This document shows positions 1 to 64,000 of a stretch of DNA of 64,000 nt, in pieces. The first letter of the stretch is position 1, and each line of letters begins with the position of its first letter. The stretch comes from Angustibacter luteus (GTDB taxonomy: Bacteria; Actinomycetota; Actinomycetes; Actinomycetales; Angustibacteraceae), in assembly GCF_039541115.1 (NCBI RefSeq), contig NZ_BAABFP010000002.1:372001-436000 (forward strand), in the 5' to 3' direction. Under the pieces are notes generated by a model. That model saw only the letters and a program-made list of their open reading frames with translations, was not told the origin of the DNA and made no database searches. A program made the translations under genes and the position numbers.

Positions 1-525
1 CGGCCCGGTGACGATGGTGAACGTGGTCAGCCAGGCGTCCGGGTCGTCGTCCGGCACGGCGTCGTTGCGCCAGAACTCGTACAGGCCGCCGAAGACCAGC
101 CGGTCACCGCCGGCGAGGTGGGTGAAGAACGGCTGCTTGCGCGGTTTGCCCTTCACGTCCAGCGCGGTCGGGCTGGTCTGCCACTCGTACCAGCCGTCCG
201 CGGGCACCAGGCAGCGCCGGGCTGCCGCCGCCCGCTTGAAGCCCGGCTTGTCGAACAGCGACTCGACCCGCGCGTTGATCATCCGGCTGCCGATCTTCGG
301 GTCCTTGGCCCAGGACGGCACCAGGCCCCAGGTCAGCAGCCGCAGCTGGCGCACCGGTGGCGCGGAGCGGTCCGACCGCGGCGGACGCTCGAGCACGACC
401 GGCACCTGGTGCGTCGGCGCCACGTTGTAGTCGGGCAGCACCGCTCCACCCGTCTCGTCGGACTCGATCTCGAGCTCCTCGACGAGGTCGTCCGGGTTGG
501 CGCTCGCCGCGTACCTGCCGCACAT
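1..525 (-). CDS. SRAP (SOS response-associated peptidase) family protein, 3' end off the left edge
   Basis: The start is the ATG at 525, giving MCGRYAAS, and the reading frame is open to base 1, so about 175 N-terminal residues are visible. Cys2, the catalytic residue that SRAP proteins (YedK, HMCES) use to crosslink to abasic sites in single-stranded DNA after Met removal, is present. NARVES and GWYEW, which carry the conserved Asn and Glu of the active site, also follow in order. The His-containing C-terminal motif would lie beyond the window. The family protects abasic sites in ssDNA through a reversible thiazolidine link. It is divergent from the DoxX-like gene and close to aroA, the same neighbourhood as Rv3226c in Mycobacterium. 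Identification is firm; only the truncation limits it. Confidence 0.9.
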   Translation of the reverse strand, partial: MCGRYAASANPDDLVEELEIESDETGGAVLPDYNVAPTHQVPVVLERPPRSDRSAPPVRQLRLLTWGLVPSWAKDPKIGSRMINARVESLFDKPGFKRAAAARRCLVPADGWYEWQTSPTALDVKGKPRKQPFFTHLAGGDRLVFGGLYEFWRNDAVPDDDPDAWLTTFTIVTGP

Positions 526-619
526 GGGGCCAGCCTGCCACCACCCGCCGACACCCCCGGGTCGCGCCGACCGGCCCGGCTGGGCAGGATGGGACCCGTC
601 CGCGACCCGGGGAGGCCCC

Positions 620-1189
620 ATGTCCGTCGTTCGCCGCATCGCCCGCCCACTGCTGGCCCTGACGTTCGTCGACGGCGGCTGGGACAGCTTCCGGCACCCG
701 GCGGAGAAGGCCAAGAAGGCCGCCCCCGTGCTCGAGAAGGTCGCGCCGGTGCTCGGCCTGCCGAACGACCCGGAGATGCTGGTCCGGGCGAACGGGCTGG
801 CCATGATGGGCGCCGGCGTCCTGTTCGCCACCAACCGCGCCCCGCGCACGAGCGCGCTCGTGCTGGCGGCGACGCTGGTGCCGACGACCGTGGCCGGGCA
901 CCCGTTCTGGGAGGCCGACGACCCGGCCACCAAGCGGCAGCAGCGGCTGCACTTCTTCAAGAACCTCGGCATGCTCGGCGGTCTGCTCCTGGCGATCGTG
1001 GACACCGAGGGCAAGCCCGGCCTGAGCTGGCGCGCGCAGCGGGCCGCCAAGGATGCCAAGCGCGCCGCGGGAGCCGCGAAGAAGGACGCCCGACACGCCG
1101 CGCACGACGCCCGCCGGGAGGCCAAGCTCGCCAAGGCGCGGGCCAAGGCGCAGGTCGCCGATGTGCTGCCGGACCTGCCCGGCAGCTGA
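620..1189 (+). CDS. DoxX-like membrane protein with a long Lys/Arg/Ala-rich C-terminal tail
   Basis: The ATG at 620 follows a ggagg at 611-615, so I prefer it over an in-frame ATG at 497 that lies in the divergent promoter region. The 189-aa protein has a DoxX-type core with hydrophobic segments at about 57-71, 78-92 and 114-127; this family has been linked to redox or quinone functions but is poorly defined. Residues 137-178 form an unusual amphipathic tail in which Lys, Arg and Ala alternate (for example RAAKDAKRAAGAAKKDARHA), resembling histone H1-like tails. Such a tail could bind nucleic acid or acidic lipid; that is inference. It sits alone between the divergent SRAP gene and aroA. Confidence 0.75.
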   Translation: MSVVRRIARPLLALTFVDGGWDSFRHPAEKAKKAAPVLEKVAPVLGLPNDPEMLVRANGLAMMGAGVLFATNRAPRTSALVLAATLVPTTVAGHPFWEADDPATKRQQRLHFFKNLGMLGGLLLAIVDTEGKPGLSWRAQRAAKDAKRAAGAAKKDARHAAHDARREAKLAKARAKAQVADVLPDLPGS

Positions 1190-1278
1190 CCGCGGCACCT
1201 GACCCCGGCACTGACCCAGGCCCGACCTCGGCGGGACCGGGTTAGACGCGGTCCGCTCGACCCGCGAGACTGTCGGGC

Positions 1279-2580
1279 ATGAGCGCCGACGCCGTGACCA
1301 CGCCCGTGCGCGACTGGACGGCCCCCGCCGCCACGACCCCGGTGGACAGCGTCGTGGTGGTGCCCGGCAGCAAGTCCCTGACCAACCGGCTGCTCGTGCT
1401 CGCCGCCGTCGCGGAGGGCCCCAGCCGGCTGCGCCGTCCCCTGCGCTCGCGCGACACCCAGCTGATGGCCGACAGCCTGCGCGCGCTCGGTGCCGACGTC
1501 CAGGACGTGCCCGGGACGGACGGTCTCGACTGGCTGATCACGCCCGGGCCGCTGCGCGGCGGCATCCAGGTGGACGCCGGGCTGGCCGGCACCGTGATGC
1601 GCTTCCTGCCTGCGGTCGCGGCGCTCGCCGACGGACCGGTGACGATCGATGGCGACCCCCGGGCCCGCGAACGCCCCATGGCTCCGGTGCTGGATGCGCT
1701 GCGCGCGCTCGGGGTCGAGGTGGACGACGGTGGGCGCGGCGCGCTGCCCTTCACCGTGCGCGGCGCCGGGTCGGTGCCCGGCGGCTCGGTGACCCTGGAC
1801 GCCTCCGCGTCCAGCCAGTTCGTGTCCGGCCTGCTGCTGGCCGCGGCCCGCTTCGAGCGCGGCGTCGTCGTCCACCACGACGGCAAGCCGGTGCCCAGCC
1901 AGCCGCACATCTCGATGACCGTCGAGGTGCTGCGCGACCGGGGCGTCGTCGTGGACGACAGCGAGCCGAACACCTGGCGGGTCGAGCCCGGCACGGTGAG
2001 CGCGTTCGACCTGGACGTCGAGCCCGACCTGTCCACGGCGGCCCCGTTCCTGGCCGCCGCCCTCGTCACCCGCGGGCGGGTGCACGTGGCCGGCTGGCCC
2101 GACCCGACGACCCAGGCCGGCGACGGCCTGCGCGACATCCTGGACGCGATGGGCGCGGACGTCACGTTGGACCGCGACGGCCTGACCGTCGTCGGCAACG
2201 GCCCCATCGAGGGCATCGACGTCGACCTGCACGACGTCGGCGAGCTGACGCCCGTGGTCGCCGCGCTCGCGGCGCTCGCCCAGTCCCCGTCCTGGCTGCG
2301 CGGGGTGGCCCACCTGCGCGGCCACGAGTCCGACCGGCTGGCCGCGCTGGCGACCGAGATCAACGGCCTGGGCGGCGCGGTGACCGAGACGGAGGACGGG
2401 CTGCGGATCCGACCGGCCGCGCTGCACGGTGGGCGCTGGGCGACGTACCACGACCACCGGATGGCGATGGCCGGCGCCGTCGTGGGGCTGGCCGTGCCGG
2501 GGGTGGTCGTCGAGGACGTCGACACGACCGCGAAGACGCTGCCGGACTTCACCGAGCGCTGGGCGCAGCTGCTCGGATGA
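1279..2580 (+). CDS. aroA: 3-phosphoshikimate 1-carboxyvinyltransferase (EPSP synthase)
   Basis: This 433-aa cytosolic enzyme transfers enolpyruvate from PEP to shikimate-3-phosphate, the sixth step of the shikimate pathway. The substrate-binding signature PGSKSLTNR lies near residue 30, and [22 protein letters not shown] and the C-terminal HESDRLAAL and YHDHRMAMA motifs are present in the expected order. Length fits bacterial EPSP synthases. Glyphosate-class features cannot be judged without alignment. The stop lies 7 nt before the rsgA start, so the two genes are probably cotranscribed. The aroA-rsgA pairing is conserved in actinomycetes. Confidence 0.97.
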
Positions 2581-2587
2581 GGCAGAC

Positions 2588-3643
2588 GTGAGCCGGCGCG
2601 GCGCCCGCGACTACGACGAGGACGACGTCCGCGTGCGGCCCTCGCGCAAGGGCACCCGTCCGCGGACGAAGGACCGGCCCAGCCACGAGGACGCCGAGTC
2701 CGGGCTGGTGGTCGGCGTCGACCGCGGTCGCTACACCCTGCTGGTCGGGTCGGGCGCGGACGAGCGCGCGGTGCTGTCGATGAAGGCCCGCGAGCTGGGT
2801 CGCAAGAGCATCGTGATCGGCGACGAGGTCGCGCTGGTCGGCGACACCAGCGGTGAGCCCGACTCGTTGGCCCGGATCGTGCGGGTCGAGGCGCGGCGCA
2901 CGGTGCTGCGGCGCACGGCCGACGACACCGACCCGTACGAGCGGATCATCGTGGCGAACGCGGACCAGCTCGCCGTGGTGACGGCGCTGGCCGAGCCCGA
3001 GCCGCGCCCGCGGATGGTCGACCGCTGCCTGGTCGCCGCCTACGACGCCGGGCTGCAGCCGTTGCTGGTGCTCACCAAGGCGGACCTCGCGGACCCGGCG
3101 CCGTTCCTGGGCAGCTACGCCCCGCTCGACGTGCCCTACGTCGTGACCCAGGTCGAGGCGGACGGCACGATCGTCGGTCTGGACGAGGTGCGGGACCGGC
3201 TGCGCGGGCGGCGCAGCGTGTTCGTCGGGCACTCGGGGGTCGGCAAGTCCACGCTGGTCAACTCGCTGGTGCCCGGCGCGTTCCGCTCGGTCGGCGTGGT
3301 GAACGAGGTCACCGGTCGCGGGCGGCACACGTCGACGTCCGCGGTGGCGCTGCGGCTGCCCGAGCGCGCCGGCTGGGTCATCGACACCCCCGGGGTGCGC
3401 TCGTTCGGGTTGGCGCACATCGACCTCGCGCGGATCATCAACGCGTTCCCGGACCTGGAACCCGGCACGGCGGACTGCCCGCGCGGGTGCACCCACGACG
3501 AGCCCGAGTGCGCGCTGGACGCCTGGGTCGAGGGCGGGCACGCCGGGCCGGCCGGTCGGTCCCGCCTGGACTCGCTGCGGCGGGTGCTGCGGGCGCGGAC
3601 CGGGACGACGTCCGGCTCCGGGCCCGACGACGACCTCGACTGA
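2588..3643 (+). CDS. rsgA: Ribosome small subunit-dependent GTPase A
   Basis: I chose the GTG at 2588, just past the aroA stop, giving 351 aa; a longer in-frame reading would run inside aroA. RsgA is a circularly permuted GTPase that assists late 30S subunit maturation. An acidic and basic N-terminal extension (about 1-38) leads into the OB-fold. The G motifs appear in permuted order: G4 TKAD at 163-166, G1 GHSGVGKS at 214-221 and G3 DTPG at 266-269. The C-terminal zinc-binding site Cys297-Cys301-His303-Cys308 is complete. The acidic C-terminus (DDDLD) is typical of actinobacterial members. Operonic with aroA. Confidence 0.96.
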   Translation: MSRRGARDYDEDDVRVRPSRKGTRPRTKDRPSHEDAESGLVVGVDRGRYTLLVGSGADERAVLSMKARELGRKSIVIGDEVALVGDTSGEPDSLARIVRVEARRTVLRRTADDTDPYERIIVANADQLAVVTALAEPEPRPRMVDRCLVAAYDAGLQPLLVLTKADLADPAPFLGSYAPLDVPYVVTQVEADGTIVGLDEVRDRLRGRRSVFVGHSGVGKSTLVNSLVPGAFRSVGVVNEVTGRGRHTSTSAVALRLPERAGWVIDTPGVRSFGLAHIDLARIINAFPDLEPGTADCPRGCTHDEPECALDAWVEGGHAGPAGRSRLDSLRRVLRARTGTTSGSGPDDDLD

Positions 3644-3669
3644 CGGCACCATCCGCGCTCCCCGCGCAC

Positions 3670-3722
3670 ATGTCGGGCTATCCGGGGTCATCTCGCGCCC
3701 TTGAGGCCGCATAGGCCGACAT
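3670..3722. repeat. Inverted repeat between convergent genes
   Basis: ATGTCGGGCTAT at 3670-3681 pairs with ATAGGCCGACAT at 3711-3722 (11 of 12 matches) around a 29-nt loop. It sits between the convergent rsgA and DUF2231 genes, so it may act as a bidirectional terminator, though there is no T-tract. Confidence 0.45.
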
Positions 3723-3750
3723 TCGGGGTGACGACGTCGGTGAGGTGGGG

Positions 3751-4206
3751 CTAGGGGGTCGTGTTGGTGACGATGTCGTGCCAGACCGCGTTCGAGCCGG
3801 CCTCGCCGGTCCGGATCACCCACCCCGTGGCCGCGACCGCACCGACGACCGCCAGGACGGCCACGACCGTCGGGACCGGCGCGTTGGCGTTGCGCGCCAG
3901 GGCCACCAGCACCGAGGCGAGCAGCAGGCCGAGGGCGAACCAGAGCATCTGGTCACCGAGCTTGAGGTGGTGCTCGATGGCCGGGGTGCTGCCGACCCGC
4001 TCGAGCAGCTTGTTGCCGCTCAGCTGGGCGACCTTGACCAGCACCACGATGCCGACGTTGCCCACCACCACCCACCACGCCGCCTTGGCTCGCCAGCGCG
4101 GGATCCAGGCCACCAGCACGGTCGCCACCGCCATCAGCGGGACGAGCACGACCACGGCGTGGATGACCAGGATGTGCACGGGCAGGCCGCGAAAGGTGTC
4201 GAACAC
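3751..4206 (-). CDS. DUF2231-type four-helix membrane protein
   Basis: The GTG at 4206 is preceded by gaggagg. The 151-aa protein begins FDTFRGLPVHILVIH, the GLPVH-x-h-h-x-H signature of DUF2231 membrane proteins. It has four predicted transmembrane segments at about 12-35, 44-60, 87-103 and 112-128. The conserved N-terminal histidines could bind a metal or haem; the family has no established function. It is transcribed against rsgA and its start lies about 85 nt from the DUF2087 stop on the same strand. A standalone small gene; the family call is good and the function unknown. Confidence 0.75.
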   Translation of the reverse strand: MFDTFRGLPVHILVIHAVVVLVPLMAVATVLVAWIPRWRAKAAWWVVVGNVGIVVLVKVAQLSGNKLLERVGSTPAIEHHLKLGDQMLWFALGLLLASVLVALARNANAPVPTVVAVLAVVGAVAATGWVIRTGEAGSNAVWHDIVTNTTP

Positions 4207-4290
4207 GTCGTCCTCCTCGTCGGGGGCAGCACCGACTGGGGACGATCATGCCGCCAGCCACCCTGGACACGGCGCGGACGCGCGGACGGT

Positions 4291-4635
4291 TCAGTCCGCG
4301 CCGCCCCGTGGCTCGTCCCCCAGCTCGTCCAGCAGGACGACGGTGCCGCCGCTGCGCCAGTAGATGCTGTCCGCGCGGGTCAGGAACTCCTCGTCGACCA
4401 GGTAGCGGCGCAGCGCGGCGACGTCCGGGTGGAACGCGCGCAGCAGCGCGTTGACGTCGCGCTCGGGATAGCGCACCCCGACGTCGAACACCTGGGAGAT
4501 CTGGTCCAGCAGCACGATCCGCTTGGACCGCCGCGCCGGGATGGACCGCAGCGACCCGTCCGCTCGCACGAACGCCCGCAGCACGGCCTCGCGCCGCGCG
4601 TCGTCGTCCGGTTCCTGGCGCGCCACGTCCAGCAC
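4291..4635 (-). CDS. DUF2087 domain protein
   Basis: This is a 114-aa soluble protein from a GTG at 4635; a second GTG at 4626 is also possible. The central stretch VRYPERDVNALLRAFHPDVA followed by LRRYLVDEEFLTR and YWR is the hallmark of DUF2087, a small winged-helix-like domain often found alone or fused to ArsR-type regulators. The family is usually taken as a putative transcription regulator. It is divergent from hisN, with the two starts only 44 nt apart, so it may share or influence the hisN promoter. Confidence 0.75.
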   Translation of the reverse strand: MLDVARQEPDDDARREAVLRAFVRADGSLRSIPARRSKRIVLLDQISQVFDVGVRYPERDVNALLRAFHPDVAALRRYLVDEEFLTRADSIYWRSGGTVVLLDELGDEPRGGAD

Positions 4636-4679
4636 GCTACGTCAGCCGCCGTGGCCCGGCCAGGCGGTAGGTTGCCAGC

Positions 4680-5489
4680 GTGCCGACCTACGACGACGAC
4701 CTCCGGCTGGCGCACGTCGTCGCCGACCAGGTCGACGCGCTGACGCTCGACCGCTTCCGCTCCGCCGACCTGCGGGTGGAGACCAAGCCCGACCTGACAC
4801 CGGTCTCGGACGCCGACCTGCGGGCCGAGGAGCTGGTGCGCAGCCAGCTGAAGCGCACCCGTCCGCGCGACGCGGTGCACGGCGAGGAGATGGAGACGAC
4901 GGGCCACGGTCCGCGGCGCTGGGTGATCGACCCCATCGACGGCACCAAGAACTTCGTCCGCGGCGTCCCGGTGTGGGCCACCCTGATCGCCCTGGTGGAC
5001 GACGACCAGCCGGTGCTCGGGCTGGTCTCGGCGCCGGCGCTGCAACGGCGGTGGTGGGCGGCGGTCGGCTCCGGCGCCTGGAGCGGGCGCAGCCTGTCGC
5101 AGGCGAGCCGGCTCGCCGTGTCGGCGGTGGGCGCGGTGGCGGACGCGTCGCTGTCGTACTCCAGCCTCGGTGGGTGGCGGGACGCTGGACGCGCGGAGGC
5201 GTTCGGTGCGCTCTGCGACCGGTGCTGGCGGACCCGCGCGTACGGCGACTTCTGGTCCTACATGCTGGTTGCCGAGGGCGCCGTCGACATCGCCTGCGAG
5301 CCCGAGCTCGCGCTCTACGACATGGCGGCCCTGGTGCCGATCGTCACCGAGGCGGGTGGCCGGTTCACCTCGCTGGACGGCGATCCCGGGCCGTGGGGCG
5401 GCAACGCGGTCGCCACCAACGGGCTGCTGCACGACGAGGTGCTCGCCGCGCTCGCTCAGCCGACCGGCACCGGCTCGCTCGACGGCTGA
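4680..5489 (+). CDS. hisN: Histidinol-phosphatase, inositol monophosphatase family
   Basis: The GTG at 4680 gives 269 aa. Actinomycetes use an IMPase-fold HisN to dephosphorylate L-histidinol phosphate in histidine biosynthesis. Metal-binding residues are visible: the GEE at about 61-63 and DPIDGTKNF at about 82-90. The C-terminal metal Asp is in LYDMAALVPIVTEAGG, where the common WD is replaced by YD. HisN is favoured over a general inositol phosphatase by the match to the actinobacterial HisN style (YGDFWSYMLVAEGAVDIACEP) and by the position beside aroA and rsgA. It is convergent with the MFS gene and their coding ends overlap slightly (5456-5489). Confidence 0.9.
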   Translation: MPTYDDDLRLAHVVADQVDALTLDRFRSADLRVETKPDLTPVSDADLRAEELVRSQLKRTRPRDAVHGEEMETTGHGPRRWVIDPIDGTKNFVRGVPVWATLIALVDDDQPVLGLVSAPALQRRWWAAVGSGAWSGRSLSQASRLAVSAVGAVADASLSYSSLGGWRDAGRAEAFGALCDRCWRTRAYGDFWSYMLVAEGAVDIACEPELALYDMAALVPIVTEAGGRFTSLDGDPGPWGGNAVATNGLLHDEVLAALAQPTGTGSLDG

Positions 5490-6703
5490 TCGATCCGGGT
5501 CAGCGTCCGGACGCTGCGACTGCACAGCGCGAACCCGGTGGCGGCGAGGATGAGCCCCGCGCAGCCCGCGAGGGTGACGGACACCCCGACGGCGTGCGCG
5601 ATCGGCCCGACCAGCACCTCCCCCAGCGGCATCGCGATGAACGAGCCGACGGCGTCGTAGGAGTACACCCGGGCCAGCTTCTGCGGCGGGATGTTCTGCT
5701 GCATCGAGACGTCCCAGGCCACCCCGAACTGCTCGAGCGCGACGCCGGTGAGGAACAGCGCCAGCGCGAGCGCGGGCAGCGTCGGCAGGTAGCCCAGGGC
5801 GAGCAGCGGCAGGGCGGTGACGGGGCTGAGCAGGACCCCCAACCGCAAGGCGCGCCGGGGCTGCCAGCGCAGGGCGACCAGGCCGCCGACGAGCATGCCG
5901 CAGGTCGACGCGGCCAGCGCGATACCCCAGGACCGGCGTCCGATGCTGTCGTCGGCGACCGCGGGGCCGAGCACCGCGATCCCGCCGGTGTACGCGGCGT
6001 TGATCAGCATGGCGGAGACGACGATCACCCAGACCCACGTGCGGCTGACGAACTCGCTCCAGCCCTCGCGCAGCTGCGACAGCGTGCTGGGTGGCGCGTC
6101 CGTCCCCCGCTCGAGGTCCGGCACCCGGATGCGGGAGTAGCAGGTGGCGGCCAGCGCGAACGTGATCGCGTCGGCGGCGATCCCCCAGCCCGGACCCACC
6201 GCGGCCACCAGGATGCCGCCCGCCGCCGTCCCGCCGATCATCGCGGTGTTGATGGCGATCCGCAGGACCGCGTTGGCCTGGCGCAGCAGGGTGACGGGCA
6301 CGGTCTGCGGGGTGAGCGCGGCGGCGGCCGGGAAGGACATGCCGGCCACTGCGCCGTTCACCACACTGAGCAGCATGAGCAGCGGGATGGTGGCGGTGTC
6401 GGTCAGCACCAGCGCGGCCACCACGGCCTGCGTGCCGGCCGCCGCGAACGACGAGCCGCGCAGCACGAGCGCGCGGGGCAACCGGTCGGCGAGGACACCG
6501 CCGAACAGCAGCAGCAGGACGTTCGCCAGTGATCGGGCGCCGACCACCAGGCCGAGGTCGGCGACCGAGCCGGTGAGGTCGAGGACGGCGAACGCGAGCG
6601 CCACCGGGGCGACCGCGTTGCCCAGGTAGCCGGTGAACCGTCCGCTCAGCAGCCAGCGGAAGTTCTTGTGCTGCAACGGCTCCAGGGCTGGGGCGCGGCT
6701 CAT
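5456..6703 (-). CDS. MFS transporter (multidrug-type, MFS_3/enterobactin exporter-like)
   Basis: The start is the ATG at 6703, giving 415 aa; a longer open frame to 6874 lies inside the upstream regulator and is rejected. MSRAPALEPLQHKNFRWLL is the typical N-terminus of MFS_3 exporters. Twelve hydrophobic segments can be traced, with the loop-2 motif GGVLADRLPRALVLRGS. The start overlaps the ArsR stop as ATGA (6700-6703), so the two are translationally coupled. The substrate cannot be read from sequence; regulation by the coupled ArsR protein is likely. The 3' end overlaps the convergent hisN by 34 nt. Confidence 0.85.
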   Translation of the reverse strand: MSRAPALEPLQHKNFRWLLSGRFTGYLGNAVAPVALAFAVLDLTGSVADLGLVVGARSLANVLLLLFGGVLADRLPRALVLRGSSFAAAGTQAVVAALVLTDTATIPLLMLLSVVNGAVAGMSFPAAAALTPQTVPVTLLRQANAVLRIAINTAMIGGTAAGGILVAAVGPGWGIAADAITFALAATCYSRIRVPDLERGTDAPPSTLSQLREGWSEFVSRTWVWVIVVSAMLINAAYTGGIAVLGPAVADDSIGRRSWGIALAASTCGMLVGGLVALRWQPRRALRLGVLLSPVTALPLLALGYLPTLPALALALFLTGVALEQFGVAWDVSMQQNIPPQKLARVYSYDAVGSFIAMPLGEVLVGPIAHAVGVSVTLAGCAGLILAATGFALCSRSVRTLTRIDQPSSEPVPVG

Positions 6704-7239
6704 GCCGGATCCTGGCTCGACGGGTCGGGGCTCGGCACCATGGTGAACATGGACACGGTGGTGCTGGTGCGCACCGTCCCTGGCGTCCGCGGGGGGCGCG
6801 CCGCGTCGTGCAGCTCGGTCATCGCGAGGGTCACCCGGTCGCAGATGTCGCGCCACAGGTCGGGGTCGACCCACAGCTCGGCGTCCGTCATCGGCGCCGG
6901 GCGGCCGGCGTCGCGCAGCATGGTGCGTCGGCGGAGCTCCTCGCTCAGGGCGGCGGCCATCGCCAGCCGGTCGCTCGGCTCCGGGCCGGACAGCCGGTTG
7001 CCCGTCGAGGGGTTGTGCCGGTAGCGCTTGGCCCGCCCACCGCGGACCGAGACCTCCTCGGCCACGTCGAGCAGGCGCGCGTCGTACAGCTGGCGCAGGT
7101 GGTAGCTGGCGTTCGCCTGGGTGCCGCCGAGCTCGCGCGCGACCTCGGCCGCGCTCATGGGAGCCCCGGTCAGCAGCGACAGGATCTGCAGCCGCAGCGG
7201 GTGCGCGAAGGCGCGCAGCGGGATCTCGTGCTCGGGCAT
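6700..7239 (-). CDS. ArsR-family winged-helix regulator
   Basis: I start it at the ATG at 7239 (MPEHEIPLRAFAHPLR), 179 aa; the in-frame ATG at 7278 would place a TTGACA-like promoter box inside the gene. Residues about 8-75 form the ArsR HTH with HPLRLQILSLLTG, MSAAEVARELG and ASYHLRQLYDARLL. No CxC metal site is present, so it is probably not a metal sensor; it may act like the HTH_20 regulators of MFS exporters. The C-terminal 60 residues hold a helical dimer region and a Ser/Thr/Pro-rich tail. It overlaps the MFS gene by four bases and should autoregulate the pair. Confidence 0.85.
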   Translation of the reverse strand: MPEHEIPLRAFAHPLRLQILSLLTGAPMSAAEVARELGGTQANASYHLRQLYDARLLDVAEEVSVRGGRAKRYRHNPSTGNRLSGPEPSDRLAMAAALSEELRRRTMLRDAGRPAPMTDAELWVDPDLWRDICDRVTLAMTELHDAARPPRTPGTVRTSTTVSMFTMVPSPDPSSQDPA

Positions 7240-7245
7240 GAGAGC

Positions 7246-7274
7246 AGTCTGCAGAGGATGGGCTCGACTGTCAA
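7246..7274 (-). promoter_or_regulatory. Candidate leaderless promoter of the ArsR-MFS operon
   Basis: On the minus strand TTGACA (7274-7269) is followed after 17 nt by CAGACT (7251-7246). The predicted start of transcription would fall at or within a base or two of the ATG at 7239, which suggests a leaderless transcript. The -10 box is a weak match (3 of 6 to TATAAT). Confidence 0.4.
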
Positions 7275-7311
7275 ACACTTCTTTGGGGGTTGGCCTGGCA
7301 TCATCGTCGCC

Positions 7312-7518
7312 ATGGAAGACGTGGTGGTCGACGAGGGCGGCATCCGGCTGGGGCAGTTCCTGAAGCTCGCCGGACTGGCCGAGAGCGGAGCCGACGCTAA
7401 GGGCCTGCTCTCCGCCGGACTGGTCTCGGTGAACGACCAGGGCGAGTCCCGCCGCGGGCGCCAGCTCGAGCGCGGGGACGTCGTCCGCTGCGCGGGTCGC
7501 GCCGTCCGGGTCGCCTGA
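7312..7518 (+). CDS. Small S4-domain RNA-binding protein (YbcJ-like)
   Basis: The ATG at 7312 gives a 68-aa protein that is a single S4 domain: IRLGQFLKLAGLAESGADAK, then GLVSVNDQGE and a basic RRGRQL, ending in the GDVV strand. The family (YbcJ/RlbA-like) is thought to bind structured RNA, often ribosomal. There is no catalytic domain attached. It is monocistronic, divergent from the ArsR operon with starts 73 nt apart. The domain call is firm; its RNA partner is unknown. Confidence 0.85.
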   Translation: MEDVVVDEGGIRLGQFLKLAGLAESGADAKGLLSAGLVSVNDQGESRRGRQLERGDVVRCAGRAVRVA

Positions 7519-7586
7519 ACGAACGAAATCCTTCGAGTCCGGCCGTTCGGCTCACCCTCGGCGGGTGCGCGGCCGATGATGACAAC

Positions 7587-9230
7587 GTGACCCTGTCCGA
7601 GACCGCCGCGCGCGTCATGACCTTGGCCCAGGACGGCCAGATCGAGGCGGCGCGCACCCTCGCGGACGACGGGCTCGCCGGCTGTGCGGACGCCTCGCTC
7701 TCCGACCAGTCCGCGTTCTGGTACACGGTCGCCGTCCTCGAGCACGTCGACCAGCAGCCGACCGCGATGGTCGCCGCCGCCGACCGGTCCATCGAGCTCG
7801 CGGTCGCCGCCGGCTCCGACGGCTGGGCCGCGAACTCCCGCTCGCTGCGCGCGATGGCCTGGATCCGGCAGGGCCAGGTGGAGCGGGCCCTGCTCGACCT
7901 CGCCCGGTCCGAGGTCGAGCTGGCGGCCTGCGACGACGCGGGGCTGCGCTGCTGGGCGCACACCGGCCTGGGCTACTGCTACCTCGAGATCCGGCTGTAC
8001 GAGCTGGCCCAGCCGCACTTCGAGGCCGCGGCCCGCTTGGACGCCAGCCCGATCCCGCTCCCCTCAGCGCGCACCATCGACCTGATGAACCTGGCCGAGC
8101 TGCACCTGCGCTGGGCCGACGAGCTCGAGCGGGTCGTGGAGCGCGACCAGACCGGTTCCGACCCGGGCTTCGGCGACGACGAGACGGTGGACCGGCACCG
8201 CGCGATCGGCCACGCGCACGCCATCGACGCCGTCGCCTCGGCCCGTGGCGTCGGCGCCCCGTCGCTGCTCGCGGGCGCCCTGGCGATGGAGCTCTGCTCA
8301 CGACCGCTGCGGGACGCCCCGACCTGGTTGCCCCAGATGCGCGAGACGTTCGCCGACCCGGACCACCGCGACCACCAGGGCACCCGCGCGCAGATCGGCG
8401 GCCGGCTGGCCCGTGCCCTGTGGTCCGTCGGCGAGCACGAGCACGCGCTGACCACGGCCCGCGCGTCCGCGGACTACGCCCGCGCCGCCGGGGACTGGCA
8501 GGTGGCCGGCTCCGCGCAGTGGCTGCTCGTCGAGCTCGAGGCACTGGCCGGCGTCCCCGGCGCCGCCGCGGGACGCGAGTACGGCCGGCTGCTCTCCCGG
8601 GTGCTCTGGCAGCAGCGCCTGAGCACCCTGCAGGGCGCAAAGGCGGCGCTGGACGTCGAGCGGTTGCGGCGCGACACCCAGATCGCCCAGCGCGAGGCAG
8701 CGGAGGATCCGCTGACCGGGATCGGCAACCGCCGGGCACTGACCGAGGCGCTGCGCGCGGCCGCCGAACGGTTCGGCGAGGTCGCGCCGGACGTCGGGCA
8801 CCGGCCCTGGCACAGCCTGCTGGTGATCGACCTGGACGGCTTCAAGGCCATCAACGACCTGCACGGACACGTCCTGGGCGACGAGGTGCTGCGGGCCGTG
8901 GCCGCCGCGCTGCGCGGCGCGGCCCGGGCGGAGGACGTCGTCGTCCGGCTCGGTGGCGACGAGTTCGTCGTGCTGGCCCAGGACGCCGACGAGGCCGCCG
9001 GACTGGCGCTGGCGGACCGGATCGCCGAGTCGATCAGCGCCCTGTCCGTCCCCTCTCCCGCCGGTCCGATCACGCTGCGGGCCAGCGTCGGCGTCCGCAC
9101 CACGAGCGCGACCATCGGCCTCGCGGAGCTGCTGGACGAGGCGGACCGGGCCATGTACCGGGTCAAGGCCAGCCACGCCGGCGGGACCGTCCCCACCACG
9201 CGGGCGGACGACGGGCTGCGCGGCGCCTGA
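7587..9230 (+). CDS. Cytosolic diguanylate cyclase with N-terminal TPR-like sensor region
   Basis: The GTG at 7587 yields 547 aa with no signal peptide or membrane helix. About 1-340 is an all-helical, Ala/Leu-rich TPR-like repeat region. The GGDEF domain begins near DPLTGIGNRRAL (about residue 372) and carries the intact active-site motif GGDEF at 456-460. The product-inhibition I-site RAED lies at 447-450, exactly five residues upstream, so it should make cyclic di-GMP and be feedback inhibited. MYRVKASHAGG closes the domain. TPR-GGDEF proteins of this build are common in actinomycetes with morphological or motility switches. A hairpin at 9241-9258 follows the stop. Confidence 0.9.
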   Translation: MTLSETAARVMTLAQDGQIEAARTLADDGLAGCADASLSDQSAFWYTVAVLEHVDQQPTAMVAAADRSIELAVAAGSDGWAANSRSLRAMAWIRQGQVERALLDLARSEVELAACDDAGLRCWAHTGLGYCYLEIRLYELAQPHFEAAARLDASPIPLPSARTIDLMNLAELHLRWADELERVVERDQTGSDPGFGDDETVDRHRAIGHAHAIDAVASARGVGAPSLLAGALAMELCSRPLRDAPTWLPQMRETFADPDHRDHQGTRAQIGGRLARALWSVGEHEHALTTARASADYARAAGDWQVAGSAQWLLVELEALAGVPGAAAGREYGRLLSRVLWQQRLSTLQGAKAALDVERLRRDTQIAQREAAEDPLTGIGNRRALTEALRAAAERFGEVAPDVGHRPWHSLLVIDLDGFKAINDLHGHVLGDEVLRAVAAALRGAARAEDVVVRLGGDEFVVLAQDADEAAGLALADRIAESISALSVPSPAGPITLRASVGVRTTSATIGLAELLDEADRAMYRVKASHAGGTVPTTRADDGLRGA

Positions 9231-9240
9231 GCGCTGGACC

Positions 9241-9258
9241 GTGCCCGACCGCGGGCAC
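9241..9258 (+). terminator. Hairpin after the diguanylate cyclase gene
   Basis: GTGCCCG and CGGGCAC form a perfect 7-bp stem with a 4-nt loop, 10 nt past the stop codon. There is no T-run. A second short stem (CCCAC with GTGGG) follows near 9286-9300. Confidence 0.5.
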
Positions 9259-9317
9259 GAGCGGTGCGCGGACGGCTGGTCCATCCCACTGTCGGTGGGT
9301 CCTGGCACGGTGGGGAC

Positions 9318-9347
9318 TTGACGATCTCCTCGACCCGCTCCTAATAT
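9318..9347 (+). promoter_or_regulatory. Sigma-70-type promoter of the padR-MFS operon
   Basis: TTGACG at 9318-9323 and TAATAT at 9342-9347 are separated by 18 nt, one of the best vegetative-type promoters visible in this GC-rich window. The predicted transcript would begin around 9354, about 50 nt before the padR start. Confidence 0.65.
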
Positions 9348-9360
9348 TCCGCGTGGAATA
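9345..9360. promoter_or_regulatory. Palindromic operator, probably for PadR autoregulation
   Basis: TATTCC-gcgt-GGAATA is a perfect 6-bp inverted repeat that overlaps the -10 box and the predicted start site. A further half site, ATTCC at 9374-9378, lies one and a half to two turns downstream and forms an outer inverted repeat with GGAAT at 9355-9359. AT-rich dyads of this kind overlapping the promoter are typical PadR targets. Confidence 0.6.
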
Positions 9361-9402
9361 ATCGGCACGGTTCATTCCAGGCGGAGCAACGACGAGCGGG
9401 CG

Positions 9403-9984
9403 GTGGGATACGTGGCCAACGCACTGAACCCCCTCGCCGTCTCCGTACTCGGCCTGCTGCAGGAACGGCCGATGCACCCGTACGAGATGTACCAGTTGCT
9501 GCTCGAGCGGCACGAGGACGAGCTGGTCAAGATCCGCCCGGGCTCGCTGTACCACACGGTCGAGCGGATGGCCGGGCTCGGCCACGTCCGGGCGTGCGGC
9601 ACCGCTCGGTCCGGCAACCGCCCCGAGCGGACGACGTACGAGATCACCTCGACCGGGCGGGCGGCGCTGCGCTGGCGGCTGCTCGAGATGCTGAACGCCC
9701 CCGTCAACGAGTACCCGCAGTTCCCCGTCGCGCTCGGCGAGTCGCACAACCTCAGCAGCGACCAGGTGATCAACCAGCTGACCGAGCGCGCCTCGATGCT
9801 GGACGCCGAGATCACCAAGGCGCGCGAGCTGATCGGGCAGGCCCGCGACCGCGGCGTCCCCGAGCTGTACTGGTTCGCCGCCGACTACCTGCTGACGGTC
9901 AAGACCGCCGAGCGGGACTGGATCCTCAACCTCACCCACCGGATGGAACGCAGGGAGCTGGAATGGCCGAGCGACAGCAAGTAA
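9403..9984 (+). CDS. PadR-family transcriptional regulator
   Basis: The GTG at 9403 gives 193 aa; a second in-frame GTG at 9412 could also serve. The N-terminal winged helix reads SVLGLLQERPMHPYEMYQLL, followed by GSLYHTVERMAGLG and the wing TTYEITSTGRAALRW, all standard PadR features. The C-terminal part (about 100-185) is the helical PadR_C/Vir_act_alpha_C dimerisation region. The 3' end overlaps the downstream exporter gene by 22 nt, so the two are coupled. A dyad operator sits on its promoter, so it most likely represses itself and the exporter until a substrate binds. Confidence 0.92.
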   Translation: MGYVANALNPLAVSVLGLLQERPMHPYEMYQLLLERHEDELVKIRPGSLYHTVERMAGLGHVRACGTARSGNRPERTTYEITSTGRAALRWRLLEMLNAPVNEYPQFPVALGESHNLSSDQVINQLTERASMLDAEITKARELIGQARDRGVPELYWFAADYLLTVKTAERDWILNLTHRMERRELEWPSDSK

Positions 9985-11462
9985 CGAACCCGTGGCCGGC
10001 CCTGTGGGCCCTCGTCCTGGGGTTCTTCATGATCCTGGTGGACTCGACCATCGTCTCGGTGGCCACCCCCGCGATCCTGCGTGACCTCGACGCAGACGTG
10101 AACCAGGTGGTCTGGGTGACTAGCGCCTACCTGCTCGCGTACGCCGTGCCGCTGCTGATCACCGGCCGCCTCGGCGACCGGCTCGGCCCCAAGAACCTCT
10201 ACCTGGCCGGGCTGGCCCTGTTCACCCTCGCCTCCTTGTGGTGCGGGCTGACCGGCACCATCGAGCAGCTCATCATCGCCCGCGTCTTCCAGGGCTTCGG
10301 TGCCGCACTGATGACGCCGCAGACCATGGCGGTCATCACCCGCACCTTCCCGGCCACCCAGCGCGGCCGGGCGATGAGCCTGTGGGGCGCGGTGGCCGGC
10401 GTCGCGACGCTGGTCGGCCCGATCCTGGGCGGCGTGCTCGTCGACGGTCTCGGCTGGGAGTGGATCTTCTTCATCAACGTGCCGATCGGCGTCCTCGGGT
10501 TCGTGCTGGCCTGGCGACTGGTCCCGAAGCTGGAGACCCACTCGCACCAGTTCGACCTGCTGGGCGTGGCGCTCAGCGCGATCGGCATGTTCCTGCTGGT
10601 GTTCGGGATCCAGGAGGGCGAGACCTACGACTGGGGCACCATCAAGGGTCCGATCACGGTGTGGAGCCTGATCATCGCCGGGATCCTCGTGCTCGCCCTG
10701 TTCCTGTTCTGGCAGAGCCGCAACAAGAACGAGCCGCTGCTGCCGCTGACGCTGTTCAAGGACCGCAACTTCTCGCTGGCCAACGTGGGCATCAGCTCGG
10801 TCGGCTTCACCATCACCGCCATGGCCTTCCCGCTCATGCTGTGGGCGCAGGTGGCACGCGGGCTGAGCCCGACCCGCTCCGCGCTGCTGCTCGTGCCGAT
10901 GGCCGTGATCACCAGCGCGCTGGCCCCGTTCGTCGGCAAGCTGACCGACCGGGTGCACCCGCGGTACATCGCCGGGTTCGGGCTGTTCTGCCTGCCGGTG
11001 TCGCTGCTCTGGCTCTCGGCGGTGCTCAGCCCGACCGCGCCGATCTGGCACATGCTGCTGCCCATCGCCCTGCTCGGCGTGGCCAACGGCTTCATGTGGG
11101 CGCCACTGGGCACCACGGCGACCCGGAACCTGCCGATGAACCAGGCCGGCGCGGGCGCGGGCGTCTACAACACCACCCGGCAGGTCGGCGCCGTCCTCGG
11201 CAGCGCCGCCATCGCCGCGCTCATGCAGTCCCGGCTGGCGATCGAGCTGCCCGGCGCCGGCGCGGCGGCCACCGGCGCCGCGTTCGACGGCAAGCTGCCG
11301 ACCGTGGCCCTGCAGGGGTTCAGCGACGCGATGGCCCAGTCGCTGCTGCTGCCGGCCGCGGTCTCCGTGATCGGCCTGGTCGCCGTCCTGATGTTCGAGC
11401 GGCCGGCGCACATGGTCCGGGCCACGGCCCCAGCCACCGACCCGGTGCCGGCGCAGGCCTGA
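9963..11462 (+). CDS. DHA2-family (14-TMS) MFS drug exporter
   Basis: I start it at the ATG at 9963, inside the padR 3' end, giving 499 aa; an open frame extending upstream is a shadow of padR. The protein has the EmrB/QacA layout with 14 hydrophobic segments. Family motifs visible are FFMILVDSTIVSVATPAIL in TMS1, GRLGDRLGPKNLYL in loop 2, and WGAVAGVATLVGPILGG (motif C) in TMS5. Proteins of this family export cationic or amphipathic drugs by proton antiport. Coupling to padR indicates ligand-inducible expression. A long palindrome follows the stop. Confidence 0.92.
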   Translation: MAERQQVTNPWPALWALVLGFFMILVDSTIVSVATPAILRDLDADVNQVVWVTSAYLLAYAVPLLITGRLGDRLGPKNLYLAGLALFTLASLWCGLTGTIEQLIIARVFQGFGAALMTPQTMAVITRTFPATQRGRAMSLWGAVAGVATLVGPILGGVLVDGLGWEWIFFINVPIGVLGFVLAWRLVPKLETHSHQFDLLGVALSAIGMFLLVFGIQEGETYDWGTIKGPITVWSLIIAGILVLALFLFWQSRNKNEPLLPLTLFKDRNFSLANVGISSVGFTITAMAFPLMLWAQVARGLSPTRSALLLVPMAVITSALAPFVGKLTDRVHPRYIAGFGLFCLPVSLLWLSAVLSPTAPIWHMLLPIALLGVANGFMWAPLGTTATRNLPMNQAGAGAGVYNTTRQVGAVLGSAAIAALMQSRLAIELPGAGAAATGAAFDGKLPTVALQGFSDAMAQSLLLPAAVSVIGLVAVLMFERPAHMVRATAPATDPVPAQA

Positions 11463-11470
11463 CCCGACCT

Positions 11471-11556
11471 CCGCCACTCAGGCCCGTTTCCGCCGCTCAA
11501 GCCGGTTTCCGACGTCCGGAACCGGCTTGAGTGGCGGAAACCGGCCTGGGTGGCGG
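11471..11556. repeat. Long imperfect palindrome built from four copies of a 19-nt unit
   Basis: Arms at 11471-11507 and 11520-11556 match at 34 of 37 positions around a 12-nt loop. Each arm is itself two tandem copies of a unit close to CCGCCACTCAAGCCGGTTT (11471-11489 and 11490-11508 on the left). It lies between the convergent exporter and RNA-ligase genes, so it could end transcription from both sides, but the internal repeat structure looks more like a mobile or REP-like element. Confidence 0.75.
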
Positions 11557-11583
11557 ACGCGGGGCGCGACGAGGGGCGCGGGC

Positions 11584-12150
11584 TCAGGGCCCGCCGAGCG
11601 GGAACCCCGCGACCACCTCGTGCACCGGGCGTCCACCCGGCCCCTCCCCCAGCCGGGACTCCACGAGCTCGATGCGCTGGGCCCACCACACCGCGCCCTG
11701 GAACGTCTCGAGCACGCGCACCCATCGCGTCAGGTCCTGCGACACGCGACTGCGGGCCAGTGTCAGGTGCGGACGGAAGCGCCCGCCGTCCGGAGCGGCG
11801 CCCGCGCGGCTGGCCGCGGCCCGCGTCCCGGTGGCCAGGCGGCTCAGCTCCTCGCCGTCCGGGACGTCCAGGCTGCCGTACAGCACCCGGGCGGCCGCGA
11901 CGTCCGGGAACGCACCGCCACCGGCGATCGCGAGCGCGAAGTCGTTGCGCCGCAACGCCGCTCGGGCCAGCCTGTCCTGCAGGTCGTCCAGGCAGCGCGC
12001 CGGCACGTCCGGCAGGAACGCCAGCGTCACGTGCCACTGCGCGCGGTCCACGAACCGCAGCGTGGGGTCGGCCGCCAGCCGCGGTGCCAGGAACTCGGCC
12101 AGCTCGTCGAGCGCCTCGTCGTCCGGCGTCAGGGCCACGAACATCCTCAT
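11584..12150 (-). CDS. thpR: 2'-5' RNA ligase / RNA 2',3'-cyclic phosphodiesterase family protein
   Basis: The ATG at 12150 (MRMFVALTPDDEALDELAEF) gives 188 aa, the usual size of ThpR. The fold contains two HxTx motifs, HVTLAFL in the N-terminal half and HLTLARS in the C-terminal half, which together form the 2H phosphoesterase active site. The enzyme opens 2',3'-cyclic phosphates to 2'-phosphates and can join tRNA halves in vitro; its biological role is unclear. It is divergent from the PIG-L cassette with a 78-nt gap. The family is clear; the symbol is by homology of motif and length. Confidence 0.85.
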   Translation of the reverse strand: MRMFVALTPDDEALDELAEFLAPRLAADPTLRFVDRAQWHVTLAFLPDVPARCLDDLQDRLARAALRRNDFALAIAGGGAFPDVAAARVLYGSLDVPDGEELSRLATGTRAAASRAGAAPDGGRFRPHLTLARSRVSQDLTRWVRVLETFQGAVWWAQRIELVESRLGEGPGGRPVHEVVAGFPLGGP

Positions 12151-12228
12151 CGCCCGCCAGGATCGCACGCTGCCGGGCGCGGCGCGCTGATCTAGGCTTG
12201 CCGCGGCCGAGCAGATCGGAGGCAGGGG

Positions 12229-12867
12229 ATGCCGAGAGTCCTCGCAGTCGGGGCCCACCCTGACGACATCGAGATGGGCTGCGGCGGGACGCTCGCCATG
12301 CACGCTGCGTCCGGCGCCCAGGTCACCATGCTGGTGCTCACCACGGGGCAGGCCGGCCCGGGCGAGGTCAGCCGACGGACCAAGGAGGCGCAGGACGCCG
12401 CCGACAAGCTCGGGGCCCGGCTGATCATCGGCGGCCTGCCGGACGGCGGGGTCACCGCCGGGTACGAGACGGTGCAGCACATCGAGGCGGTCATCCGCGA
12501 GGTCGACCCGACGATCATCTACACCCACAGCGAGCACGACTCGCACCAGGACCACCGGGCCACCGCCGCCGCGACCATCGCGGCCGGGCGGCAGAGCCCG
12601 ACCATCATCCACTACCAGTCGCCGTCCAGCCGGGCGTTCGACCCGTGCCTGTTCATCGACATCGAGGACTTCCTGTCGACGAAGGTCGCCGCCCTCGCGT
12701 GCCACGTCAGCCAGGTCGTCGAGTCCAGCATGGTGGACCTCGACCAGCAGGGCATCAACGCCGAGTACTGGGGCCGGCTGGCGCGCTGCCGGTACGCCGA
12801 GCCGTTCGAGATCACCCGGGTGCGGCTGCGCCAAGGCGGCCGGAAAGAGCTCGGGGTGGAGATATGA
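12229..12867 (+). CDS. PIG-L (LmbE-like) zinc deacetylase, first gene of the glycan cassette
   Basis: The ATG at 12229 follows ggagg at about 12217 and gives 212 aa. The zinc motif AHPDDIE lies at 9-15 and the second motif HSEHDSHQDHR near 101-111, so the site is intact. PIG-L enzymes remove N-acyl groups from GlcNAc-type sugars (MshB, Mca, BshB, PIG-L) or related substrates. The stop overlaps the next start as ATGA, the first of four tight couplings through a GT2 synthase gene. A mycothiol enzyme (MshB or Mca) is less likely because these are longer and are not coupled to ATP-grasp and GT2 genes. Substrate is unknown. Confidence 0.85.
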   Translation: MPRVLAVGAHPDDIEMGCGGTLAMHAASGAQVTMLVLTTGQAGPGEVSRRTKEAQDAADKLGARLIIGGLPDGGVTAGYETVQHIEAVIREVDPTIIYTHSEHDSHQDHRATAAATIAAGRQSPTIIHYQSPSSRAFDPCLFIDIEDFLSTKVAALACHVSQVVESSMVDLDQQGINAEYWGRLARCRYAEPFEITRVRLRQGGRKELGVEI

Positions 12868-13856
12868 CCACAGCAGCCAGCACGACAGCCAGCACGGTCG
12901 CCGTCACCGGAGCGGGTGGCCCGGCGGGCGTGAACGTGGTGCTAGAGCTGACCCGCCTCGGTCACCGGGTGCTGGCACTGGACACGGACCCCTGGGCGAC
13001 CGGCCTGGCGCTGGCCGACGTCGGCGCGATCGTCCCGCGCGGCGACGCCCCGGGGTATGCGCAGGCAGTCGTGCAGGAATGCGCCCAGGCAGGCGCCACG
13101 ACGCTCATCTGCACCGTCGTCGAGGAGTACCCGGCGCTGCACGCTGCGGCGCCTGACCTGCAGGCCGCCGGGATCGCCTCGTGGATCCCGTCCCCGCAGA
13201 CCACGACTGCGTGCGCCGACAAGGGCGAGTTCGCCGCCAGCCTGCAAGCGGCCGGGGTGGCTCACCCGCACACCTCGACGGTCGTGGTCGGCGACGGGCC
13301 GTGGGTGGTGAAGCCGCGCACCGGCCGGGGCAGCCGGGACGTGACGATCACGGCCGACCGGGCGAGCGCCGAGCGAGCCCTCGAGGCGCTGGCCGGCAGC
13401 GGGATCGTCCAGCAGCAGGTCATCGGGCGGGAGTGGACGGCGGACTGCCTCACCGACCGCACGGGCCGCGTGCTGGCCGTGGTGCCGCGGTGGCGGGTGG
13501 AGACCAAGGCCGGCATCTCGACCAAGGGCGAGACCTTCCACGACCCGGCGGTGGTCGCGCTGGTGACCGCGACCTTGCACGCGGTCGGGCTGACCGGCGT
13601 GGCCAACGCGCAGGGTTTCGTCACGGACGACGTGCCGGTCGCCGTCGAGGTGAACCCGCGGTTCTCGGGTGGGCTGTCCCTCTCGCTCGCGGCCGGCGCC
13701 GACCTGGTCGGCGGGTACGTCGAGCTGATGCTCGACCCGGACGCGTCGATCGCACCTGACCGGCTCACCTGGCAGCCCGGGCGACGGATGCAGCGCTACT
13801 TCGAGGCCGTCTACAGCGGTGGCGAGGAGCCCGTCAGCACCGCCGAGGCCCGCTGA
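12864..13856 (+). CDS. ATP-grasp ligase (CarB/PylC-like)
   Basis: The ATG at 12864 gives 330 aa, overlapping the deacetylase stop by four bases. A Rossmann-like preATP-grasp domain opens with AVTGAGGPAGVNVVLEL and LALDTDPWATGLALA. The ATP-grasp fold includes the nucleotide-contacting Lys in WVVKPRTGRGSRDV and the Mg-binding Glu and Asn in EVNPRFSGGLSL. Such enzymes join a carboxylate to an amine or thiol through an acylphosphate. In context it may attach an acyl or aminoacyl group to an amine freed by the neighbouring deacetylase; this is inference. Its stop overlaps the PHP start by one base (TGATG). Confidence 0.85.
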   Translation: MTTAASTTASTVAVTGAGGPAGVNVVLELTRLGHRVLALDTDPWATGLALADVGAIVPRGDAPGYAQAVVQECAQAGATTLICTVVEEYPALHAAAPDLQAAGIASWIPSPQTTTACADKGEFAASLQAAGVAHPHTSTVVVGDGPWVVKPRTGRGSRDVTITADRASAERALEALAGSGIVQQQVIGREWTADCLTDRTGRVLAVVPRWRVETKAGISTKGETFHDPAVVALVTATLHAVGLTGVANAQGFVTDDVPVAVEVNPRFSGGLSLSLAAGADLVGGYVELMLDPDASIAPDRLTWQPGRRMQRYFEAVYSGGEEPVSTAEAR

Positions 13857-14611
13857 TGCCGTTGCTGCCCGCAGGTTTCGTGACACGGGGTCGGGAGGAC
13901 TTCCACGTGCACACGAGCGGGTTCTCGGACGACGCGCACTCCCCCCTGGCCGACGTCCTGGCCGCCGCCGTGGCCGCCGAGCTGGACGTCGTGTGCCTGG
14001 CGGAGCACGTGCGTGCGTCCACGACGTGGCTGCCGGACTACCTGCAGGCGGTCCAGGAGGCGCGCCCGCAGCACCCCGGACTGCGGATCCTGCGCTCGGT
14101 CGAGACCAAGATCCTGGACACCACCGGCGCGCTCGACCTGCCGCCGGGAACCGAGGCGCTGGACGCCGTGCACCTGGCGGACCACCAGTTCCCGCTCGAT
14201 CACCCGACGCACCCGGACGACGTCCGCGAGCAGCTGCGGGACGGCCGGCTGAGCGTGGACGACGCGGTGACCGCGCTGCTGGATGCGACGTGCGCAGCCA
14301 TGGGTCGGGTGGCGCAACCCGTTCTGGCGCACCTGTTCTCGGTGCTGCCGAAGGTCGGGCTGTCCGAGCAGGACGTCCCGGGCGCCGCGCTGGGCGAGCT
14401 GGCCCACGTGGCGGCGCGCACCCACGCCGTGCTCGAGGTCAACCAGAAGTGGGCCTGCCCGTCCGCCCGGACCATCGCCGCGTTCGCGACGGCCGGGGTA
14501 CCCCTGGTCGCGTCCACCGATGCGCACGAGGCGGCCGAGGTCGGCCGGTGGTCGATGCTGGACCGGCTGCCGCACAACGGTTCCCCCGCTCCCGACAGCT
14601 CCGGGTGCTGA
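13856..14611 (+). CDS. PHP-domain metal-dependent hydrolase
   Basis: This 251-aa protein starts at the ATG at 13856. The PHP metal ligands occur in order: DFHVH near 20-24, LAEH near 50, the Glu of RSVETKIL near 83, AHLFS near 160 and the terminal STDAHE near 220. The set is complete, so it should be catalytic. PHP proteins include histidinol phosphatases, polymerase exonucleases and CpsB-type protein tyrosine phosphatases that control capsule synthesis. With a polysaccharide-synthase-type GT2 directly downstream (1 nt away), a phosphatase role in glycan control or precursor processing is plausible, but the substrate is not known. Confidence 0.8.
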   Translation: MPLLPAGFVTRGREDFHVHTSGFSDDAHSPLADVLAAAVAAELDVVCLAEHVRASTTWLPDYLQAVQEARPQHPGLRILRSVETKILDTTGALDLPPGTEALDAVHLADHQFPLDHPTHPDDVREQLRDGRLSVDDAVTALLDATCAAMGRVAQPVLAHLFSVLPKVGLSEQDVPGAALGELAHVAARTHAVLEVNQKWACPSARTIAAFATAGVPLVASTDAHEAAEVGRWSMLDRLPHNGSPAPDSSGC

Positions 14612-14612
14612 G

Positions 14613-16043
14613 ATGACCTGGGACTTCTCGGACGCCCTCTTCATCCTGCTCATCGCGCTCGGCTCGATCCCGGCGCTGGCGAGCGTCCTGCAGTACGTGC
14701 TGGCCGGCCCGCACGCGTTGCGCGACCACCTGGACCGCACTGCGGCGTACCTGCCCCGGGTCGCGATCCTGGTGCCCGCGTGGAACGAGGGCGCCGTCCT
14801 CGGCCCGGCCGTGCGGCGACTGCTGGACATGGACTACCCGGACGAGCGCATCCGCGTCGTCGTGATCGACGACGCGTCCACCGACAACACGCCAGAGCTG
14901 GTCGGGGCACTGGCCCGCGAGCACCCCGGCCGCGTCGTCCACCTGCGCCGCGAGCAGGGCGGTCAGGGCAAGGCGCACACCCTCAACGCCGGCCTGGAGC
15001 TGGTGCTCGGCGACGACTGGGCCCAGGCCGTGCTGATCATGGACGCGGACGTGGTGTTCGAGACCTCGGCCCTGCGCCGGATGACCCGGCACCTCGTCGA
15101 CCCCTCGGTCGGCGCGGTGACGGCGTACATCCGCGAGGGGTCCGTGCCGGGCAACTGGCTCAACCGGTTCATCGCCATCGAGTACGCCGCCGCCCAGGCC
15201 GTCGGCCGGCGCGCGCAGAACGTTCTGGGCGCCATGGCCTGCCTGGCCGGCGGCGCCCAGCTGCACGACCGGGCCTCGCTCGAGCGGATCGGGGGGCGGA
15301 TCGACACGAGCACGCTGGCCGAGGACACGGTGACCACGATGGAGACCCAGCTCGCCGGGGCCCGGGTGGTGTTCGACCCGCACGCCATCGTGCTCGCCGA
15401 GGAGCCGGCCGGGGTGAACGCGCTGTGGCGCCAGCGGCTGCGCTGGGCGCGCGGGAACCTGCAGGTGACCGGCCGCTACCGGCACAACTGGTTCCGGCGG
15501 CGCAGCGCCGGACCGCTCGGTGGCTGGATCTTCGGGATCATCTGGTTCGCGCTGCTGTTCGAGCCGGTGATCGCGCTGGTCTGCTCGGTCGGGCTGGTCA
15601 CGCTGCTGGTGACCGACGCGGACGTCGCGTGGCGCACGTTCCAGTCGTTGTGGCTGCTGTCGTTCGTGTCGGTGGCGCTGATCGTCGCGGTGACCTCGTT
15701 CGCCGACACCGACACCGCAAAGCGGGCCGGCGCCGAGGCCGTGCTGTTCCCCGGCATCGGCAACCTGTTCATCCTGGCCGTGGTGTTCTCGCCCTGGCTG
15801 GCCCAGCAGGTCGAGCCGGCCCGGCTGCTGTTCTACGCGTGGCCCGCGCTCGCGATGCTGGTGGTCTGGCTGGCGCGTCTGGTCGACCGGCCGCGCTGGC
15901 GGTGGCTGTCCGCGCTGCTCGTGCTGGTCGGCGGCTACGGCTCGCTGCTGTCCGCGGTGAACGTCAATGCCTACGTGGCCCAGGCCCGGCACCAGCCGAC
16001 CACCTGGGCCAAGACGGAGAAGAAGGGCATGGTGCAGGGATGA
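14613..16043 (+). CDS. Membrane-bound family 2 glycosyltransferase, processive type
   Basis: The ATG at 14613 gives 476 aa. One N-terminal helix (about 8-30) precedes the GT-A domain, with VPAWNE, DDAST at 86-90, DAD at 144-146, ED at 237-238 and QRLRW at 274-278. This is the full set expected for processive GT2 synthases such as PgaC/IcaA, NodC or hyaluronan synthase. Four or five C-terminal helices follow, ending near residue 450. It probably polymerises a nucleotide-activated sugar across the membrane. Pairing with a PIG-L deacetylase suggests a GlcNAc-type polymer that is partly de-N-acetylated, though a PIG-L enzyme would act inside the cell. The stop overlaps the next start as ATGA. Confidence 0.88.
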   Translation: MTWDFSDALFILLIALGSIPALASVLQYVLAGPHALRDHLDRTAAYLPRVAILVPAWNEGAVLGPAVRRLLDMDYPDERIRVVVIDDASTDNTPELVGALAREHPGRVVHLRREQGGQGKAHTLNAGLELVLGDDWAQAVLIMDADVVFETSALRRMTRHLVDPSVGAVTAYIREGSVPGNWLNRFIAIEYAAAQAVGRRAQNVLGAMACLAGGAQLHDRASLERIGGRIDTSTLAEDTVTTMETQLAGARVVFDPHAIVLAEEPAGVNALWRQRLRWARGNLQVTGRYRHNWFRRRSAGPLGGWIFGIIWFALLFEPVIALVCSVGLVTLLVTDADVAWRTFQSLWLLSFVSVALIVAVTSFADTDTAKRAGAEAVLFPGIGNLFILAVVFSPWLAQQVEPARLLFYAWPALAMLVVWLARLVDRPRWRWLSALLVLVGGYGSLLSAVNVNAYVAQARHQPTTWAKTEKKGMVQG

Positions 16044-16174
16044 GCGAGCTCCCCCCGGACCCCTTCGCCGCCGCCGACCACCGGTTCGAGCGCCGCTTCG
16101 CCGCCCGGGTACTCGTGGGGGTGTTCCTCACGCTGCTGGTCGTCGGCCTGCGACTGTGGCTCTACGGGCTCTGA
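16040..16174 (+). CDS. 44-aa single-pass membrane peptide, last gene of the glycan cassette
   Basis: The ATG at 16040 overlaps the GT2 stop by four bases. The peptide has an acidic N-terminus (MSELPPDPFAAADHRFERRF) and one transmembrane helix at about 22-42 (ARVLVGVFLTLLVVGLRLWL). Its size and coupling resemble small accessory subunits of polysaccharide synthases (for example PgaD/IcaD, although those have two helices). No homology is recognised. Its last 13 bases overlap the convergent SulP gene. The translational coupling makes me think it is real despite its size. Confidence 0.65.
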   Translation: MSELPPDPFAAADHRFERRFAARVLVGVFLTLLVVGLRLWLYGL

Positions 16175-17826
16175 CCCGGCCCGGCGTGCGCCCGGCGCAG
16201 CGCCTCGTCGACGCCGGCGAAGACGACGTCCCCGGCCGGCACGACGTTGTCCGGCCCGAGCCGCTCGAGCAGTCCGGTGGCGGCGAGCGAGTGCTGCAGC
16301 TCGTCATCCACACCGCACAGGATCAGCCGACCACCGCGCGACCGCAGCTGGTCCGCCCGCCGCGCCATCGACTTCAGGAACGTGGACGACGGCACGTCGG
16401 GCAGGATCCGCAGGCTCAGGATGATGACGACGCCGTCACCGTCCACCCGAGGCCACTGCTCCTCCATCCGGGACACCTCGGCGAACAGGCTGACGCCGAC
16501 GTAGTCGAGGACCACCACGTCGCCGTCACCCAGGCGCTGCGGCACGGGTACCAGTCGGTAGTGCCCGTCGCCGGTCGGCTCCAGCGCGCGCAGCCGGGCG
16601 TGCCGGGCCGCCTGCACGCAGAACAACAGCAGCGACAGAGCGGCGCCGATGATGATCGCGTCCTGCAGCGGGAGCTGCGTGGTGGCCAGGAACGTGACGA
16701 GCATCGCCAGCGCGGCCAACCACGACGTCTGCAGCACCATCCGGATGTCCGGCAGGCGGCCGACCACCAGGTCGATGCCGATGATGATGACCAGCCCGCC
16801 GATCACCGGCATCGGGATGAGCTCGGCCACGCTGCCGAACAGGACGACGACCAGCGCCAGCCACAGCCCGGCGAACACCCCGGCCCAACGGGTCCGGGCG
16901 CCCGCGCTGACCGCGACACCGGTGCGCGACAACGACCCGCCGGTGGGCAGGGCGCGGAAGAAGGCCCCGCCGAGGTTCGCCACGCCCTGGGCGACGAAGT
17001 CTCCTGACACGCTGCCGCGGGTGCCGTCCGGGTTGGGTACCGCGGATCCGATCCCGGCCGCCTGCGCGAGCGCCACCAGGGCCACCGCGCAGGCGCCGAA
17101 CGCCAGGTCCGGTGCCTGGGAGAACTCCGGCATCACCGGGGTGGGCAGGGAGTTCGGGATGCTGGAGATGCCGCGCACCAGGTCGACGTCCACGTCCAGC
17201 AGGGCGACTGCCGCGGTGACCACCGCGAGCGCGATCAGGGTGGCCAGCGACCGCAGCGGCCGGATCGCGTGCGCCACCGCCCAGACCGCGACGGTGGCCA
17301 GCGCCACCAGGGTGGGAGCCAGCTGCCAGTCGCCGACGTGCCACAGCCACTGCGCGATCTTGCCCAGGGTGTTGCTGGCCGTGGGGTGGTAGCCCGTGGC
17401 GTCACCCACCACACCGGCGATGATCTGCAGCGCGATCCCGGTGGTGAAGCCGGTCATCACGGCGTTGGACACGAAGCTCATCAGCGAACCCATGCGCAGG
17501 AGGCCGAAGACGGTCATCGCGAGACCCACCATCAGCGTGAGCATCTCGACGGTGGCGAGCTTCGAGGGGTCCAGCCCGGCCTCGGCGATGACCGAGTGGG
17601 ACGAGAGCGCGATCGCGCTGGTCAGCGTGGTGGTCATCAGCACCGTGCGAGCCAGCAGCGACCCGAGGACCGTCGGCACCATGCCGGAGTAGAGGCCCAG
17701 CACCGGGTTGAAGCCACCGATATTGGCATAGGCCATGCCCTCGGGGATGCTGAACAGGCCGGTCACGAGGCCGGACACCACGTCCTTGGGCGAGGGCTTC
17801 CCCCAGGGCTGCTTGGCGGTACTCAC
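16162..17826 (-). CDS. SulP-family anion permease with STAS domain (first copy)
   Basis: I start it at the GTG at 17826 (STAKQPWGKPSPKDVVSGL), 554 aa; a much longer frame runs into the upstream FUSC gene and is rejected. The transporter core carries IPEGMAYANIGGFNPVLGLY, the SulP TM1-loop signature, and about 12 helices. The STAS domain begins near residue 425 (GDVVVLDYVGVSLFAEVSRM) and has the Asp and Ser/Thr patterns of the anti-sigma-antagonist fold. SulP proteins move sulfate, bicarbonate or other anions. It follows the FUSC gene by 7 nt, so the two form an operon. Confidence 0.88.
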   Translation of the reverse strand: MSTAKQPWGKPSPKDVVSGLVTGLFSIPEGMAYANIGGFNPVLGLYSGMVPTVLGSLLARTVLMTTTLTSAIALSSHSVIAEAGLDPSKLATVEMLTLMVGLAMTVFGLLRMGSLMSFVSNAVMTGFTTGIALQIIAGVVGDATGYHPTASNTLGKIAQWLWHVGDWQLAPTLVALATVAVWAVAHAIRPLRSLATLIALAVVTAAVALLDVDVDLVRGISSIPNSLPTPVMPEFSQAPDLAFGACAVALVALAQAAGIGSAVPNPDGTRGSVSGDFVAQGVANLGGAFFRALPTGGSLSRTGVAVSAGARTRWAGVFAGLWLALVVVLFGSVAELIPMPVIGGLVIIIGIDLVVGRLPDIRMVLQTSWLAALAMLVTFLATTQLPLQDAIIIGAALSLLLFCVQAARHARLRALEPTGDGHYRLVPVPQRLGDGDVVVLDYVGVSLFAEVSRMEEQWPRVDGDGVVIILSLRILPDVPSSTFLKSMARRADQLRSRGGRLILCGVDDELQHSLAATGLLERLGPDNVVPAGDVVFAGVDEALRRAHAGPGQSP

Positions 17827-17833
17827 GGCGCGC

Positions 17834-18853
17834 TCACGGCGCTGCCTCGGCCGCTGCCGCCCGCCGGCGGGCCCGTGCAGCCGGCACCAGCAGGCCGAAC
17901 ACGAACGCCAGCGCCACCCCCAGCACGGTCTCCCCGACGCGCTCCCAGAAGCGATGGCTCGCGTCCTGCGGGTCGCCGACGAGCAGCATGAGGAACACCA
18001 GCAGGGTGTTGAACCCGCCGGCCAAGTACCAGCGGCTGCCGTTCGTCCCGGCGGAGGCGGCGAGGTCGACGAGGACGACGAGCCCGATGACCCACCCCGG
18101 CGCACCGGCCAGCACGAGGAAGCAGGCGACCACCGCACCCAAGGTCACCGAGACCACCCGGTCCACGCCACGCATCCGCAGCATCGTGGGGTTGGGTCGC
18201 ATCACCAGCGCGCATGCGCCGGCCGCCCAGCCGACGTGCTCGAGATCGAGGGCGAAGCCGATCGTCGCGGCGATCCCGACAGCCAGCCCGAGGCGGACGC
18301 CGTAGTCCAGCATCATCGCGCGGCTCGGCCTGGGTGGCGGCGCGACGGGTGCGGCCCCCGCGGCGGCCGGCACGGGCCAGAGCAGGGAGATGACGAACGC
18401 GTAGACCGAGCCGACCCCGATGAGGACGGCGAAGGAGGCCGCATCGCCGAGGTCCTCGTAGCTGAGCCCGATCGCCAGCACCGGCACGACGAGGCCGAGC
18501 AGGACATTGCCCGCCGGGCTGCGCGCCACCACCAGCGAGGCGCCGACCGCCACGGCGAAGAGGACGACCACGGCGGCGACCGGAAACGCCGCCAGCACCG
18601 CTCCGACGAACAGGGCGACACCGACCGTGAGGTCGAGCCCGAGGTTGCGGACCCGGGCGCGGCGGGTGTCGGCGAGGCCGGTCACCGCGGCCGCCAGCAC
18701 GCCGACGGCGAGGGCCGCACCCTTGCTCGGGTCGCCGACGCACACCACCGCGGCCGGCAGCGCCAGCACGACCCCGAGGAGCGCCTTTCGCGTCGTCCAG
18801 ACCACCGCGGGCGGAGGCGACGGCGGGTGGACGGCGGTCGCCGGGTCGCTCAC
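17834..18853 (-). CDS. FUSC-like (aromatic acid exporter type) membrane protein
   Basis: The GTG at 18853 follows a gggaggg and gives 339 aa. It has two hydrophobic blocks of about five helices each (about 20-155 and 180-320) separated by a Pro/Ala-rich linker, the duplicated layout of FUSC/YccS-type proteins. The second block contains LEHVGWAAGACALVMRP, reminiscent of the FUSC_2 motif. Members export aromatic carboxylates or have unknown roles. It is upstream of, and probably cotranscribed with, SulP copy one, and is divergent from SulP copy two (112-nt gap). The family assignment is moderate. Confidence 0.7.
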   Translation of the reverse strand: MSDPATAVHPPSPPPAVVWTTRKALLGVVLALPAAVVCVGDPSKGAALAVGVLAAAVTGLADTRRARVRNLGLDLTVGVALFVGAVLAAFPVAAVVVLFAVAVGASLVVARSPAGNVLLGLVVPVLAIGLSYEDLGDAASFAVLIGVGSVYAFVISLLWPVPAAAGAAPVAPPPRPSRAMMLDYGVRLGLAVGIAATIGFALDLEHVGWAAGACALVMRPNPTMLRMRGVDRVVSVTLGAVVACFLVLAGAPGWVIGLVVLVDLAASAGTNGSRWYLAGGFNTLLVFLMLLVGDPQDASHRFWERVGETVLGVALAFVFGLLVPAARARRRAAAAEAAP

Positions 18854-18964
18854 GACGCAGCCCTCCCTTCGTGCGGCCGGATCAGCATGACCCCGGCCGC
18901 GAACGGGCCACGTCACCCGACTCGGGTGAGACCAGTTGGACGAGTCCGGCGCACAATCGCCCTC

Positions 18965-20674
18965 ATGCTGCCCACCCGCACCACGTACCAGCGCAGCTTC
19001 GTGCGCGCCGACGTGGTGGCCGGGTTGACGGTCTGGGCCGTGCTCATCCCCGAGTCGCTGGCCTACGCCACGATCGCGGGTGTCTCGCCCGTAGTCGGCC
19101 TGTACGCCGCGGTGCCTGCCCTCGTGCTCTACGGGCTGATCGGCTCGTCGCGACATCTGGTCGTGGCGACGATGTCCGCCACCGCGACGCTCTCAGCGAG
19201 CATCGTCGCCGACTACACGATCCACTCGCCGGACAAGTTCGTCGTGGTCACGGCGGCGCTGGCGATCACCACCGGCTTGCTCGGCCTGCTGGCCGGCGTC
19301 CTGCGGCTGGGCTTCCTCGCCTCGTTCATCTCCGAGCCCGTGCTCAAGGGCTTCATCGTGGGACTGGCGCTGACCATCCTGATCGGGCAGGTCCCGAAGC
19401 TGCTCGGGGTGCCGAAGGGTGAGGGCGACTTCTTCGAGCAGCTGTGGGACCTCGTCCGGCACCTCGGCGACGTCGACGGGCTCACGGTCCTCGTCGGCGG
19501 CCTCAGCCTGTTCGCCGTCCTGGCGCTGCGCCGCTGGCTGCCGCTCGTCCCGGGCTCACTGGTCGTCGTGCTGGCGGCCATCGCCGCGGTGGCGATCTGG
19601 AACCTGGACGCGGACGGCCTGGCCATCGTGGGACCGATCACCTCGGGTCTGCCCGAGGTCGGACTACCGTCGGGAGTATCCGCGAAGGAGTACCTGGACC
19701 TGGCAGCGAGCGCCGTCGGGGTGCTGCTGATCGGGTACGCCGAGGGACTGGGGGCGGCCAAGACGTACGCCGTGCGCGACGGGTACGACATCGACGCGAA
19801 CCGCGAGCTCCTCGGTCTGGGAGCGGCGAACCTCGGCGCCGGACTGGCGTCGGGCATGGTGGTCAACGGCAGCCTCTCCAAGACCGCGGTGAACGGCGGC
19901 GCCGGTGCCAGGTCGCAGCTGTCCGGGCTGACCGTGGCGGTCCTGACGGTCATCACGCTGCTGTTCCTGACCGGGTTGTTCGAGAACCTGCCGGAGGCGA
20001 CGCTGGCGGCCGTCGTCATCGCCGCCGTCATCGAGCTCGTCGACATCCCCGCGCTGCGCCGGCTGTACGGGGTCTGGTCGAGCAGCCTGGCCTCCGTCTA
20101 CGGCTGGGGCACCCGGGTCGACTTCATCGCCGCCATCGCGGCGATGCTCGGCGTCCTGGTCTTCGACACCCTCCCGGGCCTGTTCATCGGCATCGGGGTG
20201 TCGATCCTGCTGCTGCTGTACCGCAGCACCCAGCCGCACGTGGCGCGGCTGACCCGGTCGGCGTCCGACACGTGGGTCGACGTGGAGCGGCACCCCGACC
20301 TGCCCGTCGACCAGCGGGTCGTCGTGGTCCGGGTCGAGGCCTCCCTGCTGTTCGTGAACGCCGACCACATCCGCAGCCGGATCCGCGCGATGGCCACCGA
20401 CCAGGTGCGGCTGGTGGTGCTGGACGCCGAGACCACCCCGGCGATAGACGTGACGGCGACGGAGATGCTGGCGACGCTCGCCCGGGACCTGGAGCGCACC
20501 GACATCCGGTTCGCGCTCGCGCACGGCATCGGGCAGACCCGGGACGTGCTGCGCACCGCCGGCGCCGACGACGTCGCACTGACCGGCTACACCTCCGTGG
20601 ACGAGGCGATCGCCGCGCTCGAGCCACCGATTTCGACCGAACCCGAGCACCCCGACCAGCCACCTGCACCATGA
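18965..20674 (+). CDS. SulP-family anion permease with STAS domain (second copy)
   Basis: The ATG at 18965 gives 569 aa; upstream extension would be antisense to the FUSC gene. The N-terminal signature AVLIPESLAYATIAGVSPVVGLY marks TM1 and TM2 of a SulP transporter. NGSLSKTAVNGGAGARSQ matches the conserved substrate-site loop. A C-terminal STAS domain begins near residue 455 (DQRVVVVRVEASLLFVNADHI) with DVTATEML near the usual phosphorylation-site position. It lies 56 nt upstream of an arylsulfatase gene on the same strand, which makes sulfate the most likely cargo. It is only moderately similar in text to the first copy, so the two are not a recent duplication. Confidence 0.9.
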   Translation: MLPTRTTYQRSFVRADVVAGLTVWAVLIPESLAYATIAGVSPVVGLYAAVPALVLYGLIGSSRHLVVATMSATATLSASIVADYTIHSPDKFVVVTAALAITTGLLGLLAGVLRLGFLASFISEPVLKGFIVGLALTILIGQVPKLLGVPKGEGDFFEQLWDLVRHLGDVDGLTVLVGGLSLFAVLALRRWLPLVPGSLVVVLAAIAAVAIWNLDADGLAIVGPITSGLPEVGLPSGVSAKEYLDLAASAVGVLLIGYAEGLGAAKTYAVRDGYDIDANRELLGLGAANLGAGLASGMVVNGSLSKTAVNGGAGARSQLSGLTVAVLTVITLLFLTGLFENLPEATLAAVVIAAVIELVDIPALRRLYGVWSSSLASVYGWGTRVDFIAAIAAMLGVLVFDTLPGLFIGIGVSILLLLYRSTQPHVARLTRSASDTWVDVERHPDLPVDQRVVVVRVEASLLFVNADHIRSRIRAMATDQVRLVVLDAETTPAIDVTATEMLATLARDLERTDIRFALAHGIGQTRDVLRTAGADDVALTGYTSVDEAIAALEPPISTEPEHPDQPPAP

Positions 20675-20730
20675 CCGGCTTCACCGACGACCGAGGGGCC
20701 GGACCTCGGCCCGAACAGGGGACATGACCG

Positions 20731-23082
20731 ATGGCACATAAGGACCGCAGCACCAGCCTCCCGCTCCCGGACCAGCCGTTCAGCGGGCCGATGTCCTACG
20801 ACGCCAAGCACATGGACACCAAGCTCCCGCCGATCACCGCCAAGCGGCCGCCGCAGGGCGCGCCGAACGTGCTGGTGATCCTGCTGGACGACGTCGGCTT
20901 CGGCGCCTCCAGCGCGTTCGGCGGGCCGGTGACGATGCCGACGGCGGAGCGGCTGGCCGGGGAGGGACTGCGGTACACCCGGTTCCACACGACCGCGATC
21001 TGCTCGCCGACCCGGGCCGCCCTGCTGTCGGGCCGCAACCACCACCAGGTCGGCATGGGGCACATCACCGAGACGGCGACGCCGTCGCCCGGCTACCGCA
21101 GCACCCGCCCGAACTCGACGACACCGCTGCCGGAGATCCTGCGGCAGAACGGGTACAACACCGCCCAGTTCGGCAAGTGCCACGAGGTGCCGGTGTGGGA
21201 GTCCGGCCCGACCGGCCCGTTCGACCACTGGCCGGCGTTCTCCGGCTTCGAGCGCTTCTACGGCTTCATCGGCGGCGAGACGAACCAGTGGACGCCAGCC
21301 CTGGTCGACGGCGTGACCGCCGTCGAGGCGCCGGACGTCGACGGCTACCACCTCATGCCCGACCTGGCGGACAAGGCGATCGAGTACATCCGGCAGCAGA
21401 AGAGCCTGACCCCGGACAAGCCGTTCTTCACCTACTTCGCGCCCGGCGCGACGCACACCCCGCACCACGTCCCGCAGGAGTGGATCGAGCGCTGGCGCGG
21501 CACGTTCGACCAGGGCTGGGACCAGCTGCGCGAGGAGACGTTCGCCCGGCAGAAGGAGCTCGGCGTCATCGCGGCGGACTGCGACCTGACCGAGCGGTCG
21601 GAGGGCATCAAGGCCTGGGCCGACGTCGACGACGACGTGAAGCCGATCCTGAGCCGGCAGATGGAGGTCTACGCCGCGTTCCTGGAGTACGCGGACCACC
21701 ACACCGGCCGGGTCATCGACGCCCTGGAGGACCTGGGCATCCTGGACGACACGCTCATCTACTACATCATCGGCGACAACGGCGCCTCGGCCGAGGGCGG
21801 CGCCGAGGGCACGTTCATGATCACCACGACCGCCAACGGCGGTGCGGACCTGCAGACCGTCGAGTTCTGGAACGAGCACCTGGACCAGCTGGGCGGCCCG
21901 CACGCCTACAACCACTACGCCTTCGGCTGGGCGCACGCGCTCTGCACGCCGTACCAGTGGACCAAGCAGGTCGCCTCGCACTACGGCGGCACCCGCAACG
22001 GGACGATCGTGCACTGGCCGGCGAAGATCACCGCCAAGGGCGAGGTCCGCCACCAGTGGCACCACGTGATCGACGTCGCGCCGACGATCCTCGAGCTGGC
22101 CGACATCGCCGAACCGCACACCGTCAACGGGGTCACCCAGATCCCGATCCAAGGTGTCTCGATGGCCTACTCGTTCAACGACTCCGACGCCGAGGACCGG
22201 CACGTCACGCAGTACTTCGAGATGATGGGCAACCGCGGGATCTACCACCAGGGCTGGTCGGCGTGCACCCTGCACCGCAGCCCCTTCGACCTGCTGGCCA
22301 CCGCGCACCCGTTCGACGCCGACAACTGGGAGCTGTACGACACGACCAAGGACTGGTCCCAGGCGCACGACCTGTCGAAGGAGATGCCGGAGAAGCTGGC
22401 CGAGCTGCAGCAGCTGTGGCTGATCGAAGCGGTGCGACACAACGTGCTGCCGATGGACGATCGCGGCGCCGAGCGGATGAACCCGGTGATCGCCGGCCGC
22501 CCGACCCTGGTCGAGGGGACCAGCCTGCGGCTGTACCCGGGCATGACCCGGCTGAACGAGAACGTCGCGCTGAGCGTGAAGAACCGGTCGTACTCGGTGA
22601 CCGCCGAGATCGACGTCCCGGAGTCCGGCGTGGACGGGGCGATCGTCGTCCAGGGTGGGCGCACCGGCGGGTGGGGACTGGTGGCGACCGAGGGCAGGCT
22701 CGCGTACCACTACAACTTCTGCGGGCTGATCGCGACGACCGTCGTCGCCGACGCGGCGCTGCCCACCGGCACCCACCAGGTGCGGGCGGAGTTCGCGTAC
22801 GACGGCGGCGGGATCGGCCGGGGCGGGGACGTGACGCTGTACGTCGACGGCGAGCCCGCGGGCGGCGGCCGGGTCGAGAAGACCCACCCGATGTACTTCT
22901 CGTTCGACGAGGGCATGGATCTCGGGCTGGACTCGGGGATGCCTGTGTTCGAGGGGTACACCACGCCGAAGGGCGCGTTCACCGGCACGATCGCCTGGGG
23001 TCAGGTCGACCTCGGCGACGACGACCACAGCCACCTCATCGACCCGGAGGCGCACCTCGCCGCCGCCATGCTGCACCAGTAG
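20731..23082 (+). CDS. Large type I arylsulfatase
   Basis: The ATG at 20731 gives 783 aa, matching the long cytosolic actinobacterial sulfatases (AtsD/AtsB class, about 785 aa) rather than the 540-aa Pseudomonas enzyme. DDVGFG (about 53-58) supplies the metal-binding Asp pair, and CSPTR at 91-95 is the formylglycine site, with Cys91 to be oxidised. GRNHHQVG follows and GDNGASAEGG supplies further metal ligands. No signal peptide is seen. It hydrolyses sulfate esters; the true substrate is not evident. A formylglycine-generating enzyme must be encoded elsewhere. It follows SulP copy two; a small stem (CCGAGG with CCTCGG, 20691-20709) sits in the gap. Confidence 0.92.
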   Translation: MAHKDRSTSLPLPDQPFSGPMSYDAKHMDTKLPPITAKRPPQGAPNVLVILLDDVGFGASSAFGGPVTMPTAERLAGEGLRYTRFHTTAICSPTRAALLSGRNHHQVGMGHITETATPSPGYRSTRPNSTTPLPEILRQNGYNTAQFGKCHEVPVWESGPTGPFDHWPAFSGFERFYGFIGGETNQWTPALVDGVTAVEAPDVDGYHLMPDLADKAIEYIRQQKSLTPDKPFFTYFAPGATHTPHHVPQEWIERWRGTFDQGWDQLREETFARQKELGVIAADCDLTERSEGIKAWADVDDDVKPILSRQMEVYAAFLEYADHHTGRVIDALEDLGILDDTLIYYIIGDNGASAEGGAEGTFMITTTANGGADLQTVEFWNEHLDQLGGPHAYNHYAFGWAHALCTPYQWTKQVASHYGGTRNGTIVHWPAKITAKGEVRHQWHHVIDVAPTILELADIAEPHTVNGVTQIPIQGVSMAYSFNDSDAEDRHVTQYFEMMGNRGIYHQGWSACTLHRSPFDLLATAHPFDADNWELYDTTKDWSQAHDLSKEMPEKLAELQQLWLIEAVRHNVLPMDDRGAERMNPVIAGRPTLVEGTSLRLYPGMTRLNENVALSVKNRSYSVTAEIDVPESGVDGAIVVQGGRTGGWGLVATEGRLAYHYNFCGLIATTVVADAALPTGTHQVRAEFAYDGGGIGRGGDVTLYVDGEPAGGGRVEKTHPMYFSFDEGMDLGLDSGMPVFEGYTTPKGAFTGTIAWGQVDLGDDDHSHLIDPEAHLAAAMLHQ

Positions 23083-23084
23083 CG

Positions 23085-24470
23085 CTATCGGGCGCCGTTC
23101 GCTCCGACGGCGCTGTCCCCCACCGCCGCGGCCTCGGTGCGGGCGTAGCGGCCGATCAGCGGCAGTGTCGCCGCGACCAGCAGCGCGGGCACGAGCGAGA
23201 AGCCGATCGCGATCCCGTTCAGGGCGGCCCCGCCCTGCCGCACCGGCTCGTCGAACGTCGACGAGGCGAAGCCGGTGAAGGCCAGGACGAGCGCGAAGAC
23301 CCCGGGCCCGACCGCGAAGGCCGCGGTCTCCAGTGCGGCGAAGGCACCGGAGAACACGCCCGCCTGCTGCTGCCCGGTGCGCTCGGCGTCGACCAGGATC
23401 GTGTCCGGCAGCAGCGCGAACGGGAGCATCTGCTGGCCACCGAAGGCCACGCCCATGAGCAGCACCAGGCCCAGGACCAGCGCGACGCCCCCCGACAGCA
23501 CCGCCGGCAGCAGCGCCAGGCACACCACGGCCAGCCCGGCGGTGCAGAGCCGGTAGCAGCGCACCTTGCCGATCCGGCCGGCCAGCCTGGCCCACAGGGG
23601 CACCGCGACGATCCCCGGCGCGACCAGTGCGACGAACAGCAGCGACGTCAGCCCGTAGTCGTCGAGCCGGTACGTCGCGACGTACGCGACCGCCGCCTGC
23701 ATCATCGCGATGCCGAGCACCTGCGGCACGTAGCAGGCCGCCAGCAGCACGAAGGCGCGGTTGCCGCGGGCCTGCGCGAGCGTTCCGCGCAGCCCCAGCT
23801 GCTGCTGGCCGCCCCGCGAGGGCACCCACCGGGTGGACCGGGTGGCCACGAGCAGCGCGACGAACGCCACCGCCCCCATCGCCACGCCCATCAGCAGGTG
23901 CCCCGGGTGCCCGCCCCCGCCGGCGGTGATGAGCAGCGGCGCCAGCCCGCCGCCGAGCAGGATGCCCAGGGTCAGCGCGACGATCCGCCAGCTCATCACC
24001 CGGGTGCGCTCCCCGGCGTCCGCGGACATCTCGGTGGGCAGCGACACGTACGGCACCTGGAAGAACGCGAACGCCGTCGCCGCCAGCAGGTACGCGCCGA
24101 GCACCCAGAGCAGCCCGGCCGTGCCGTCGGCCGGGCTGGCGAACATCACCGCGAACCCCACCGGCAGGGTGCAGGTGCCGACCAGCAGGAGCCGGGTCCG
24201 GTGGCCGGTGCGGCCGGCCTCGCGGTCGCTCCACAGGCCGACCACCGGGTTGAACAGCACGTCCCACGCCTTGGGCAGGACGACGACGACGCCGGCGGCA
24301 GCCGCTGGAACCCCCAGCGTGTCGGTGAGGTAGAACAGGAGGAGCAGCCCGGGCACCGTCGAGAACAGCGCCGTGCCCACGCTGCCCACGGCGAAGCCGG
24401 CCAGCCGGGTGCGCGGCACGGACGTCGCCACCGGGGTGGTCGACCGGCTGGTGGACTGGTCGCCGGCCAT
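23085..24470 (-). CDS. GPH-type (glycoside-pentoside-hexuronide:cation symporter) MFS transporter
   Basis: The ATG at 24470 has aggagg four bases upstream and gives 461 aa. The sequence shows the GPH/MelB hallmarks PKAWDVLFNPVVGLWSDR (loop with the cation-site Asp), TGHRTR and PTEMSADAGERTRVMSWR, over 12 helices. Such carriers import glycosides, hexuronides or sulfated sugars with Na+ or H+. It is convergent with the arylsulfatase (2 nt apart) and divergent from a TetR gene. Import of a sulfated sugar or steroid for the sulfatase is an attractive but unproven role. Confidence 0.88.
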   Translation of the reverse strand: MAGDQSTSRSTTPVATSVPRTRLAGFAVGSVGTALFSTVPGLLLLFYLTDTLGVPAAAAGVVVVLPKAWDVLFNPVVGLWSDREAGRTGHRTRLLLVGTCTLPVGFAVMFASPADGTAGLLWVLGAYLLAATAFAFFQVPYVSLPTEMSADAGERTRVMSWRIVALTLGILLGGGLAPLLITAGGGGHPGHLLMGVAMGAVAFVALLVATRSTRWVPSRGGQQQLGLRGTLAQARGNRAFVLLAACYVPQVLGIAMMQAAVAYVATYRLDDYGLTSLLFVALVAPGIVAVPLWARLAGRIGKVRCYRLCTAGLAVVCLALLPAVLSGGVALVLGLVLLMGVAFGGQQMLPFALLPDTILVDAERTGQQQAGVFSGAFAALETAAFAVGPGVFALVLAFTGFASSTFDEPVRQGGAALNGIAIGFSLVPALLVAATLPLIGRYARTEAAAVGDSAVGANGAR

Positions 24471-24538
24471 CGGCCTCCTGTCCGGCTCGTCGTGGAAGAG
24501 TGTCGGTGCAGCGGATCACACGTTAGGGGTAGTGCTCG

Positions 24539-25171
24539 ATGTCGGACGACGACCTGCCGGCCTTTCGCCGGCAGCCGGGTCAGCAGCGCAGCCGTGACCG
24601 CGTCGAGCACATCCTGGACGTCGCCGCCGAGCTCATCGTGCGTGACGGCATCGACGCGACGTCCATGAGCGCCCTGGCCAAGGCCGCGAAGGTGTCCCTC
24701 CCGTCGATCTACCGCTACTTCCCGAACAAGCAGGCGATCCTCCACACCCTGCTGGAACGCACGGCCCAGCGGGTGCGCGCGATGGTGCTGGCCTCGGTCG
24801 GTGACGTCGGGTCGACCCAGGACGCGCTGGCCGGGATGACCGTGGCCATGCGCGCCTACTGGCAGCTGTTCCGGGACGACCCGACGTTCGCCGGCATCTG
24901 GGCCGCGGCCGCCTCCGTGCCCGCGCTGGTGCAGCAGGACCTGGAGGACACCCGGCTGACCGGCGGGATGCTGGCCGAGGCGGTCCGGGACATCGTGCCC
25001 GCCGACCGCGCCGAGCACCTCGACGTCATCGGCTACATGTGCGTCTCGCTCGCGACGTCGAGCGTGCGGCTGGCCGCACAGCTGCCCGACGCGGACGCCG
25101 AGGTCGTCATCACGACCATGACGGACCGCATCCTGCCGGCCGCACTGGGGCTGCCGCCGCGCACCGACTAG
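24539..25171 (+). CDS. TetR-family transcriptional regulator
   Basis: The ATG at 24539 gives 210 aa. The HTH spans about 22-62: RVEHILDVAAELIVRDGIDA, then MSALAKAAKVSLPSIYRYFPNKQAIL, a textbook TetR motif. The C-terminal helices (80-205) form the ligand and dimer domain. It is divergent from the GPH transporter with only 68 nt between starts, so it very probably controls that transporter and itself. No perfect dyad was found by eye in the gap. Confidence 0.92.
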   Translation: MSDDDLPAFRRQPGQQRSRDRVEHILDVAAELIVRDGIDATSMSALAKAAKVSLPSIYRYFPNKQAILHTLLERTAQRVRAMVLASVGDVGSTQDALAGMTVAMRAYWQLFRDDPTFAGIWAAAASVPALVQQDLEDTRLTGGMLAEAVRDIVPADRAEHLDVIGYMCVSLATSSVRLAAQLPDADAEVVITTMTDRILPAALGLPPRTD

Positions 25172-25189
25172 GACGGCTAGGGGCGCAGC

Positions 25190-25939
25190 TCACTCCTGGA
25201 AGCTGGGCACCGCCGCCCGGGTGGCGTCCGCGCGACCCTTGGGCTCCTCCCACTCCTCCTGACGACCGAGCGCCGTCATGTCCAAGAAGGCGTAGGCGCC
25301 ACCGAGCTGCTCGCTCCCGCGGGCGAACGTGGAGTAGGTGTGGAACACCTCGTCGCCCTCGCGCAGGAAGCAGCTCATGCCGGGCTGCTCGGCGGACTCC
25401 CCCGGCTTGACCAGGCCGTCCGGCCAGCCGTGCTCGCGCCAGTCGGCGTCGCTGCGGTAGTTGTACTCCGGCACCGCCTTGTCGGCGTCCATCGTGACGT
25501 GGAAGTCGTAGTTGAAGTCGCTGCCGTACGAGGAGTACCAGGGCACGTCCCAGCCCTTGCGGGCTGCGTAGTCCACGATCTTCGCCAGGGGTGCGCGGGA
25601 CACCAGCGCGAACGTGGTGTCCCGGGAGCTGACGTGCTCGAGCAGCCCCGGGGACAGCTCGTCGATCCCGGCGCTGCAGCTGGGGCAGGCGTCGTCCCAC
25701 GACGGGTCGAACATGACGTGCTGCACGATCAGCTGGCGCCGTCCCTCGAACAGGTCGGCCAGGCCGACCTCGCCGCCCGGCCCGGCGAACCGGTAGTCCT
25801 TCTCGACCCGGACCATGGGCAGGCGCCGGCGGTCGGCGTTCAGCGCGTCCAGGTCGCGGCGGTACTGCTTCTCCCGAGCGAGCAGCTCGACGCGGGCCGC
25901 GCGCCACTCCTCGGGCGAGACGATGTCGGGCAGGGTCAT
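25190..25939 (-). CDS. DUF899 thioredoxin-fold protein
   Basis: The ATG at 25939, preceded by aggagg, gives 249 aa. The start IVSPEEWRAARVELLAREK and the motif FDPSWDDACPSCSAGIDEL are diagnostic of the DUF899 family, a predicted thioredoxin-like fold with a CPSC motif. Despite the CxxC, redox activity is unproven; the family is common beside regulators and monooxygenases in actinomycetes. HDH-like clusters are absent. It stands alone, convergent with the TetR gene and downstream of the GNAT gene by 56 nt. Confidence 0.85.
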   Translation of the reverse strand: MTLPDIVSPEEWRAARVELLAREKQYRRDLDALNADRRRLPMVRVEKDYRFAGPGGEVGLADLFEGRRQLIVQHVMFDPSWDDACPSCSAGIDELSPGLLEHVSSRDTTFALVSRAPLAKIVDYAARKGWDVPWYSSYGSDFNYDFHVTMDADKAVPEYNYRSDADWREHGWPDGLVKPGESAEQPGMSCFLREGDEVFHTYSTFARGSEQLGGAYAFLDMTALGRQEEWEEPKGRADATRAAVPSFQE

Positions 25940-25995
25940 CCGGGCCTCCTGGGATCAGGGTCGTCGCGGGGGTAGACCGGGGACGCCGTCCGGAC

Positions 25996-26535
25996 TCATC
26001 GCCGCCAGACGAACTGGCGCGTCGTCAGGCCGAACCACCGGTCGGTCGGGCCCTCGTCGACCATGTCGAGCCGGCCGCAGACGGCCTGCGACTTCACGTT
26101 GTCGAGGTCGGTGAGCGCCAGGACGCGACGGAGGCCGGCCGCGTGGCCGGCGTCGAGCAGCGCGCGGGCGGCCCGGGTCACCAGGCCGCGGCCCTCGAAG
26201 TCCGGGTGGAGGTGCCAGCCGACCTCGACCTCCGTGGTCGGGCCGTCCGCGTCCTCGAGCGGCAGCAGCAGGACCGTGCCGACCGGGTGGTCGAGGTCGT
26301 TCCCGTCGACGGTCGGCACCAGCGCCCACAGCCCGAGCGGTGCGGCGAACCTTTCCCCCACGGCCTGCCAGCGGTCCAGGCGGACCCGGGCCTCGTCGAC
26401 GTCCGTCACCGCCGCCCGGGGTTGCGCCCCCAGCCAGCGCATGACCTCCCAGCGGGAGTAGAGGTCGAAGTAGGCGTCCAGGTCGTCGCCCTGCCATGGA
26501 CGCAGCAGCAGGTCCGGGGTTCGCAGCAGCTCCAC
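25996..26535 (-). CDS. GNAT-family N-acetyltransferase (RimJ-like)
   Basis: The GTG at 26535 gives 179 aa. The start LLRTPDLLLRPWQGDDLDAY and the acetyl-CoA-binding segment VGWHLHPDFEGRGLVTRAAR (Q/RxxGxG-type pyrophosphate loop) fit the RimJ/RimL-like Acetyltransf_3 group. VLALTDLDNVKSQAVCGRL is the classic conserved Asn/Ser strand. It would acetylate an amine substrate such as a protein N-terminus, polyamine or antibiotic; the substrate is unknown. It follows the methyltransferase gene by 27 nt and may be cotranscribed. Confidence 0.85.
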   Translation of the reverse strand: MELLRTPDLLLRPWQGDDLDAYFDLYSRWEVMRWLGAQPRAAVTDVDEARVRLDRWQAVGERFAAPLGLWALVPTVDGNDLDHPVGTVLLLPLEDADGPTTEVEVGWHLHPDFEGRGLVTRAARALLDAGHAAGLRRVLALTDLDNVKSQAVCGRLDMVDEGPTDRWFGLTTRQFVWRR

Positions 26536-26562
26536 GTCCTCGACCCTAGTGACCGGCCGGAA

Positions 26563-27348
26563 TCACCGTCGAGCCTCGATCAGGTGCCGGGTGGAGTGCG
26601 CGACGAACGGGCCGCGCTCACGGATTTCGAGGTCGAGCGACTGCAACCGGTCGCGGTAGCGCGCGACCGAGAAGTCGGGGACCCACCAGACGCACTTGCG
26701 CAGGATGAACACGACCGCGCCGATGTCGAGGAACTCCATCCGGCACCCGGCGGTCCGCAGGTCGACGACGGCCAGACCTGCCGCTTCGGCGTCGGCTGAC
26801 TCCTGGCGAGGGTCCCGGCCGGCCCGCTGCTCGGGCAGCGGCCCGAGCAGGTACTCGATCAGCTCGAAGGCGGACGCCGGACCGACGTGCTGGGCCAGGT
26901 AGCGGCCGCCTGGGGTGAGCACCCGCGCGATCTCGGCCCAGTCCGGCCGCACCGGGTGCCGGCTCGTCACCAGCTCGAAGCTCGCGTCCGGGAACGGCAG
27001 CGGGCTCTCGTCGTCCAACACGACCACGTCGACCCCGCGCGGCCCGAGCAGAGCGCGGGCCCGCTCCGCGTTCGGCGCCCAGCCCTCCGTCGCGCACATC
27101 CGCGCCGGCAGCTCGGGCATCTCGGCCAGCACCTCACCGCCGCCCGTGTCGAGGTCGAGAGCCGACCTGACCGTGCGCAGCCGGCCGGCCAGCAGACGCG
27201 CATAGCCCCAGGGCGGGCGCTCCTCGCTCGCCCGACCATCGAGCCAGTCGAAGCCCCAGCCCGTCACGTCGGCCCGATCGGCCTCCGAGACGAGCTCGTC
27301 GAAGGTGCGCACCCAGCCATCCTCCGGCCGCGCCCGGCGCCGCGCCAT
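26563..27348 (-). CDS. SAM-dependent class I methyltransferase
   Basis: The ATG at 27348 gives 261 aa. Motif I is SALDLDTGGGEVLAEM (a DxGxGxG variant), motif II is VDVVVLDDESPLPFPDASFEL, and the post-motif strand is VTSRHPVRPDWAEIARVLTPGGRYLAQH. The C-terminal part carries several Trp and Arg residues and may bind the substrate. The substrate is unknown. It is divergent from the M16 peptidase gene with only 20 nt between starts, so their promoters must overlap each other's coding region. Confidence 0.85.
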   Translation of the reverse strand: MARRRARPEDGWVRTFDELVSEADRADVTGWGFDWLDGRASEERPPWGYARLLAGRLRTVRSALDLDTGGGEVLAEMPELPARMCATEGWAPNAERARALLGPRGVDVVVLDDESPLPFPDASFELVTSRHPVRPDWAEIARVLTPGGRYLAQHVGPASAFELIEYLLGPLPEQRAGRDPRQESADAEAAGLAVVDLRTAGCRMEFLDIGAVVFILRKCVWWVPDFSVARYRDRLQSLDLEIRERGPFVAHSTRHLIEARR

Positions 27349-27368
27349 CCGTTTGGGAGCGCCGTTCG

Positions 27369-29291
27369 GTGGATAGCGAGACCAGCGCCCTCAAGATGGT
27401 CACGCGTCCCACCGACAGCACCGCAGTGACGACCAGCCCTGCGGTGGCGATGACCGCGACGATCAACGGACTGCGGGTGTTCACCGCCGCCGCCGACGGC
27501 CCCACCCGGGCCGCCCTGACGTTCCGGGTCGGCTGGGCCGACGAGACACTCGTGGAGCACGGGATCAGCCACCTGGTCGAGCACCTGGTGCTGGCCCCAC
27601 TCGGCCGCCCGCAGTTCACCTGGAACGGCACCACGTCGGCGGAGCGCGTCACGTTCTGGTGCGAGGGCACCGAGGAGCAGGTCGCCTGGTTCCTCACCGC
27701 GGTGGCCGCCAACATCCGTGAGCTTCCGCTGAGCCAGCTGGAGCTCGAGAAGAACCTCATCCGCGCCGAGGCCTGCCACCGCCAGGGCGGTGTGACCGGG
27801 ATCCACGACCTGTGGCGTTGGGGCACCGAGGGCCACGGGCTCGGCGTGTACGACGAGCTCGGTCTCGACCGGGTCGACCCGGCACCGGTGCAGGTCTGGG
27901 CGGCTCGGTACCTGACGGCCGAGAACGGCGTCCTCTGGACGACGAGCAGCCAGCCACCCTCGCTCGACCTGCCCCGCGGCCAGGCAGTTCCGGCGGCCGA
28001 TACCGGCCCGTGGCGGGCCACGACCCTGCCGTCGTCCTTCCCGCTCGACGGCACCCGGGTGACGCTGTCGGCCGAGCTGCCGTTCGGCCACTGGGCGGGG
28101 GTCGTCGGGCACCTGCTCGCCAAGCGGATGCTGGACCGGCTCCGGTACACCGAGGGCATCAGCTACAGCACCGACTACGACGTCACCTCCGTCGGCCGGG
28201 ACGTCCGCCGCCTGCTCGTCACCGTGGACGGCCTGCCAGATCGCATGCAGCAGGTAGCGGAGGGCGCCGTCGAGGTGCTGGACGAGCTCGCGCGCACCGG
28301 CCCGACGGCCGAGGAGCTCGCGGAGGTCCTCACCTCCTTCGACCGGCAGCAGGAGGGCGGCACGGCCGCCCTGGCCGAGCTCGCCCGCCTCAGCGACGAC
28401 TACCTGACCGGGCGCCCCAGCCGTCCGGCCATGGCCCTGCGCGACGAGCTGCGCGCGCTGACCCCGGCGCAGGTCGCCGGGTTCGTCGCGGCGATGCGCC
28501 CGACCATGCTGTGGAGCGCCCCACCCGGGGTGACCGTGCCGGGCTGCCCGCAGGCATCCGGTCAGAGCGAACGGCGGGTCACCGGCACCCGGTGGACGCC
28601 GCCCCGCGGGCAGCTGCAGACCTCCTACGTCGACGTGTCCGACCAGGGGATCACGTTCGTGGCCGAGCAGGCCGAGGTCTGCCTGACCGTGCCGTGGACC
28701 GAGTGCACGGCCATGGTGGCCTACGACGACGGCACCCGCCGGCTCATCGGCCGGGACGGCTTCGCCTTCACGCTGTTCCCGGAGCGCTGGGACCGCTGGG
28801 CGCAGCTGAGTGCCGAGCTCGACCGGCACGTGCCGGCCGGCCGCACCAGCCACCAGCGCACGGCGCCGAACCGGGAGGCGCCGCGGCCACCGGTGATCGA
28901 GGTGACCGGCACCAGCGACGGCGCCTGGATCACGCTCGGCGTGGTCGGGCTCCTGTTCGCCGTCCTGGTCGGTTTCGCGGCGGTCGCCGACGGTCTCGAC
29001 GTCGGCGTGCTGGCCGTGGCCGTCGTCCTCGCGGGTGTGAGCGCACTGCCGCTCTGGCACGTGCGCCGGCGCCGCGAGCGTCGGCGCAACGGGTACGAGC
29101 CGGTGAAGGTGCGGCGCTACCAGGGGGTCGCCGCCTGGCCGACCCGGTACGTGGTGGCCGGACTCGTGCTCTCGGCGGTCGGTGCGGTCGCCCTCCTGCT
29201 CGGACGCGCCGTCGTCCCCGGTGTCCTGCTCGGCGGCGTGGCCGTCCGGGCCGGCCGCGAGCTGTCCCGCCGCAGCAAGCGCGGCAGCTAG
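27369..29291 (+). CDS. Membrane-anchored M16 (insulinase/pitrilysin) metallopeptidase
   Basis: I use the GTG at 27369 because a gggag lies about 10 nt upstream; ATGs at 27396 and 27450 are alternatives and the domain starts only near residue 30. The inverted zinc motif HLVEH is at 68-72 and acidic partners Glu127 and Glu134 lie in LELEKNLIRAE, so the site looks active. A second M16-like half (about 205-395) reads LPFGHWAGVVG to FDRQQEGG. About 425-495 resembles a bacterial PH-type beta domain. Hydrophobic segments at about 519-541, 545-564, 594-612 and 614-629 would anchor it in the membrane. This build is unusual. It shares a CTAG stop with the convergent LLM gene. Confidence 0.75.
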   Translation: MDSETSALKMVTRPTDSTAVTTSPAVAMTATINGLRVFTAAADGPTRAALTFRVGWADETLVEHGISHLVEHLVLAPLGRPQFTWNGTTSAERVTFWCEGTEEQVAWFLTAVAANIRELPLSQLELEKNLIRAEACHRQGGVTGIHDLWRWGTEGHGLGVYDELGLDRVDPAPVQVWAARYLTAENGVLWTTSSQPPSLDLPRGQAVPAADTGPWRATTLPSSFPLDGTRVTLSAELPFGHWAGVVGHLLAKRMLDRLRYTEGISYSTDYDVTSVGRDVRRLLVTVDGLPDRMQQVAEGAVEVLDELARTGPTAEELAEVLTSFDRQQEGGTAALAELARLSDDYLTGRPSRPAMALRDELRALTPAQVAGFVAAMRPTMLWSAPPGVTVPGCPQASGQSERRVTGTRWTPPRGQLQTSYVDVSDQGITFVAEQAEVCLTVPWTECTAMVAYDDGTRRLIGRDGFAFTLFPERWDRWAQLSAELDRHVPAGRTSHQRTAPNREAPRPPVIEVTGTSDGAWITLGVVGLLFAVLVGFAAVADGLDVGVLAVAVVLAGVSALPLWHVRRRRERRRNGYEPVKVRRYQGVAAWPTRYVVAGLVLSAVGAVALLLGRAVVPGVLLGGVAVRAGRELSRRSKRGS

Positions 29292-30232
29292 GTCCCCGCC
29301 AGCCGCTCGACGACCGGACCCAGCTGGTCGAGGTCGGCGACCAGGAACGACGAGATGCCCAGCCGCTCGCGAAGCTCGGTGAACTTCTCGACGAGCCGGT
29401 CGTGGGAGCCGATGTGCACGTGCGGTGACTCGATGACCTCCGTCACGGTGAGCTCCACCCCGCCGCGCTGCCGCAGCTCGGCGACGACCTTCTCGGCCTC
29501 GCCCTGCAGGTCGTTCGTGACGGTGGCCGGCCAGAACGACGGGTAGACGTTGAAGGTCAGCTCGTCGAACCGGTCACCGGCCGCCTCGCGGACCCAGCCG
29601 ATCTTCTCCTCGGTCGCGGCCCAGGTGAACGACCGCGGGTCCGGGCGGCCGCCGCGCAGGATCCGCGGTGCCAGACCGACGGTCTGCGCCTCCCGGCCGG
29701 CCAGCTCGAGTGTCGTCCGGCCGCCGCCGCCGATGAAGAACGGGGGGTGCGGCTGCTGCACCGGCTTGGGCTGCGCGTCGTAGTCGGTGATCGTGTAGTG
29801 CTCGCCGGCGAAGGAGAACGCGCCGGTTCCGAAGCATCCCTTGACCACCGCGACCGACTCGGCCAGCCGCGCCTGCCGCACCCGGATCGGATCGAAGGGC
29901 AGGCCGATGGCGACGTACTCGGACTCGTTCCAGCCGGCCCCGATGGCGACGTCGAGGCGCCCCTCGGACAGCAGGTCGAGCGTGGCCAGCTCCTGCGCGA
30001 GCACCGCGGGGTGTCGCAGGTCGTTGTTGTGCACGAACGCGGCGATCCGGATCCGCTCGGTCAGCGCCGCGACGGTCGCCAGGTACGGCACCGGCGCCGG
30101 TTGGGCGAGCAGGTGGTCCGGCAGCGCGAACGTCGTGATGCCAAGGTCCTGCGCGGCGCGGGCCCGCTCGCCGAGCTCGCGGGCGCTGGACACGTCGAAC
30201 GCGTTGGACAGGAACGTGAAGGGCTTGCTCAT
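29288..30232 (-). CDS. LLM-class F420-dependent oxidoreductase
   Basis: The ATG at 30232 gives 314 aa. The TIM-barrel bacterial luciferase-like pattern is clear: FTFLSNAFDVSSARELGERA, TFALPDHLL, RIRIAAFVHNNDLRHPAVLAQELATLD and GRLDVAIGAGWNESEY, followed by PFFIGGGGRTTLELAGREA for cofactor phosphate binding. It matches the actinobacterial F420 LLM subgroup (TIGR03621-like). F420 would serve as hydride carrier; the substrate is unknown. Its TAG stop is the reverse complement overlap of the M16 TAG stop (CTAG 29288-29291). Confidence 0.87.
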   Translation of the reverse strand: MSKPFTFLSNAFDVSSARELGERARAAQDLGITTFALPDHLLAQPAPVPYLATVAALTERIRIAAFVHNNDLRHPAVLAQELATLDLLSEGRLDVAIGAGWNESEYVAIGLPFDPIRVRQARLAESVAVVKGCFGTGAFSFAGEHYTITDYDAQPKPVQQPHPPFFIGGGGRTTLELAGREAQTVGLAPRILRGGRPDPRSFTWAATEEKIGWVREAAGDRFDELTFNVYPSFWPATVTNDLQGEAEKVVAELRQRGGVELTVTEVIESPHVHIGSHDRLVEKFTELRERLGISSFLVADLDQLGPVVERLAGT

Positions 30233-30267
30233 GGCCCGATCATGCCGTGCGGGCAGTGCGCGACGGG

Positions 30268-31299
30268 TCAGCCCAGCGAGGCCTTGACCGCCCAGTGCTT
30301 GGTGATCTCGGTGTACGGCTCGACGTACCCGGTCGTCGCGTTCCCCGCGATGACGTGGCCCCGGACCCAGGCCTGGGTCGCGGTCTTGGCGTAGAACGGG
30401 GCGCCGGAGTCACCGGGCAGGGCGATGACGCCGCCCGTGTAGGCGATGACCGGGAACTTGCAGCCGGTCGCCGTGCAGAGCTGGGCAGTGGTGCTGGTCA
30501 CGGTGTGCCCGCACTGCTCCCCAGTCTTGTAGCCGCTGTGGCAGTAGCTGCTGTAGCCCACCACGGCGGAGCCCGCGCCCACCACCGGGATGCTGGCGGC
30601 GCTGTTCACCCCGCCGGTGAACAGGCGCCCGGCATAGGTCTTGCCAGCCAGGAACTCCGCGTCGACGGGAGCGACGGTGCGCCCGGTGACCGTGCCCACG
30701 GTGTTCGCGCCGGACGGGGTCATGACCACCGTGCCGTTGGGGTAGCAGTGCCCGGCGGTGATCATCCAGCGGGTGCCCGCAGCGCTCTGCACGGTGTAGC
30801 CCGTCGAGCAGACCGCCCCCGGGGCCGACAGCCCGCCGCCCCCGTAGAAGGGTGGCGTGTCGTCGCCACGGCCGAGCCGGTCCGTCGTCCGCTGCCTGGT
30901 GACCTTCACCGCGATGCCGGCCGTGGTCCTGTCACCGGTCAGGGTGATGAGCCTGCCGATGACGGCGGACGGAGCATCGGTGTCCACGACCACCGCGCCG
31001 GTGACCGGGTCGGAGTAGGTGCCGAACGAGTACCGGGTGCCGTGCGTGGCGACGTAGTCGGCGACGCGCGCCTGCACGGTCGCGACGGCCCGCCGGGAGG
31101 CAGGCGCCGACGCCGCAGCCTTGGCGGCCAGGTGGTCCGGCGAGGCGGAGTCGGGGATCGCCCTGGTCCTGGCGACGGGCACGCCCTTCGCCGACGCCGG
31201 GTCGGACGACGCGGCCTGGGCCGGTCCGGTGCCGACCGCCAGCGCGGCAGCGGCGGCGGCGGACAGGCAGACGGCGATGGTCTTGGTGGAGCGGCGCAT
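30268..31299 (-). CDS. Secreted chymotrypsin-fold (S1) serine protease with propeptide
   Basis: The ATG at 31299 gives 343 aa. A signal peptide (MRRSTKTIAVCLSAAAAAAL..., cleaved near residue 29) is followed by a propeptide-like region to about 155. The mature domain has the triad His184 (TAGHC), Asp213 (PVDAEF) and Ser298 (PGDSGAP). Six cysteines at 164, 185, 253, 263, 275 and 280 could make three disulfides. It resembles streptogrisin-type or trypsin-like secreted proteases of actinomycetes. It probably degrades extracellular protein; no inhibitor gene is adjacent. It is 35 nt downstream, on the same strand, of nothing functional (next is the LLM gene), so monocistronic. Confidence 0.9.
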   Translation of the reverse strand: MRRSTKTIAVCLSAAAAAALAVGTGPAQAASSDPASAKGVPVARTRAIPDSASPDHLAAKAAASAPASRRAVATVQARVADYVATHGTRYSFGTYSDPVTGAVVVDTDAPSAVIGRLITLTGDRTTAGIAVKVTRQRTTDRLGRGDDTPPFYGGGGLSAPGAVCSTGYTVQSAAGTRWMITAGHCYPNGTVVMTPSGANTVGTVTGRTVAPVDAEFLAGKTYAGRLFTGGVNSAASIPVVGAGSAVVGYSSYCHSGYKTGEQCGHTVTSTTAQLCTATGCKFPVIAYTGGVIALPGDSGAPFYAKTATQAWVRGHVIAGNATTGYVEPYTEITKHWAVKASLG

Positions 31300-31415
31300 G
31301 GCGGACCTCCCGGTCGGGCACGCGGCCCCCTGCCACGGTCCCTCGGGAGTGAAGAGCCCTGCGGGTGCCCGCGAGATACAGCCTCGGGTGCGGGCGCCGG
31401 AACCGACGGAGGAGG

Positions 31416-32561
31416 TCAGGCGACCCAGTAGTGCGCGGAGAAGGCCACGGACAGCGCGACCAGGGCGGGCACGCACACCACCGGGACCGCCCAGCGCAGC
31501 CACCGCCAGCCCTCGCGCTGGCTGACCTCCGCGAGCAGCAGGTACGCCGGGAACCACAGCAACCCGTAGCGCGCCGCGGACGTCAGCATCGTCGAGCAGA
31601 CCAGCACGGAGACGTTCAGCCCGATCAGCACCGCCTCGGCCCAGCGCCGCAACCACAGGAGCACCCCGAGCAGCAGCAGGCCGCCGACCACGACGACCAG
31701 GTCCGCCCACCGGCTGACGACCAGGTCGGTGGCCGGCGCCGTCCGGGCGGCCCGCCACCCCGCGGCCAGCCCCTGCCACGGCCAGGCCGTCCCGCGCACC
31801 CAGCCCTTGTCCTGCGCCTGCTGCCAGGCGTCGAGGTGGCCCGTGCGAGCGGCGAGGTACCCGACGTACCCGAGCACCGCGAGCGGGCCGAGCAGCAGTG
31901 CCGCCGCGTCCGGCCTGGGCCAGCGCCGCCCGTCCGCGCGCAGCTGCAGCAGGTAGGTCACCGCGAGCGCCGCGACCAGGAACAACCCGTTCACCCGCAC
32001 CAGGCTCGCCGCACCGGCGGCCGCACCGGCCCACCACCAGTGCCGGCGCACCGCGGCCAGCCAGGCGGCCAGGCTCAGGGCCAGGAAGAGCGACTCCGTG
32101 TACACCGACGACAGGAAGATGCCGAACGGCGCGACGGCCAGGAAGACCACGGCCCAGGTACCCGAGCCCGGTGCCCGCAGGTCACCGATGCGTTGCAGCA
32201 GCACGGCCGCAACGCCGCCGGACACGAGCGACACGACCAGTCCGGCCAGCACGACGCTGCCCGCCAGGACCGGCGCCAGCGCGGCCATCAGCAGCGGGTA
32301 CCCCGGGAAGAACGCCTGGTCGCAGCAGGGCAGCCCGGGCGGCAGGTAGCCGACCTCGGCGATCCGGACGAAGTGCCAGGAGTCCCACCAGGTCACCCGC
32401 TCGGTGAGCCAGCGGCTGAGGTCGCGGGCCCGCAGACCGTCGTCGACACCCTGCGCCCAGGACACGCCGATGACGAGCGCGACGAGCGCGACCCTCGACG
32501 CGCACCACCAGCCGGCCGTCCGGGCCCACGTCCGCTGACGGTGCTCGCGGGCGATCGGCAT
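31416..32561 (-). CDS. PIG-V-type mannosyltransferase-like membrane protein
   Basis: The ATG at 32561 gives 381 aa with about nine transmembrane helices. The first extracytoplasmic loop contains WWDSWHFVRIAEVGY, followed by AFFPGYPLL, the motif pair of PIG-V (GPI mannosyltransferase 2) and related GT-C enzymes, where the Trp-Asp unit contacts the lipid-linked sugar donor. Bacterial members use polyprenyl-phosphate mannose for cell-envelope glycans or protein O-mannosylation. Substrate unknown. It lies between the small coupled LAL partner and the secreted protease. Confidence 0.82.
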   Translation of the reverse strand: MPIAREHRQRTWARTAGWWCASRVALVALVIGVSWAQGVDDGLRARDLSRWLTERVTWWDSWHFVRIAEVGYLPPGLPCCDQAFFPGYPLLMAALAPVLAGSVVLAGLVVSLVSGGVAAVLLQRIGDLRAPGSGTWAVVFLAVAPFGIFLSSVYTESLFLALSLAAWLAAVRRHWWWAGAAAGAASLVRVNGLFLVAALAVTYLLQLRADGRRWPRPDAAALLLGPLAVLGYVGYLAARTGHLDAWQQAQDKGWVRGTAWPWQGLAAGWRAARTAPATDLVVSRWADLVVVVGGLLLLGVLLWLRRWAEAVLIGLNVSVLVCSTMLTSAARYGLLWFPAYLLLAEVSQREGWRWLRWAVPVVCVPALVALSVAFSAHYWVA

Positions 32562-32586
32562 GAGCCAGAGCGTAAGGGTTCGAGCG

Positions 32587-32859
32587 TCAGGCCTTGGGGT
32601 GCGCGAGGTTCTCGATGGGCAGCGTCACCGCGATGCTCGAGATGCGGTCGCCGCGCAGGTACAGCGTCCCGGAGCGCTGCACCACACCGGGCTCGGGCGG
32701 GGTGAAGACCTCGAGCGGTGGGAAGGCCCCGCCGGCGAGGGCCTGGTCGACCTGGCGCGTCAGCTCCTCGTACGACACCCCGAAGGCGACGTAGCTGGCG
32801 CCGTCCACATGGATCATGACGTCCGCCAGGACGTCGTCCGTCGAACTCTGCTCTGTCAC
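32587..32859 (-). CDS. 90-aa protein translationally coupled to the LAL regulator
   Basis: The GTG at 32859 overlaps the stop of the LAL gene (GTGA, 32856-32859), so it is translated by reinitiation. The 90-aa protein is acidic and soluble: MTEQSSTDDVLADVMIHVDG, then YVAFGVSYEELTRQVDQAL, and a C-terminal VTLPIENLAHPKA. I do not recognise a family. Its tight coupling suggests it forms a functional pair with the regulator, perhaps as a cofactor or inhibitor; that is inference only. Confidence 0.7.
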   Translation of the reverse strand: MTEQSSTDDVLADVMIHVDGASYVAFGVSYEELTRQVDQALAGGAFPPLEVFTPPEPGVVQRSGTLYLRGDRISSIAVTLPIENLAHPKA

Positions 32860-35831
32860 AGCACAACCTCCTCGTCGAGTCCGAGGCGATAGACCAGCGC
32901 CGTCGCCTCGGAACGGTTTCGCACGTGCAGCTTGGACAGGATGTTGGACACGTGCACGCTCGCGGTCTTCTCCGTGATGTGCAGCGCGGTGCCGATCTGC
33001 CGGTTCGTCTCGCCGCGGGCGATGCGCCCGAGCACCTGCCGTTCCCGGGAGGTCAGGTCGACCAGAACGCCGTCCGTGCGGTCCGGCTGCCGAGCGTCCA
33101 CGTGGCCCGGTGGGTCGTCCAGACGCACCCGGGCGACGTCCGCGAGCCGCCGGACCCAGGTCGCCAAGGTCCCCGGGCCGAGCGGGGCCAGCACGTCTGC
33201 GGCGCGGCGCAACGGTTCCGCCACGGCCGGGGCACCGTGCTCGGCGAGCGCCAGCTCGGCCCCGCGCAGCCACGCATAGCCCGCCAGCTGCGGTTGTCCG
33301 CCGTCCAGGCACGCCTGAGCGAGCGCCGTCCACTCCTGGGCCGTCGCGGTCCCTCCGCCCCGGGCCAGCTCCACGCGGCAGAGCGCGAGCAGCGTGCGGC
33401 ACGGCGGCAGCCAGGGCGCGGCCGCCGCCAGGGCGTCCGCCCGCGCCGCGAGGTCGTCGGCGGCGGACCTGAGGTCCCCCTCGGCAGGAGCGTCGGCGGC
33501 GCGCAACGCCGTCGGGCGCCCCAGCAGGTCTGCGGCGGCGCGCAGCCCTAGCGCGCACATGCGCAGCCCGGACGTCGGGTCGTCCGCCAGGAACTCCTGT
33601 CGACCGACCACCTGCGCCAGCGCGTCCTGCGGACTGCCCTCCTCCAGGGCGAGCGAACCGGAGACCAGGGCCACCTGGTTCGCGGTCAGCACGTCGCCCG
33701 GGTCGACGGGGCCGATCGCGTGCAGCGCCCCCCGGGCCTCGTCCAGGGCCCCCAGCTCGACCAGCGCCTCGCCGAGCACGGCGAGCAGGTACGGCCGGGT
33801 GGTCCGCGCCGTCGGCCCGGTGGCCGACTCGAGCACGGTCTCCAGGATCTGCCTGGCCTCCGCGAACCGACCGCAGGCGAGCAGCGCGGTGGCCTCGTTG
33901 GCGGTCAGCAAGGCGCCGTTGGTCAGCGCGAGACCGTGCCGTTCGGCCACCTGCAGCCCGGACCGTGCGGCCTGCGCGGCATCGGCCCACCGCCCGGCGC
34001 TCTCCAGCACGTACGTCAGGTTGATCCAGGCGCGCAGGGTGGCCTCGACGTCCCCGAGCCGCTCGGACAGCTCGAGCGCCTCGCGCATGCTGGGCACGGC
34101 CCGGTCCGGTCCGTCCAGGACCACCACGTTGACGCCGTCAACGGCCAGCACGTACGCCCTGGTGGCGAGGTCGTCCACGGCTCGGGCGAGCGCGAGCGCC
34201 TGCTCGCACTCCTCGTGCGAGGCCTCGTACTGGCCGCGGACCATCCGGATCGCGCCGAGGGTCGCGTGGCAGCGCGCCGCCAGCGACCGGCCGGGCTCCA
34301 GCGGTCTGGTCGGCGCCGTGGCGCAGGCCTCACGCGCGGCGGCCAGCGCGGCCTCGCCGTCGCCCGTGTCGTTCAGGTGCAGCGCCAACCGCTCCAGCAC
34401 CTCGGCCCGCCGCGCCGCGTCGTCCCGGCCCACCTCGTCCAGCGCGAGCCGCAGGCTCTCCACCCCGTCGGCGGCCTGCGGCCCGCGACGTAGCGACACG
34501 GCGAGCTCCATCCGGACGGCCGGGCGGTCCAGTCCCTCGACCGTGGCGGGCGCAGCGCCCGGCTGTGCGTCCGGCCACAGCCCCAGGGCCGTGCGCCACA
34601 GGCGCGCGGCGTCGGTCGGCGAGCGCCTCGCCGTCGCGGCGCGGGCCGCCCGGACCAGCGGGGCCACGGCGAGGTCCGGGCGCCCGGCCGCCTGCCAGTG
34701 CTCGGCGAGCACCGCCGCCGCCCGCTCCGGGCCCCCCACCAGCTCGGGGTCCGCGTCGACCCGCTCGGCGACCCGGGTGTGCCAGGCGACCCGTTCGCCG
34801 GGGAGCAGGTCGCCGTACACCGCCTCCTGCAGCAGGGCGTGCCGGACGACGAACGCGTCGCTGCCGTGCCGTTGCAGCAGCCCGTCCCGCAGCGCCACGC
34901 GCAGCGCGACGTTCAGGTCGGCCACGTCGGCGTCGATGACGCCGGTCAGCAGCTCGTGGCGCACCGGACCGGCGACCACGCAGACCACCTGGACGATCTG
35001 TCTGGCTGTCGGCGGCAGCTGCGCGTGCCGGACCAGCAGCACGTCGCGCAACGCCTCCGGCAGTGGCTGGTCCGGGTCGCTGGCGCGGGCCAGCTCCTCG
35101 GCGAAGAACGGGTTGCCCATCGCGCGGCGCACGAGGCGGCCCACGTCGTCGGCGCCCAGGGCGGGTTCGACGTCCGCGATGATCTGCGCCACCGCCGGGT
35201 CAGTGAGCGCCGCGAGGTCGATCCGCGAGCAGCGCGGCATCGAACCCAGCTGCGTCAGGGCCTCCCGCAGCCACTGCGGCTGGGACGGCTCGTCGGTGCG
35301 CAGCGTGCCGACGACCAGGAGCCGCTCGACGGACAGGTTGCCGGCGAGGAACAGCAGCAGGTCCGTGGTCGCCTGGTCGGCCCAGTGCAGGTCCTCCAGC
35401 ACCAGCACGACCGGGCGCTGGGCGGCGAGCTGGGCGAGCAGGGCGAGCGTGAGCTCCAGCACCTGCGCCCCGCGCCAGCGGTCGGCCTGCCCCGTCGGTG
35501 GCTCAGCGGCAGCCAGCACGGGCGAGACCGCAGCACGGGCCGCCGGGTGCCAGCCATCCAGCAACGGCCCCGCGGCCACCGGACGCAGGGCCTGCACGAC
35601 GGGCGCGTAGGGCAGGTGCGTGGTGGTCAGCCGCTGGCAGCCGCCGCGCAGCACCGTGACCTCCTGCAGGTCACGCGACCACTCGTCGAGCAGCCGGCTC
35701 TTGCCCGATCCGGCATCCCCACGGACCAGCACCAGACGCGGCTCGGCCCGCACGACGTCCGCCAAGGCTTGCCCCAGCAGTCCCCGCTCAGCATCCCGCC
35801 CGACGTACGCGGTCCGGAGCCCGGCTCCCAC
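32856..35831 (-). CDS. LAL-type LuxR regulator with AAA ATPase and TPR regions
   Basis: The GTG at 35831 gives 991 aa. The N-terminal AAA_16 module opens with TAYVGRDAERGLLG, then Walker A GDAGSGKS (about 40-47) and Walker B VLVLEDLHWAD (about 145). A TPR-like helical middle covers about 380-880. The last 65 residues are a LuxR HTH: LTSRERQVLGRIARGETNRQ and KTASVHVSNILSKLHVRNRSE. This is the MalT-like STAND class, which oligomerises on ATP and inducer binding. The stop overlaps the start of the 90-aa partner. Its promoter region faces the CHAP gene and holds two CTAAGG repeats. Confidence 0.93.
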   Translation of the reverse strand: MGAGLRTAYVGRDAERGLLGQALADVVRAEPRLVLVRGDAGSGKSRLLDEWSRDLQEVTVLRGGCQRLTTTHLPYAPVVQALRPVAAGPLLDGWHPAARAAVSPVLAAAEPPTGQADRWRGAQVLELTLALLAQLAAQRPVVLVLEDLHWADQATTDLLLFLAGNLSVERLLVVGTLRTDEPSQPQWLREALTQLGSMPRCSRIDLAALTDPAVAQIIADVEPALGADDVGRLVRRAMGNPFFAEELARASDPDQPLPEALRDVLLVRHAQLPPTARQIVQVVCVVAGPVRHELLTGVIDADVADLNVALRVALRDGLLQRHGSDAFVVRHALLQEAVYGDLLPGERVAWHTRVAERVDADPELVGGPERAAAVLAEHWQAAGRPDLAVAPLVRAARAATARRSPTDAARLWRTALGLWPDAQPGAAPATVEGLDRPAVRMELAVSLRRGPQAADGVESLRLALDEVGRDDAARRAEVLERLALHLNDTGDGEAALAAAREACATAPTRPLEPGRSLAARCHATLGAIRMVRGQYEASHEECEQALALARAVDDLATRAYVLAVDGVNVVVLDGPDRAVPSMREALELSERLGDVEATLRAWINLTYVLESAGRWADAAQAARSGLQVAERHGLALTNGALLTANEATALLACGRFAEARQILETVLESATGPTARTTRPYLLAVLGEALVELGALDEARGALHAIGPVDPGDVLTANQVALVSGSLALEEGSPQDALAQVVGRQEFLADDPTSGLRMCALGLRAAADLLGRPTALRAADAPAEGDLRSAADDLAARADALAAAAPWLPPCRTLLALCRVELARGGGTATAQEWTALAQACLDGGQPQLAGYAWLRGAELALAEHGAPAVAEPLRRAADVLAPLGPGTLATWVRRLADVARVRLDDPPGHVDARQPDRTDGVLVDLTSRERQVLGRIARGETNRQIGTALHITEKTASVHVSNILSKLHVRNRSEATALVYRLGLDEEVVL

Positions 35832-35865
35832 GACATCCCAGTATGCCCGCGGGGCCCGCTCGCTC

Positions 35866-35893
35866 CTAAGGGTTCTCAGTGCGGGGACTAAGG
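35866..35893. promoter_or_regulatory. Direct CTAAGG repeats between the LAL gene and the CHAP gene
   Basis: CTAAGG occurs at 35866-35871 and 35888-35893, 22 bp apart (about two helical turns), in the divergent gap. This spacing would suit a dimeric activator, but the motif is short. Confidence 0.3.
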
Positions 35894-35980
35894 ATTACTG
35901 CCGATCCGGCCGCGGGGCCTGCGCGGGCACGCTGACGGTGGTCGGCAACGGGCCGACCACCCGGTCCCGAGGGGGGAACG

Positions 35981-36787
35981 ATGTCATCACCTCACCAGCT
36001 GCTCGCCATCGCCCGAGCCGAGCTCGGCGCGCACGAGCTACCGCCAGGGTCCAACGTGACCAAGTACGGCAAGGCGTACGGCCTCTCACCCGCGCCGTGG
36101 TGCGCGCAGTTCGCCTGCGCGTGGGTCTGGAAGCGCGCCGACCTGCCGATCCCGAGGGACGCGGACTCCCCCAGCCACGGCTGGGCGAGCGTGCAGCACT
36201 TCCTGAACTCCGGGCACCGCCACGGGTGGGTGCTGCCCGGTGGCCGGACGGCGCACGCCCGGCCCGGCGACTACGTGTGCTTCGAGTGGGACAAGGACGT
36301 CTGGGCGGACCACGTGGGGATCGTGGTCGCCGTCTCGCCCGCCGGCCGGCTCACCACCATCGAGGGCAACTCCGCCGGTCCGCGCGGCTACGACGCCGTC
36401 GCGTACCACCACCGTTCGCGCCGGAGCGTCGCCGCGTTCGTCCGGCCGCCGTACACCCAGCACGGCACCAGCCCGGCCTCGGACACCCCGAAGCACATGG
36501 CGCACTCCAGCAGCGGCAAGCGCAGGACGGCCGCCCACCCGGTGCTGCCTCGCGGCGTGGTGCTGATGGACGGCTCGCCGCACCACGACCTCGTCGCCGT
36601 CTACCAGCACCGCATGCTCCAGCGCGGGTGGACCCCGATCGGACGCGTGGACGGCGTGTTCGGCCGCCGCACCGAGGCCGTCACCCGCGCCTTCCAGAAG
36701 CGGATGCGCCTCGACGTCGACGGTCAGGTCGGCACCGAGACCTGGACCGCTGCGTTCGCCACCAAACCCGCCAGCAAGGCCGCGTAG
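35981..36787 (+). CDS. CHAP amidase with C-terminal peptidoglycan-binding domain (endolysin-like)
   Basis: The ATG at 35981 follows a gagggggg and gives 268 aa with no signal peptide. The CHAP domain has Cys41 (APWCAQFACAW), His111 (ADHVGIVVAV) and EGNS at 128-131, a complete papain-like site for cutting peptide stems or crosslinks. About 195-260 is a PG_binding_1 domain (VDGVFGRRTEAVTRAFQKRM then VDGQVGTETWTAAF). Lack of secretion signal plus a holin-like gene 49 nt downstream gives the endolysin-holin layout of phages, but no other phage gene is near. It may be a domesticated lysis module. Confidence 0.87.
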   Translation: MSSPHQLLAIARAELGAHELPPGSNVTKYGKAYGLSPAPWCAQFACAWVWKRADLPIPRDADSPSHGWASVQHFLNSGHRHGWVLPGGRTAHARPGDYVCFEWDKDVWADHVGIVVAVSPAGRLTTIEGNSAGPRGYDAVAYHHRSRRSVAAFVRPPYTQHGTSPASDTPKHMAHSSSGKRRTAAHPVLPRGVVLMDGSPHHDLVAVYQHRMLQRGWTPIGRVDGVFGRRTEAVTRAFQKRMRLDVDGQVGTETWTAAFATKPASKAA

Positions 36788-36836
36788 GCCCACACATCCA
36801 CTGCCACCACGCATTGCCACTACCGAGGGGGACACC

Positions 36837-37388
36837 ATGTCTGCACAGCCGAACCAACCCGACTGGGCGCCGAGCCCGGCCGACCCCATGCCCTACGCGC
36901 GGACCCTCGCGCCGGCGCCGTCCACCGACCCGGCGTCCGAGGACGACTTCAGCGACCTGGACGACCTCGACTCGTTCGACCCGGACTTCCCGGCGGCCGA
37001 TCCGCGACCGACGTCGGCGGACGACGTGCTGGACGACGAGGACGCGGGGCCCGACGACGTGACGGCCGACCAGGCGACGGCCGACCAGGCGACGGCCGAC
37101 CAGTCAGCAGCACCGCAGCCGGCCGCACCCGTTGCGGTCGTTGCGGCACCGGCGAAGAAGGGCCTGCGGACCAGCGAGTTCTGGCAGACCCTGTTCACCC
37201 AGCTGCTGGCGCTCGCGGTCTCCGTCGTCGCCCTGTTCGGCGGCCGGCTGGACTCCACCGCGGTGCAGGCCCTGGTGCCGGCCGCGGCGCTGTTCGCCTC
37301 AGCGGCGTCGAGCGCCTGGTACAGCCAGTCCCGCAGCAAGGTGAAGTCCGCGCACCCGTCGACGCTCGTGCCGCCCGACGGGGTCTGA
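36837..37388 (+). CDS. Holin-like membrane protein with acidic disordered N-terminal half
   Basis: This 183-aa protein starts at the ATG at 36837. Residues 1-105 are Pro/Asp/Ala-rich and predicted disordered, including a threefold TADQA repeat. The rest holds LRTSEFWQTLFTQLLALAV and a second helix LVPAAALFASAASSAWYS, with a short connecting turn and a basic C-terminal segment (SQSRSKVKS). Two helices with this TSEFW start are typical of holin families in actinobacterial phages. Partnership with the adjacent CHAP endolysin is probable; the long acidic extension is unusual for a holin. It converges on the membrane protein gene (18-nt gap). Confidence 0.6.
   Translation: MSAQPNQPDWAPSPADPMPYARTLAPAPSTDPASEDDFSDLDDLDSFDPDFPAADPRPTSADDVLDDEDAGPDDVTADQATADQATADQSAAPQPAAPVAVVAAPAKKGLRTSEFWQTLFTQLLALAVSVVALFGGRLDSTAVQALVPAAALFASAASSAWYSQSRSKVKSAHPSTLVPPDGV
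37061..37103 (+). repeat. 15-bp tandem repeat inside the holin-like gene
   Basis: gacggccgaccaggc occurs at 37061-37075 and 37076-37090, with a third copy of 13 bases to 37103. It encodes TADQA units in the disordered region and could vary in number by slippage. Confidence 0.8.
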
Positions 37389-37393
37389 CGCGC

Positions 37394-37435
37394 CGGCCGA
37401 GCCGGTTCAGGCAGCCGCCTGGGCCGGCTCGGCCG
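37394..37435. terminator. Hairpin at the convergent ends of the holin-like and membrane protein genes
   Basis: CGGCCGAGCCGG (37394-37405) and CCGGCTCGGCCG (37424-37435) form a perfect 12-bp stem with an 18-nt loop. It covers the end of the minus-strand gene and may terminate both transcripts; no T-tract is seen. Confidence 0.5.
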
Positions 37436-38504
37436 CGCGGCGTTCGTCCAGCACCGGGCGGTACCGGTCGTACCAGGTCACGATGAGGCTCAGCAGCAGC
37501 GCGAAGAACAGCGCGTGGTCGACCTGGAAGCGGTTGCTCAGCAGGTGCAGCACCTCGGTGGTCGCCAGGTTGACCGCGGCGAGGCCGACGAAGAGCAGCA
37601 CCGACGTCATCATCGACCGGTGGCGCAGTCCGACCAGCAGGCTGAAGGCCGAGTCGATGACGACGTAGATCGAGGCCGCCACGACGATCTGGCTCGGCCG
37701 GGGAGTGGCCCCGGGGAGGATCTGCATGAAGATGACGATGATCAGGCCGATGAGGGCGATCTTCTCCAGCAGCGGCCAGCTGAACAGGCGGCCGGCCGGG
37801 CTGGTGACCGGCCGCAGCCGGTCGGCCAGGACGTGCAGGTTCCAGTCCTTGGCCGGGAGCACCGAGTGCAGCAGCCACCAGGTCACCGGAACCGCCGCCA
37901 CGAGCAGCACCACCAGCGTCGGGTAGACCCAGCCGTGCTCGTCCGCGAAGTCGGTGAAGTCCAGCTCGGCCACGTGGATCCACCACTCCTGCGGGAGCTT
38001 GATGAAGATCCAGATGAACGCCGCCATACCGATCACGAACCGCTTGCTCATCCGGCGCGGGTCCCAGCGCAGCCGGACGGTCTCGTAGGCGATGAAGAAG
38101 TACTCGAACGTGTTCGGGAAGACGAGCAGCAGCCAGCGCCACGAGCTGGGGTCCGCACTGTCGTGCAGCGTCTCGAAGATGGTCACGCCGACCAGCCGGT
38201 AGTACCAGAGGAACTGCGACACGGACACCGCGACCAGGTTCGTCCAGTTGCGCATCGTGGCCATGTAGGCCATGGCCAGGTAGTAGATGTCCAGCGACTT
38301 GTCGTAGCCCTGGTAGCTGTTCTCGACCGCGCTCCAGGTCGCCGGCGTGAGGTGGTTCTGGAAGATCGTCTGGTCCGCCGCGTCGATCACCAGGCAGGCG
38401 ATGATCGCGGGCAGGGGGATCAACGGCAGCAGCAGGGGGACGAGCAGGCGCAGGGCGACGATCACCGTGATGAGCGTGATGTCGCCGGCGGTGGCCGTAT
38501 CCAT
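37407..38504 (-). CDS. Polytopic membrane protein of unknown function
   Basis: The ATG at 38504 follows gaggagg and gives 365 aa. Eight or nine hydrophobic segments are visible, starting with TLITVIVALRLLVPLLLPLIP and ending with FFALLLSLIVTWYDRY. Conserved-looking charged and aromatic residues sit in loops, for example RNWTNLVAVSVSQFLWYYR, PNTFEYFFIAYETVRLRWDP and IKLPQEWWIHVAELDF. I do not recognise the family. It is divergent from nothing and lies upstream of the SCO4226-like gene (38567) on the same strand, 62 nt away, so cotranscription is possible. Confidence 0.7.
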   Translation of the reverse strand: MDTATAGDITLITVIVALRLLVPLLLPLIPLPAIIACLVIDAADQTIFQNHLTPATWSAVENSYQGYDKSLDIYYLAMAYMATMRNWTNLVAVSVSQFLWYYRLVGVTIFETLHDSADPSSWRWLLLVFPNTFEYFFIAYETVRLRWDPRRMSKRFVIGMAAFIWIFIKLPQEWWIHVAELDFTDFADEHGWVYPTLVVLLVAAVPVTWWLLHSVLPAKDWNLHVLADRLRPVTSPAGRLFSWPLLEKIALIGLIIVIFMQILPGATPRPSQIVVAASIYVVIDSAFSLLVGLRHRSMMTSVLLFVGLAAVNLATTEVLHLLSNRFQVDHALFFALLLSLIVTWYDRYRPVLDERRAAEPAQAAA

Positions 38505-38566
38505 GCTGGTTCCTCCTCGGGGGCTAGCCGAAGCATGGCAGCCAGCCCCCGCGGAGGACGAGCACC

Positions 38567-38818
38567 TCAGGTGATGTCGACGGAAACCTCGTAGACCTCA
38601 CCCGTGGGGTGGCCGGCCTGCTCGTGGATCCGCATCACGCTCTCCTTCGACGGCCCCGTGGACAGGCAGAACACCTTGCCCGACTCCGGGTCCAGCCAGG
38701 CCCGCTCGAAGCTGACCCCTTCGGTGTCCTGGATCGCCAGGTCCCGCTCGTGCGCCTCGCGCAGCTGGTCCTCGGTGACTCCCACGAAACCGCTGTGCAC
38801 ATCCATGAACCTCGCCAT
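38567..38818 (-). CDS. SCO4226-like nickel-binding protein (DUF4242)
   Basis: The ATG at 38818 gives an 83-aa protein with MARFMDVHSGFVGVTEDQLR, then AHERDLAIQDTEGVSF and HEQAGHPTGEVYEVSVDIT. These are the features of the DUF4242 ferredoxin-like fold, named for the Streptomyces nickel-binding SCO4226, in which histidine and acidic residues bind the metal. It probably has a regulatory or chaperone role in metal handling; no transporter is adjacent. It is divergent from a giant LuxR gene (194-nt gap containing two palindromes). Confidence 0.8.
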   Translation of the reverse strand: MARFMDVHSGFVGVTEDQLREAHERDLAIQDTEGVSFERAWLDPESGKVFCLSTGPSKESVMRIHEQAGHPTGEVYEVSVDIT

Positions 38819-38880
38819 GACCCGCTCCTGGTGCTCGGTGGACTATGCGTCGAGCATCGCCCCGGAGCCGTCGTCCCGTC

Positions 38881-38898
38881 ATCGGTCAGATGACCGAT
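38881..38898. promoter_or_regulatory. Perfect 8+8 palindrome in a divergent promoter region
   Basis: ATCGGTCA-ga-TGACCGAT is an exact dyad suitable as a dimer operator between the SCO4226-like gene and a LAL gene. Confidence 0.5.
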
Positions 38899-38919
38899 CC
38901 TGGCGGCCGCAGAGAGCAG

Positions 38920-38963
38920 ATCGTGGCAACCGCGCATCGCCCGTGATGCGAGGTTGCCACGAT
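38920..38963. repeat. 44-nt nested palindrome upstream of the second LAL gene
   Basis: ATCGTGGCAACC (38920-38931) pairs exactly with GGTTGCCACGAT (38952-38963). After one mismatch, CGCATC (38933-38938) pairs with GATGCG (38945-38950) round a 6-nt loop. The stem lies between divergent genes, so it is not a terminator for either; a repeat element or large operator is possible. Confidence 0.7.
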
Positions 38964-39011
38964 GTGGTGGGGACGCGAGCAGGGTGGCTACGGTGACGGC
39001 GAGGAGGTGAC

Positions 39012-41900
39012 GTGTCCGGACGTGACGTGGTGGCCTCGCCCGTCCTGGTCGGTCGCGACGAGCTGCTCGCCCTCGCCGGGCGACGGCTCGAGCAGGCTGC
39101 CGCCGGCCACGGGCACCTGCTCTTCGTGGCCGGCGAGGCCGGCATCGGGAAGAGCCGGCTGCTGGGTTCGGTCTCCCGCAGCGCCGAGCGGCTCGGCTTC
39201 TCGGTACTGCGCGCCACGGCGTTCCCGGGCGACCAGCAGGACTCCGGCGGGGTGCTGCTCGACCTGGCGGGCGACCTGCGCCGGGCCGGCGACGACGCCG
39301 CCCGGTCCGCCGGAGCCGTGCTGGCGGAGCGGCTGCGCGAACCCCAGCGCCGGGAGGGCGACCGGCACCGCCGGCGACGGCTGCTGGTGCAGGACCTGTC
39401 CGACGCGCTGACCGACCTGGACGACGTCCCCCGGCTCATCGTGCTGGAGGACCTGCACTGGGCGGACCAGCTCAGCCTGGAGGTGGTCGCCCATCTCGCG
39501 ACGCGGCTGCCGGGCCGGGCGTGCCTCATGCTGGGGGCCTACCGCAGCGACGAGCTGTACCCGCGGACGGCGATGCGCGACTGGCGGTCCCGGTTGCTGT
39601 CCGGGCGGCTGGCCGAGGAGGTCCGGCTGCCCCGGATGACGGCCGCCCAGACGGCGACGCTGGCGAGCGCCGTCCTGGGTCGACCGGCGCCGGCCCAGGT
39701 CGTCGCGGCCATCCACGACCGCAGCGACGGCATCCCGCTGCACATCGAGGAGCTGCTCGCTGCGGCCACCGACGAGGCGACGGGAGTGGTCCGGGAGCCG
39801 GACCTGCGGCACGTCCCCGACACGCTCGCCGACGCCGTCCTGGCGCGGGCCGCGGCGCTGCCCGACGACGTCCGGGCGATGGCGTCGGCGGCCGCGGTCA
39901 TCGGCCGGTCGTTCGACGTCGACCTGCTCGCCGACGTGACGGCGGCGGACGCCGAGACCGTGGACCGCTGCCTGCGCGAGCTGCGCTCGGTGTACCTGGT
40001 CCGGACGGGTGCCGGCCCGGCCGGGTTCGACTTCCGGCACGCCCTGATCCGGGACGCCCTCTACGACGACGTGCCGCTCCCCCGGCGCCGGTTGCTGCAC
40101 GAGCGGGTGGCCGAGGCCGCCGTCCGCCGCGGGTACCCGGATGCGTTCGTGTCCGCGCACTACGACCAGGCCGGGATGTCGGAACCGGCCTACCGGCACG
40201 CGCGGGCTGCGGCCCGCGCCGCCGCGACCATCTCGGCGCACCGCGAGGCGCTCGAGCTGGACCGACGGGCCCTGCGGAACGCGCCCGCCGACGTCGCACC
40301 GGCCGAGCTGGCGGACCTGCTCGCCGCGCTGGCGGGTGAGGCCGCCGCGGTGGACGACAACGACAGCGCGTGCGAGGCGTTCGAGCGGGCGCACGACCTG
40401 CGCCGCGCGGACGGTGACCTGGTCGGCGCGGCGGCCCTGGTCGCGCCGCTGGTCTCGGTGACCCACCTGCTCGGCGAGAGCCTGCCGCTGCGGGTGCGCC
40501 GGCTGCAGTCGGCGCTGGACAGCATCGAGGGGCTGCCGGACGCCGAACCGGTCCGGGCCGGGCTGCTGAGCGGCCTGGCCGCCGCGTACATGCTGGATCG
40601 CCGGCTCGAGGAGTCGATCCGGTACGGCGAGCTCAGCCGCGCGCTGGTCCAGGGAAGCAGCCACGGGAGCGGCGGCGAGCGGGCCGCCGACCTGAACACC
40701 GCCGCCACCCTCGGCTCCGTGCTGCTGTTCACCGGTCAGCTGGACGCCGGTCACGCGCTGCTCGAGGAGTCGATCACCCGGGCGGTCCAGGGGCACGAGG
40801 AGGCCGAGGCCGGGCGCGGCTACCGCATGCTCGGCACCTCGGCGTCAGTGCTGGTCGAGTACGAGCGGGCGGCCGGCTGGCTGCGGCGGGGCATCGACTA
40901 CGCGGACGCGGTGGAGCTGTGGAACCACCGCAGCTACATGAGCGCGCACCTGGCGCACGTGCACTGGGCGCGCGGCGAGTGGGCCGAGGCCGAGCAGACG
41001 GCCGAGCACGCCCTGGCGGACGGGCGGGGCGGGATCACCACCCGGATCACCGCGCTCTACGTGCTGGGGTACGTCCAGCTCGGTCGGGGCGAGCTGGACG
41101 CCGCCGACGACCTGCTGGCCCAGGCCCTGCAGCTGGGCGAGTCGATGGCCGAGCTGCAACGGATCTCGCCGCCGCTGTGGGGACTGGCGCAGAGCGCGGC
41201 GCTGCGCGGGGACCACGCCCGCGCCGTCGAGCTGTGCGAGCGCGGCTACGCGCTGTCCCGGGAGGTGGCGGACGCGGCGTACCTGTTCCCGTTCCTGGTG
41301 ACCGGCGTGCGGGCGCACCTGAGCTCCGACGGGAGTGGCGGGCTCGCGCGCGACTGGTTCGGCCAGGTGCGGGACGCGTTGGTGGCCCGGTCGATTCCCG
41401 GCACCCTGCCGGCCGTGGACCACGCGCGGGGACTGCTCGAGCTCGACTCCGGTGACCTCACGGCCGCCGACGCGAGCCTGACGGACGCCGCCGCGGCCTG
41501 GGGCGCACTGGGTCGGTTCTGGGAGGGTTCCTGGGCGGTCCTGGACCAGGCCACCGCTGCGGTTCTCGGACGTCGTCCGGCGCAGGCCGTGGCCCTGGCC
41601 GAGCAGGTCCGCGCGAGTGCCGGACCGGTCGCGGCGCGGCCCCTGCTCGACGCGGCCGGCGCGGTGCTGGAGCAGGCCCGACCGAAAGCGGCGACCACCC
41701 GCTGGCACCCGTTGAGCGAGCGCGAGTTCGAGGTCGCCGCCCTGGTCGCCGAGGGGCTGACGAACCGGCAGATCGCCGAACGGCTGTTCCTGTCGCCGCG
41801 GACCGTGTCCGCCCACGTCGAGCACATCCTCAGCAAGCTGGGCGCCGCCCGACGCGCCGAGATCGCCGCCTGGGCGAGCCGGCGGCCCGCGGAGGGCTAG
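39012..41900 (+). CDS. Second LAL-type LuxR regulator
   Basis: The GTG at 39012 follows gaggagg (39001-39007) and gives 962 aa. The AAA module has LVGRDELLALAGRRLEQ, Walker A GEAGIGKSRLL (about 34-44) and Walker B VLEDLHWADQLS (about 140). A long TPR-like middle runs to about 885, and the LuxR HTH at the end reads LSEREFEVAALVAEGLTNRQIAERL and RTVSAHVEHILSKLGAARRAE. Same STAND architecture as the gene at 32856 but only loosely similar in text. It lacks a coupled partner. The target is unknown; the neighbouring SCO4226-like or Ser-repeat genes are candidates. Confidence 0.93.
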   Translation: MSGRDVVASPVLVGRDELLALAGRRLEQAAAGHGHLLFVAGEAGIGKSRLLGSVSRSAERLGFSVLRATAFPGDQQDSGGVLLDLAGDLRRAGDDAARSAGAVLAERLREPQRREGDRHRRRRLLVQDLSDALTDLDDVPRLIVLEDLHWADQLSLEVVAHLATRLPGRACLMLGAYRSDELYPRTAMRDWRSRLLSGRLAEEVRLPRMTAAQTATLASAVLGRPAPAQVVAAIHDRSDGIPLHIEELLAAATDEATGVVREPDLRHVPDTLADAVLARAAALPDDVRAMASAAAVIGRSFDVDLLADVTAADAETVDRCLRELRSVYLVRTGAGPAGFDFRHALIRDALYDDVPLPRRRLLHERVAEAAVRRGYPDAFVSAHYDQAGMSEPAYRHARAAARAAATISAHREALELDRRALRNAPADVAPAELADLLAALAGEAAAVDDNDSACEAFERAHDLRRADGDLVGAAALVAPLVSVTHLLGESLPLRVRRLQSALDSIEGLPDAEPVRAGLLSGLAAAYMLDRRLEESIRYGELSRALVQGSSHGSGGERAADLNTAATLGSVLLFTGQLDAGHALLEESITRAVQGHEEAEAGRGYRMLGTSASVLVEYERAAGWLRRGIDYADAVELWNHRSYMSAHLAHVHWARGEWAEAEQTAEHALADGRGGITTRITALYVLGYVQLGRGELDAADDLLAQALQLGESMAELQRISPPLWGLAQSAALRGDHARAVELCERGYALSREVADAAYLFPFLVTGVRAHLSSDGSGGLARDWFGQVRDALVARSIPGTLPAVDHARGLLELDSGDLTAADASLTDAAAAWGALGRFWEGSWAVLDQATAAVLGRRPAQAVALAEQVRASAGPVAARPLLDAAGAVLEQARPKAATTRWHPLSEREFEVAALVAEGLTNRQIAERLFLSPRTVSAHVEHILSKLGAARRAEIAAWASRRPAEG

Positions 41901-42259
41901 CGGACGGCTGACCGCCAGAGCCGGTGCGTCACCAGGGCCAGCGAGAGGGCGCCGACGCCGACCGCGACCAGCCGGGAGCCACGAAGCGGACCGGCGGCCT
42001 CGGCCTGCATCACCCCGCCCTGGGACTGCCAGGACAGGACGCCGGACCCGGACTGCCCGGACATCAGTGAACCGTTGCTCTGCCAGGACAGGGCGGACAC
42101 CATCGACTGCGCGGACCCGATCGACAGCAGGGACATCGCCGACCCCACGGACCCGATGGACAGCACCGACCCGATGGAGCCGATGGACAGCACCGACCCG
42201 GTCGACCCGATGGACAGCACCGAGCCCTCGGACCACAACGACCAGCGGGAACCGTCCAC
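41897..42259 (-). CDS. Tail-anchored protein with a perfect Ser-x-x repeat array
   Basis: The GTG at 42259 gives 120 aa. Ser occupies every third position from residue 4 to residue 70 without exception (23 serines), then again at 76 and 79. Within it a 9-residue unit GSVLSIGSx is repeated three times (12-38). The filler residues are mostly Val, Leu, Ile, Gly, Ala, Met, Trp and Gln. A likely C-terminal transmembrane helix is at about 95-112, followed by RLWRSAVR. There is no signal peptide. Such strict period-3 could form a beta-solenoid or polyproline-II-like bundle. I do not recognise a named family. It overlaps the LAL stop by four bases and lies 31 nt downstream of the SemiSWEET-like gene. 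Confidence 0.8.
   Translation of the reverse strand: MDGSRWSLWSEGSVLSIGSTGSVLSIGSIGSVLSIGSVGSAMSLLSIGSAQSMVSALSWQSNGSLMSGQSGSGVLSWQSQGGVMQAEAAGPLRGSRLVAVGVGALSLALVTHRLWRSAVR
42146..42226 (-). repeat. Three 27-bp repeats encoding GSVLSIGSx
   Basis: The coding DNA for residues 12-38 of the Ser-x-x protein is three near-identical 27-bp units, consistent with growth of the array by tandem duplication. Confidence 0.85.
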
Positions 42260-42290
42260 GTGCGAACGCTACCGAACGCGCCGCTGCGCG

Positions 42291-42650
42291 TCAGGCCGCG
42301 GCGAGCGCTTCCGGCCGGGCGGCGTCGTCCAGCACCAGCCGGTCGAGCTCGTCGAGGTCGAGGACGTCCTGCGCCACCGCCGCCGCTGCCGCCGCCGTCC
42401 GCTGCTCGCGCCAGGCCCACACGCCCAGCACGACGCTGACCGGGAAGGTCACGTAGCCCGGGGCGCCGATCTCCGGCGTCGAGGTGACCCAGCCGTAGGA
42501 CAACCACAGCGCCGCCGTCGCCGCGCCGAGCGCCCAGCCGTACGGCGACCCGCTCGGTCGTCGCTCCCGGATCGCCTGGACCAGGTGCGGCAGGATCGCC
42601 ACGGTTGCCAGGAGGTTGCCGATGAGGGCGATGAGGCCGGGGGCGGACAC
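42291..42650 (-). CDS. SemiSWEET/PQ-loop membrane protein
   Basis: I start it at the GTG at 42650 (119 aa); a TTG at 42659 would add three residues. Three helices are visible, and the first is followed by AILPHLVQAIRERRPSGSPYGW, the P-x-x-x-Q loop of PQ-loop/SemiSWEET sugar transporters (here P-H-L-V-Q). SemiSWEETs dimerise to facilitate sugar flux. The C-terminal 40 residues (LDLDELDRLVLDDAARPEAL) are acidic and probably cytosolic, longer than usual. It is upstream of the Ser-x-x gene on the same strand. Confidence 0.8.
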   Translation of the reverse strand: MSAPGLIALIGNLLATVAILPHLVQAIRERRPSGSPYGWALGAATAALWLSYGWVTSTPEIGAPGYVTFPVSVVLGVWAWREQRTAAAAAAVAQDVLDLDELDRLVLDDAARPEALAAA

Positions 42651-42681
42651 AGCAGTCAACTTTCGGGAGCAGGCGTGGCGA

Positions 42682-42710
42682 CGGCGCCCCCGCAACGTGC
42701 GGGCGCGCCG
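42682..42710. terminator. Strong GC hairpin upstream of the SemiSWEET-like gene
   Basis: CGGCGCCCCCGC (42682-42693) and GCGGGCGCGCCG (42699-42710) pair at 11 of 12 positions with a 5-nt loop. It is the second of two hairpins downstream of the polyester hydrolase gene. Confidence 0.45.
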
Positions 42711-42713
42711 AAG

Positions 42714-42777
42714 GGCTGGCGCGAGGACCGCGCCGAACAGGGGGACTTCTTCCCTGTCGGCAGGCCTCGCGCCAGCC
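42714..42777. terminator. Two-stage hairpin downstream of the polyester hydrolase gene
   Basis: GGCTGGCGCGAGG (42714-42726) and CCTCGCGCCAGCC (42765-42777) form a perfect 13-bp outer stem. Inside, GCCG-a-ACAGGG (42732-42742) pairs with CCCTGTCGGC (42752-42761) with one bulged A. It is well placed to end the hydrolase transcript, but the structure is more elaborate than a simple terminator. Confidence 0.55.
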
Positions 42778-42823
42778 TGAACCCGGCCCGCGGCGGTGGT
42801 GCTGTGAGCCCGGCCACACGGCC

Positions 42824-43723
42824 CTACGCGTGCGGGCAGGTGTCCCGGTACTCGAGGATCAGCGTGGACGGCGCCGGCGCCGGGCAGAGGAACTGGTCGT
42901 AGCGGGTGTCGTCGTCCACGAACCGCTTGAGCCACGCGATCGTGTACTTCGCCGTCGTGGTGTCGGCGCTCGTCGGGAAACCGTGGCTCGCGCCGCGCCG
43001 CTCCAGGTACGCCTTGTCGGGCGCGTTGGTCATCGACGCGTAGAACCGCTCGGCGTGGCTGGCGACCGGCGCCGTGGTGTCCCGCTCACCGCCGAAGATG
43101 AGCGTCGGCACCCGGACGCTGCTCCAGGTCTTGGTGGTGTCCCACGGTGTCAGCGGCACCGACGCCTGCAGCGTGGGTCGCTTCGCCGTGGCCTCGATCG
43201 CGCCGCCGCCGCCCATCGAGTGGCCGCCGACCGCGAGTCGGGTTGGGTCGATCCGGGTGCGCACGGAGCTGCTCTTGGTCAGGTAGTCCAGGGCGGCGAG
43301 CAGCTGGGTGCCTCGGGATGCGGGCTGGTCGTATACGGACAGCGTGTCGATGACGATCACGACGAAGCCCTGCGAGGCCAGCCGCGGGCCGAGCCAGCTG
43401 AGCGCGGACTGGCTGGAGGTGAAGCCGGGCGAGAGCGCGACGGCGCCGAAGGTGCCCTGGGCGGTGCTGGTCGGGTAGGTGATCGTCCCGCCGCCGAACC
43501 CGCTGACGGCGGACCGCGCCACGGTGGTCTGGGCGACGGCGAACGAGCCGCGGGTGGCCTCGATGCTCGCGGTGGTCGGCGCCGGTCCGCGTTCGTAGGG
43601 GTTGGCCGCTGCGCGCGGGACCTCGCGGTCCACGGTGGCGGCGCCGGTAGTCGCGGTGGTGACGACGAGTCCGACGGCGGCGGCGGTGGCGAGAGCGGTC
43701 AGGACGTTCCGATGTCTGCGCAC
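42824..43723 (-). CDS. Secreted cutinase-type polyester hydrolase (PETase homologue)
   Basis: The GTG at 43723, preceded by agagga, gives 299 aa with a signal peptide to about residue 30. The mature part closely follows Thermobifida cutinase: NPYERGPAPT, SGFGGGTITYP, ALSPGFT, GHSMGGGG, PLTPWDTTKTWSSV and AWLKRFVDDDTRYDQFLCP. The triad is Ser169, Asp215 and His247. The oxyanion aromatic is Phe101 (Tyr in TfCut2), Trp194 of the substrate clamp is present, and Cys280-Cys296 should form the C-terminal disulfide. The enzyme should hydrolyse cutin-like or synthetic polyesters, possibly PET. It is divergent from a LuxR regulator and followed by a two-stage hairpin. Confidence 0.93.
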   Translation of the reverse strand: MRRHRNVLTALATAAAVGLVVTTATTGAATVDREVPRAAANPYERGPAPTTASIEATRGSFAVAQTTVARSAVSGFGGGTITYPTSTAQGTFGAVALSPGFTSSQSALSWLGPRLASQGFVVIVIDTLSVYDQPASRGTQLLAALDYLTKSSSVRTRIDPTRLAVGGHSMGGGGAIEATAKRPTLQASVPLTPWDTTKTWSSVRVPTLIFGGERDTTAPVASHAERFYASMTNAPDKAYLERRGASHGFPTSADTTTAKYTIAWLKRFVDDDTRYDQFLCPAPAPSTLILEYRDTCPHA

Positions 43724-43788
43724 GGTCCTCTTGCTCCTTCGGGTGGGGGTGGGATCACAGTGCCTGCGGCGGACGTGGTTCCGGTATC

Positions 43789-43814
43789 GGCGAAATCACC
43801 GGTTTGTGGCGAAA
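43789..43814. promoter_or_regulatory. Direct GGCGAAA repeats in the hydrolase-LuxR promoter region
   Basis: GGCGAAA occurs at 43789-43795 and 43808-43814, 19 bp apart; the second lies in a short dyad GGTTT-n6-AAACC. It is a candidate binding site for the adjacent LuxR-type regulator. Confidence 0.35.
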
Positions 43815-43891
43815 CCTTGTGCGTGCCCGCTGCCGTCGTGTTTCATCGACCCGAACCCCTCGCCCGCGCGCCGCCCACCGCTGGAGGTCCG

Positions 43892-45397
43892 ATGTCGACG
43901 CGGGACGCGAGGTCGACGTCCGAGCGGGACGTCGACGGCGAGAAGGCCTTGCGACGCGGCGAGGGCGAGCTGCGGGACGGTGAGCCGGGGGTGGCGGCCC
44001 GCCAGCTGGCGGTGGCCGCGCAGCGGCTGACCGGCGAGCGGCGCGGGGTCGCGGTGATGCTGGCCGCCGAGGCGCACCGGATGGCCGGGGACGTCACGGA
44101 CTACGCGGACCTCGCCCGGCTGACCGCGGGTGAGGACGTGCCGCCGGTGGTGCGCTCGTACGTCGCCGGCGTGGTCGCCGTCTCGGCCGGAGACCACTCC
44201 GCCGCCGTCCGCGCGTTGCGCACCGTGCTGGACGCCGGGCGCGCGGACAGCAACGTCCGAGAGTCGTTGTGGCTCACCGAGACCGCGCTGCTGCTGGGCG
44301 AGGCCGACCGGTGCTTCGAGCACGCAACGGCGGCGGTCAGCCGGGCCCGGCTGACGGGTGACGCGGAGCTTCTGCCGACCGCGCTGGCCCAGTACGGCGC
44401 GGCGGCTCTGGTCCTGGACAGGAACCGGGCCGCCGTCGCCGCCTGCTCGGCCGGAGTGGTTGCGGCACAGGCAGTCGGGCAGCGCAACAGCCTGGCCGAG
44501 AACCTCGTGATGCAGGCCGTTGCGGCCATCGCCCGCGGTGAGCGCGACGTGGCCCTGGACCTCGTGACGGCCGCCCTGCCGGGCATCGGGCAGCGCGGCC
44601 TGGGCAAGCAGGCCGCCTGGGCGACGTGGACGCTCGCGTGCGTGGACCTGCTGGACGAGCGACCCGACGAAGCGCTGGGTCGGTTGCGCACGATGGCCAC
44701 CGGGCTGGGCCGGGCCCACCCGGCGATGCGGGTGATCATCGCGCCGCAGCTCGTCGAGGCCGCCGTGCGCTGCGACCGCGCGACCGAGGCGGCGGCGGCG
44801 CTGGCCGCGTTCGAGCACTGGGTGGGCTGGTCCGCGAACCCCAGCTGGCTGGCGCAGGTCCATCGCTGTCACGCCCTGCTCACCGACGACGACGCCGTGG
44901 CGGCCGAGCACTTCGAGACCTCGATCGCGCTGCACTGCCAGGCCGGGTCGACCCTCGAGCTCGGGCGCACGAAGCTGCACTACGCCCGGCGGCTGCGTCG
45001 CGAGCGCCTGCCGTCGGCGGCCCGCGAGCACCTGCGGGATGCGTTGCGGCTGTTCCAGACCGAGGACGCCGGGTACTGGGCCGAGCAGGTCCGGGCCGAG
45101 CTGCGAGCCACGGGCGCTCCCGACGTCGACGGCGGCAGCGCCGGGTCGGGCGCGGCCGCGCTCGCGCTGAGCCCGCAGCAGGCGCAGGTGGCCCGGCTGG
45201 TCGCCGACGGCCTCACGAACCGGGAGATCGCCCGCTCGATGAGCATCAGCTCGCGGACCGTCGACCACCACCTGCGCAACATCTTCGCCCGGCTCGGCGC
45301 GCGCTCTCGGGTGGAGGTCGCGACGGCCTGGCTCAGGTTCTCGGTGGCGCGCCCGACCACGCCCGGGCCAGCAGGTCCACCAGATCCAGCCGGCTGA
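43892..45397 (+). CDS. LuxR-type regulator with TPR-like region, lacking the AAA module
   Basis: I use the ATG at 43892 with ggagg at 43883-43887, giving 501 aa; a much longer open frame to 42830 is antisense to the hydrolase gene. Residues about 20-415 are helical TPR-like repeats, and the last 65 form a LuxR HTH (LSPQQAQVARLVADGLTNRE and SRTVDHHLRNIFARLGARSR). It looks like the C-terminal half of a LAL protein without the ATPase. It is divergent from the polyester hydrolase (168-nt gap), so it probably controls that enzyme. Its 3' end overlaps the convergent macA-like gene by 65 nt. Confidence 0.87.
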   Translation: MSTRDARSTSERDVDGEKALRRGEGELRDGEPGVAARQLAVAAQRLTGERRGVAVMLAAEAHRMAGDVTDYADLARLTAGEDVPPVVRSYVAGVVAVSAGDHSAAVRALRTVLDAGRADSNVRESLWLTETALLLGEADRCFEHATAAVSRARLTGDAELLPTALAQYGAAALVLDRNRAAVAACSAGVVAAQAVGQRNSLAENLVMQAVAAIARGERDVALDLVTAALPGIGQRGLGKQAAWATWTLACVDLLDERPDEALGRLRTMATGLGRAHPAMRVIIAPQLVEAAVRCDRATEAAAALAAFEHWVGWSANPSWLAQVHRCHALLTDDDAVAAEHFETSIALHCQAGSTLELGRTKLHYARRLRRERLPSAAREHLRDALRLFQTEDAGYWAEQVRAELRATGAPDVDGGSAGSGAAALALSPQQAQVARLVADGLTNREIARSMSISSRTVDHHLRNIFARLGARSRVEVATAWLRFSVARPTTPGPAGPPDPAG

Positions 45398-46412
45398 CCG
45401 GCCGAGGGTTCGCGTAGGGCGCGGACAGCACCTGGTCGACGACCGTGGTCAGGTCGGTCTCGGGCATGCCGAGCGAGCGCAGCGACGACGGCGCCCCCAG
45501 CAGCGCAGCGAGCTCGTACAGCTGCGCGCCCGCCGACCCCGGACCGCCCAGCGCCTGCTCCAGCCGGCTGGCGACGTCCGGTACGGCGGGCAGGTTGAGC
45601 GCCAGCACGTGCGGCAGGACGACGGTGTGGGTGGCGGCGTGCGGCAGCGAGGACACGCCCCCCAGGGCGTGGCACAGCCGGTGGTGCAGCGACATCGTGG
45701 TGGCGCCCAGGCAGGCGCCGCACAGCCAGGCGCCGTAGAGCGCGCTCGTGCGGGCGCCCAGATCCGTTGGCGCAGAGACGATCCTCGGCAGGGCGCGGAC
45801 GAGCCGGCGGATGCCGTCGTCGGCCATCAGCGAGACCACCGGGCTGCGGTCGGGCGCGTAGAGCGCCTCGGCGGCGTGCGCGAGGGCGTTCATCCCGCTG
45901 GTCACGGACACCTCGACGGGCAGCGACAGGGTCAGCGCCGGGTCGTAGAGCACGCTGACCGGCAGCACCCGCCGGTCGCGTCCGGTGCGTTTCGTCGTCC
46001 CGTCGCTGATCCCCCAGATGGACGTCATCTCGGACCCGGCGTACGTCGTCGGGACGGCGACGACGGGCAGCCCGGTCGTCAGGGCCACCGCCTTGGCGAG
46101 ACCGATCGCCGACCCGCCACCCACGGCCAGCAGACCGTCGGCGCCCAGTCGCTGCGCCTCGGCTCGGGCCCGGTCGGCGTCCTCCTGCGGGACGTGCATC
46201 CGCGCCCCATCGAGCAGCCCAGCACGCCTGTGCCGCAACGGTTCCGACAGGCGCTCGGCGAGCTCGCGGTGCCCAGGCGTGCACACGACGAGCAGTGAAC
46301 CGAGCGTGAGGTCGTCGACCTCCGCCACGAGGTCGCCGGCCACGCCCGGTCCGAACCGGACGCGCATCGGCAGCGCCTCGTAGCGGAACGGTTCCGGCGG
46401 GTCACTGCTCAC
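45333..46412 (-). CDS. Maleylacetate reductase-like iron-containing alcohol dehydrogenase
   Basis: I choose the GTG at 46412 (359 aa, the family length); an ATG at 46457 is also possible. The NAD(P)-binding part has LLAVGGGSAIGLAKAVAL and PTTYAGSEMTSIWGI, and the metal region reads SGMNALAHAAEALY and MSLHHRLCHALGG. Asn in place of Asp in GMNALAH is typical of maleylacetate reductases. The enzyme reduces maleylacetate to 3-oxoadipate in resorcinol or chlorocatechol catabolism. It is divergent from a VOC-isomerase gene pair, suggesting an aromatic catabolic locus. Confidence 0.87.
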   Translation of the reverse strand: MSSDPPEPFRYEALPMRVRFGPGVAGDLVAEVDDLTLGSLLVVCTPGHRELAERLSEPLRHRRAGLLDGARMHVPQEDADRARAEAQRLGADGLLAVGGGSAIGLAKAVALTTGLPVVAVPTTYAGSEMTSIWGISDGTTKRTGRDRRVLPVSVLYDPALTLSLPVEVSVTSGMNALAHAAEALYAPDRSPVVSLMADDGIRRLVRALPRIVSAPTDLGARTSALYGAWLCGACLGATTMSLHHRLCHALGGVSSLPHAATHTVVLPHVLALNLPAVPDVASRLEQALGGPGSAGAQLYELAALLGAPSSLRSLGMPETDLTTVVDQVLSAPYANPRPVSRLDLVDLLARAWSGAPPRT

Positions 46413-46550
46413 GTGAGGAGTGGATCGCACGGGCGCGGCCCGGGTCAACGGGCGCATCAGGATTTTCTTGCGCTGACAACTACCACCCCGGGCGCGCCGG
46501 AGTTACGATGCGCAGGTCGGCGCGAGGACGCGCCCCCGAGGAGGTCGCAG

Positions 46551-47063
46551 ATGCCCACGGACGACGAGCTGGTCACCCTCGAGGCCCGACGCGGCGAGCT
46601 GCGCGAGCAGTACCTCACGCCGGCAGCGGACCGGCCGGCCACCATCGGGCGCGGTATCCACCACGCGGCCCTGATCTGCTCGGACGTCGAGCAGACGATC
46701 CGGTTCTACCAGGACCTGCTTGGCTTCCCGCTGATCGAGCTGGTCGAGAACCGCGACTACCCGGGCTCGTCGCACTTCTTCTTCGACCTGGGCAACCAGA
46801 CCCTGCTGGGCTTCTTCGACTTCCCCGGGCTCGGTCTCGAGCCGGGCATCGAGGCCATCGGCGGGGTGCAGCACATCGCGATCTCCGTACCCCGGGACCA
46901 GTGGGAGCTGGCCCAGCAGCGGTTGGACGCGGCCGGCGTCCCCTACGGAGGCCCCGACCAGGGGATCGAGGAGTCGATGTACCTCAAGGACCCCGACGGC
47001 ATCCAGATCGAGCTGCTCAGCGACCCGCTCATGTACTTCGGCGGACGCCAGCTCGACGAGTAG
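46551..47063 (+). CDS. VOC-superfamily (glyoxalase/ring-cleavage dioxygenase fold) protein
   Basis: The ATG at 46551, with gagg at 46541, gives 170 aa. After a 35-residue helical N-terminus, the VOC fold supplies metal ligand positions in GIHHAALICSDVEQTIRFYQ, IEAIGGVQHIAISVP and GIQIELLSDP. Such enzymes include glyoxalase I, ring-cleavage dioxygenases and thiol transferases. The adjacent maleylpyruvate isomerase-like gene (14 nt downstream) favours a role in aromatic or thiol-linked catabolism; the reaction cannot be assigned. Confidence 0.82.
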   Translation: MPTDDELVTLEARRGELREQYLTPAADRPATIGRGIHHAALICSDVEQTIRFYQDLLGFPLIELVENRDYPGSSHFFFDLGNQTLLGFFDFPGLGLEPGIEAIGGVQHIAISVPRDQWELAQQRLDAAGVPYGGPDQGIEESMYLKDPDGIQIELLSDPLMYFGGRQLDE

Positions 47064-47077
47064 AGAGGCGCCAAGTC

Positions 47078-47896
47078 ATGAGCACGTGGAACGCGATGTC
47101 GTACGAGGGCAAGGACACCATCCTGCGGGTGGTGCGCACGGAGGCCGAGCACTTCTTCGCCCTGGCGGAGGCACCCGGCGCCTGGGAGCGGACCACCCCG
47201 TGCGACGGCTGGACGTCGCGGGACCTGGTGGCGCACATCATCGACACCACCGAGGGCTACTTCAAGGCGTTCGACGCGGCCCGCGGCACCGGCGACGCGG
47301 TGCCCGCACCGCACGGGCTGCCCGCGATGGCGGGGAAGGTCAACGAGGCGGCGACCGCCTTCCGCGGCACCCCGCAGACCGAGATGATGGACCGGTTGCG
47401 CGCGGACTTCGAGAAGATGCAGGGCATCCTCGAGGCGGTCGGCGAGGACGACTGGACGGGTTTCCTGGTCACCCACCCCTACATGGGCCCGGTGCCGGCG
47501 TTCTTCTACGCGGCCGGTCAGCTGATGGACTACGGCGTGCACTCGTGGGACATCCGGCAGGGCAGCGGCGCGGCGCACGGCCTGCACGGCGACGCGGCGG
47601 ACCTGCTGGTGCCGTTCATGTTCGAGATCTGGCGCGGCACGGTGAAGTCGGACCAGGTCAGCGAGCCGTTCACCATCGGGATCCGGGTCACCGGGCGCAA
47701 CGCCGGCGACTACCGGGTGACCGTCGGGCCGGACGGGCTGAGCTACGAGACGGGCGAGCTGGAGAGCCTGCCCGCGTACCTCGAGTTCGATGCGGGCAGC
47801 CTGGTGCTGACCGCGTTCGGGCGCAGCAACTCCGGGACGGTGCGCGGCGACCTGGCGCTGGCCGAGCAGTACCTCAACCTGTTCTTCCGGATCTAG
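47078..47896 (+). CDS. Mycothiol-dependent maleylpyruvate isomerase family protein
   Basis: The ATG at 47078 gives 272 aa. The DinB/MDMPI N-terminal domain has ERTTPCDGWTSRDLVAHIID, with the His of the metal site, and YGVHSWDIRQG with the second. The C-terminal domain (about 190-270) resembles the SCP2-like MDMPI_C fold. Characterised members isomerise maleylpyruvate to fumarylpyruvate in gentisate catabolism using mycothiol. Cotranscription with the VOC gene supports an aromatic pathway; other members of this large family have different thiol-linked jobs. Confidence 0.83.
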   Translation: MSTWNAMSYEGKDTILRVVRTEAEHFFALAEAPGAWERTTPCDGWTSRDLVAHIIDTTEGYFKAFDAARGTGDAVPAPHGLPAMAGKVNEAATAFRGTPQTEMMDRLRADFEKMQGILEAVGEDDWTGFLVTHPYMGPVPAFFYAAGQLMDYGVHSWDIRQGSGAAHGLHGDAADLLVPFMFEIWRGTVKSDQVSEPFTIGIRVTGRNAGDYRVTVGPDGLSYETGELESLPAYLEFDAGSLVLTAFGRSNSGTVRGDLALAEQYLNLFFRI

Positions 47897-47918
47897 CGGG
47901 TAGGGGCTCGGGTGCGGG

Positions 47919-49298
47919 TCAGTGACCCGGACCGGTGATGATCTGCTGGCGCTCCGACTCGTGCGCGCCGCCCTTCGCCTCCAGCGTCTTGCAGGCCTCC
48001 TCGATGTCGCGGGCAAGCGTGTCCACGTGCTCGCGACTCATCGTCTCCTTCACCAGCGCCCGCATGATCGTCACGTCCTGCGCGTCGGGCGGCAGGGTGT
48101 AGGCCGGCACCATCCAGCCGCGCTCCGCCGATAGCTGCCAGGCGATGTCGAACTCGTCGTAGCTGTGCTTCTCGGCCAGCTGGAACGCGACCAGCGGCAG
48201 CTGCTCGTCGCCGTCCCCGATGAGCTCGAACTGGCCCATGGCCTGCAGCTTCTCGGCCAGCAGCTGGGCGTTCGCCTGCATGTTCTGCATGATGTACGTG
48301 TAGCCGGCGCGGCCGTACCGCACGAGGTTGTAGTACTGCGCGAGGACCATCGCCGAGCCCGTTGAGAAGTTCAGCGTGAACGTCGCGTCGGTCTTGCCGA
48401 GGTAGTTCTCCTCGAACACCAGGTCGTGGTTGAGGTCGGCCGTCTCGCGGAAGACCAGCCAGCCGATGCCCGGGTACACCAGGCCGAACTTGTGCCCGGA
48501 GACGTTGATCGAGCGCACCTGCTCGAGCCGGAAGTCCCACGCGGTGTCCGGGTACAGGAACGGCCAGACGAACCCGCCGCTCGCGCCGTCCACGTGCAGC
48601 GGGACGTCGATCCCGCGCTCGCTCTTGATCCGCAGCAGCAGGTCGTTGATCCCGCCGATGTCGTCCTTGTGCCCGGTGAAGGTCGTGCCCAGCACCGCGG
48701 CCACGCCGATGGTGTTCTCGTCGACGTGCGGCTCGACGTCCTCCGGCCCGATGGTGTACTTGCCCGGCTGCAGCGGCACGATCCGCGGCTCGACGTCGAA
48801 GTACCGGCAGAACTTCTCCCACACCACGTGCACGTCCCCGCCGAAGACCAGGTTCGGACTCTCCGTGGATCCGCCCTCGGCCTTGCGGCGCTTGCGCCAG
48901 TTCCACTTCAGGGACAGGCCGCCGAGCATGATCGCCTCGGACGACCCCTGGGTGCGCGCGCCGGTCGTCTCCCCCGGGGCGTGGAACAGGTCGGCGAGCA
49001 TCCGGATGCAGCGCTGCTCGATCTCGGCCGTGCGCGGGTACTCCGCGTGGTCGATGAAGTTGCGGTGCAGGTTCTCCGCGATGATCCGCTGCGCCTCCGG
49101 CTCCATCCACGTGGTGACGAAGGTGGCGAGGTTGCGGGCGGGGTCCCCCTCCAGGGCGATGTCCTCACCGACGAGGCGCATCGCCTCGACGGCGGACATC
49201 CCGGACTCCGGGAAGGTCTTGGTCGGCACCTCGGCGGTGAGGAACCGGTTGCCGAACAGGGCCCGGTCGGCGTCCGTGAACTGGCGCGAGCTGGTCAT
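47919..49298 (-). CDS. gadB: Glutamate decarboxylase
   Basis: The ATG at 49298 gives 459 aa, the size of GadB. PLP-enzyme features are clear: GSSEAIMLGGLSLKW near 118, HVDGASGGFVWPF with Asp238, and the lysine Lys270 in NVSGHKFGLVYPG. The enzyme turns glutamate into GABA, using up protons for acid resistance. A short palindrome CGGGTCAGTGACCCG (47915-47929) covers its stop. Two membrane protein genes lie directly upstream (52-nt gap), though neither is a recognised GABA antiporter. Confidence 0.96.
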   Translation of the reverse strand: MTSSRQFTDADRALFGNRFLTAEVPTKTFPESGMSAVEAMRLVGEDIALEGDPARNLATFVTTWMEPEAQRIIAENLHRNFIDHAEYPRTAEIEQRCIRMLADLFHAPGETTGARTQGSSEAIMLGGLSLKWNWRKRRKAEGGSTESPNLVFGGDVHVVWEKFCRYFDVEPRIVPLQPGKYTIGPEDVEPHVDENTIGVAAVLGTTFTGHKDDIGGINDLLLRIKSERGIDVPLHVDGASGGFVWPFLYPDTAWDFRLEQVRSINVSGHKFGLVYPGIGWLVFRETADLNHDLVFEENYLGKTDATFTLNFSTGSAMVLAQYYNLVRYGRAGYTYIMQNMQANAQLLAEKLQAMGQFELIGDGDEQLPLVAFQLAEKHSYDEFDIAWQLSAERGWMVPAYTLPPDAQDVTIMRALVKETMSREHVDTLARDIEEACKTLEAKGGAHESERQQIITGPGH

Positions 49299-49350
49299 CG
49301 CGACTCCTTAGGTTGCCCCCGACGCTAGGGCCGCCGCCGCGGCGTCCGCC

Positions 49351-50019
49351 TCACCCGGTGAGGGTGGTCTGTCGCCAGGCGGGGAGCATGAGCGCGGCAC
49401 CGACGAGGAAGCAGACCGCACCCAGCAGGGTGCCGATGATCGAGACCTGGACGTCGATCAGGTCGCCCGTGCCGGGCACGACGTAGCTGGCGATCGCCGA
49501 GAACATGAACAGGACCGAGCCGAGCATGTTCACCCAGGCGATCCACCAGACGACGAGGCCGCGTCGCACCGCCAGACCGATGCCGAGGCTCGCGATCGCG
49601 AAGCCGCTGGCCACCAGGAACAGCGTCGACCCGAAGAAGTCCGGTCGCCAGACGTGCTGGTCCTCCTGCTCGACGGTCGCGTTGTGCACCAGGGCCAGCA
49701 ACGTGCTCACGTTGAAGAACAGCGTGCCGGGGAACTGCGTCGCCGCAGCCAGCCAGCCGCGGTCGTGCGGCAGCCAGCCCCAGAACCGGACCGGTCCGCG
49801 GCTCCCTCGCTGGGCGACGTCCGTCATGGCGGGGCTCTGCGCCTGCACGAGCTGGGCGTAGGAGGCGGACGTGAAGAACAGCGAGCCCACGAAGTAGGTG
49901 ATCGCGTCCGGCGTCCCACCCACCGCGTTGGCGTACGCCGGCACCGAGCCGAGCACGAAGCACGCCGAGCCGACCATGAACAGCCACGCGATGGTCGCGT
50001 TCAGCCGGGCCGGCCTCAT
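49351..50019 (-). CDS. Six-helix membrane protein, YrhK-like segments
   Basis: The ATG at 50019 overlaps the upstream stop (ATGA), giving 222 aa. Hydrophobic segments begin with IAWLFMVGSACFVLGSVPAY and FVGSLFFTSASYAQLVQA and end with VSIIGTLLGAVCFLVGAALML. The pattern of GS-x-x-F near helix starts resembles YrhK-domain proteins, but I hold that loosely. Coupling to the gene upstream and proximity to gadB suggest an operon of three. Function unknown. Confidence 0.65.
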   Translation of the reverse strand: MRPARLNATIAWLFMVGSACFVLGSVPAYANAVGGTPDAITYFVGSLFFTSASYAQLVQAQSPAMTDVAQRGSRGPVRFWGWLPHDRGWLAAATQFPGTLFFNVSTLLALVHNATVEQEDQHVWRPDFFGSTLFLVASGFAIASLGIGLAVRRGLVVWWIAWVNMLGSVLFMFSAIASYVVPGTGDLIDVQVSIIGTLLGAVCFLVGAALMLPAWRQTTLTG

Positions 50020-50948
50020 GCGGCCGGCGCGGGCGGAGCAGGCGGAGCAGGCGGAGCGGGCAGGACGACGGTCGTCTCGACGACGTGGTGCCCGGTGCCG
50101 GAGGGCACCTCGACCCGGATGCTGTGGCTGCCCGCCCCGGCATCCGGCGGCGCGACGAACACGACCTCGGTGGCCGAGGAGCGGACCAGCTCGACGGCGT
50201 GGTCGTCGAAGCGCACCTGCGCCTGGGCCGCCCCCAGGCTGAGCCCGCGCACCGTGACCTGTCGGGTGGCGGGGTCGAACGCCGCGGAGGTGATGGCCGG
50301 GGTGGCTCCGGCGACCGCCTTGTTGGCGGTGTAGGTCAGGGCCGAGACGCTGGTGAGGCCGGCGAAGGCCGTCGGCAGGTCCGGCAGGCCGTCGTGCGGG
50401 TGCAGGCTGAACCGCAGCAGCACGTAGGCCAGCGCGATGGCGTTGAACATCAGGAACTGGAAGTCCACCAGGTCCGTCTGCCCGGCGTCGTTGCTGGCCA
50501 GGTCCTTGATGGAGATGCTCGGGTTGGTGGCCTTCGGCTTGGCCAGCGACCCGTTGTTGATGCGGGTGACCGTGATCCCCTTGGCGAGCACCAGGGCCGC
50601 GAACGGGCCGCCGAGCAGCAGCAGGTAGCTGTCCGCCAGCTGGTCCATCATGTCGCCGAACGGCCGGTTCTCGACGATGACCACGGCGCACATGGTGGAC
50701 AGGGCGTAGACGATCGCGATCGTCCAGGAGAAGGCCGTCACCTTGCTGGTGGACAGCCGCCCGTCCGTACCCATCACCATCGCCCGGATCGGCGCGTCCT
50801 TGGCCCGTCGGGCGACCCCGTCGTGCGGCGGTCCGGCGCGGCCGAGCTTCCAGGGGTCGTCGCCGGCCAGCATGCCGAACACCAGCAGGATCAGGACGGT
50901 GAAGGCTGCGCCGATCAGGTCTGCGGGCAGCGTGGCGAGGTGGTGCAC
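50016..50948 (-). CDS. Membrane protein with C-terminal IPT/TIG-like domain
   Basis: I start it at the GTG at 50948 because ggagg lies nine bases upstream; this gives 310 aa. Four helices are spread over about 5-205 (AFTVLILLVFGML, FSWTIAIVYALSTMCAVVIV, YLLLLGGPFAALVLAKG, FLMFNAIALAYVLL). Residues about 215-295 form an IPT/TIG beta-sandwich: PAITSAAFDPATRQVTVRG, then VVFVAPPDAGAGSHSIRVEV. The tail is a Pro/Ala repeat (APPAPPAPPAP). IPT domains usually mediate binding. Coupled by ATGA to the next membrane protein; role unknown. Confidence 0.7.
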   Translation of the reverse strand: MHHLATLPADLIGAAFTVLILLVFGMLAGDDPWKLGRAGPPHDGVARRAKDAPIRAMVMGTDGRLSTSKVTAFSWTIAIVYALSTMCAVVIVENRPFGDMMDQLADSYLLLLGGPFAALVLAKGITVTRINNGSLAKPKATNPSISIKDLASNDAGQTDLVDFQFLMFNAIALAYVLLRFSLHPHDGLPDLPTAFAGLTSVSALTYTANKAVAGATPAITSAAFDPATRQVTVRGLSLGAAQAQVRFDDHAVELVRSSATEVVFVAPPDAGAGSHSIRVEVPSGTGHHVVETTVVLPAPPAPPAPPAPAA

Positions 50949-51033
50949 GCCCGTCACCTCCCACGCTCGGTCAGGTTCTCGGCCTACTCTCTCGCTGTTC
51001 CCATCGCGCCGTCGACGATTCCAGGAGATCCGT

Positions 51034-52278
51034 TTGAGCCCCGACCCGACCGCCACGAGCCGCTGGGGCATCATCGCCGCGTTCTCGTTGGTCGGCGCCG
51101 CCACCCAGATGGTGTGGCTGACCTTCGCGCCGGTGACCACGGTGGCCGCCGAGCGGTACGGCGTGTCGGAGACCGCGATCGGCTGGCTGGCCAACGTGTT
51201 CGTGCTGGCGTTCGTGCTGCTGGCCATCCCCGCCGGGCTGCTGCTGGACCGCAACCTGCGCGGCGCCCTGGTGCTCGGCGGCGCGCTGACCGCCGTCGGG
51301 GCGTGCATCCGGGTCGGCGGCGACTCGTTCGGCTGGATGCTGGCCGGGGGGTGCGTGGCGGCCCTGGGGCAGCCCATCATGCTGACCGGCATCACCGGCC
51401 TGACCCGCGGCTACCTGCGCCCGGAGCACCGCCCGGTCGGTATCGCCGTCGCCACCGCGAGCACCTGGGCCGGGTTCGTCGCGGCCTTCGCGCTCAGCGC
51501 CGTGTTCTCGACGACGGACACCCTGCCGACGCTGGTCGCCGTGCACGCCGGGTACGCGGTAGTCGCGGCCGTGCTGCTGGCGGTGGCGATCCGCGGTCCC
51601 GTCCCGTTCGGCGAGACCCGCCGGCCGGCCGGGGTGCGCGCCAGCTGGACGGCCGTGCGCGGAGCGTGGAACGACCCGCTGATCCGCAAGCTGTGCCTGT
51701 TCGGCTTCCTACCCTTCGGCACCTTCATCACGCTCAGCACCTGGACCCAGGCGCTGCTGGAGCCCGCCGGGGTCACCGTGGACCAGGTCGGGGTCATGCT
51801 GATCTCCTGCGTGCTCGCCGGGGTCATCGGGACCGCCGTGCTGCCCGTGTGGGCAGCGGGCCACCGGACCGAGGTGCTGACCGGCATGGTCGGCATCGCG
51901 ACCACCGCCGCCGTCTGCGTGCTGCTCGCGGTCGCACCCGGGTTCGGCACCGGCCTGGTCAGCCTCTCGATCGCCGGCCTCATGCTGCTGCCGATGCTGG
52001 CGATCGTCCTCGAGCTCGTCGAGCGGCACTCCGGTGACGCCGAGGGCGTGTCGTCCGGGCTGGTCTGGACGATGGGCAACCTCGGCGGGCTCGTGGTCAG
52101 CGCGATCATCGGGGCCACGCTGGACAGCCCGACGGCGTCGTTCCTGATCCTCGCCGTCATCACCCTGCTCGCCCTGCCCATCCTGGCCGCCCTGCGCGCG
52201 CCCGTCGCGGCGATGGCGTCGCCGTCCGAGCTGGCCGACGCAGCCGACCCGACCTCACCGGGGCCCGCCGTCGGCTGA
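51034..52278 (+). CDS. MFS transporter of the CynX/NIMT type
   Basis: The TTG at 51034 is preceded by aggaga (51023-51028) and fits the first helix, giving 414 aa. Twelve helices are seen, with WLTFAPVTTVAAERYGVSE and VFVLAFVLLAIPAGLLLDRN in the N-terminal half, typical of the cyanate/2-nitroimidazole transporter group. The substrate is unknown. It is divergent from the IPT gene (85-nt gap) and is followed at once by the long palindrome 52282-52367. Confidence 0.85.
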   Translation: MSPDPTATSRWGIIAAFSLVGAATQMVWLTFAPVTTVAAERYGVSETAIGWLANVFVLAFVLLAIPAGLLLDRNLRGALVLGGALTAVGACIRVGGDSFGWMLAGGCVAALGQPIMLTGITGLTRGYLRPEHRPVGIAVATASTWAGFVAAFALSAVFSTTDTLPTLVAVHAGYAVVAAVLLAVAIRGPVPFGETRRPAGVRASWTAVRGAWNDPLIRKLCLFGFLPFGTFITLSTWTQALLEPAGVTVDQVGVMLISCVLAGVIGTAVLPVWAAGHRTEVLTGMVGIATTAAVCVLLAVAPGFGTGLVSLSIAGLMLLPMLAIVLELVERHSGDAEGVSSGLVWTMGNLGGLVVSAIIGATLDSPTASFLILAVITLLALPILAALRAPVAAMASPSELADAADPTSPGPAVG

Positions 52279-52281
52279 GCT

Positions 52282-52367
52282 GTTGATCACGTTCAGTGGG
52301 TGAACACCCGCTTCTCCAGGGTCGTTCACCTCGAGAAGCGGGCGTAGACCCACTGAACGTGATCAAC
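52282..52367. repeat. 86-nt palindrome with two nested stems and an alternative fold
   Basis: GTTGATCACGTTCAGTGGGT (52282-52301) pairs exactly with ACCCACTGAACGTGATCAAC (52348-52367). Inside, CCCGCTTCTC (52307-52316) pairs with GAGAAGCGGG (52333-52342). GGTGAAC (52299-52305) could instead pair with GTTCACC (52324-52330), giving a competing stem. It begins 4 nt after the MFS stop, so termination is possible, but the dyad is far longer than needed. Confidence 0.8.
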
Positions 52368-52447
52368 GACGGGGGACGCGGGCGGCGTCGACACGGGGTG
52401 CGGCCGGTGCCAGTCTGGACGGCGCACCCGATGTCGGGAGGGTCATC

Positions 52448-53746
52448 GTGCGGCAGACCGGGACTGGGGACTACCTCAAGGGCGCGCTGTGGGTGTACCC
52501 GACGGCGGCGGTGCTGCTGGCCCTGGTGACCGGCTCGGTGCTCAGCTCGATCACCATCCCGGACGGCTCACCGCTGGAACCCCTGGTGTTCAAGGGGACG
52601 GCAGCCGACGCGCGGGTGATGCTGATCGGCATCTCCGGCACGATGATGACGGTCATCGCCCTGGTGCTCGGCCTGACGCTGGTGGCCCTGCAGCTGTCGT
52701 CCACCCAGTTCTCGCCGCGGATCCTGCGCACCTTCCTGCGCGACCGGGTCAACCAGGTCGTGCTCAGCGTCTTCGTGGCGACCTTCGTCTACAGCACCGC
52801 TGGCCTCTACACCGTCGGCGTCGGCCGCGGCGCCACGACCGACGACTACCCGCGGCTGGCGGTCACCCTGGCCATCGCCCTGCTGGTGGCCAGCATGGTC
52901 GTGCTCGTCTACTTCGTGCACCACATCTCGCACGCCATCCAGATCGACCAGGTGATGGTCGGGGTGGAGACCAAGACGATGCGGGTCATCGAGCACGACC
53001 TGCCGACCGAGGGCGTCCGCGACCACGACCTGCCCGAGCCGCCGCCGTGGGCGGTGCCGGTGCCTGCGTACCGGTCGGGGTACGTCCAGACCTTGCAGCC
53101 GGCGCCGCTGCTGCGCGCCGCCCGCCTGCACGACCTCACCGCGTCGGTGGTGCCGATGGTCGGCGAGCACGTCCTCGCGGGCGAGCCGATGGTCTGGCTG
53201 TGGCGGGTCACCGCCGGCGACGCCGCGCCGGACGTCGCCGCGGTGCAGGACGCGGTGCACGAGTGCGTCCGGATCGGCTTCGAGCGCACGACCGAGCAGG
53301 ACGTCGCCTTCGGCATGCGCCAGCTCGCGGACATCTCGGTCAAGGCGCTCTCGCCGGCGATCAACGACCCGTACACCGCGATCCAGTCGCTCGAGCACAT
53401 CTCGGTGGTGCTCGCCACGCTGGCCGCGCGACCGTTGGGCAGCCAGGTGCTGGGCGACGACGGCCGGGACCGGGTCGTCCTGCACGGGCGGGACCTGGAG
53501 TACTACGTGGAGCTCGCCACCGGCCAGATCCGCCGCTACGGGCGGGACGAGCCGCGCGTCCTGCAGGCGTTGCTGCGCACCCTGCACCGGGCGGGGTACT
53601 TCTGCCGGGACGACGCCGGCCGCGACGTGGTGGCCCGGCACGTGCGGCTGGTGATCGAGGCGGCCCGGGACGGCGTCGTCCAGGCCACCGACCTGGCGCC
53701 CGTCGTCGCGCACGGCGAGGCCGTGCTGCGCGAGGTCACCCGCTGA
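52448..53746 (+). CDS. DUF2254 membrane protein
   Basis: The GTG at 52448 gives 432 aa. The N-terminal half has four helices (VYPTAAVLLALVTGSVLSSI, GTMMTVIALVLGLTLVALQL, VLSVFVATFVYSTAGLYTVG, ALLVASMVVLVYFVHHIS). The loop QLSSTQFSPRILRTFLRDR is diagnostic for DUF2254, a family resembling mechanosensitive or ion-channel-like proteins. The C-terminal 220 residues are soluble and contain AINDPYTAIQSLEHIS. Function unproven. Its end overlaps recD by 11 nt in convergent orientation. Confidence 0.88.
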   Translation: MRQTGTGDYLKGALWVYPTAAVLLALVTGSVLSSITIPDGSPLEPLVFKGTAADARVMLIGISGTMMTVIALVLGLTLVALQLSSTQFSPRILRTFLRDRVNQVVLSVFVATFVYSTAGLYTVGVGRGATTDDYPRLAVTLAIALLVASMVVLVYFVHHISHAIQIDQVMVGVETKTMRVIEHDLPTEGVRDHDLPEPPPWAVPVPAYRSGYVQTLQPAPLLRAARLHDLTASVVPMVGEHVLAGEPMVWLWRVTAGDAAPDVAAVQDAVHECVRIGFERTTEQDVAFGMRQLADISVKALSPAINDPYTAIQSLEHISVVLATLAARPLGSQVLGDDGRDRVVLHGRDLEYYVELATGQIRRYGRDEPRVLQALLRTLHRAGYFCRDDAGRDVVARHVRLVIEAARDGVVQATDLAPVVAHGEAVLREVTR

Positions 53747-55652
53747 GCGGCTGGCGCAGCCCGCTCGCCCGCCGGACCGGCCGGTCGACCGCGGCCCGGA
53801 CGGCGGCCTCCGTGCCGACCACCCGAACCCGTTCTCTCGCACGCGTCACCGCGGTGTAGAACAGCTCGCGGGTCAGCAGCGGCGAGCTCACCGGCGGCAG
53901 CACCAGCGAGACGTGCTGGAACTGGCTGCCCTGACCGCGGTGCACCGTCATCGCGTAGACGGTCTCGACGCTGGGCAGCCGGTGCGGCCGGACGAGCAGC
54001 GGCTGGCTGGGGTCGCCGAACGCCGCGAGCACTCCCCCCTCGCCGTCCGCGACGACCACCCCGGTGTCGCCGTTGTAGAGGCCGCTGTCCCGGTCGTTGG
54101 CCGTGACGAGCAGCGGGCGGCCCGGGTACCAGACGCTGCCGGCCCAGGAGGCGTCCGGCCCAGGAGCCGCCCCCACCGCCTCGGCGACCCACTCCTCGAC
54201 CTGGGCCGCCCAGAACGCGACACCGGCCCGACCCCGACGGTGCGCCAGCAGCAACCGGTGCTCGTCGAGCGCGTGCAACGCGCCCGCGACGTCACCGGCG
54301 CGGGCCGCCGCGACCAGTTCCACCCCAGCGGACTCCGCGTCCTGGCGGACCGCCGCGACCTCGGTCTGGTTCGGCCCCTCGCCCGCGGTCTCGACGAACG
54401 ACACGGCCGCCGACCCGGACCGCAGCACCTCCAGGACCTGGTCGCCGTCGCCGGCCCGGACCGCAGCGGCGAGCCGACCGATGTCCGCGCCGTGCCGGTG
54501 CACCGTCTCCAGCCGGACGACGCCGCTGCGCAGCCGGGTCAGCGCGCCGGGGTCGGTCGGCAGGTCGGCCGGGACGACGGCCGCCAGGGTCGCCGGCAGC
54601 CCGTCCGCGACCGGGGGCCGGGCCACCAGGTCGCCGAGCACGGCCCCGGCCTCGACCGACGCGAGCTGGTCCGGGTCGCCGACCAGGACCAGCCGGGCCT
54701 GCGGCCGCAGCGCCTCCAGCAGCCGGGCCATCAGCGGCAGCGACACCATCGAGGTCTCGTCGACGATGACTACGTCGTGCGGCAGGTGGTGGTCGCGGTC
54801 GTGCTGGAAGCGGGTCGAGCTGCCGGGCCGCCAGCCGAGCAGCCGGTGGATCGTGGTGGCCTCGGGCTCGCCGACCCGGCGCCGGTCCTGCTCGTCCTCG
54901 AACCCCGCGACCTGGGCGCGTACGGCCTCCTGCAACCGGGCGGCGGCCTTGCCGGTCGGGGCGGCCAGCGCGATCCGCAGGTCCGGGCCGGCCACCGACT
55001 GCAGCACGGCCAGCAGCCGCGCCACCGTGGTCGTCTTGCCGGTGCCCGGGCCACCGGTCAGCACGGTGAGCCGGCTCGTCGCTGCCGCGGCCGCCCCCAG
55101 CCGCTGCCGGGCGTCGCCAGGCGAGGGGAAGAACCGGTGCGTCTCGTCGGCCAGCAGCCGGGAGCCGACGGTCAGCGGTCCGCTGCGCAGCCGCTCGTCC
55201 ACCAGGGTGCGGACCGTCTGCTCGTGCCGCCAGTAGCGATCCAGGTAGAGCCGGCCGTCGACCCAGCGCACCGGTCGGTCCGCCGGCCCGTCCACCCCGC
55301 TCGCGACGAGCGGGCTGGCCGCGAGCGCCGTCCGCCACTGCGCGGGGTCGGGCCAGGGCAGGTCGTCGGTGAGCGTCGGCACGGTCGCGGTGTCGTCCTC
55401 GGCGGCCTCGTCGTCCTCGGCCTGCACGAGGGTCCGGACGTCGTCCAGGCTCACGCAGACCGATCCGGCGCGGACCTCCCGGACGGCGAGCGCCACGGCC
55501 AGCAGCACCTGCTCGTCGCTCTCGTGCGCCAGCACCCCGAGCCGACGGGCGACCTGCACGTCGGCGGCGGAGATCATCGAGGCAGCGTTGAAGGCGGCCA
55601 GCAAGGGGTCGGCCCGCAGCGCGGTGCGCGGTCCGAACGGGTCGCGGCTCAC
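53736..55652 (-). CDS. recD: RecBCD subunit RecD (5'-3' helicase)
   Basis: The GTG at 55652 overlaps the recB stop (GTGA), giving 638 aa. Superfamily 1B helicase motifs are in place: Walker A LTGGPGTGKTTTVARLL, AAPTGKAAARLQEA, Walker B VVIVDETSMVSLPLMA, GDPDQLASVEAGAVLGDL, and the C-terminal MTVHRGQGSQF with YTAVTRARERV. RecD drives the 5'-ended strand in the RecBCD helicase-nuclease that processes double-strand breaks. Third gene of the recCBD operon. Confidence 0.96.
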   Translation of the reverse strand: MSRDPFGPRTALRADPLLAAFNAASMISAADVQVARRLGVLAHESDEQVLLAVALAVREVRAGSVCVSLDDVRTLVQAEDDEAAEDDTATVPTLTDDLPWPDPAQWRTALAASPLVASGVDGPADRPVRWVDGRLYLDRYWRHEQTVRTLVDERLRSGPLTVGSRLLADETHRFFPSPGDARQRLGAAAAATSRLTVLTGGPGTGKTTTVARLLAVLQSVAGPDLRIALAAPTGKAAARLQEAVRAQVAGFEDEQDRRRVGEPEATTIHRLLGWRPGSSTRFQHDRDHHLPHDVVIVDETSMVSLPLMARLLEALRPQARLVLVGDPDQLASVEAGAVLGDLVARPPVADGLPATLAAVVPADLPTDPGALTRLRSGVVRLETVHRHGADIGRLAAAVRAGDGDQVLEVLRSGSAAVSFVETAGEGPNQTEVAAVRQDAESAGVELVAAARAGDVAGALHALDEHRLLLAHRRGRAGVAFWAAQVEEWVAEAVGAAPGPDASWAGSVWYPGRPLLVTANDRDSGLYNGDTGVVVADGEGGVLAAFGDPSQPLLVRPHRLPSVETVYAMTVHRGQGSQFQHVSLVLPPVSSPLLTRELFYTAVTRARERVRVVGTEAAVRAAVDRPVRRASGLRQPLSG

Positions 55653-58600
55653 GACGTCCTCCCGTCGAGCAGGTCGGACAGGTCGAGCACCAGCGCGCTC
55701 GGCGGCCGCCAGGACAGGACCCCGGTTGGCGTCCCGTCGACGACCGGGGTGTTCGGCCCGCACATGCCGCGCACGAACAGGTACAACGCGCCGCCGAGGT
55801 ACTCGTCCGGGTCGTAGCCTGGTTGGCGCCAGCGCAGGAAACGGTGCAGCGCAACGGAGTACAGCAGCAGCTGCAGCGGGTAGTGCGCAGCCATCATCGC
55901 CTCGGCCATGGCGTCCGGCCGGTAGTGCCAGGTGGTCAGCGGCTCGTCGACGGCGGCCAGCCGGTTGGTCTTGTAGTCCACGACGACGTAGCGCGGGCGC
56001 CCGTGCTCGTCCCGGATCCGCAGCACGGCGTCGATGCTGCCGGCCAGGTACCCGCGCAGCCGTCCGGTGCCGAGCCCGGCCGCGGCCAGTCGCCGTCCGT
56101 AGTCGGCGAAGGGGTCGTCCGGCGGCAGGTGGCGGTCGAGCAGGGTCGTCACGTCGGCCAGCGTCCCGCCGGTCGAGGCGGCGGAGCTGCTGGTGTCGCC
56201 GCCGGCCAGCGGGAGCTCGAAGTCCAGCTCGGCCAACCGGTCCGTGACCTCGAGGTCGCCGAGCGTCCGCCCGGGCGCCAGCGGACCCAGCGGGGTGTCG
56301 AGGACCAGCTCGAGCGCATCGGCCAGGGTCTGGGTGGACGCGTCGTCCAGCCGGGCGCTGCGCGCCTGCCGGATCCCGGCCACGATCGCGTCCGGGAGGT
56401 CACCGCGCGCCCGCGACGTGACCGGGTCGAGGTGCTCGAGCACCTCGTGCACGAGCGTGCCGAACGTGGCACCGCCCACCAGGTCCGCCATCGGGGAGGG
56501 CAGGTGCGCCCCGGCCGGCGAGTCGGACGACGAGTCGGACGCGGGACCGGTCGGCGGTACGTCGCTCTCGTCCTGGACGCCGGTGGCTTCCGGCTCGCTC
56601 GCGACACCAGGGCCGGCGTCGTGCGCTGCCGCAGTCAGGCCCGAGTACGACGTCCGCCGCCAGGTGAGGTCGAGGTGCCGGCGCAGCGAGCCGACGGACA
56701 GGGCGGCGTCCTCGACGGCCGGTGCTCGCCAGCGCACCAGCCGGGGCGCCGCGTCGACCTGCTCCACCTCGATCGTGCCCTGCGAGCCCTCGGCCAGGTC
56801 GGCGAGCTTCGCGACCACCTTCGGGTCGGCGGCCACCGTCACCCGGTCCGGTGGCTGCTGGCCGGATCCCCACTCCCCCAGCACCATCCGGCTCAGCGGC
56901 CCGCTGCCGGAGTTGCGGGAGGCCGCCCACCAGGCGACGACCTGCGAGCTCGCCCGGGTCAGCGCGACGTACAGAAGGCGCAGGTCCTCGCCGCGCTCCT
57001 CGGCCAGGTGCCGGTCGCGCGCGGCGGCGTAGTGCTGGTCCTCGGCGCCACCGATGTGCAGGACGCGGTGGCCGGCGCCGTCGTGGAAGCGCAGGACCGA
57101 CGGGGTGGTCGCCTCGTACCGGTCCCAGCCGAACGGGACGTAGACCACCGGGAACTCCAGCCCCTTGCTGGCGTGCACGGTGACGACCTGCACGGCGGCC
57201 GCGTCCGTCTCGAGGCGGCGGCTGCGTTCCTCGGCGTAGTCCCCGGCCGCCTCGTCCACCCGCCGGCGCAGCCAGTCCGTGAGCGCGGCACCGCCCAGCC
57301 GGTCCTGCACCGCGGCGACGTGCATCGACTGGGCGACGTGCCGCAGGTCGGTGAGCGTCCGCTCCCCCGTCGTCGTGCGCATCAGGCGCTCCGCGAGGCC
57401 GTCCGCGGTGGTGGCCTCGAGCAGGGCGGCCACTCCGCGGTCGGTGAGCACCTGCGCCCACGACCGCACCCGGTCGGACAGCTCGTCGCGCTCCGCGTCG
57501 GACGCGTTCGCCAGCCGCGACGCGTCCCAGCCGATGAACGGGCTGAGCGCCAGCGCGGCGGTCCGCCCGGCGTGCCCCGGCTGCTCGACGGCGCGCAGCA
57601 GCGTGAGCCAGTCCCGCGCCGCCCGCGTGCCGAACACGCTGGACAGCCCCGACACCACCGCCGGTACGCCGACGGCGACCAGGGCCTGCTGGACGAGGGC
57701 GGCGTCGGCGTTGCGCTGGGTCAGCACCGCGACGTCCGCCGGCCGCAGCGGCCGCCAGCCGTCGCCGTCCGCCAACCGGGTCTGCTCGAGCTGGCGGACG
57801 ACGTCCGCCGCCACGTCCTGCGCGATCAGCGCGCGCACCCGGTCGACCGGTGGGGTCTTCGTGCCGCTGAACCCGAACGCGGTGCGGGTGACGTGCCGCA
57901 GCCGCAGCGGGGCACCGCCGGCCAGCCGCCGCTCGACGTGGGCGGCCGTGACCGGCCGGACCAGGATCGCCTCGTCGCCGAGGGCGGCGCCGCCCATGAC
58001 GTGCTCGAGCGCGCCCAGCAGTGGCGCGTCGCTGCGCCAGCTGCGGCCCAGCGTCGCCGCGTGGTCGGCGCTCGCCCGGGCCGCCAGGTACGCGACGACG
58101 TCGCCGCCGCGGAACGCGTAGATGGCCTGCTTCGGGTCGCCGATCAGGACGAGCGTGCGGTGCCCGTGGAACGCGGTGTGCAGGATCTGCCACTGCACGG
58201 GGTCGGTGTCCTGGAACTCGTCGACCAGCACCACCCGGTAGCGCGAGCGAACCCGCCCGGCCGCAGCCGGTCCGGTCTGCTCGTCGGCGAGCGCGTCGCG
58301 GAGCAGGACGAGCAGGTCGTCGTAGTCGATCAACCGCCGGGCCCGCTTGCGCTGGCGCACCTCCTGGACGACGTCCCGGGCGAACGCGTACCGGTGACCG
58401 GCGAGCGTGTCGGGCGGGGCGTAGCCGGGCTCGAGCCTGGCCTGCGGGTCACTGACGGCGGCGCGTGCGACGAGCCGGGCGTCGGCCACCGACAGGGCCG
58501 GCGCCGGGTTGGCGGCGAAGCGCTGCAGGTACCGGTCGTCGACCACCTCGTCCACCAGGTCGGCCAGGTCCGGCACCAGCACCGCGTCGGCGTCGACGTC

Positions 58601-59059
58601 ACTGCTGACGCCCAGGGACGTGAGCATCTGCTGGCAGAACCCGTGCGTCGTGGCGATGGTGGCGGCGTCGAAGTCGGCCAGCGCGGCGGCCAGCCGGCGG
58701 CGGCGCACCGCCAGCTCGTCGTCGTCCACGTCGGCCAGGTGCCGCACCAGGTCGTCGTCGCTGCGTCGGGCGTCCGGGTCGCGCAGCGCGCGCTCGGCCG
58801 ACACCAGGCGCTCGCGGACCCGGTCGCGCAGCTCCGACGTCGCGGCCCGGCCGAACGTGACCAGCAGCAGCTCGGGGAGCTCGGCGACCCCTTCGGCCAC
58901 GTAGCGGGCCGCCAGGGCGGCGATGGTGAACGTCTTACCGGTGCCGGCGCTGGCCTCCAGAACTGTGGTGCCCGTGGGGAGATCGCCGCAGACGTCGAAC
59001 ACCGCGACCGGTTGGATCGGCCGGCCGGCGCGCTCGCCGGCGGGCTGGTCGGAGCTCAC
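55649..59059 (-). CDS. recB: RecBCD subunit RecB (3'-5' helicase and nuclease)
   Basis: The GTG at 59059 overlaps the recC stop (GTGA), giving 1136 aa. Walker A EASAGTGKTFT lies at 35-45, Walker B in VLVDEFQDTDPVQWQ, and VVTVHASKGLEFPVVY is helicase motif V. The C-terminal nuclease has GTLVHEVLEHL and the catalytic VVDYKTNRL. Both activities should be intact. In mycobacteria RecBCD serves single-strand annealing while AdnAB does end resection for recombination, so its role here may differ from E. coli. Confidence 0.96.
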   Translation of the reverse strand: MSSDQPAGERAGRPIQPVAVFDVCGDLPTGTTVLEASAGTGKTFTIAALAARYVAEGVAELPELLLVTFGRAATSELRDRVRERLVSAERALRDPDARRSDDDLVRHLADVDDDELAVRRRRLAAALADFDAATIATTHGFCQQMLTSLGVSSDVDADAVLVPDLADLVDEVVDDRYLQRFAANPAPALSVADARLVARAAVSDPQARLEPGYAPPDTLAGHRYAFARDVVQEVRQRKRARRLIDYDDLLVLLRDALADEQTGPAAAGRVRSRYRVVLVDEFQDTDPVQWQILHTAFHGHRTLVLIGDPKQAIYAFRGGDVVAYLAARASADHAATLGRSWRSDAPLLGALEHVMGGAALGDEAILVRPVTAAHVERRLAGGAPLRLRHVTRTAFGFSGTKTPPVDRVRALIAQDVAADVVRQLEQTRLADGDGWRPLRPADVAVLTQRNADAALVQQALVAVGVPAVVSGLSSVFGTRAARDWLTLLRAVEQPGHAGRTAALALSPFIGWDASRLANASDAERDELSDRVRSWAQVLTDRGVAALLEATTADGLAERLMRTTTGERTLTDLRHVAQSMHVAAVQDRLGGAALTDWLRRRVDEAAGDYAEERSRRLETDAAAVQVVTVHASKGLEFPVVYVPFGWDRYEATTPSVLRFHDGAGHRVLHIGGAEDQHYAAARDRHLAEERGEDLRLLYVALTRASSQVVAWWAASRNSGSGPLSRMVLGEWGSGQQPPDRVTVAADPKVVAKLADLAEGSQGTIEVEQVDAAPRLVRWRAPAVEDAALSVGSLRRHLDLTWRRTSYSGLTAAAHDAGPGVASEPEATGVQDESDVPPTGPASDSSSDSPAGAHLPSPMADLVGGATFGTLVHEVLEHLDPVTSRARGDLPDAIVAGIRQARSARLDDASTQTLADALELVLDTPLGPLAPGRTLGDLEVTDRLAELDFELPLAGGDTSSSAASTGGTLADVTTLLDRHLPPDDPFADYGRRLAAAGLGTGRLRGYLAGSIDAVLRIRDEHGRPRYVVVDYKTNRLAAVDEPLTTWHYRPDAMAEAMMAAHYPLQLLLYSVALHRFLRWRQPGYDPDEYLGGALYLFVRGMCGPNTPVVDGTPTGVLSWRPPSALVLDLSDLLDGRTS

Positions 59060-62000
59060 GGCTGGCTCGTCTCGTGGTCGAGCAGCGGCTGCCAGACCCG
59101 GCGGGCCAGGACCCCCAGCCGGCTGGAGTCCTGCGGCCACCACTTCTGCTCGGTCGGGTCCGGCGTCCCCAGCAGGTCGTCCAGCGCCGCACCCGGCCCC
59201 CAGCCGAGCTCGTGGTACTCGTCGCTCGCCTCGAACCCGCTCTTCCAGACGCGCCGGGCGTCCTCCAGCGCCTGCACCTCGGCGTCACCGGCGAACCGGC
59301 TCTGGGCGTACGCGAGCGCGGTGTCGACCGGCATCGGCAGGAGCTCGCGGGTGGCTCGCTCGCGCAGCCGCACCAGCTCCTCCAGCCGTTGCGCTGCCCA
59401 CGCCGGGTCGGGAGTGCGCAGCCCCATCGCCGTCGAGCTGGCCGACCGACCGGCCGACCGGCCCACCGTGACCGCCCGCCACGCGCGATCTGGCTCCGAG
59501 GCGACCAGGGCGAGCAGCTGGACCCACGCGCGCAGCCGGTGCTTGCCGGACACCCGCGAGTAGACGCTGCGCAGCAGCACGTCGCCGTGCACGCCGGGCA
59601 CCGACCCGCTGACCACGAAGCCGCCCGGCAGGTCGGCCCGGACGTCGACCACGCGCGCCTGCCCCGCCGCGTACCGGGCGGCCGCGTCGACGATCGGCTC
59701 GACCCGCTCGGCGACCTCCGCCAACGTGGCCCGCCCGAGCTCGCGCGGCGGGACGTGGCCTCGCCGCCACTCGGCCGCCACCGCGCGCCCCGGGTCGACG
59801 TCGGCCAGCCGGGCTCCCAGCAGCCGGTCCCCGACCGCCCACTTCTGCAGGCCGTCGAGCTCCAGCGGCAGCCGGTCCTCGACGTCCTCGTCGTCACCAC
59901 TGAGCGACACCCTCAGCCGACGCCGCAGGAACCACTTCACCGGGTGCTCGAGCGCACGCACCAGGTCGTCCAGGTCGACCTGGTCCGGGCGCGGCTCGAC
60001 CGGCAGGGGCCGCGACAGGAACGGCGCGGGGCCGACCCGCTCGCCACGCCCCGCCCGGGCGGCCTCGAACGCCACCGCGTCGAAGCTGAACGGCCCGGGG
60101 CGGTGCAGGGCGCCAGCGACGAAGTTGCGCTCGTCCACGACCTGCAGCGGGTGCCGGACGACGACGTGCTCGCGCACCGGGCGCCCGTCCGTGGCGGTGG
60201 CGGCGCCGTCCAGCGCGTCGAGCAGCTCGCTGACCGGGACCGCCGGCGGACGGGCCGCCCCCGTGCGCTGGTCGGCACCGGTGTAGAGGACCACGAGGTG
60301 GTCGGACGCGGCCGTCACCGCATCCAGGAACAGCTGACGGTCCTCGCTGCGGCGCTCCCGCTCGCCCAGGCACGGGTCGCGCAGCAGGACGTCGTCCCCG
60401 TCCGCCGACGTTCGCCGCGGGAACGCACCGTCGTCCAGACCCAGCAGGCAGACCACCCGGTGCGGCACGGCCCGCATGGGTTCGAGCGAGCACATGGTCA
60501 GGCCGCCGGTCCGGAACCCGGCACGGGTCGGCCGTCCCGCGAGCCGCCCGGCCAGCAGCGCGCGCACGTCGGGCAGCCGCAGCACGGTCTCACCGCGCTC
60601 GGTGGTGAGATCGGGCGACCACTGAGCGTCCGCCAGCACCTGGCGGGCCTGTACGAGCTGCCAGGCGTCCGCGGCAGCGACGTCCGCGAGCTGGTCGAGC
60701 GCGCCGTCCAGCAGGTCCAGCCACGTGCCGAGCGGATGGGTGCCGTCGAGGCTGGCGAGGACGCCGGTGAGCCGCTCGAGCAGCTCGGCCAGCCGTCCGG
60801 CCAGCTCGATGTCGTTGCTGTCCACGTCGTCCAGCGGCAACGCGGACCCGACGAAACGCTGGTCCTCGTCGGCCATCGCCGCGCCCAGCAGGATGCGGTC
60901 CAGCGCGGTGCCCCAGGTGCCCTGCCGCAGGTCCGGCAGGCCGAACCGGGCCCGGCGGTCCAGGTCCTCACCCCAGTGCACCCCCGCGTCGACGGCCCAG
61001 CCGGAGATGCGGTCCAGGTCGTCGTCGTCGAACCCGAACCGCCGCCGCACCGGCTCGCTGGCGGCCAGGTCCAGCACCTGCGACGCGGTGACCCGGTCGT
61101 CGGCCAGACCCAGCAGAGCGGCGAGCAGCGCGAGGACCGGGTTGGTCTGGCGCAGCGAGCGGTCGGCCAGCCGGACCCGCAACATCTGCCCGGGGTGCAC
61201 GGCGGACCGCCCGTCCACCGGCTCGACCTCGGCCCCGAGCCCGAACGTGGCCGTGACCAGCGGGGCGAACGCCTCGATGTCCGGGCACATCACGACGACC
61301 TCACGCGGCTCCAGGGTGGCGTCGTCGGCGAACATCCCCACCAGCATCTCGCGCAGCACCTCGACCTGGCGGGCCCGGCCGTGGCAGGCCAGCACCTGGA
61401 CGCTGCGGTCGCCGTCCGCGAGCGGGTGCGGCGCGGCGTCCGGGTCGTCGTCGCGCAGCCGCTGCTGCAGGGCCCCGAGCAGCGTGGGCCCGGTGGGAGG
61501 GGACGGGTGGTAGTGGTCGACGGTGGCGCCGGCGCGCAGCCGGGTCTGCAGCTCGCTCGCGTCGCGAGCCATGGACGCGAGCATCGGGTGGGCCGCGACG
61601 ACCGGCTGGTCGCGACGCCGCCGGGCCGGGCCGTCGAGCCCGGACACGTTGCGCCACAACGCCGGTGACGGGTGCGGCAACCACAGGTGGACGTCGCGGT
61701 GCCGGCTGAGCGCGTCCAGCACCATCAGCTGGTCCTGCGGCAGCCGGGTGGCGCCGAACACCGAGAGCCGGGGCGCGAACGGCACCCGGTCCGGCGCGTC
61801 GGCGAGCAGCTGCACGGCCTCGGCGAGCCGCTCGGGCGGGCTCGCGACGTCGAGCCGGTCGCGCAGGCGGCGCCACAGCCGGGGCTGCCAGGCGAGGTCG
61901 GCCGGCACCGGTTGGCCGGTGCCGTCCTCGTCGGCCCCTGCCGCCCAGGCCAGGACGAGCTCGGGGCGCTGCGCGCCGTAGCTGGTGAACAGCGAAGCCA

Positions 62001-62436
62001 GGTGCTGGGCCAGGGCGAGCCGGCGGCCCCGGCGCACGTCGTCGTCGTCGGTGGTGGACGGGCCGAGCCCGAGGTGTCGGGCCAGCACGGCCGCCCACGG
62101 TTCCTCGGCGACCGCGTCGACGACCTCGAGCAGCGCCCAGGTGAGGCTGTCGTACCGCCAGGGGTCGTCGTCCGGTTCCAGCCCCAGGGTCGCGGACAGC
62201 GCGCCCGCCACCAGCCGGGACGGCGACCCGAACCCGATGTTGGCGCACACGCCGTCCTGCTCGCCGGGTGCGGCGCCGAGGCGGTGGGAGAGCCGTTGGG
62301 CGAGCCAGCGCTCCACGCCGCGGGTGGGGACGGCGACGACGTCCGGCGCGAACGGGTCGTCGAGGGGGGTGGCGAGCACACCGGCCAGCGGTTCGACGAG
62401 CGCGTCGGCGCGCTCCGAGCGGTGCACGTGCAGCAC
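59056..62436 (-). CDS. recC: RecBCD subunit RecC
   Basis: I start it at the GTG at 62436, which has ggagggg a few bases upstream; an ATG at 62469 would add eleven residues. The 1126-aa protein has the RecC layout: LHVHRSERADALVEPLAGVL, then VVAVPTRGVERWLAQRL and LSVFGATRLPQDQLMVLDAL in the degenerate helicase region, and VVCLLGLDDGAFPR. No Walker A survives, as expected for RecC. It heads the recC-recB-recD operon. Confidence 0.95.
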   Translation of the reverse strand: MLHVHRSERADALVEPLAGVLATPLDDPFAPDVVAVPTRGVERWLAQRLSHRLGAAPGEQDGVCANIGFGSPSRLVAGALSATLGLEPDDDPWRYDSLTWALLEVVDAVAEEPWAAVLARHLGLGPSTTDDDDVRRGRRLALAQHLASLFTSYGAQRPELVLAWAAGADEDGTGQPVPADLAWQPRLWRRLRDRLDVASPPERLAEAVQLLADAPDRVPFAPRLSVFGATRLPQDQLMVLDALSRHRDVHLWLPHPSPALWRNVSGLDGPARRRRDQPVVAAHPMLASMARDASELQTRLRAGATVDHYHPSPPTGPTLLGALQQRLRDDDPDAAPHPLADGDRSVQVLACHGRARQVEVLREMLVGMFADDATLEPREVVVMCPDIEAFAPLVTATFGLGAEVEPVDGRSAVHPGQMLRVRLADRSLRQTNPVLALLAALLGLADDRVTASQVLDLAASEPVRRRFGFDDDDLDRISGWAVDAGVHWGEDLDRRARFGLPDLRQGTWGTALDRILLGAAMADEDQRFVGSALPLDDVDSNDIELAGRLAELLERLTGVLASLDGTHPLGTWLDLLDGALDQLADVAAADAWQLVQARQVLADAQWSPDLTTERGETVLRLPDVRALLAGRLAGRPTRAGFRTGGLTMCSLEPMRAVPHRVVCLLGLDDGAFPRRTSADGDDVLLRDPCLGERERRSEDRQLFLDAVTAASDHLVVLYTGADQRTGAARPPAVPVSELLDALDGAATATDGRPVREHVVVRHPLQVVDERNFVAGALHRPGPFSFDAVAFEAARAGRGERVGPAPFLSRPLPVEPRPDQVDLDDLVRALEHPVKWFLRRRLRVSLSGDDEDVEDRLPLELDGLQKWAVGDRLLGARLADVDPGRAVAAEWRRGHVPPRELGRATLAEVAERVEPIVDAAARYAAGQARVVDVRADLPGGFVVSGSVPGVHGDVLLRSVYSRVSGKHRLRAWVQLLALVASEPDRAWRAVTVGRSAGRSASSTAMGLRTPDPAWAAQRLEELVRLRERATRELLPMPVDTALAYAQSRFAGDAEVQALEDARRVWKSGFEASDEYHELGWGPGAALDDLLGTPDPTEQKWWPQDSSRLGVLARRVWQPLLDHETSQP

Positions 62437-62525
62437 GCAACCCCTCCGTCCTCGCGGTTCGCCACGCATCGTCCAGCCAGAACCCTATGCCGGGGCAGCG
62501 ACATCCCGGCCGGCCGCGCGGCTCG

Positions 62526-64000
62526 CTAGCGGTACGCGGACAGGAACCGGTCGCGGAAGGTGTCCATCGGCCAGACCGGTGCGGACGGGCTCGGCCGCAG
62601 GCCCGGCTGCCACCCCCAGGACGCGACCCGGTCCAGCACGGCGGGGTCACGGGCGATGATCGAGACCGGGACGTCGTGCCCGGCCCGCGCGCCGGACACG
62701 ATGGATGCCGGCTGGTGGTCGCCCAGCACCACGAGCACCAGGTCGTCGTCGCCCGAGCCGGCCACGAACGAGGTGAGCGCGTCCAGCGAGTAGGCGATCG
62801 ACGTCGCGTAGGCCGCCCGGACCTTGGCGACGTCGGGCCACACGTCCCCCGGAGCCTGACCCTGGGCGGGCATGCCGTCGTACACCGACCCGTCACCCAC
62901 GGCGTCCGGGTCGACCATCCGTGGCACCGGCGCCCACGGCGTGTGGCTGGACACGAGGTCGATCTCGGCCATCACCGGCGGCCGCGGCCGCCCGGTCAGC
63001 TCGAGGTGCCGGAAGGCCGCGAGCGTGTACTGGTCAGGCATCGAGGCGTAGCTGAACGACGGGCCCCGGTACCCCACGTTGCGGGCGTCGTACAGCTGGT
63101 CGTAGCGGTAGAAGGACCGGCCCGGCGGCCAGTCCTGCCGGTTGGAGGGGACGTCGCTGACCGTCCGCCAGCCGGCCCGGCCGAACGCCTGGCTCAGCGT
63201 GAAGCGGTCGCCCGCGACGAGGTCGTCGTACCTTCGCTGGCTGTCCACCCAGGTCCCCGACTGCAGGGTGGAGTGCGCGAGCCAGCTGATCCCGCCGAAG
63301 GTCGGCGAGGTCAGGAACGCGCTCGCCGAGGCGTACCCGGATGCCTGCAGTCGCTGTGTGCCGGCGTCCAGCGCCCCGACCACCCCGGACGTCGGTCCCG
63401 GACCTTCCAGCGCCGCACGGCCGTAGCTCTCCACGAAGACGAGCAGGACGTCCTTGCCGCGCAGTCCGGTCAGCAGCCGGTCGGCCGGGGTGTCCCGGAA
63501 GGCGTCGACCCTGGCCTCCCGGGCGAACTGCTCGCGGTCGCGCCGGTCGGCGCGGACCAGGCGGACCTGGTCCACGGCCAGCCCGGCCGCGCCGGTCGAA
63601 GCCACCGGGACGCCAGGGGCCGCCTGCAACCCGAGGGCGGCCGCCAGCGTCCAGCCCACGCCGAGCACCGACACGACGGCCGCCGTGCCGGCCCGGCGGC
63701 GCGCGGCCAGGGTGGTGAGACGCAGCACCGACAGCGGCATCAGGACGAGGACCCCGCCGGCCAGGACGAGCGCGGCCACCGCGACGGCGACGCCCTGCGC
63801 GGCGCCGAGCGAGTCGCGCAGCAGGCCCGTCGCCGAGCCCAGGTAGCGCCAGTCCGTCAGCGGGTCGAACGGCCGGCCGACGGCGGTGGTCGAGCCCAGG
63901 TCGAGCAGCTTGAGCACGGTGAGCAGCCCGAGCAGGCCGCCGACGCCCACGGCCATCGCCGCCCGGAGCCGGTCCGGCAGCGCCACGGCGAGCCCGGCGA
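62526..64000 (-). CDS. LTA-synthase-like alkaline phosphatase superfamily membrane protein, 5' end possibly off the right edge
   Basis: The frame is open to the right edge; the first ATG seen is at 63986 (486 aa), but the true start may lie beyond. Three or four N-terminal helices (about 10-28, 65-90, 100-125) precede an extracytoplasmic domain from about 180. That domain shows VLLVFVESYGRAAL with the metal Glu, SPTFGGISWLAHSTLQ with the likely nucleophile Ser or Thr, SHTPWAP and the metal pair VVLGDHQPAS. This is the pattern of LtaS/sulfatase-like phosphoglycerol transferases. The lipid or glycan it modifies is unknown. It lies 90 nt upstream of recC on the same strand. Confidence 0.82.
   Translation of the reverse strand, partial: AGLAVALPDRLRAAMAVGVGGLLGLLTVLKLLDLGSTTAVGRPFDPLTDWRYLGSATGLLRDSLGAAQGVAVAVAALVLAGGVLVLMPLSVLRLTTLAARRRAGTAAVVSVLGVGWTLAAALGLQAAPGVPVASTGAAGLAVDQVRLVRADRRDREQFAREARVDAFRDTPADRLLTGLRGKDVLLVFVESYGRAALEGPGPTSGVVGALDAGTQRLQASGYASASAFLTSPTFGGISWLAHSTLQSGTWVDSQRRYDDLVAGDRFTLSQAFGRAGWRTVSDVPSNRQDWPPGRSFYRYDQLYDARNVGYRGPSFSYASMPDQYTLAAFRHLELTGRPRPPVMAEIDLVSSHTPWAPVPRMVDPDAVGDGSVYDGMPAQGQAPGDVWPDVAKVRAAYATSIAYSLDALTSFVAGSGDDDLVLVVLGDHQPASIVSGARAGHDVPVSIIARDPAVLDRVASWGWQPGLRPSPSAPVWPMDTFRDRFLSAYR

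Follow-up and report, generated by a model that had tools for sequence, protein, structure and literature searches.

A PETase-family hydrolase gene of Angustibacter luteus, its operator-like element and a divergent LipR-type regulator without an ATPase module: a probable two-gene switch for polyester or lipid-ester utilisation

What a PETase-family hydrolase does for its host, and what turns its gene on, are the questions raised by a locus of Angustibacter luteus in which such a gene lies back to back with the gene of a LuxR-type regulator. To our knowledge, the natural role and the inducers of PETase-family enzymes are poorly understood. A preliminary description of the 64,000-nucleotide stretch of DNA that contains the locus (here, the window) had presented the enzyme as a secreted PETase/cutinase homologue with an uncommon active site, and the regulator as its own. 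Our analysis points to a two-gene switch for the utilisation of polyesters or lipid esters, a reading to which we give a probability of about 0.7, set at this level because 48 of the 76 relaxed matches to the operator-like motif across the class are unexplained. It draws on the sequences of a hydrolase with the PETase fold, type I-like and with its triad intact, of an operator-like element common to many actinobacterial PETases and of a divergent LipR-type HTH protein (Table 1).

Table 1. Features of the locus, in window coordinates.
Feature	Start	End	Strand	Remarks
PETase-family (PF12740) serine hydrolase gene	42824	43723	minus	299 aa, GTG start at 43723
Divergent intergenic region	43724	43891		168 bp, with operator-like site and both ribosome-binding sites
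Putative -10-like box GCACTGT	43757	43763	minus	18-19 bp downstream of the operator-like site
LipR-type operator-like site CAAACCGGTGATTTCGCCGATACCG, oriented towards the PETase gene	43782	43806	minus	motif model
LipR-like LuxR-family regulator gene, TPR-type superhelix and C-terminal LuxR HTH	43892	45397	plus	501 aa

The hydrolase frame has the sequence AAGGAG 10 bases 5' of its GTG start, and the encoded protein matches the PF12740 profile with 375.7 bits (cut-off 28) over residues 38-297, the full domain; the NCBIfam equivalog model for BHET hydrolases, NF051441, scores 468 bits, below its cut-off of 520. The nearest PDB structures are PET40 (68% identity) and a Thermomonospora curvata hydrolase (63-67%), with the Streptomyces exfoliatus lipase 1JFR (66%), PHL7 (65-66%) and PSH1 also in this top group (range 63-68%), where the labels polyester hydrolase (PHL7, PET40) and lipase come from the titles of the PDB entries. 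Thermobifida cutinases rank after this group, at 54-56%. The profile score and the structural matches thus bear out the family assignment of the preliminary description, and the likeness to Thermobifida cutinase that it had noted holds as homology, although PET40, the T. curvata hydrolase, 1JFR and PHL7 are closer. An AlphaFold2 model, which it had proposed to build, has a mean pLDDT of 90.1 (input alignment of 33 sequences), with low confidence in residues 1-40 (block mean pLDDT 48-59); the signal peptide was called by eye from the basic-hydrophobic N-terminus. Judged by these matches, the enzyme is an additional member of the known PETase family with one notable residue.

The gene is the sole PETase match in its own genome at E <= 0.001. 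No PETase was found by searches of the one other genome of the genus examined (G001) and of two incomplete genomes of the same family, and in the order some match at E <= 0.001 occurred in 45 of 297 genomes, many of these matches being weak and partial. Only short DNA matches to the 13.2-kb block around the locus (36800-50000) were detected in G001, and the surroundings of the gene as a whole thus vary within the genus; as to transfer of the locus, this comparison shows that the block is not conserved there and not where it came from. Directly downstream of the PETase gene, on the same strand, lies a frame for a small protein (42291-42665, minus) with a weak, below cut-off likeness to SemiSWEET transporters, and a further frame on this strand (41897-42259) encodes 120 aa of Ser/Gly repeats such as GSVLSIGS, for which the loci searched gave no other match at E <= 1e-5.

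Under the definition of type I polyester hydrolases in the accessible text of PMC10076380, the enzyme has the type I features of His168 before the catalytic Ser, the absence of a second disulphide, Cys280 and Cys296 being its only cysteines, and the absence of the extended loop, with no insertion relative to PHL7 after the catalytic His. The type I Phe after the catalytic His, in subsite II, is Gly248 here, and PHL7 itself departs at this position with Leu210; the type II (IsPETase-like) set of Trp before Ser, extended loop and second disulphide was not found, given His168 and the two cysteines. PHL7/PES-H1 and PET40, both type I, share the fold at 65-68% identity, and PHL7 also shares a Phe at the oxyanion position (F63 in PHL7, Phe101 here; PMC10076380) but differs by Leu210 in place of Gly248. 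The residue after the clamp Trp is Asp195 in the window enzyme, whereas it is His in the PHL7 entry and Asn in PET40. IsPETase (type IIb) has Asp at this position too (Asp186; PMC10546322), but has Trp where the window enzyme has His168, and the window enzyme lacks both an insertion relative to PHL7 after the catalytic His and the second disulphide.

Phe101, Ser169, Trp194, Asp195, Asp215, His247, Gly248, Cys280 and Cys296 were all verified at these numbers, and the preliminary numbering was correct for the triad, the clamp Trp194, Phe101, Asp195 and the Cys pair. The triad Ser169/Asp215/His247, invariant across 33 aligned sequences (window included), and the aromatic clamp Trp194 are present, and Met170, His223 and Phe227 are retained; Phe101 and Met170 presumably form the oxyanion hole, by homology to PHL7. 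Residues were counted over 126 distinct mature homologues, window included, a set that was collected with the window protein as query and is therefore biased towards its own relatives. Trp194 occurs in 120 of the 126, Cys280 and Cys296 in 123 each and Thr217 in 17. At position 101, Phe (61/126) is about as frequent as Tyr (64/126), and at position 195 Asn is commonest (70), followed by His (40) and Asp (9). Phe101 and the Cys pair were accordingly rejected as special features: Phe101, which had been taken for a departure, is ordinary and is found in PHL7 as well (F63, PMC10076380), and the supposed norm of His after the clamp Trp gives way to Asn, with Asp186 in IsPETase (PMC10546322). What stands of the uncommon active site is Gly248 and, weakly, Asp195. 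Gly248, which the preliminary description did not single out, is the sole unique active-site residue within the set: Gly occurs there in the window enzyme alone (1/126), against Phe in 85, Ser in 21, Leu in 10 and Tyr in 4.

Gly248 directly follows the catalytic His247, is placed in subsite II and aligns to Leu210 of PHL7, Phe209 of TfCut2 and Phe243 of LCC. According to the accessible parts of PMC10076380 and PMC10869840, the equivalent position is a main activity-tuning site of engineered PET hydrolases: exchange of PHL7 Leu210 for A, I, V, T or S raises activity by 14-39% and exchange for Phe lowers it by 32%, TfCut2 F209S and F209A have two- to threefold activity (PMC10076380), and F243G is one of the substitutions by which a BhrPETase variant gained 10-34% at the expense of stability (PMC10869840). 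After the clamp Trp, wild-type IsPETase has Asp186 and D186H is stabilising (PMC10546322). Because small residues at the site raise the activity of engineered enzymes, we predict a wide, weakly binding subsite II.

Two other readings of the enzyme have to be weighed here. Gly248 could be a neutral or mildly harmful change on a fast-evolving branch, with no adaptive meaning. The end branch of the window enzyme on the PETase tree is long (0.48), which makes drift a real alternative, and other rare residues (Arg242, 2/126 in the distinct set and 1/124 in another count; Thr82, 3/124; Gly166, 2/124; window included) may go with this branch; set against this are the gains in activity that small residues bring at the equivalent site of PHL7 and TfCut2 (PMC10076380) and that F243G brings to the BhrPETase variant (PMC10869840), and we regard drift as quite possible, if somewhat doubtful. 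The other reading concerns the substrate: the enzyme might be a general secreted lipase or carboxylesterase of the Streptomyces LipA kind, with hydrolysis of polyesters and PET as a side activity. To this we give slightly under even odds, as 1JFR is among the nearest structures (66%), class 2 lipases stand after the operator-like motif at other places (3 scanned, all with PF01674) and the known LipR targets are termed lipases in the text of PMC12134079, but PET40 and PHL7 are equally near (65-68%) and the clamp Trp194, Met170, His223 and Phe227 are all retained.

The case for a switch begins in the 168-bp gap between the two genes. A 25-bp motif, AAGACCGGTGATTTCRCCGATGCG, was derived from words enriched in 121 non-window PETase upstream regions; the window's own upstream region, removed as a duplicate, was outside this training set, so that the window site is an independent test. 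With a score of 26.2 it is the best site in the 64 kb (next 13.6), and no other place in the genome fits the pattern as well (1 mismatch, against 2 for the runner-up); it lies 58 bp ahead of the PETase start codon, at 85 bp from where the LuxR gene starts. As it is the only genomic site with at most 1 mismatch, the regulon in this genome, as far as the pattern reaches, seems to consist of the PETase promoter alone; the site with 2 mismatches (C5:186399) was set aside, being probably intragenic, with a next frame that is TlyA-like by eye.

The motif lies upstream of 60 of the 121 non-window PETase genes, on the coding strand in 60 of 60. Over 65 named loci (1,086,133 bases), 36 sites scored at least 18, and 32 of these fall within 300 bp upstream of a PETase gene as called, compared with 0 in one shuffled copy of the 1.09 Mb; at a lower threshold, 2 of 605 shuffled upstream regions contained the motif. 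A chance match at PETase promoters was rejected on these two controls. Two of the four sites away from PETases stand directly before regulator frames (L033, L055) and point away from them, that of L036 probably precedes a PETase called with too early a start, and the fourth belongs to L075. A -10-like box, in spellings picked by eye, follows at offset 18 or 19, and at no other scanned offset, in 35 of 61 motif promoters (window included), the remaining 26 having none of the spellings tried; a consensus search found no sigma-70-like promoter. Direct repeats of GGCGAAA, another candidate, showed no enrichment in that orientation (2 found against 1.8 expected), and it was the enriched words that gave the motif.

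The divergent LuxR-type regulator that the preliminary description had reported is present, with GGAGG 4 bases 5' of its ATG and a C-terminal GerE domain (60.4 bits). A domain search for an N-terminal AAA/STAND ATPase in the 501-aa protein gave no AAA match, and the lack of this domain places it outside the LAL (large ATP-binding LuxR) regulators. Its model (pLDDT 90.8) is a helical superhelix with an HTH, and the structure matches are generic TPR folds, with domain III of MalT at rank 33; the regulator thus resembles the MalT/LAL (STAND) factors in its TPR-type superhelix and LuxR-type HTH but differs in the absence of the N-terminal ATPase/STAND module. Homologues adjacent to PETases mostly have 820-990 codons where they are not cut by the end of the locus, and AAA_16 was detected N-terminally in each of the 6 long homologues scanned. 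Over 14 aligned regulators (with an early start taken for that of L134), the residues before the column where the window's TPR part begins number 355-488 in seven long homologues versus 10 in the window regulator. Short homologues have 1-2 (L017, L021 and L023, whose C-termini are cut by the locus end) or 59-162 (L071, L085 and L089), and no AAA match was found on scanning L017, L021, L023 and L089; L071 and L085 are called short by length alone.

The HTH block S.RT[VI][DE]HHLR..F..L..RSRVE is common to the window regulator and 10 of 10 C-terminally complete homologues compared, and is absent from the window's other LuxR regulator. On these homologous TPR and HTH parts, and on the motif common to the target promoters, the window regulator is assigned to the LipR type by comparison with Streptomyces loci in lipA-lipR order, rather than with lipR of S. 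exfoliatus or S. coelicolor itself; as its sequence reads, the STAND module has been lost or was never present. Neither the missing ATPase module nor the operator-like site in the 168-bp gap had been picked up in the preliminary description. On the other side of the PETase gene, the window contains a second, full-length LAL regulator (39012-41900, plus, 962 aa, AAA_16 and GerE), whose HTH is without the LipR-type block.

The notion of a regulator peculiar to this locus found no support in a search of 394 genomes of the class for PETase and regulator, in which LipR-like genes are linked to PETases across the class. The window's own genome was left out of the counts, and with three candidate regulator places and six PETase places scored per genome, absences are uncertain. 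Among the matches listed, all 47 genomes with a regulator homologue (E <= 1e-50) also have a PETase (E <= 1.8e-50), compared with 75 of 393 genomes overall, and a PETase is found on the same contig within 10 kb for 34 of the 50 regulator places and within 3 kb for 22; at the relaxed E <= 1e-45 the figures among the matches listed are 51 of 55 genomes and, within 10 kb, 36 of 67 places. In the 39 pairs within 10 kb found among 91 places, the regulator is downstream on the same strand in 14, which is the Streptomyces lipAR order, upstream on the same strand in 12, convergent in 11 and divergent in 2. At L102 (Amycolatopsis bartoniae, about 4227-4700) a LipR-type regulator with AAA_16 and GerE domains has as its neighbour a PETase gene that seems to be split in two frames. 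At L078 (5543-7772), frames that by eye resemble an acyl-CoA synthetase and a TetR-type regulator lie between the LipR-type gene and the PETase gene, and would fit the use of fatty acids.

Whether the motif and the regulator belong together by function or by common ancestry bears directly on the proposed switch. Of the named loci, 61 have long flanks; motif and regulator (E <= 1e-10) occur together in 19 of these, the motif alone in 11, the regulator alone in 0 and neither in 31 (Fisher p = 1.8e-8, a value that ignores relatedness); a tree-based pair test on the PETase tree yielded 5 supported independent contrasts, of which 1 agreed and 4 were tied (p = 1). Phylogenetic structure is evident in the association. 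Enzymes of the Actinoplanes type, with which the window PETase groups, mostly have neither motif nor regulator, and in a weakly supported group the window and L065 have both and the other tested members neither. Of the 30 motif-bearing named loci, 11 have no such regulator inside the locus, which weighs against the switch. The motif might be bound by another regulator, or be part of a promoter class, with the LuxR link a matter of shared descent: there is a single informative independent contrast, and 48 of the 76 relaxed matches in the 394 genomes are placed beside no PETase and no LipR-type gene. We nevertheless hold this to be unlikely, since a regulator without the motif occurs in 0 of 61 loci, 15 relaxed matches are upstream of and divergent from a LipR-type gene, and 18 of the 23 exact matches read as being at a PETase or LipR-type gene. 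The absence of AAA_16, which the six long homologues scanned have, might suggest that the LuxR gene has lost its N-terminal part and its function and is decaying, with the operator-like site left over from an earlier state. This is quite unlikely, too; the 501-aa frame begins at the TPR boundary, has GGAGG 4 bases before its ATG and gives a model with pLDDT 90.8, and short homologues stand beside motif-bearing PETases in other lineages (L017, L021, L023, L089, L071 and L085).

A scan of the 394 genomes for the motif with at most 1 mismatch, counting places outside the window, gave 76 places, of which 13 precede a PETase, 15 are divergent from a LipR-type gene and 48 are others. Exact matches numbered 23, of which 18 were read as PETase or LipR-type. 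The backward pattern, run as a control, gave 0 among the matches listed, so chance as gauged by this control does not account for the 48 other places, at least some of which are inside coding sequence (L199). For 18 of the 63 non-PETase sites the neighbours were fetched and read. After each of the 13 fetched sites that diverge from LipR-type genes comes a frame for a small secreted lipase-like protein (8) or a LivG-type ABC ATPase (5), with PF01674 in 3 of 3 of the former scanned and PF00005 with PF12399 in 3 of 3 of the latter; the 5 other fetched sites precede unrelated or unclear frames, including a short-chain dehydrogenase and a TldD/PmbA protein. In one genus (g119), five genomes (G320, G338, G423, G450 and G459) have an identical one-mismatch motif, next to which neither a PETase nor a LipR-type gene was placed. 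A wider and distinctly tentative proposal, on which we would not insist, is that of a shared actinobacterial regulon in which a LipR-type regulator, a 19-25 bp operator and a fixed -10-like box would control PETases, class 2 lipases and LivG-type importers, and which in A. luteus would have shrunk to one target, with an ATPase-less regulator that would sense released acids or alcohols through its TPR part and a PETase that would have by nature, in Gly248, the open subsite II otherwise obtained by engineering.

The precedent for the two-gene switch is the lipA-lipR pair of Streptomyces. LipR directly activates the lipAR operon in S. exfoliatus and S. coelicolor according to the accessible text of PMC12134079; lipR of S. 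coelicolor is SCO0712 (PMC8857197), and its LipA degrades BHET (PMC11169514, an article in whose text the word 'LuxR' does not occur). Both there and here the neighbour of a PETase-fold hydrolase (1JFR, 66%) is a LuxR-family protein, an activator in Streptomyces, and a conserved element lies upstream (PMC12134079). Six Streptomyces loci (L045, L048, L052, L057, L077 and L101) have the motif and a homologous regulator directly downstream, and the window motif may correspond to the Streptomyces lipA promoter element. The differences are that the genes form one operon there but are divergent here, and that the window regulator has no ATPase part. Searches of the open literature, which leaves out most subscription journals, gave among the articles listed no PETase-LuxR link outside Streptomyces lipAR, and neither the class-wide spread nor lipases and transporters as targets nor a form without the ATPase occurred there; this absence is weak evidence of novelty. 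With lipA-lipR known in Streptomyces, the class-wide spread and the ATPase-less form look new.

In the proposed switch, the regulator would bind the ACCGGTGATTTCRCCGATG element and turn on the PETase promoter; lacking the ATPase module, it would have to rely on its TPR part alone for sensing, or else work with no gating by ATP. The PETase, probably exported by its signal peptide, would cut ester bonds of cutin- or suberin-like polyesters or of lipids by the Ser-His-Asp mechanism, perhaps with PCL and amorphous PET among its substrates, and Gly248 would make for a wide subsite II with weak binding, in the manner of the small residues engineered there. With a LuxR-type regulator divergent from the gene, the earlier idea of induction as something testable is upheld. 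An operator and regulator common to PETase, lipase and transporter genes would allow natural inducers to be found by reporter assays, and the conserved operator may open promoter-based searches for more polyester hydrolases. The ATPase-less regulator would serve as a natural test of what the STAND module contributes, and Gly248 as a natural variant at a well-studied activity hotspot.
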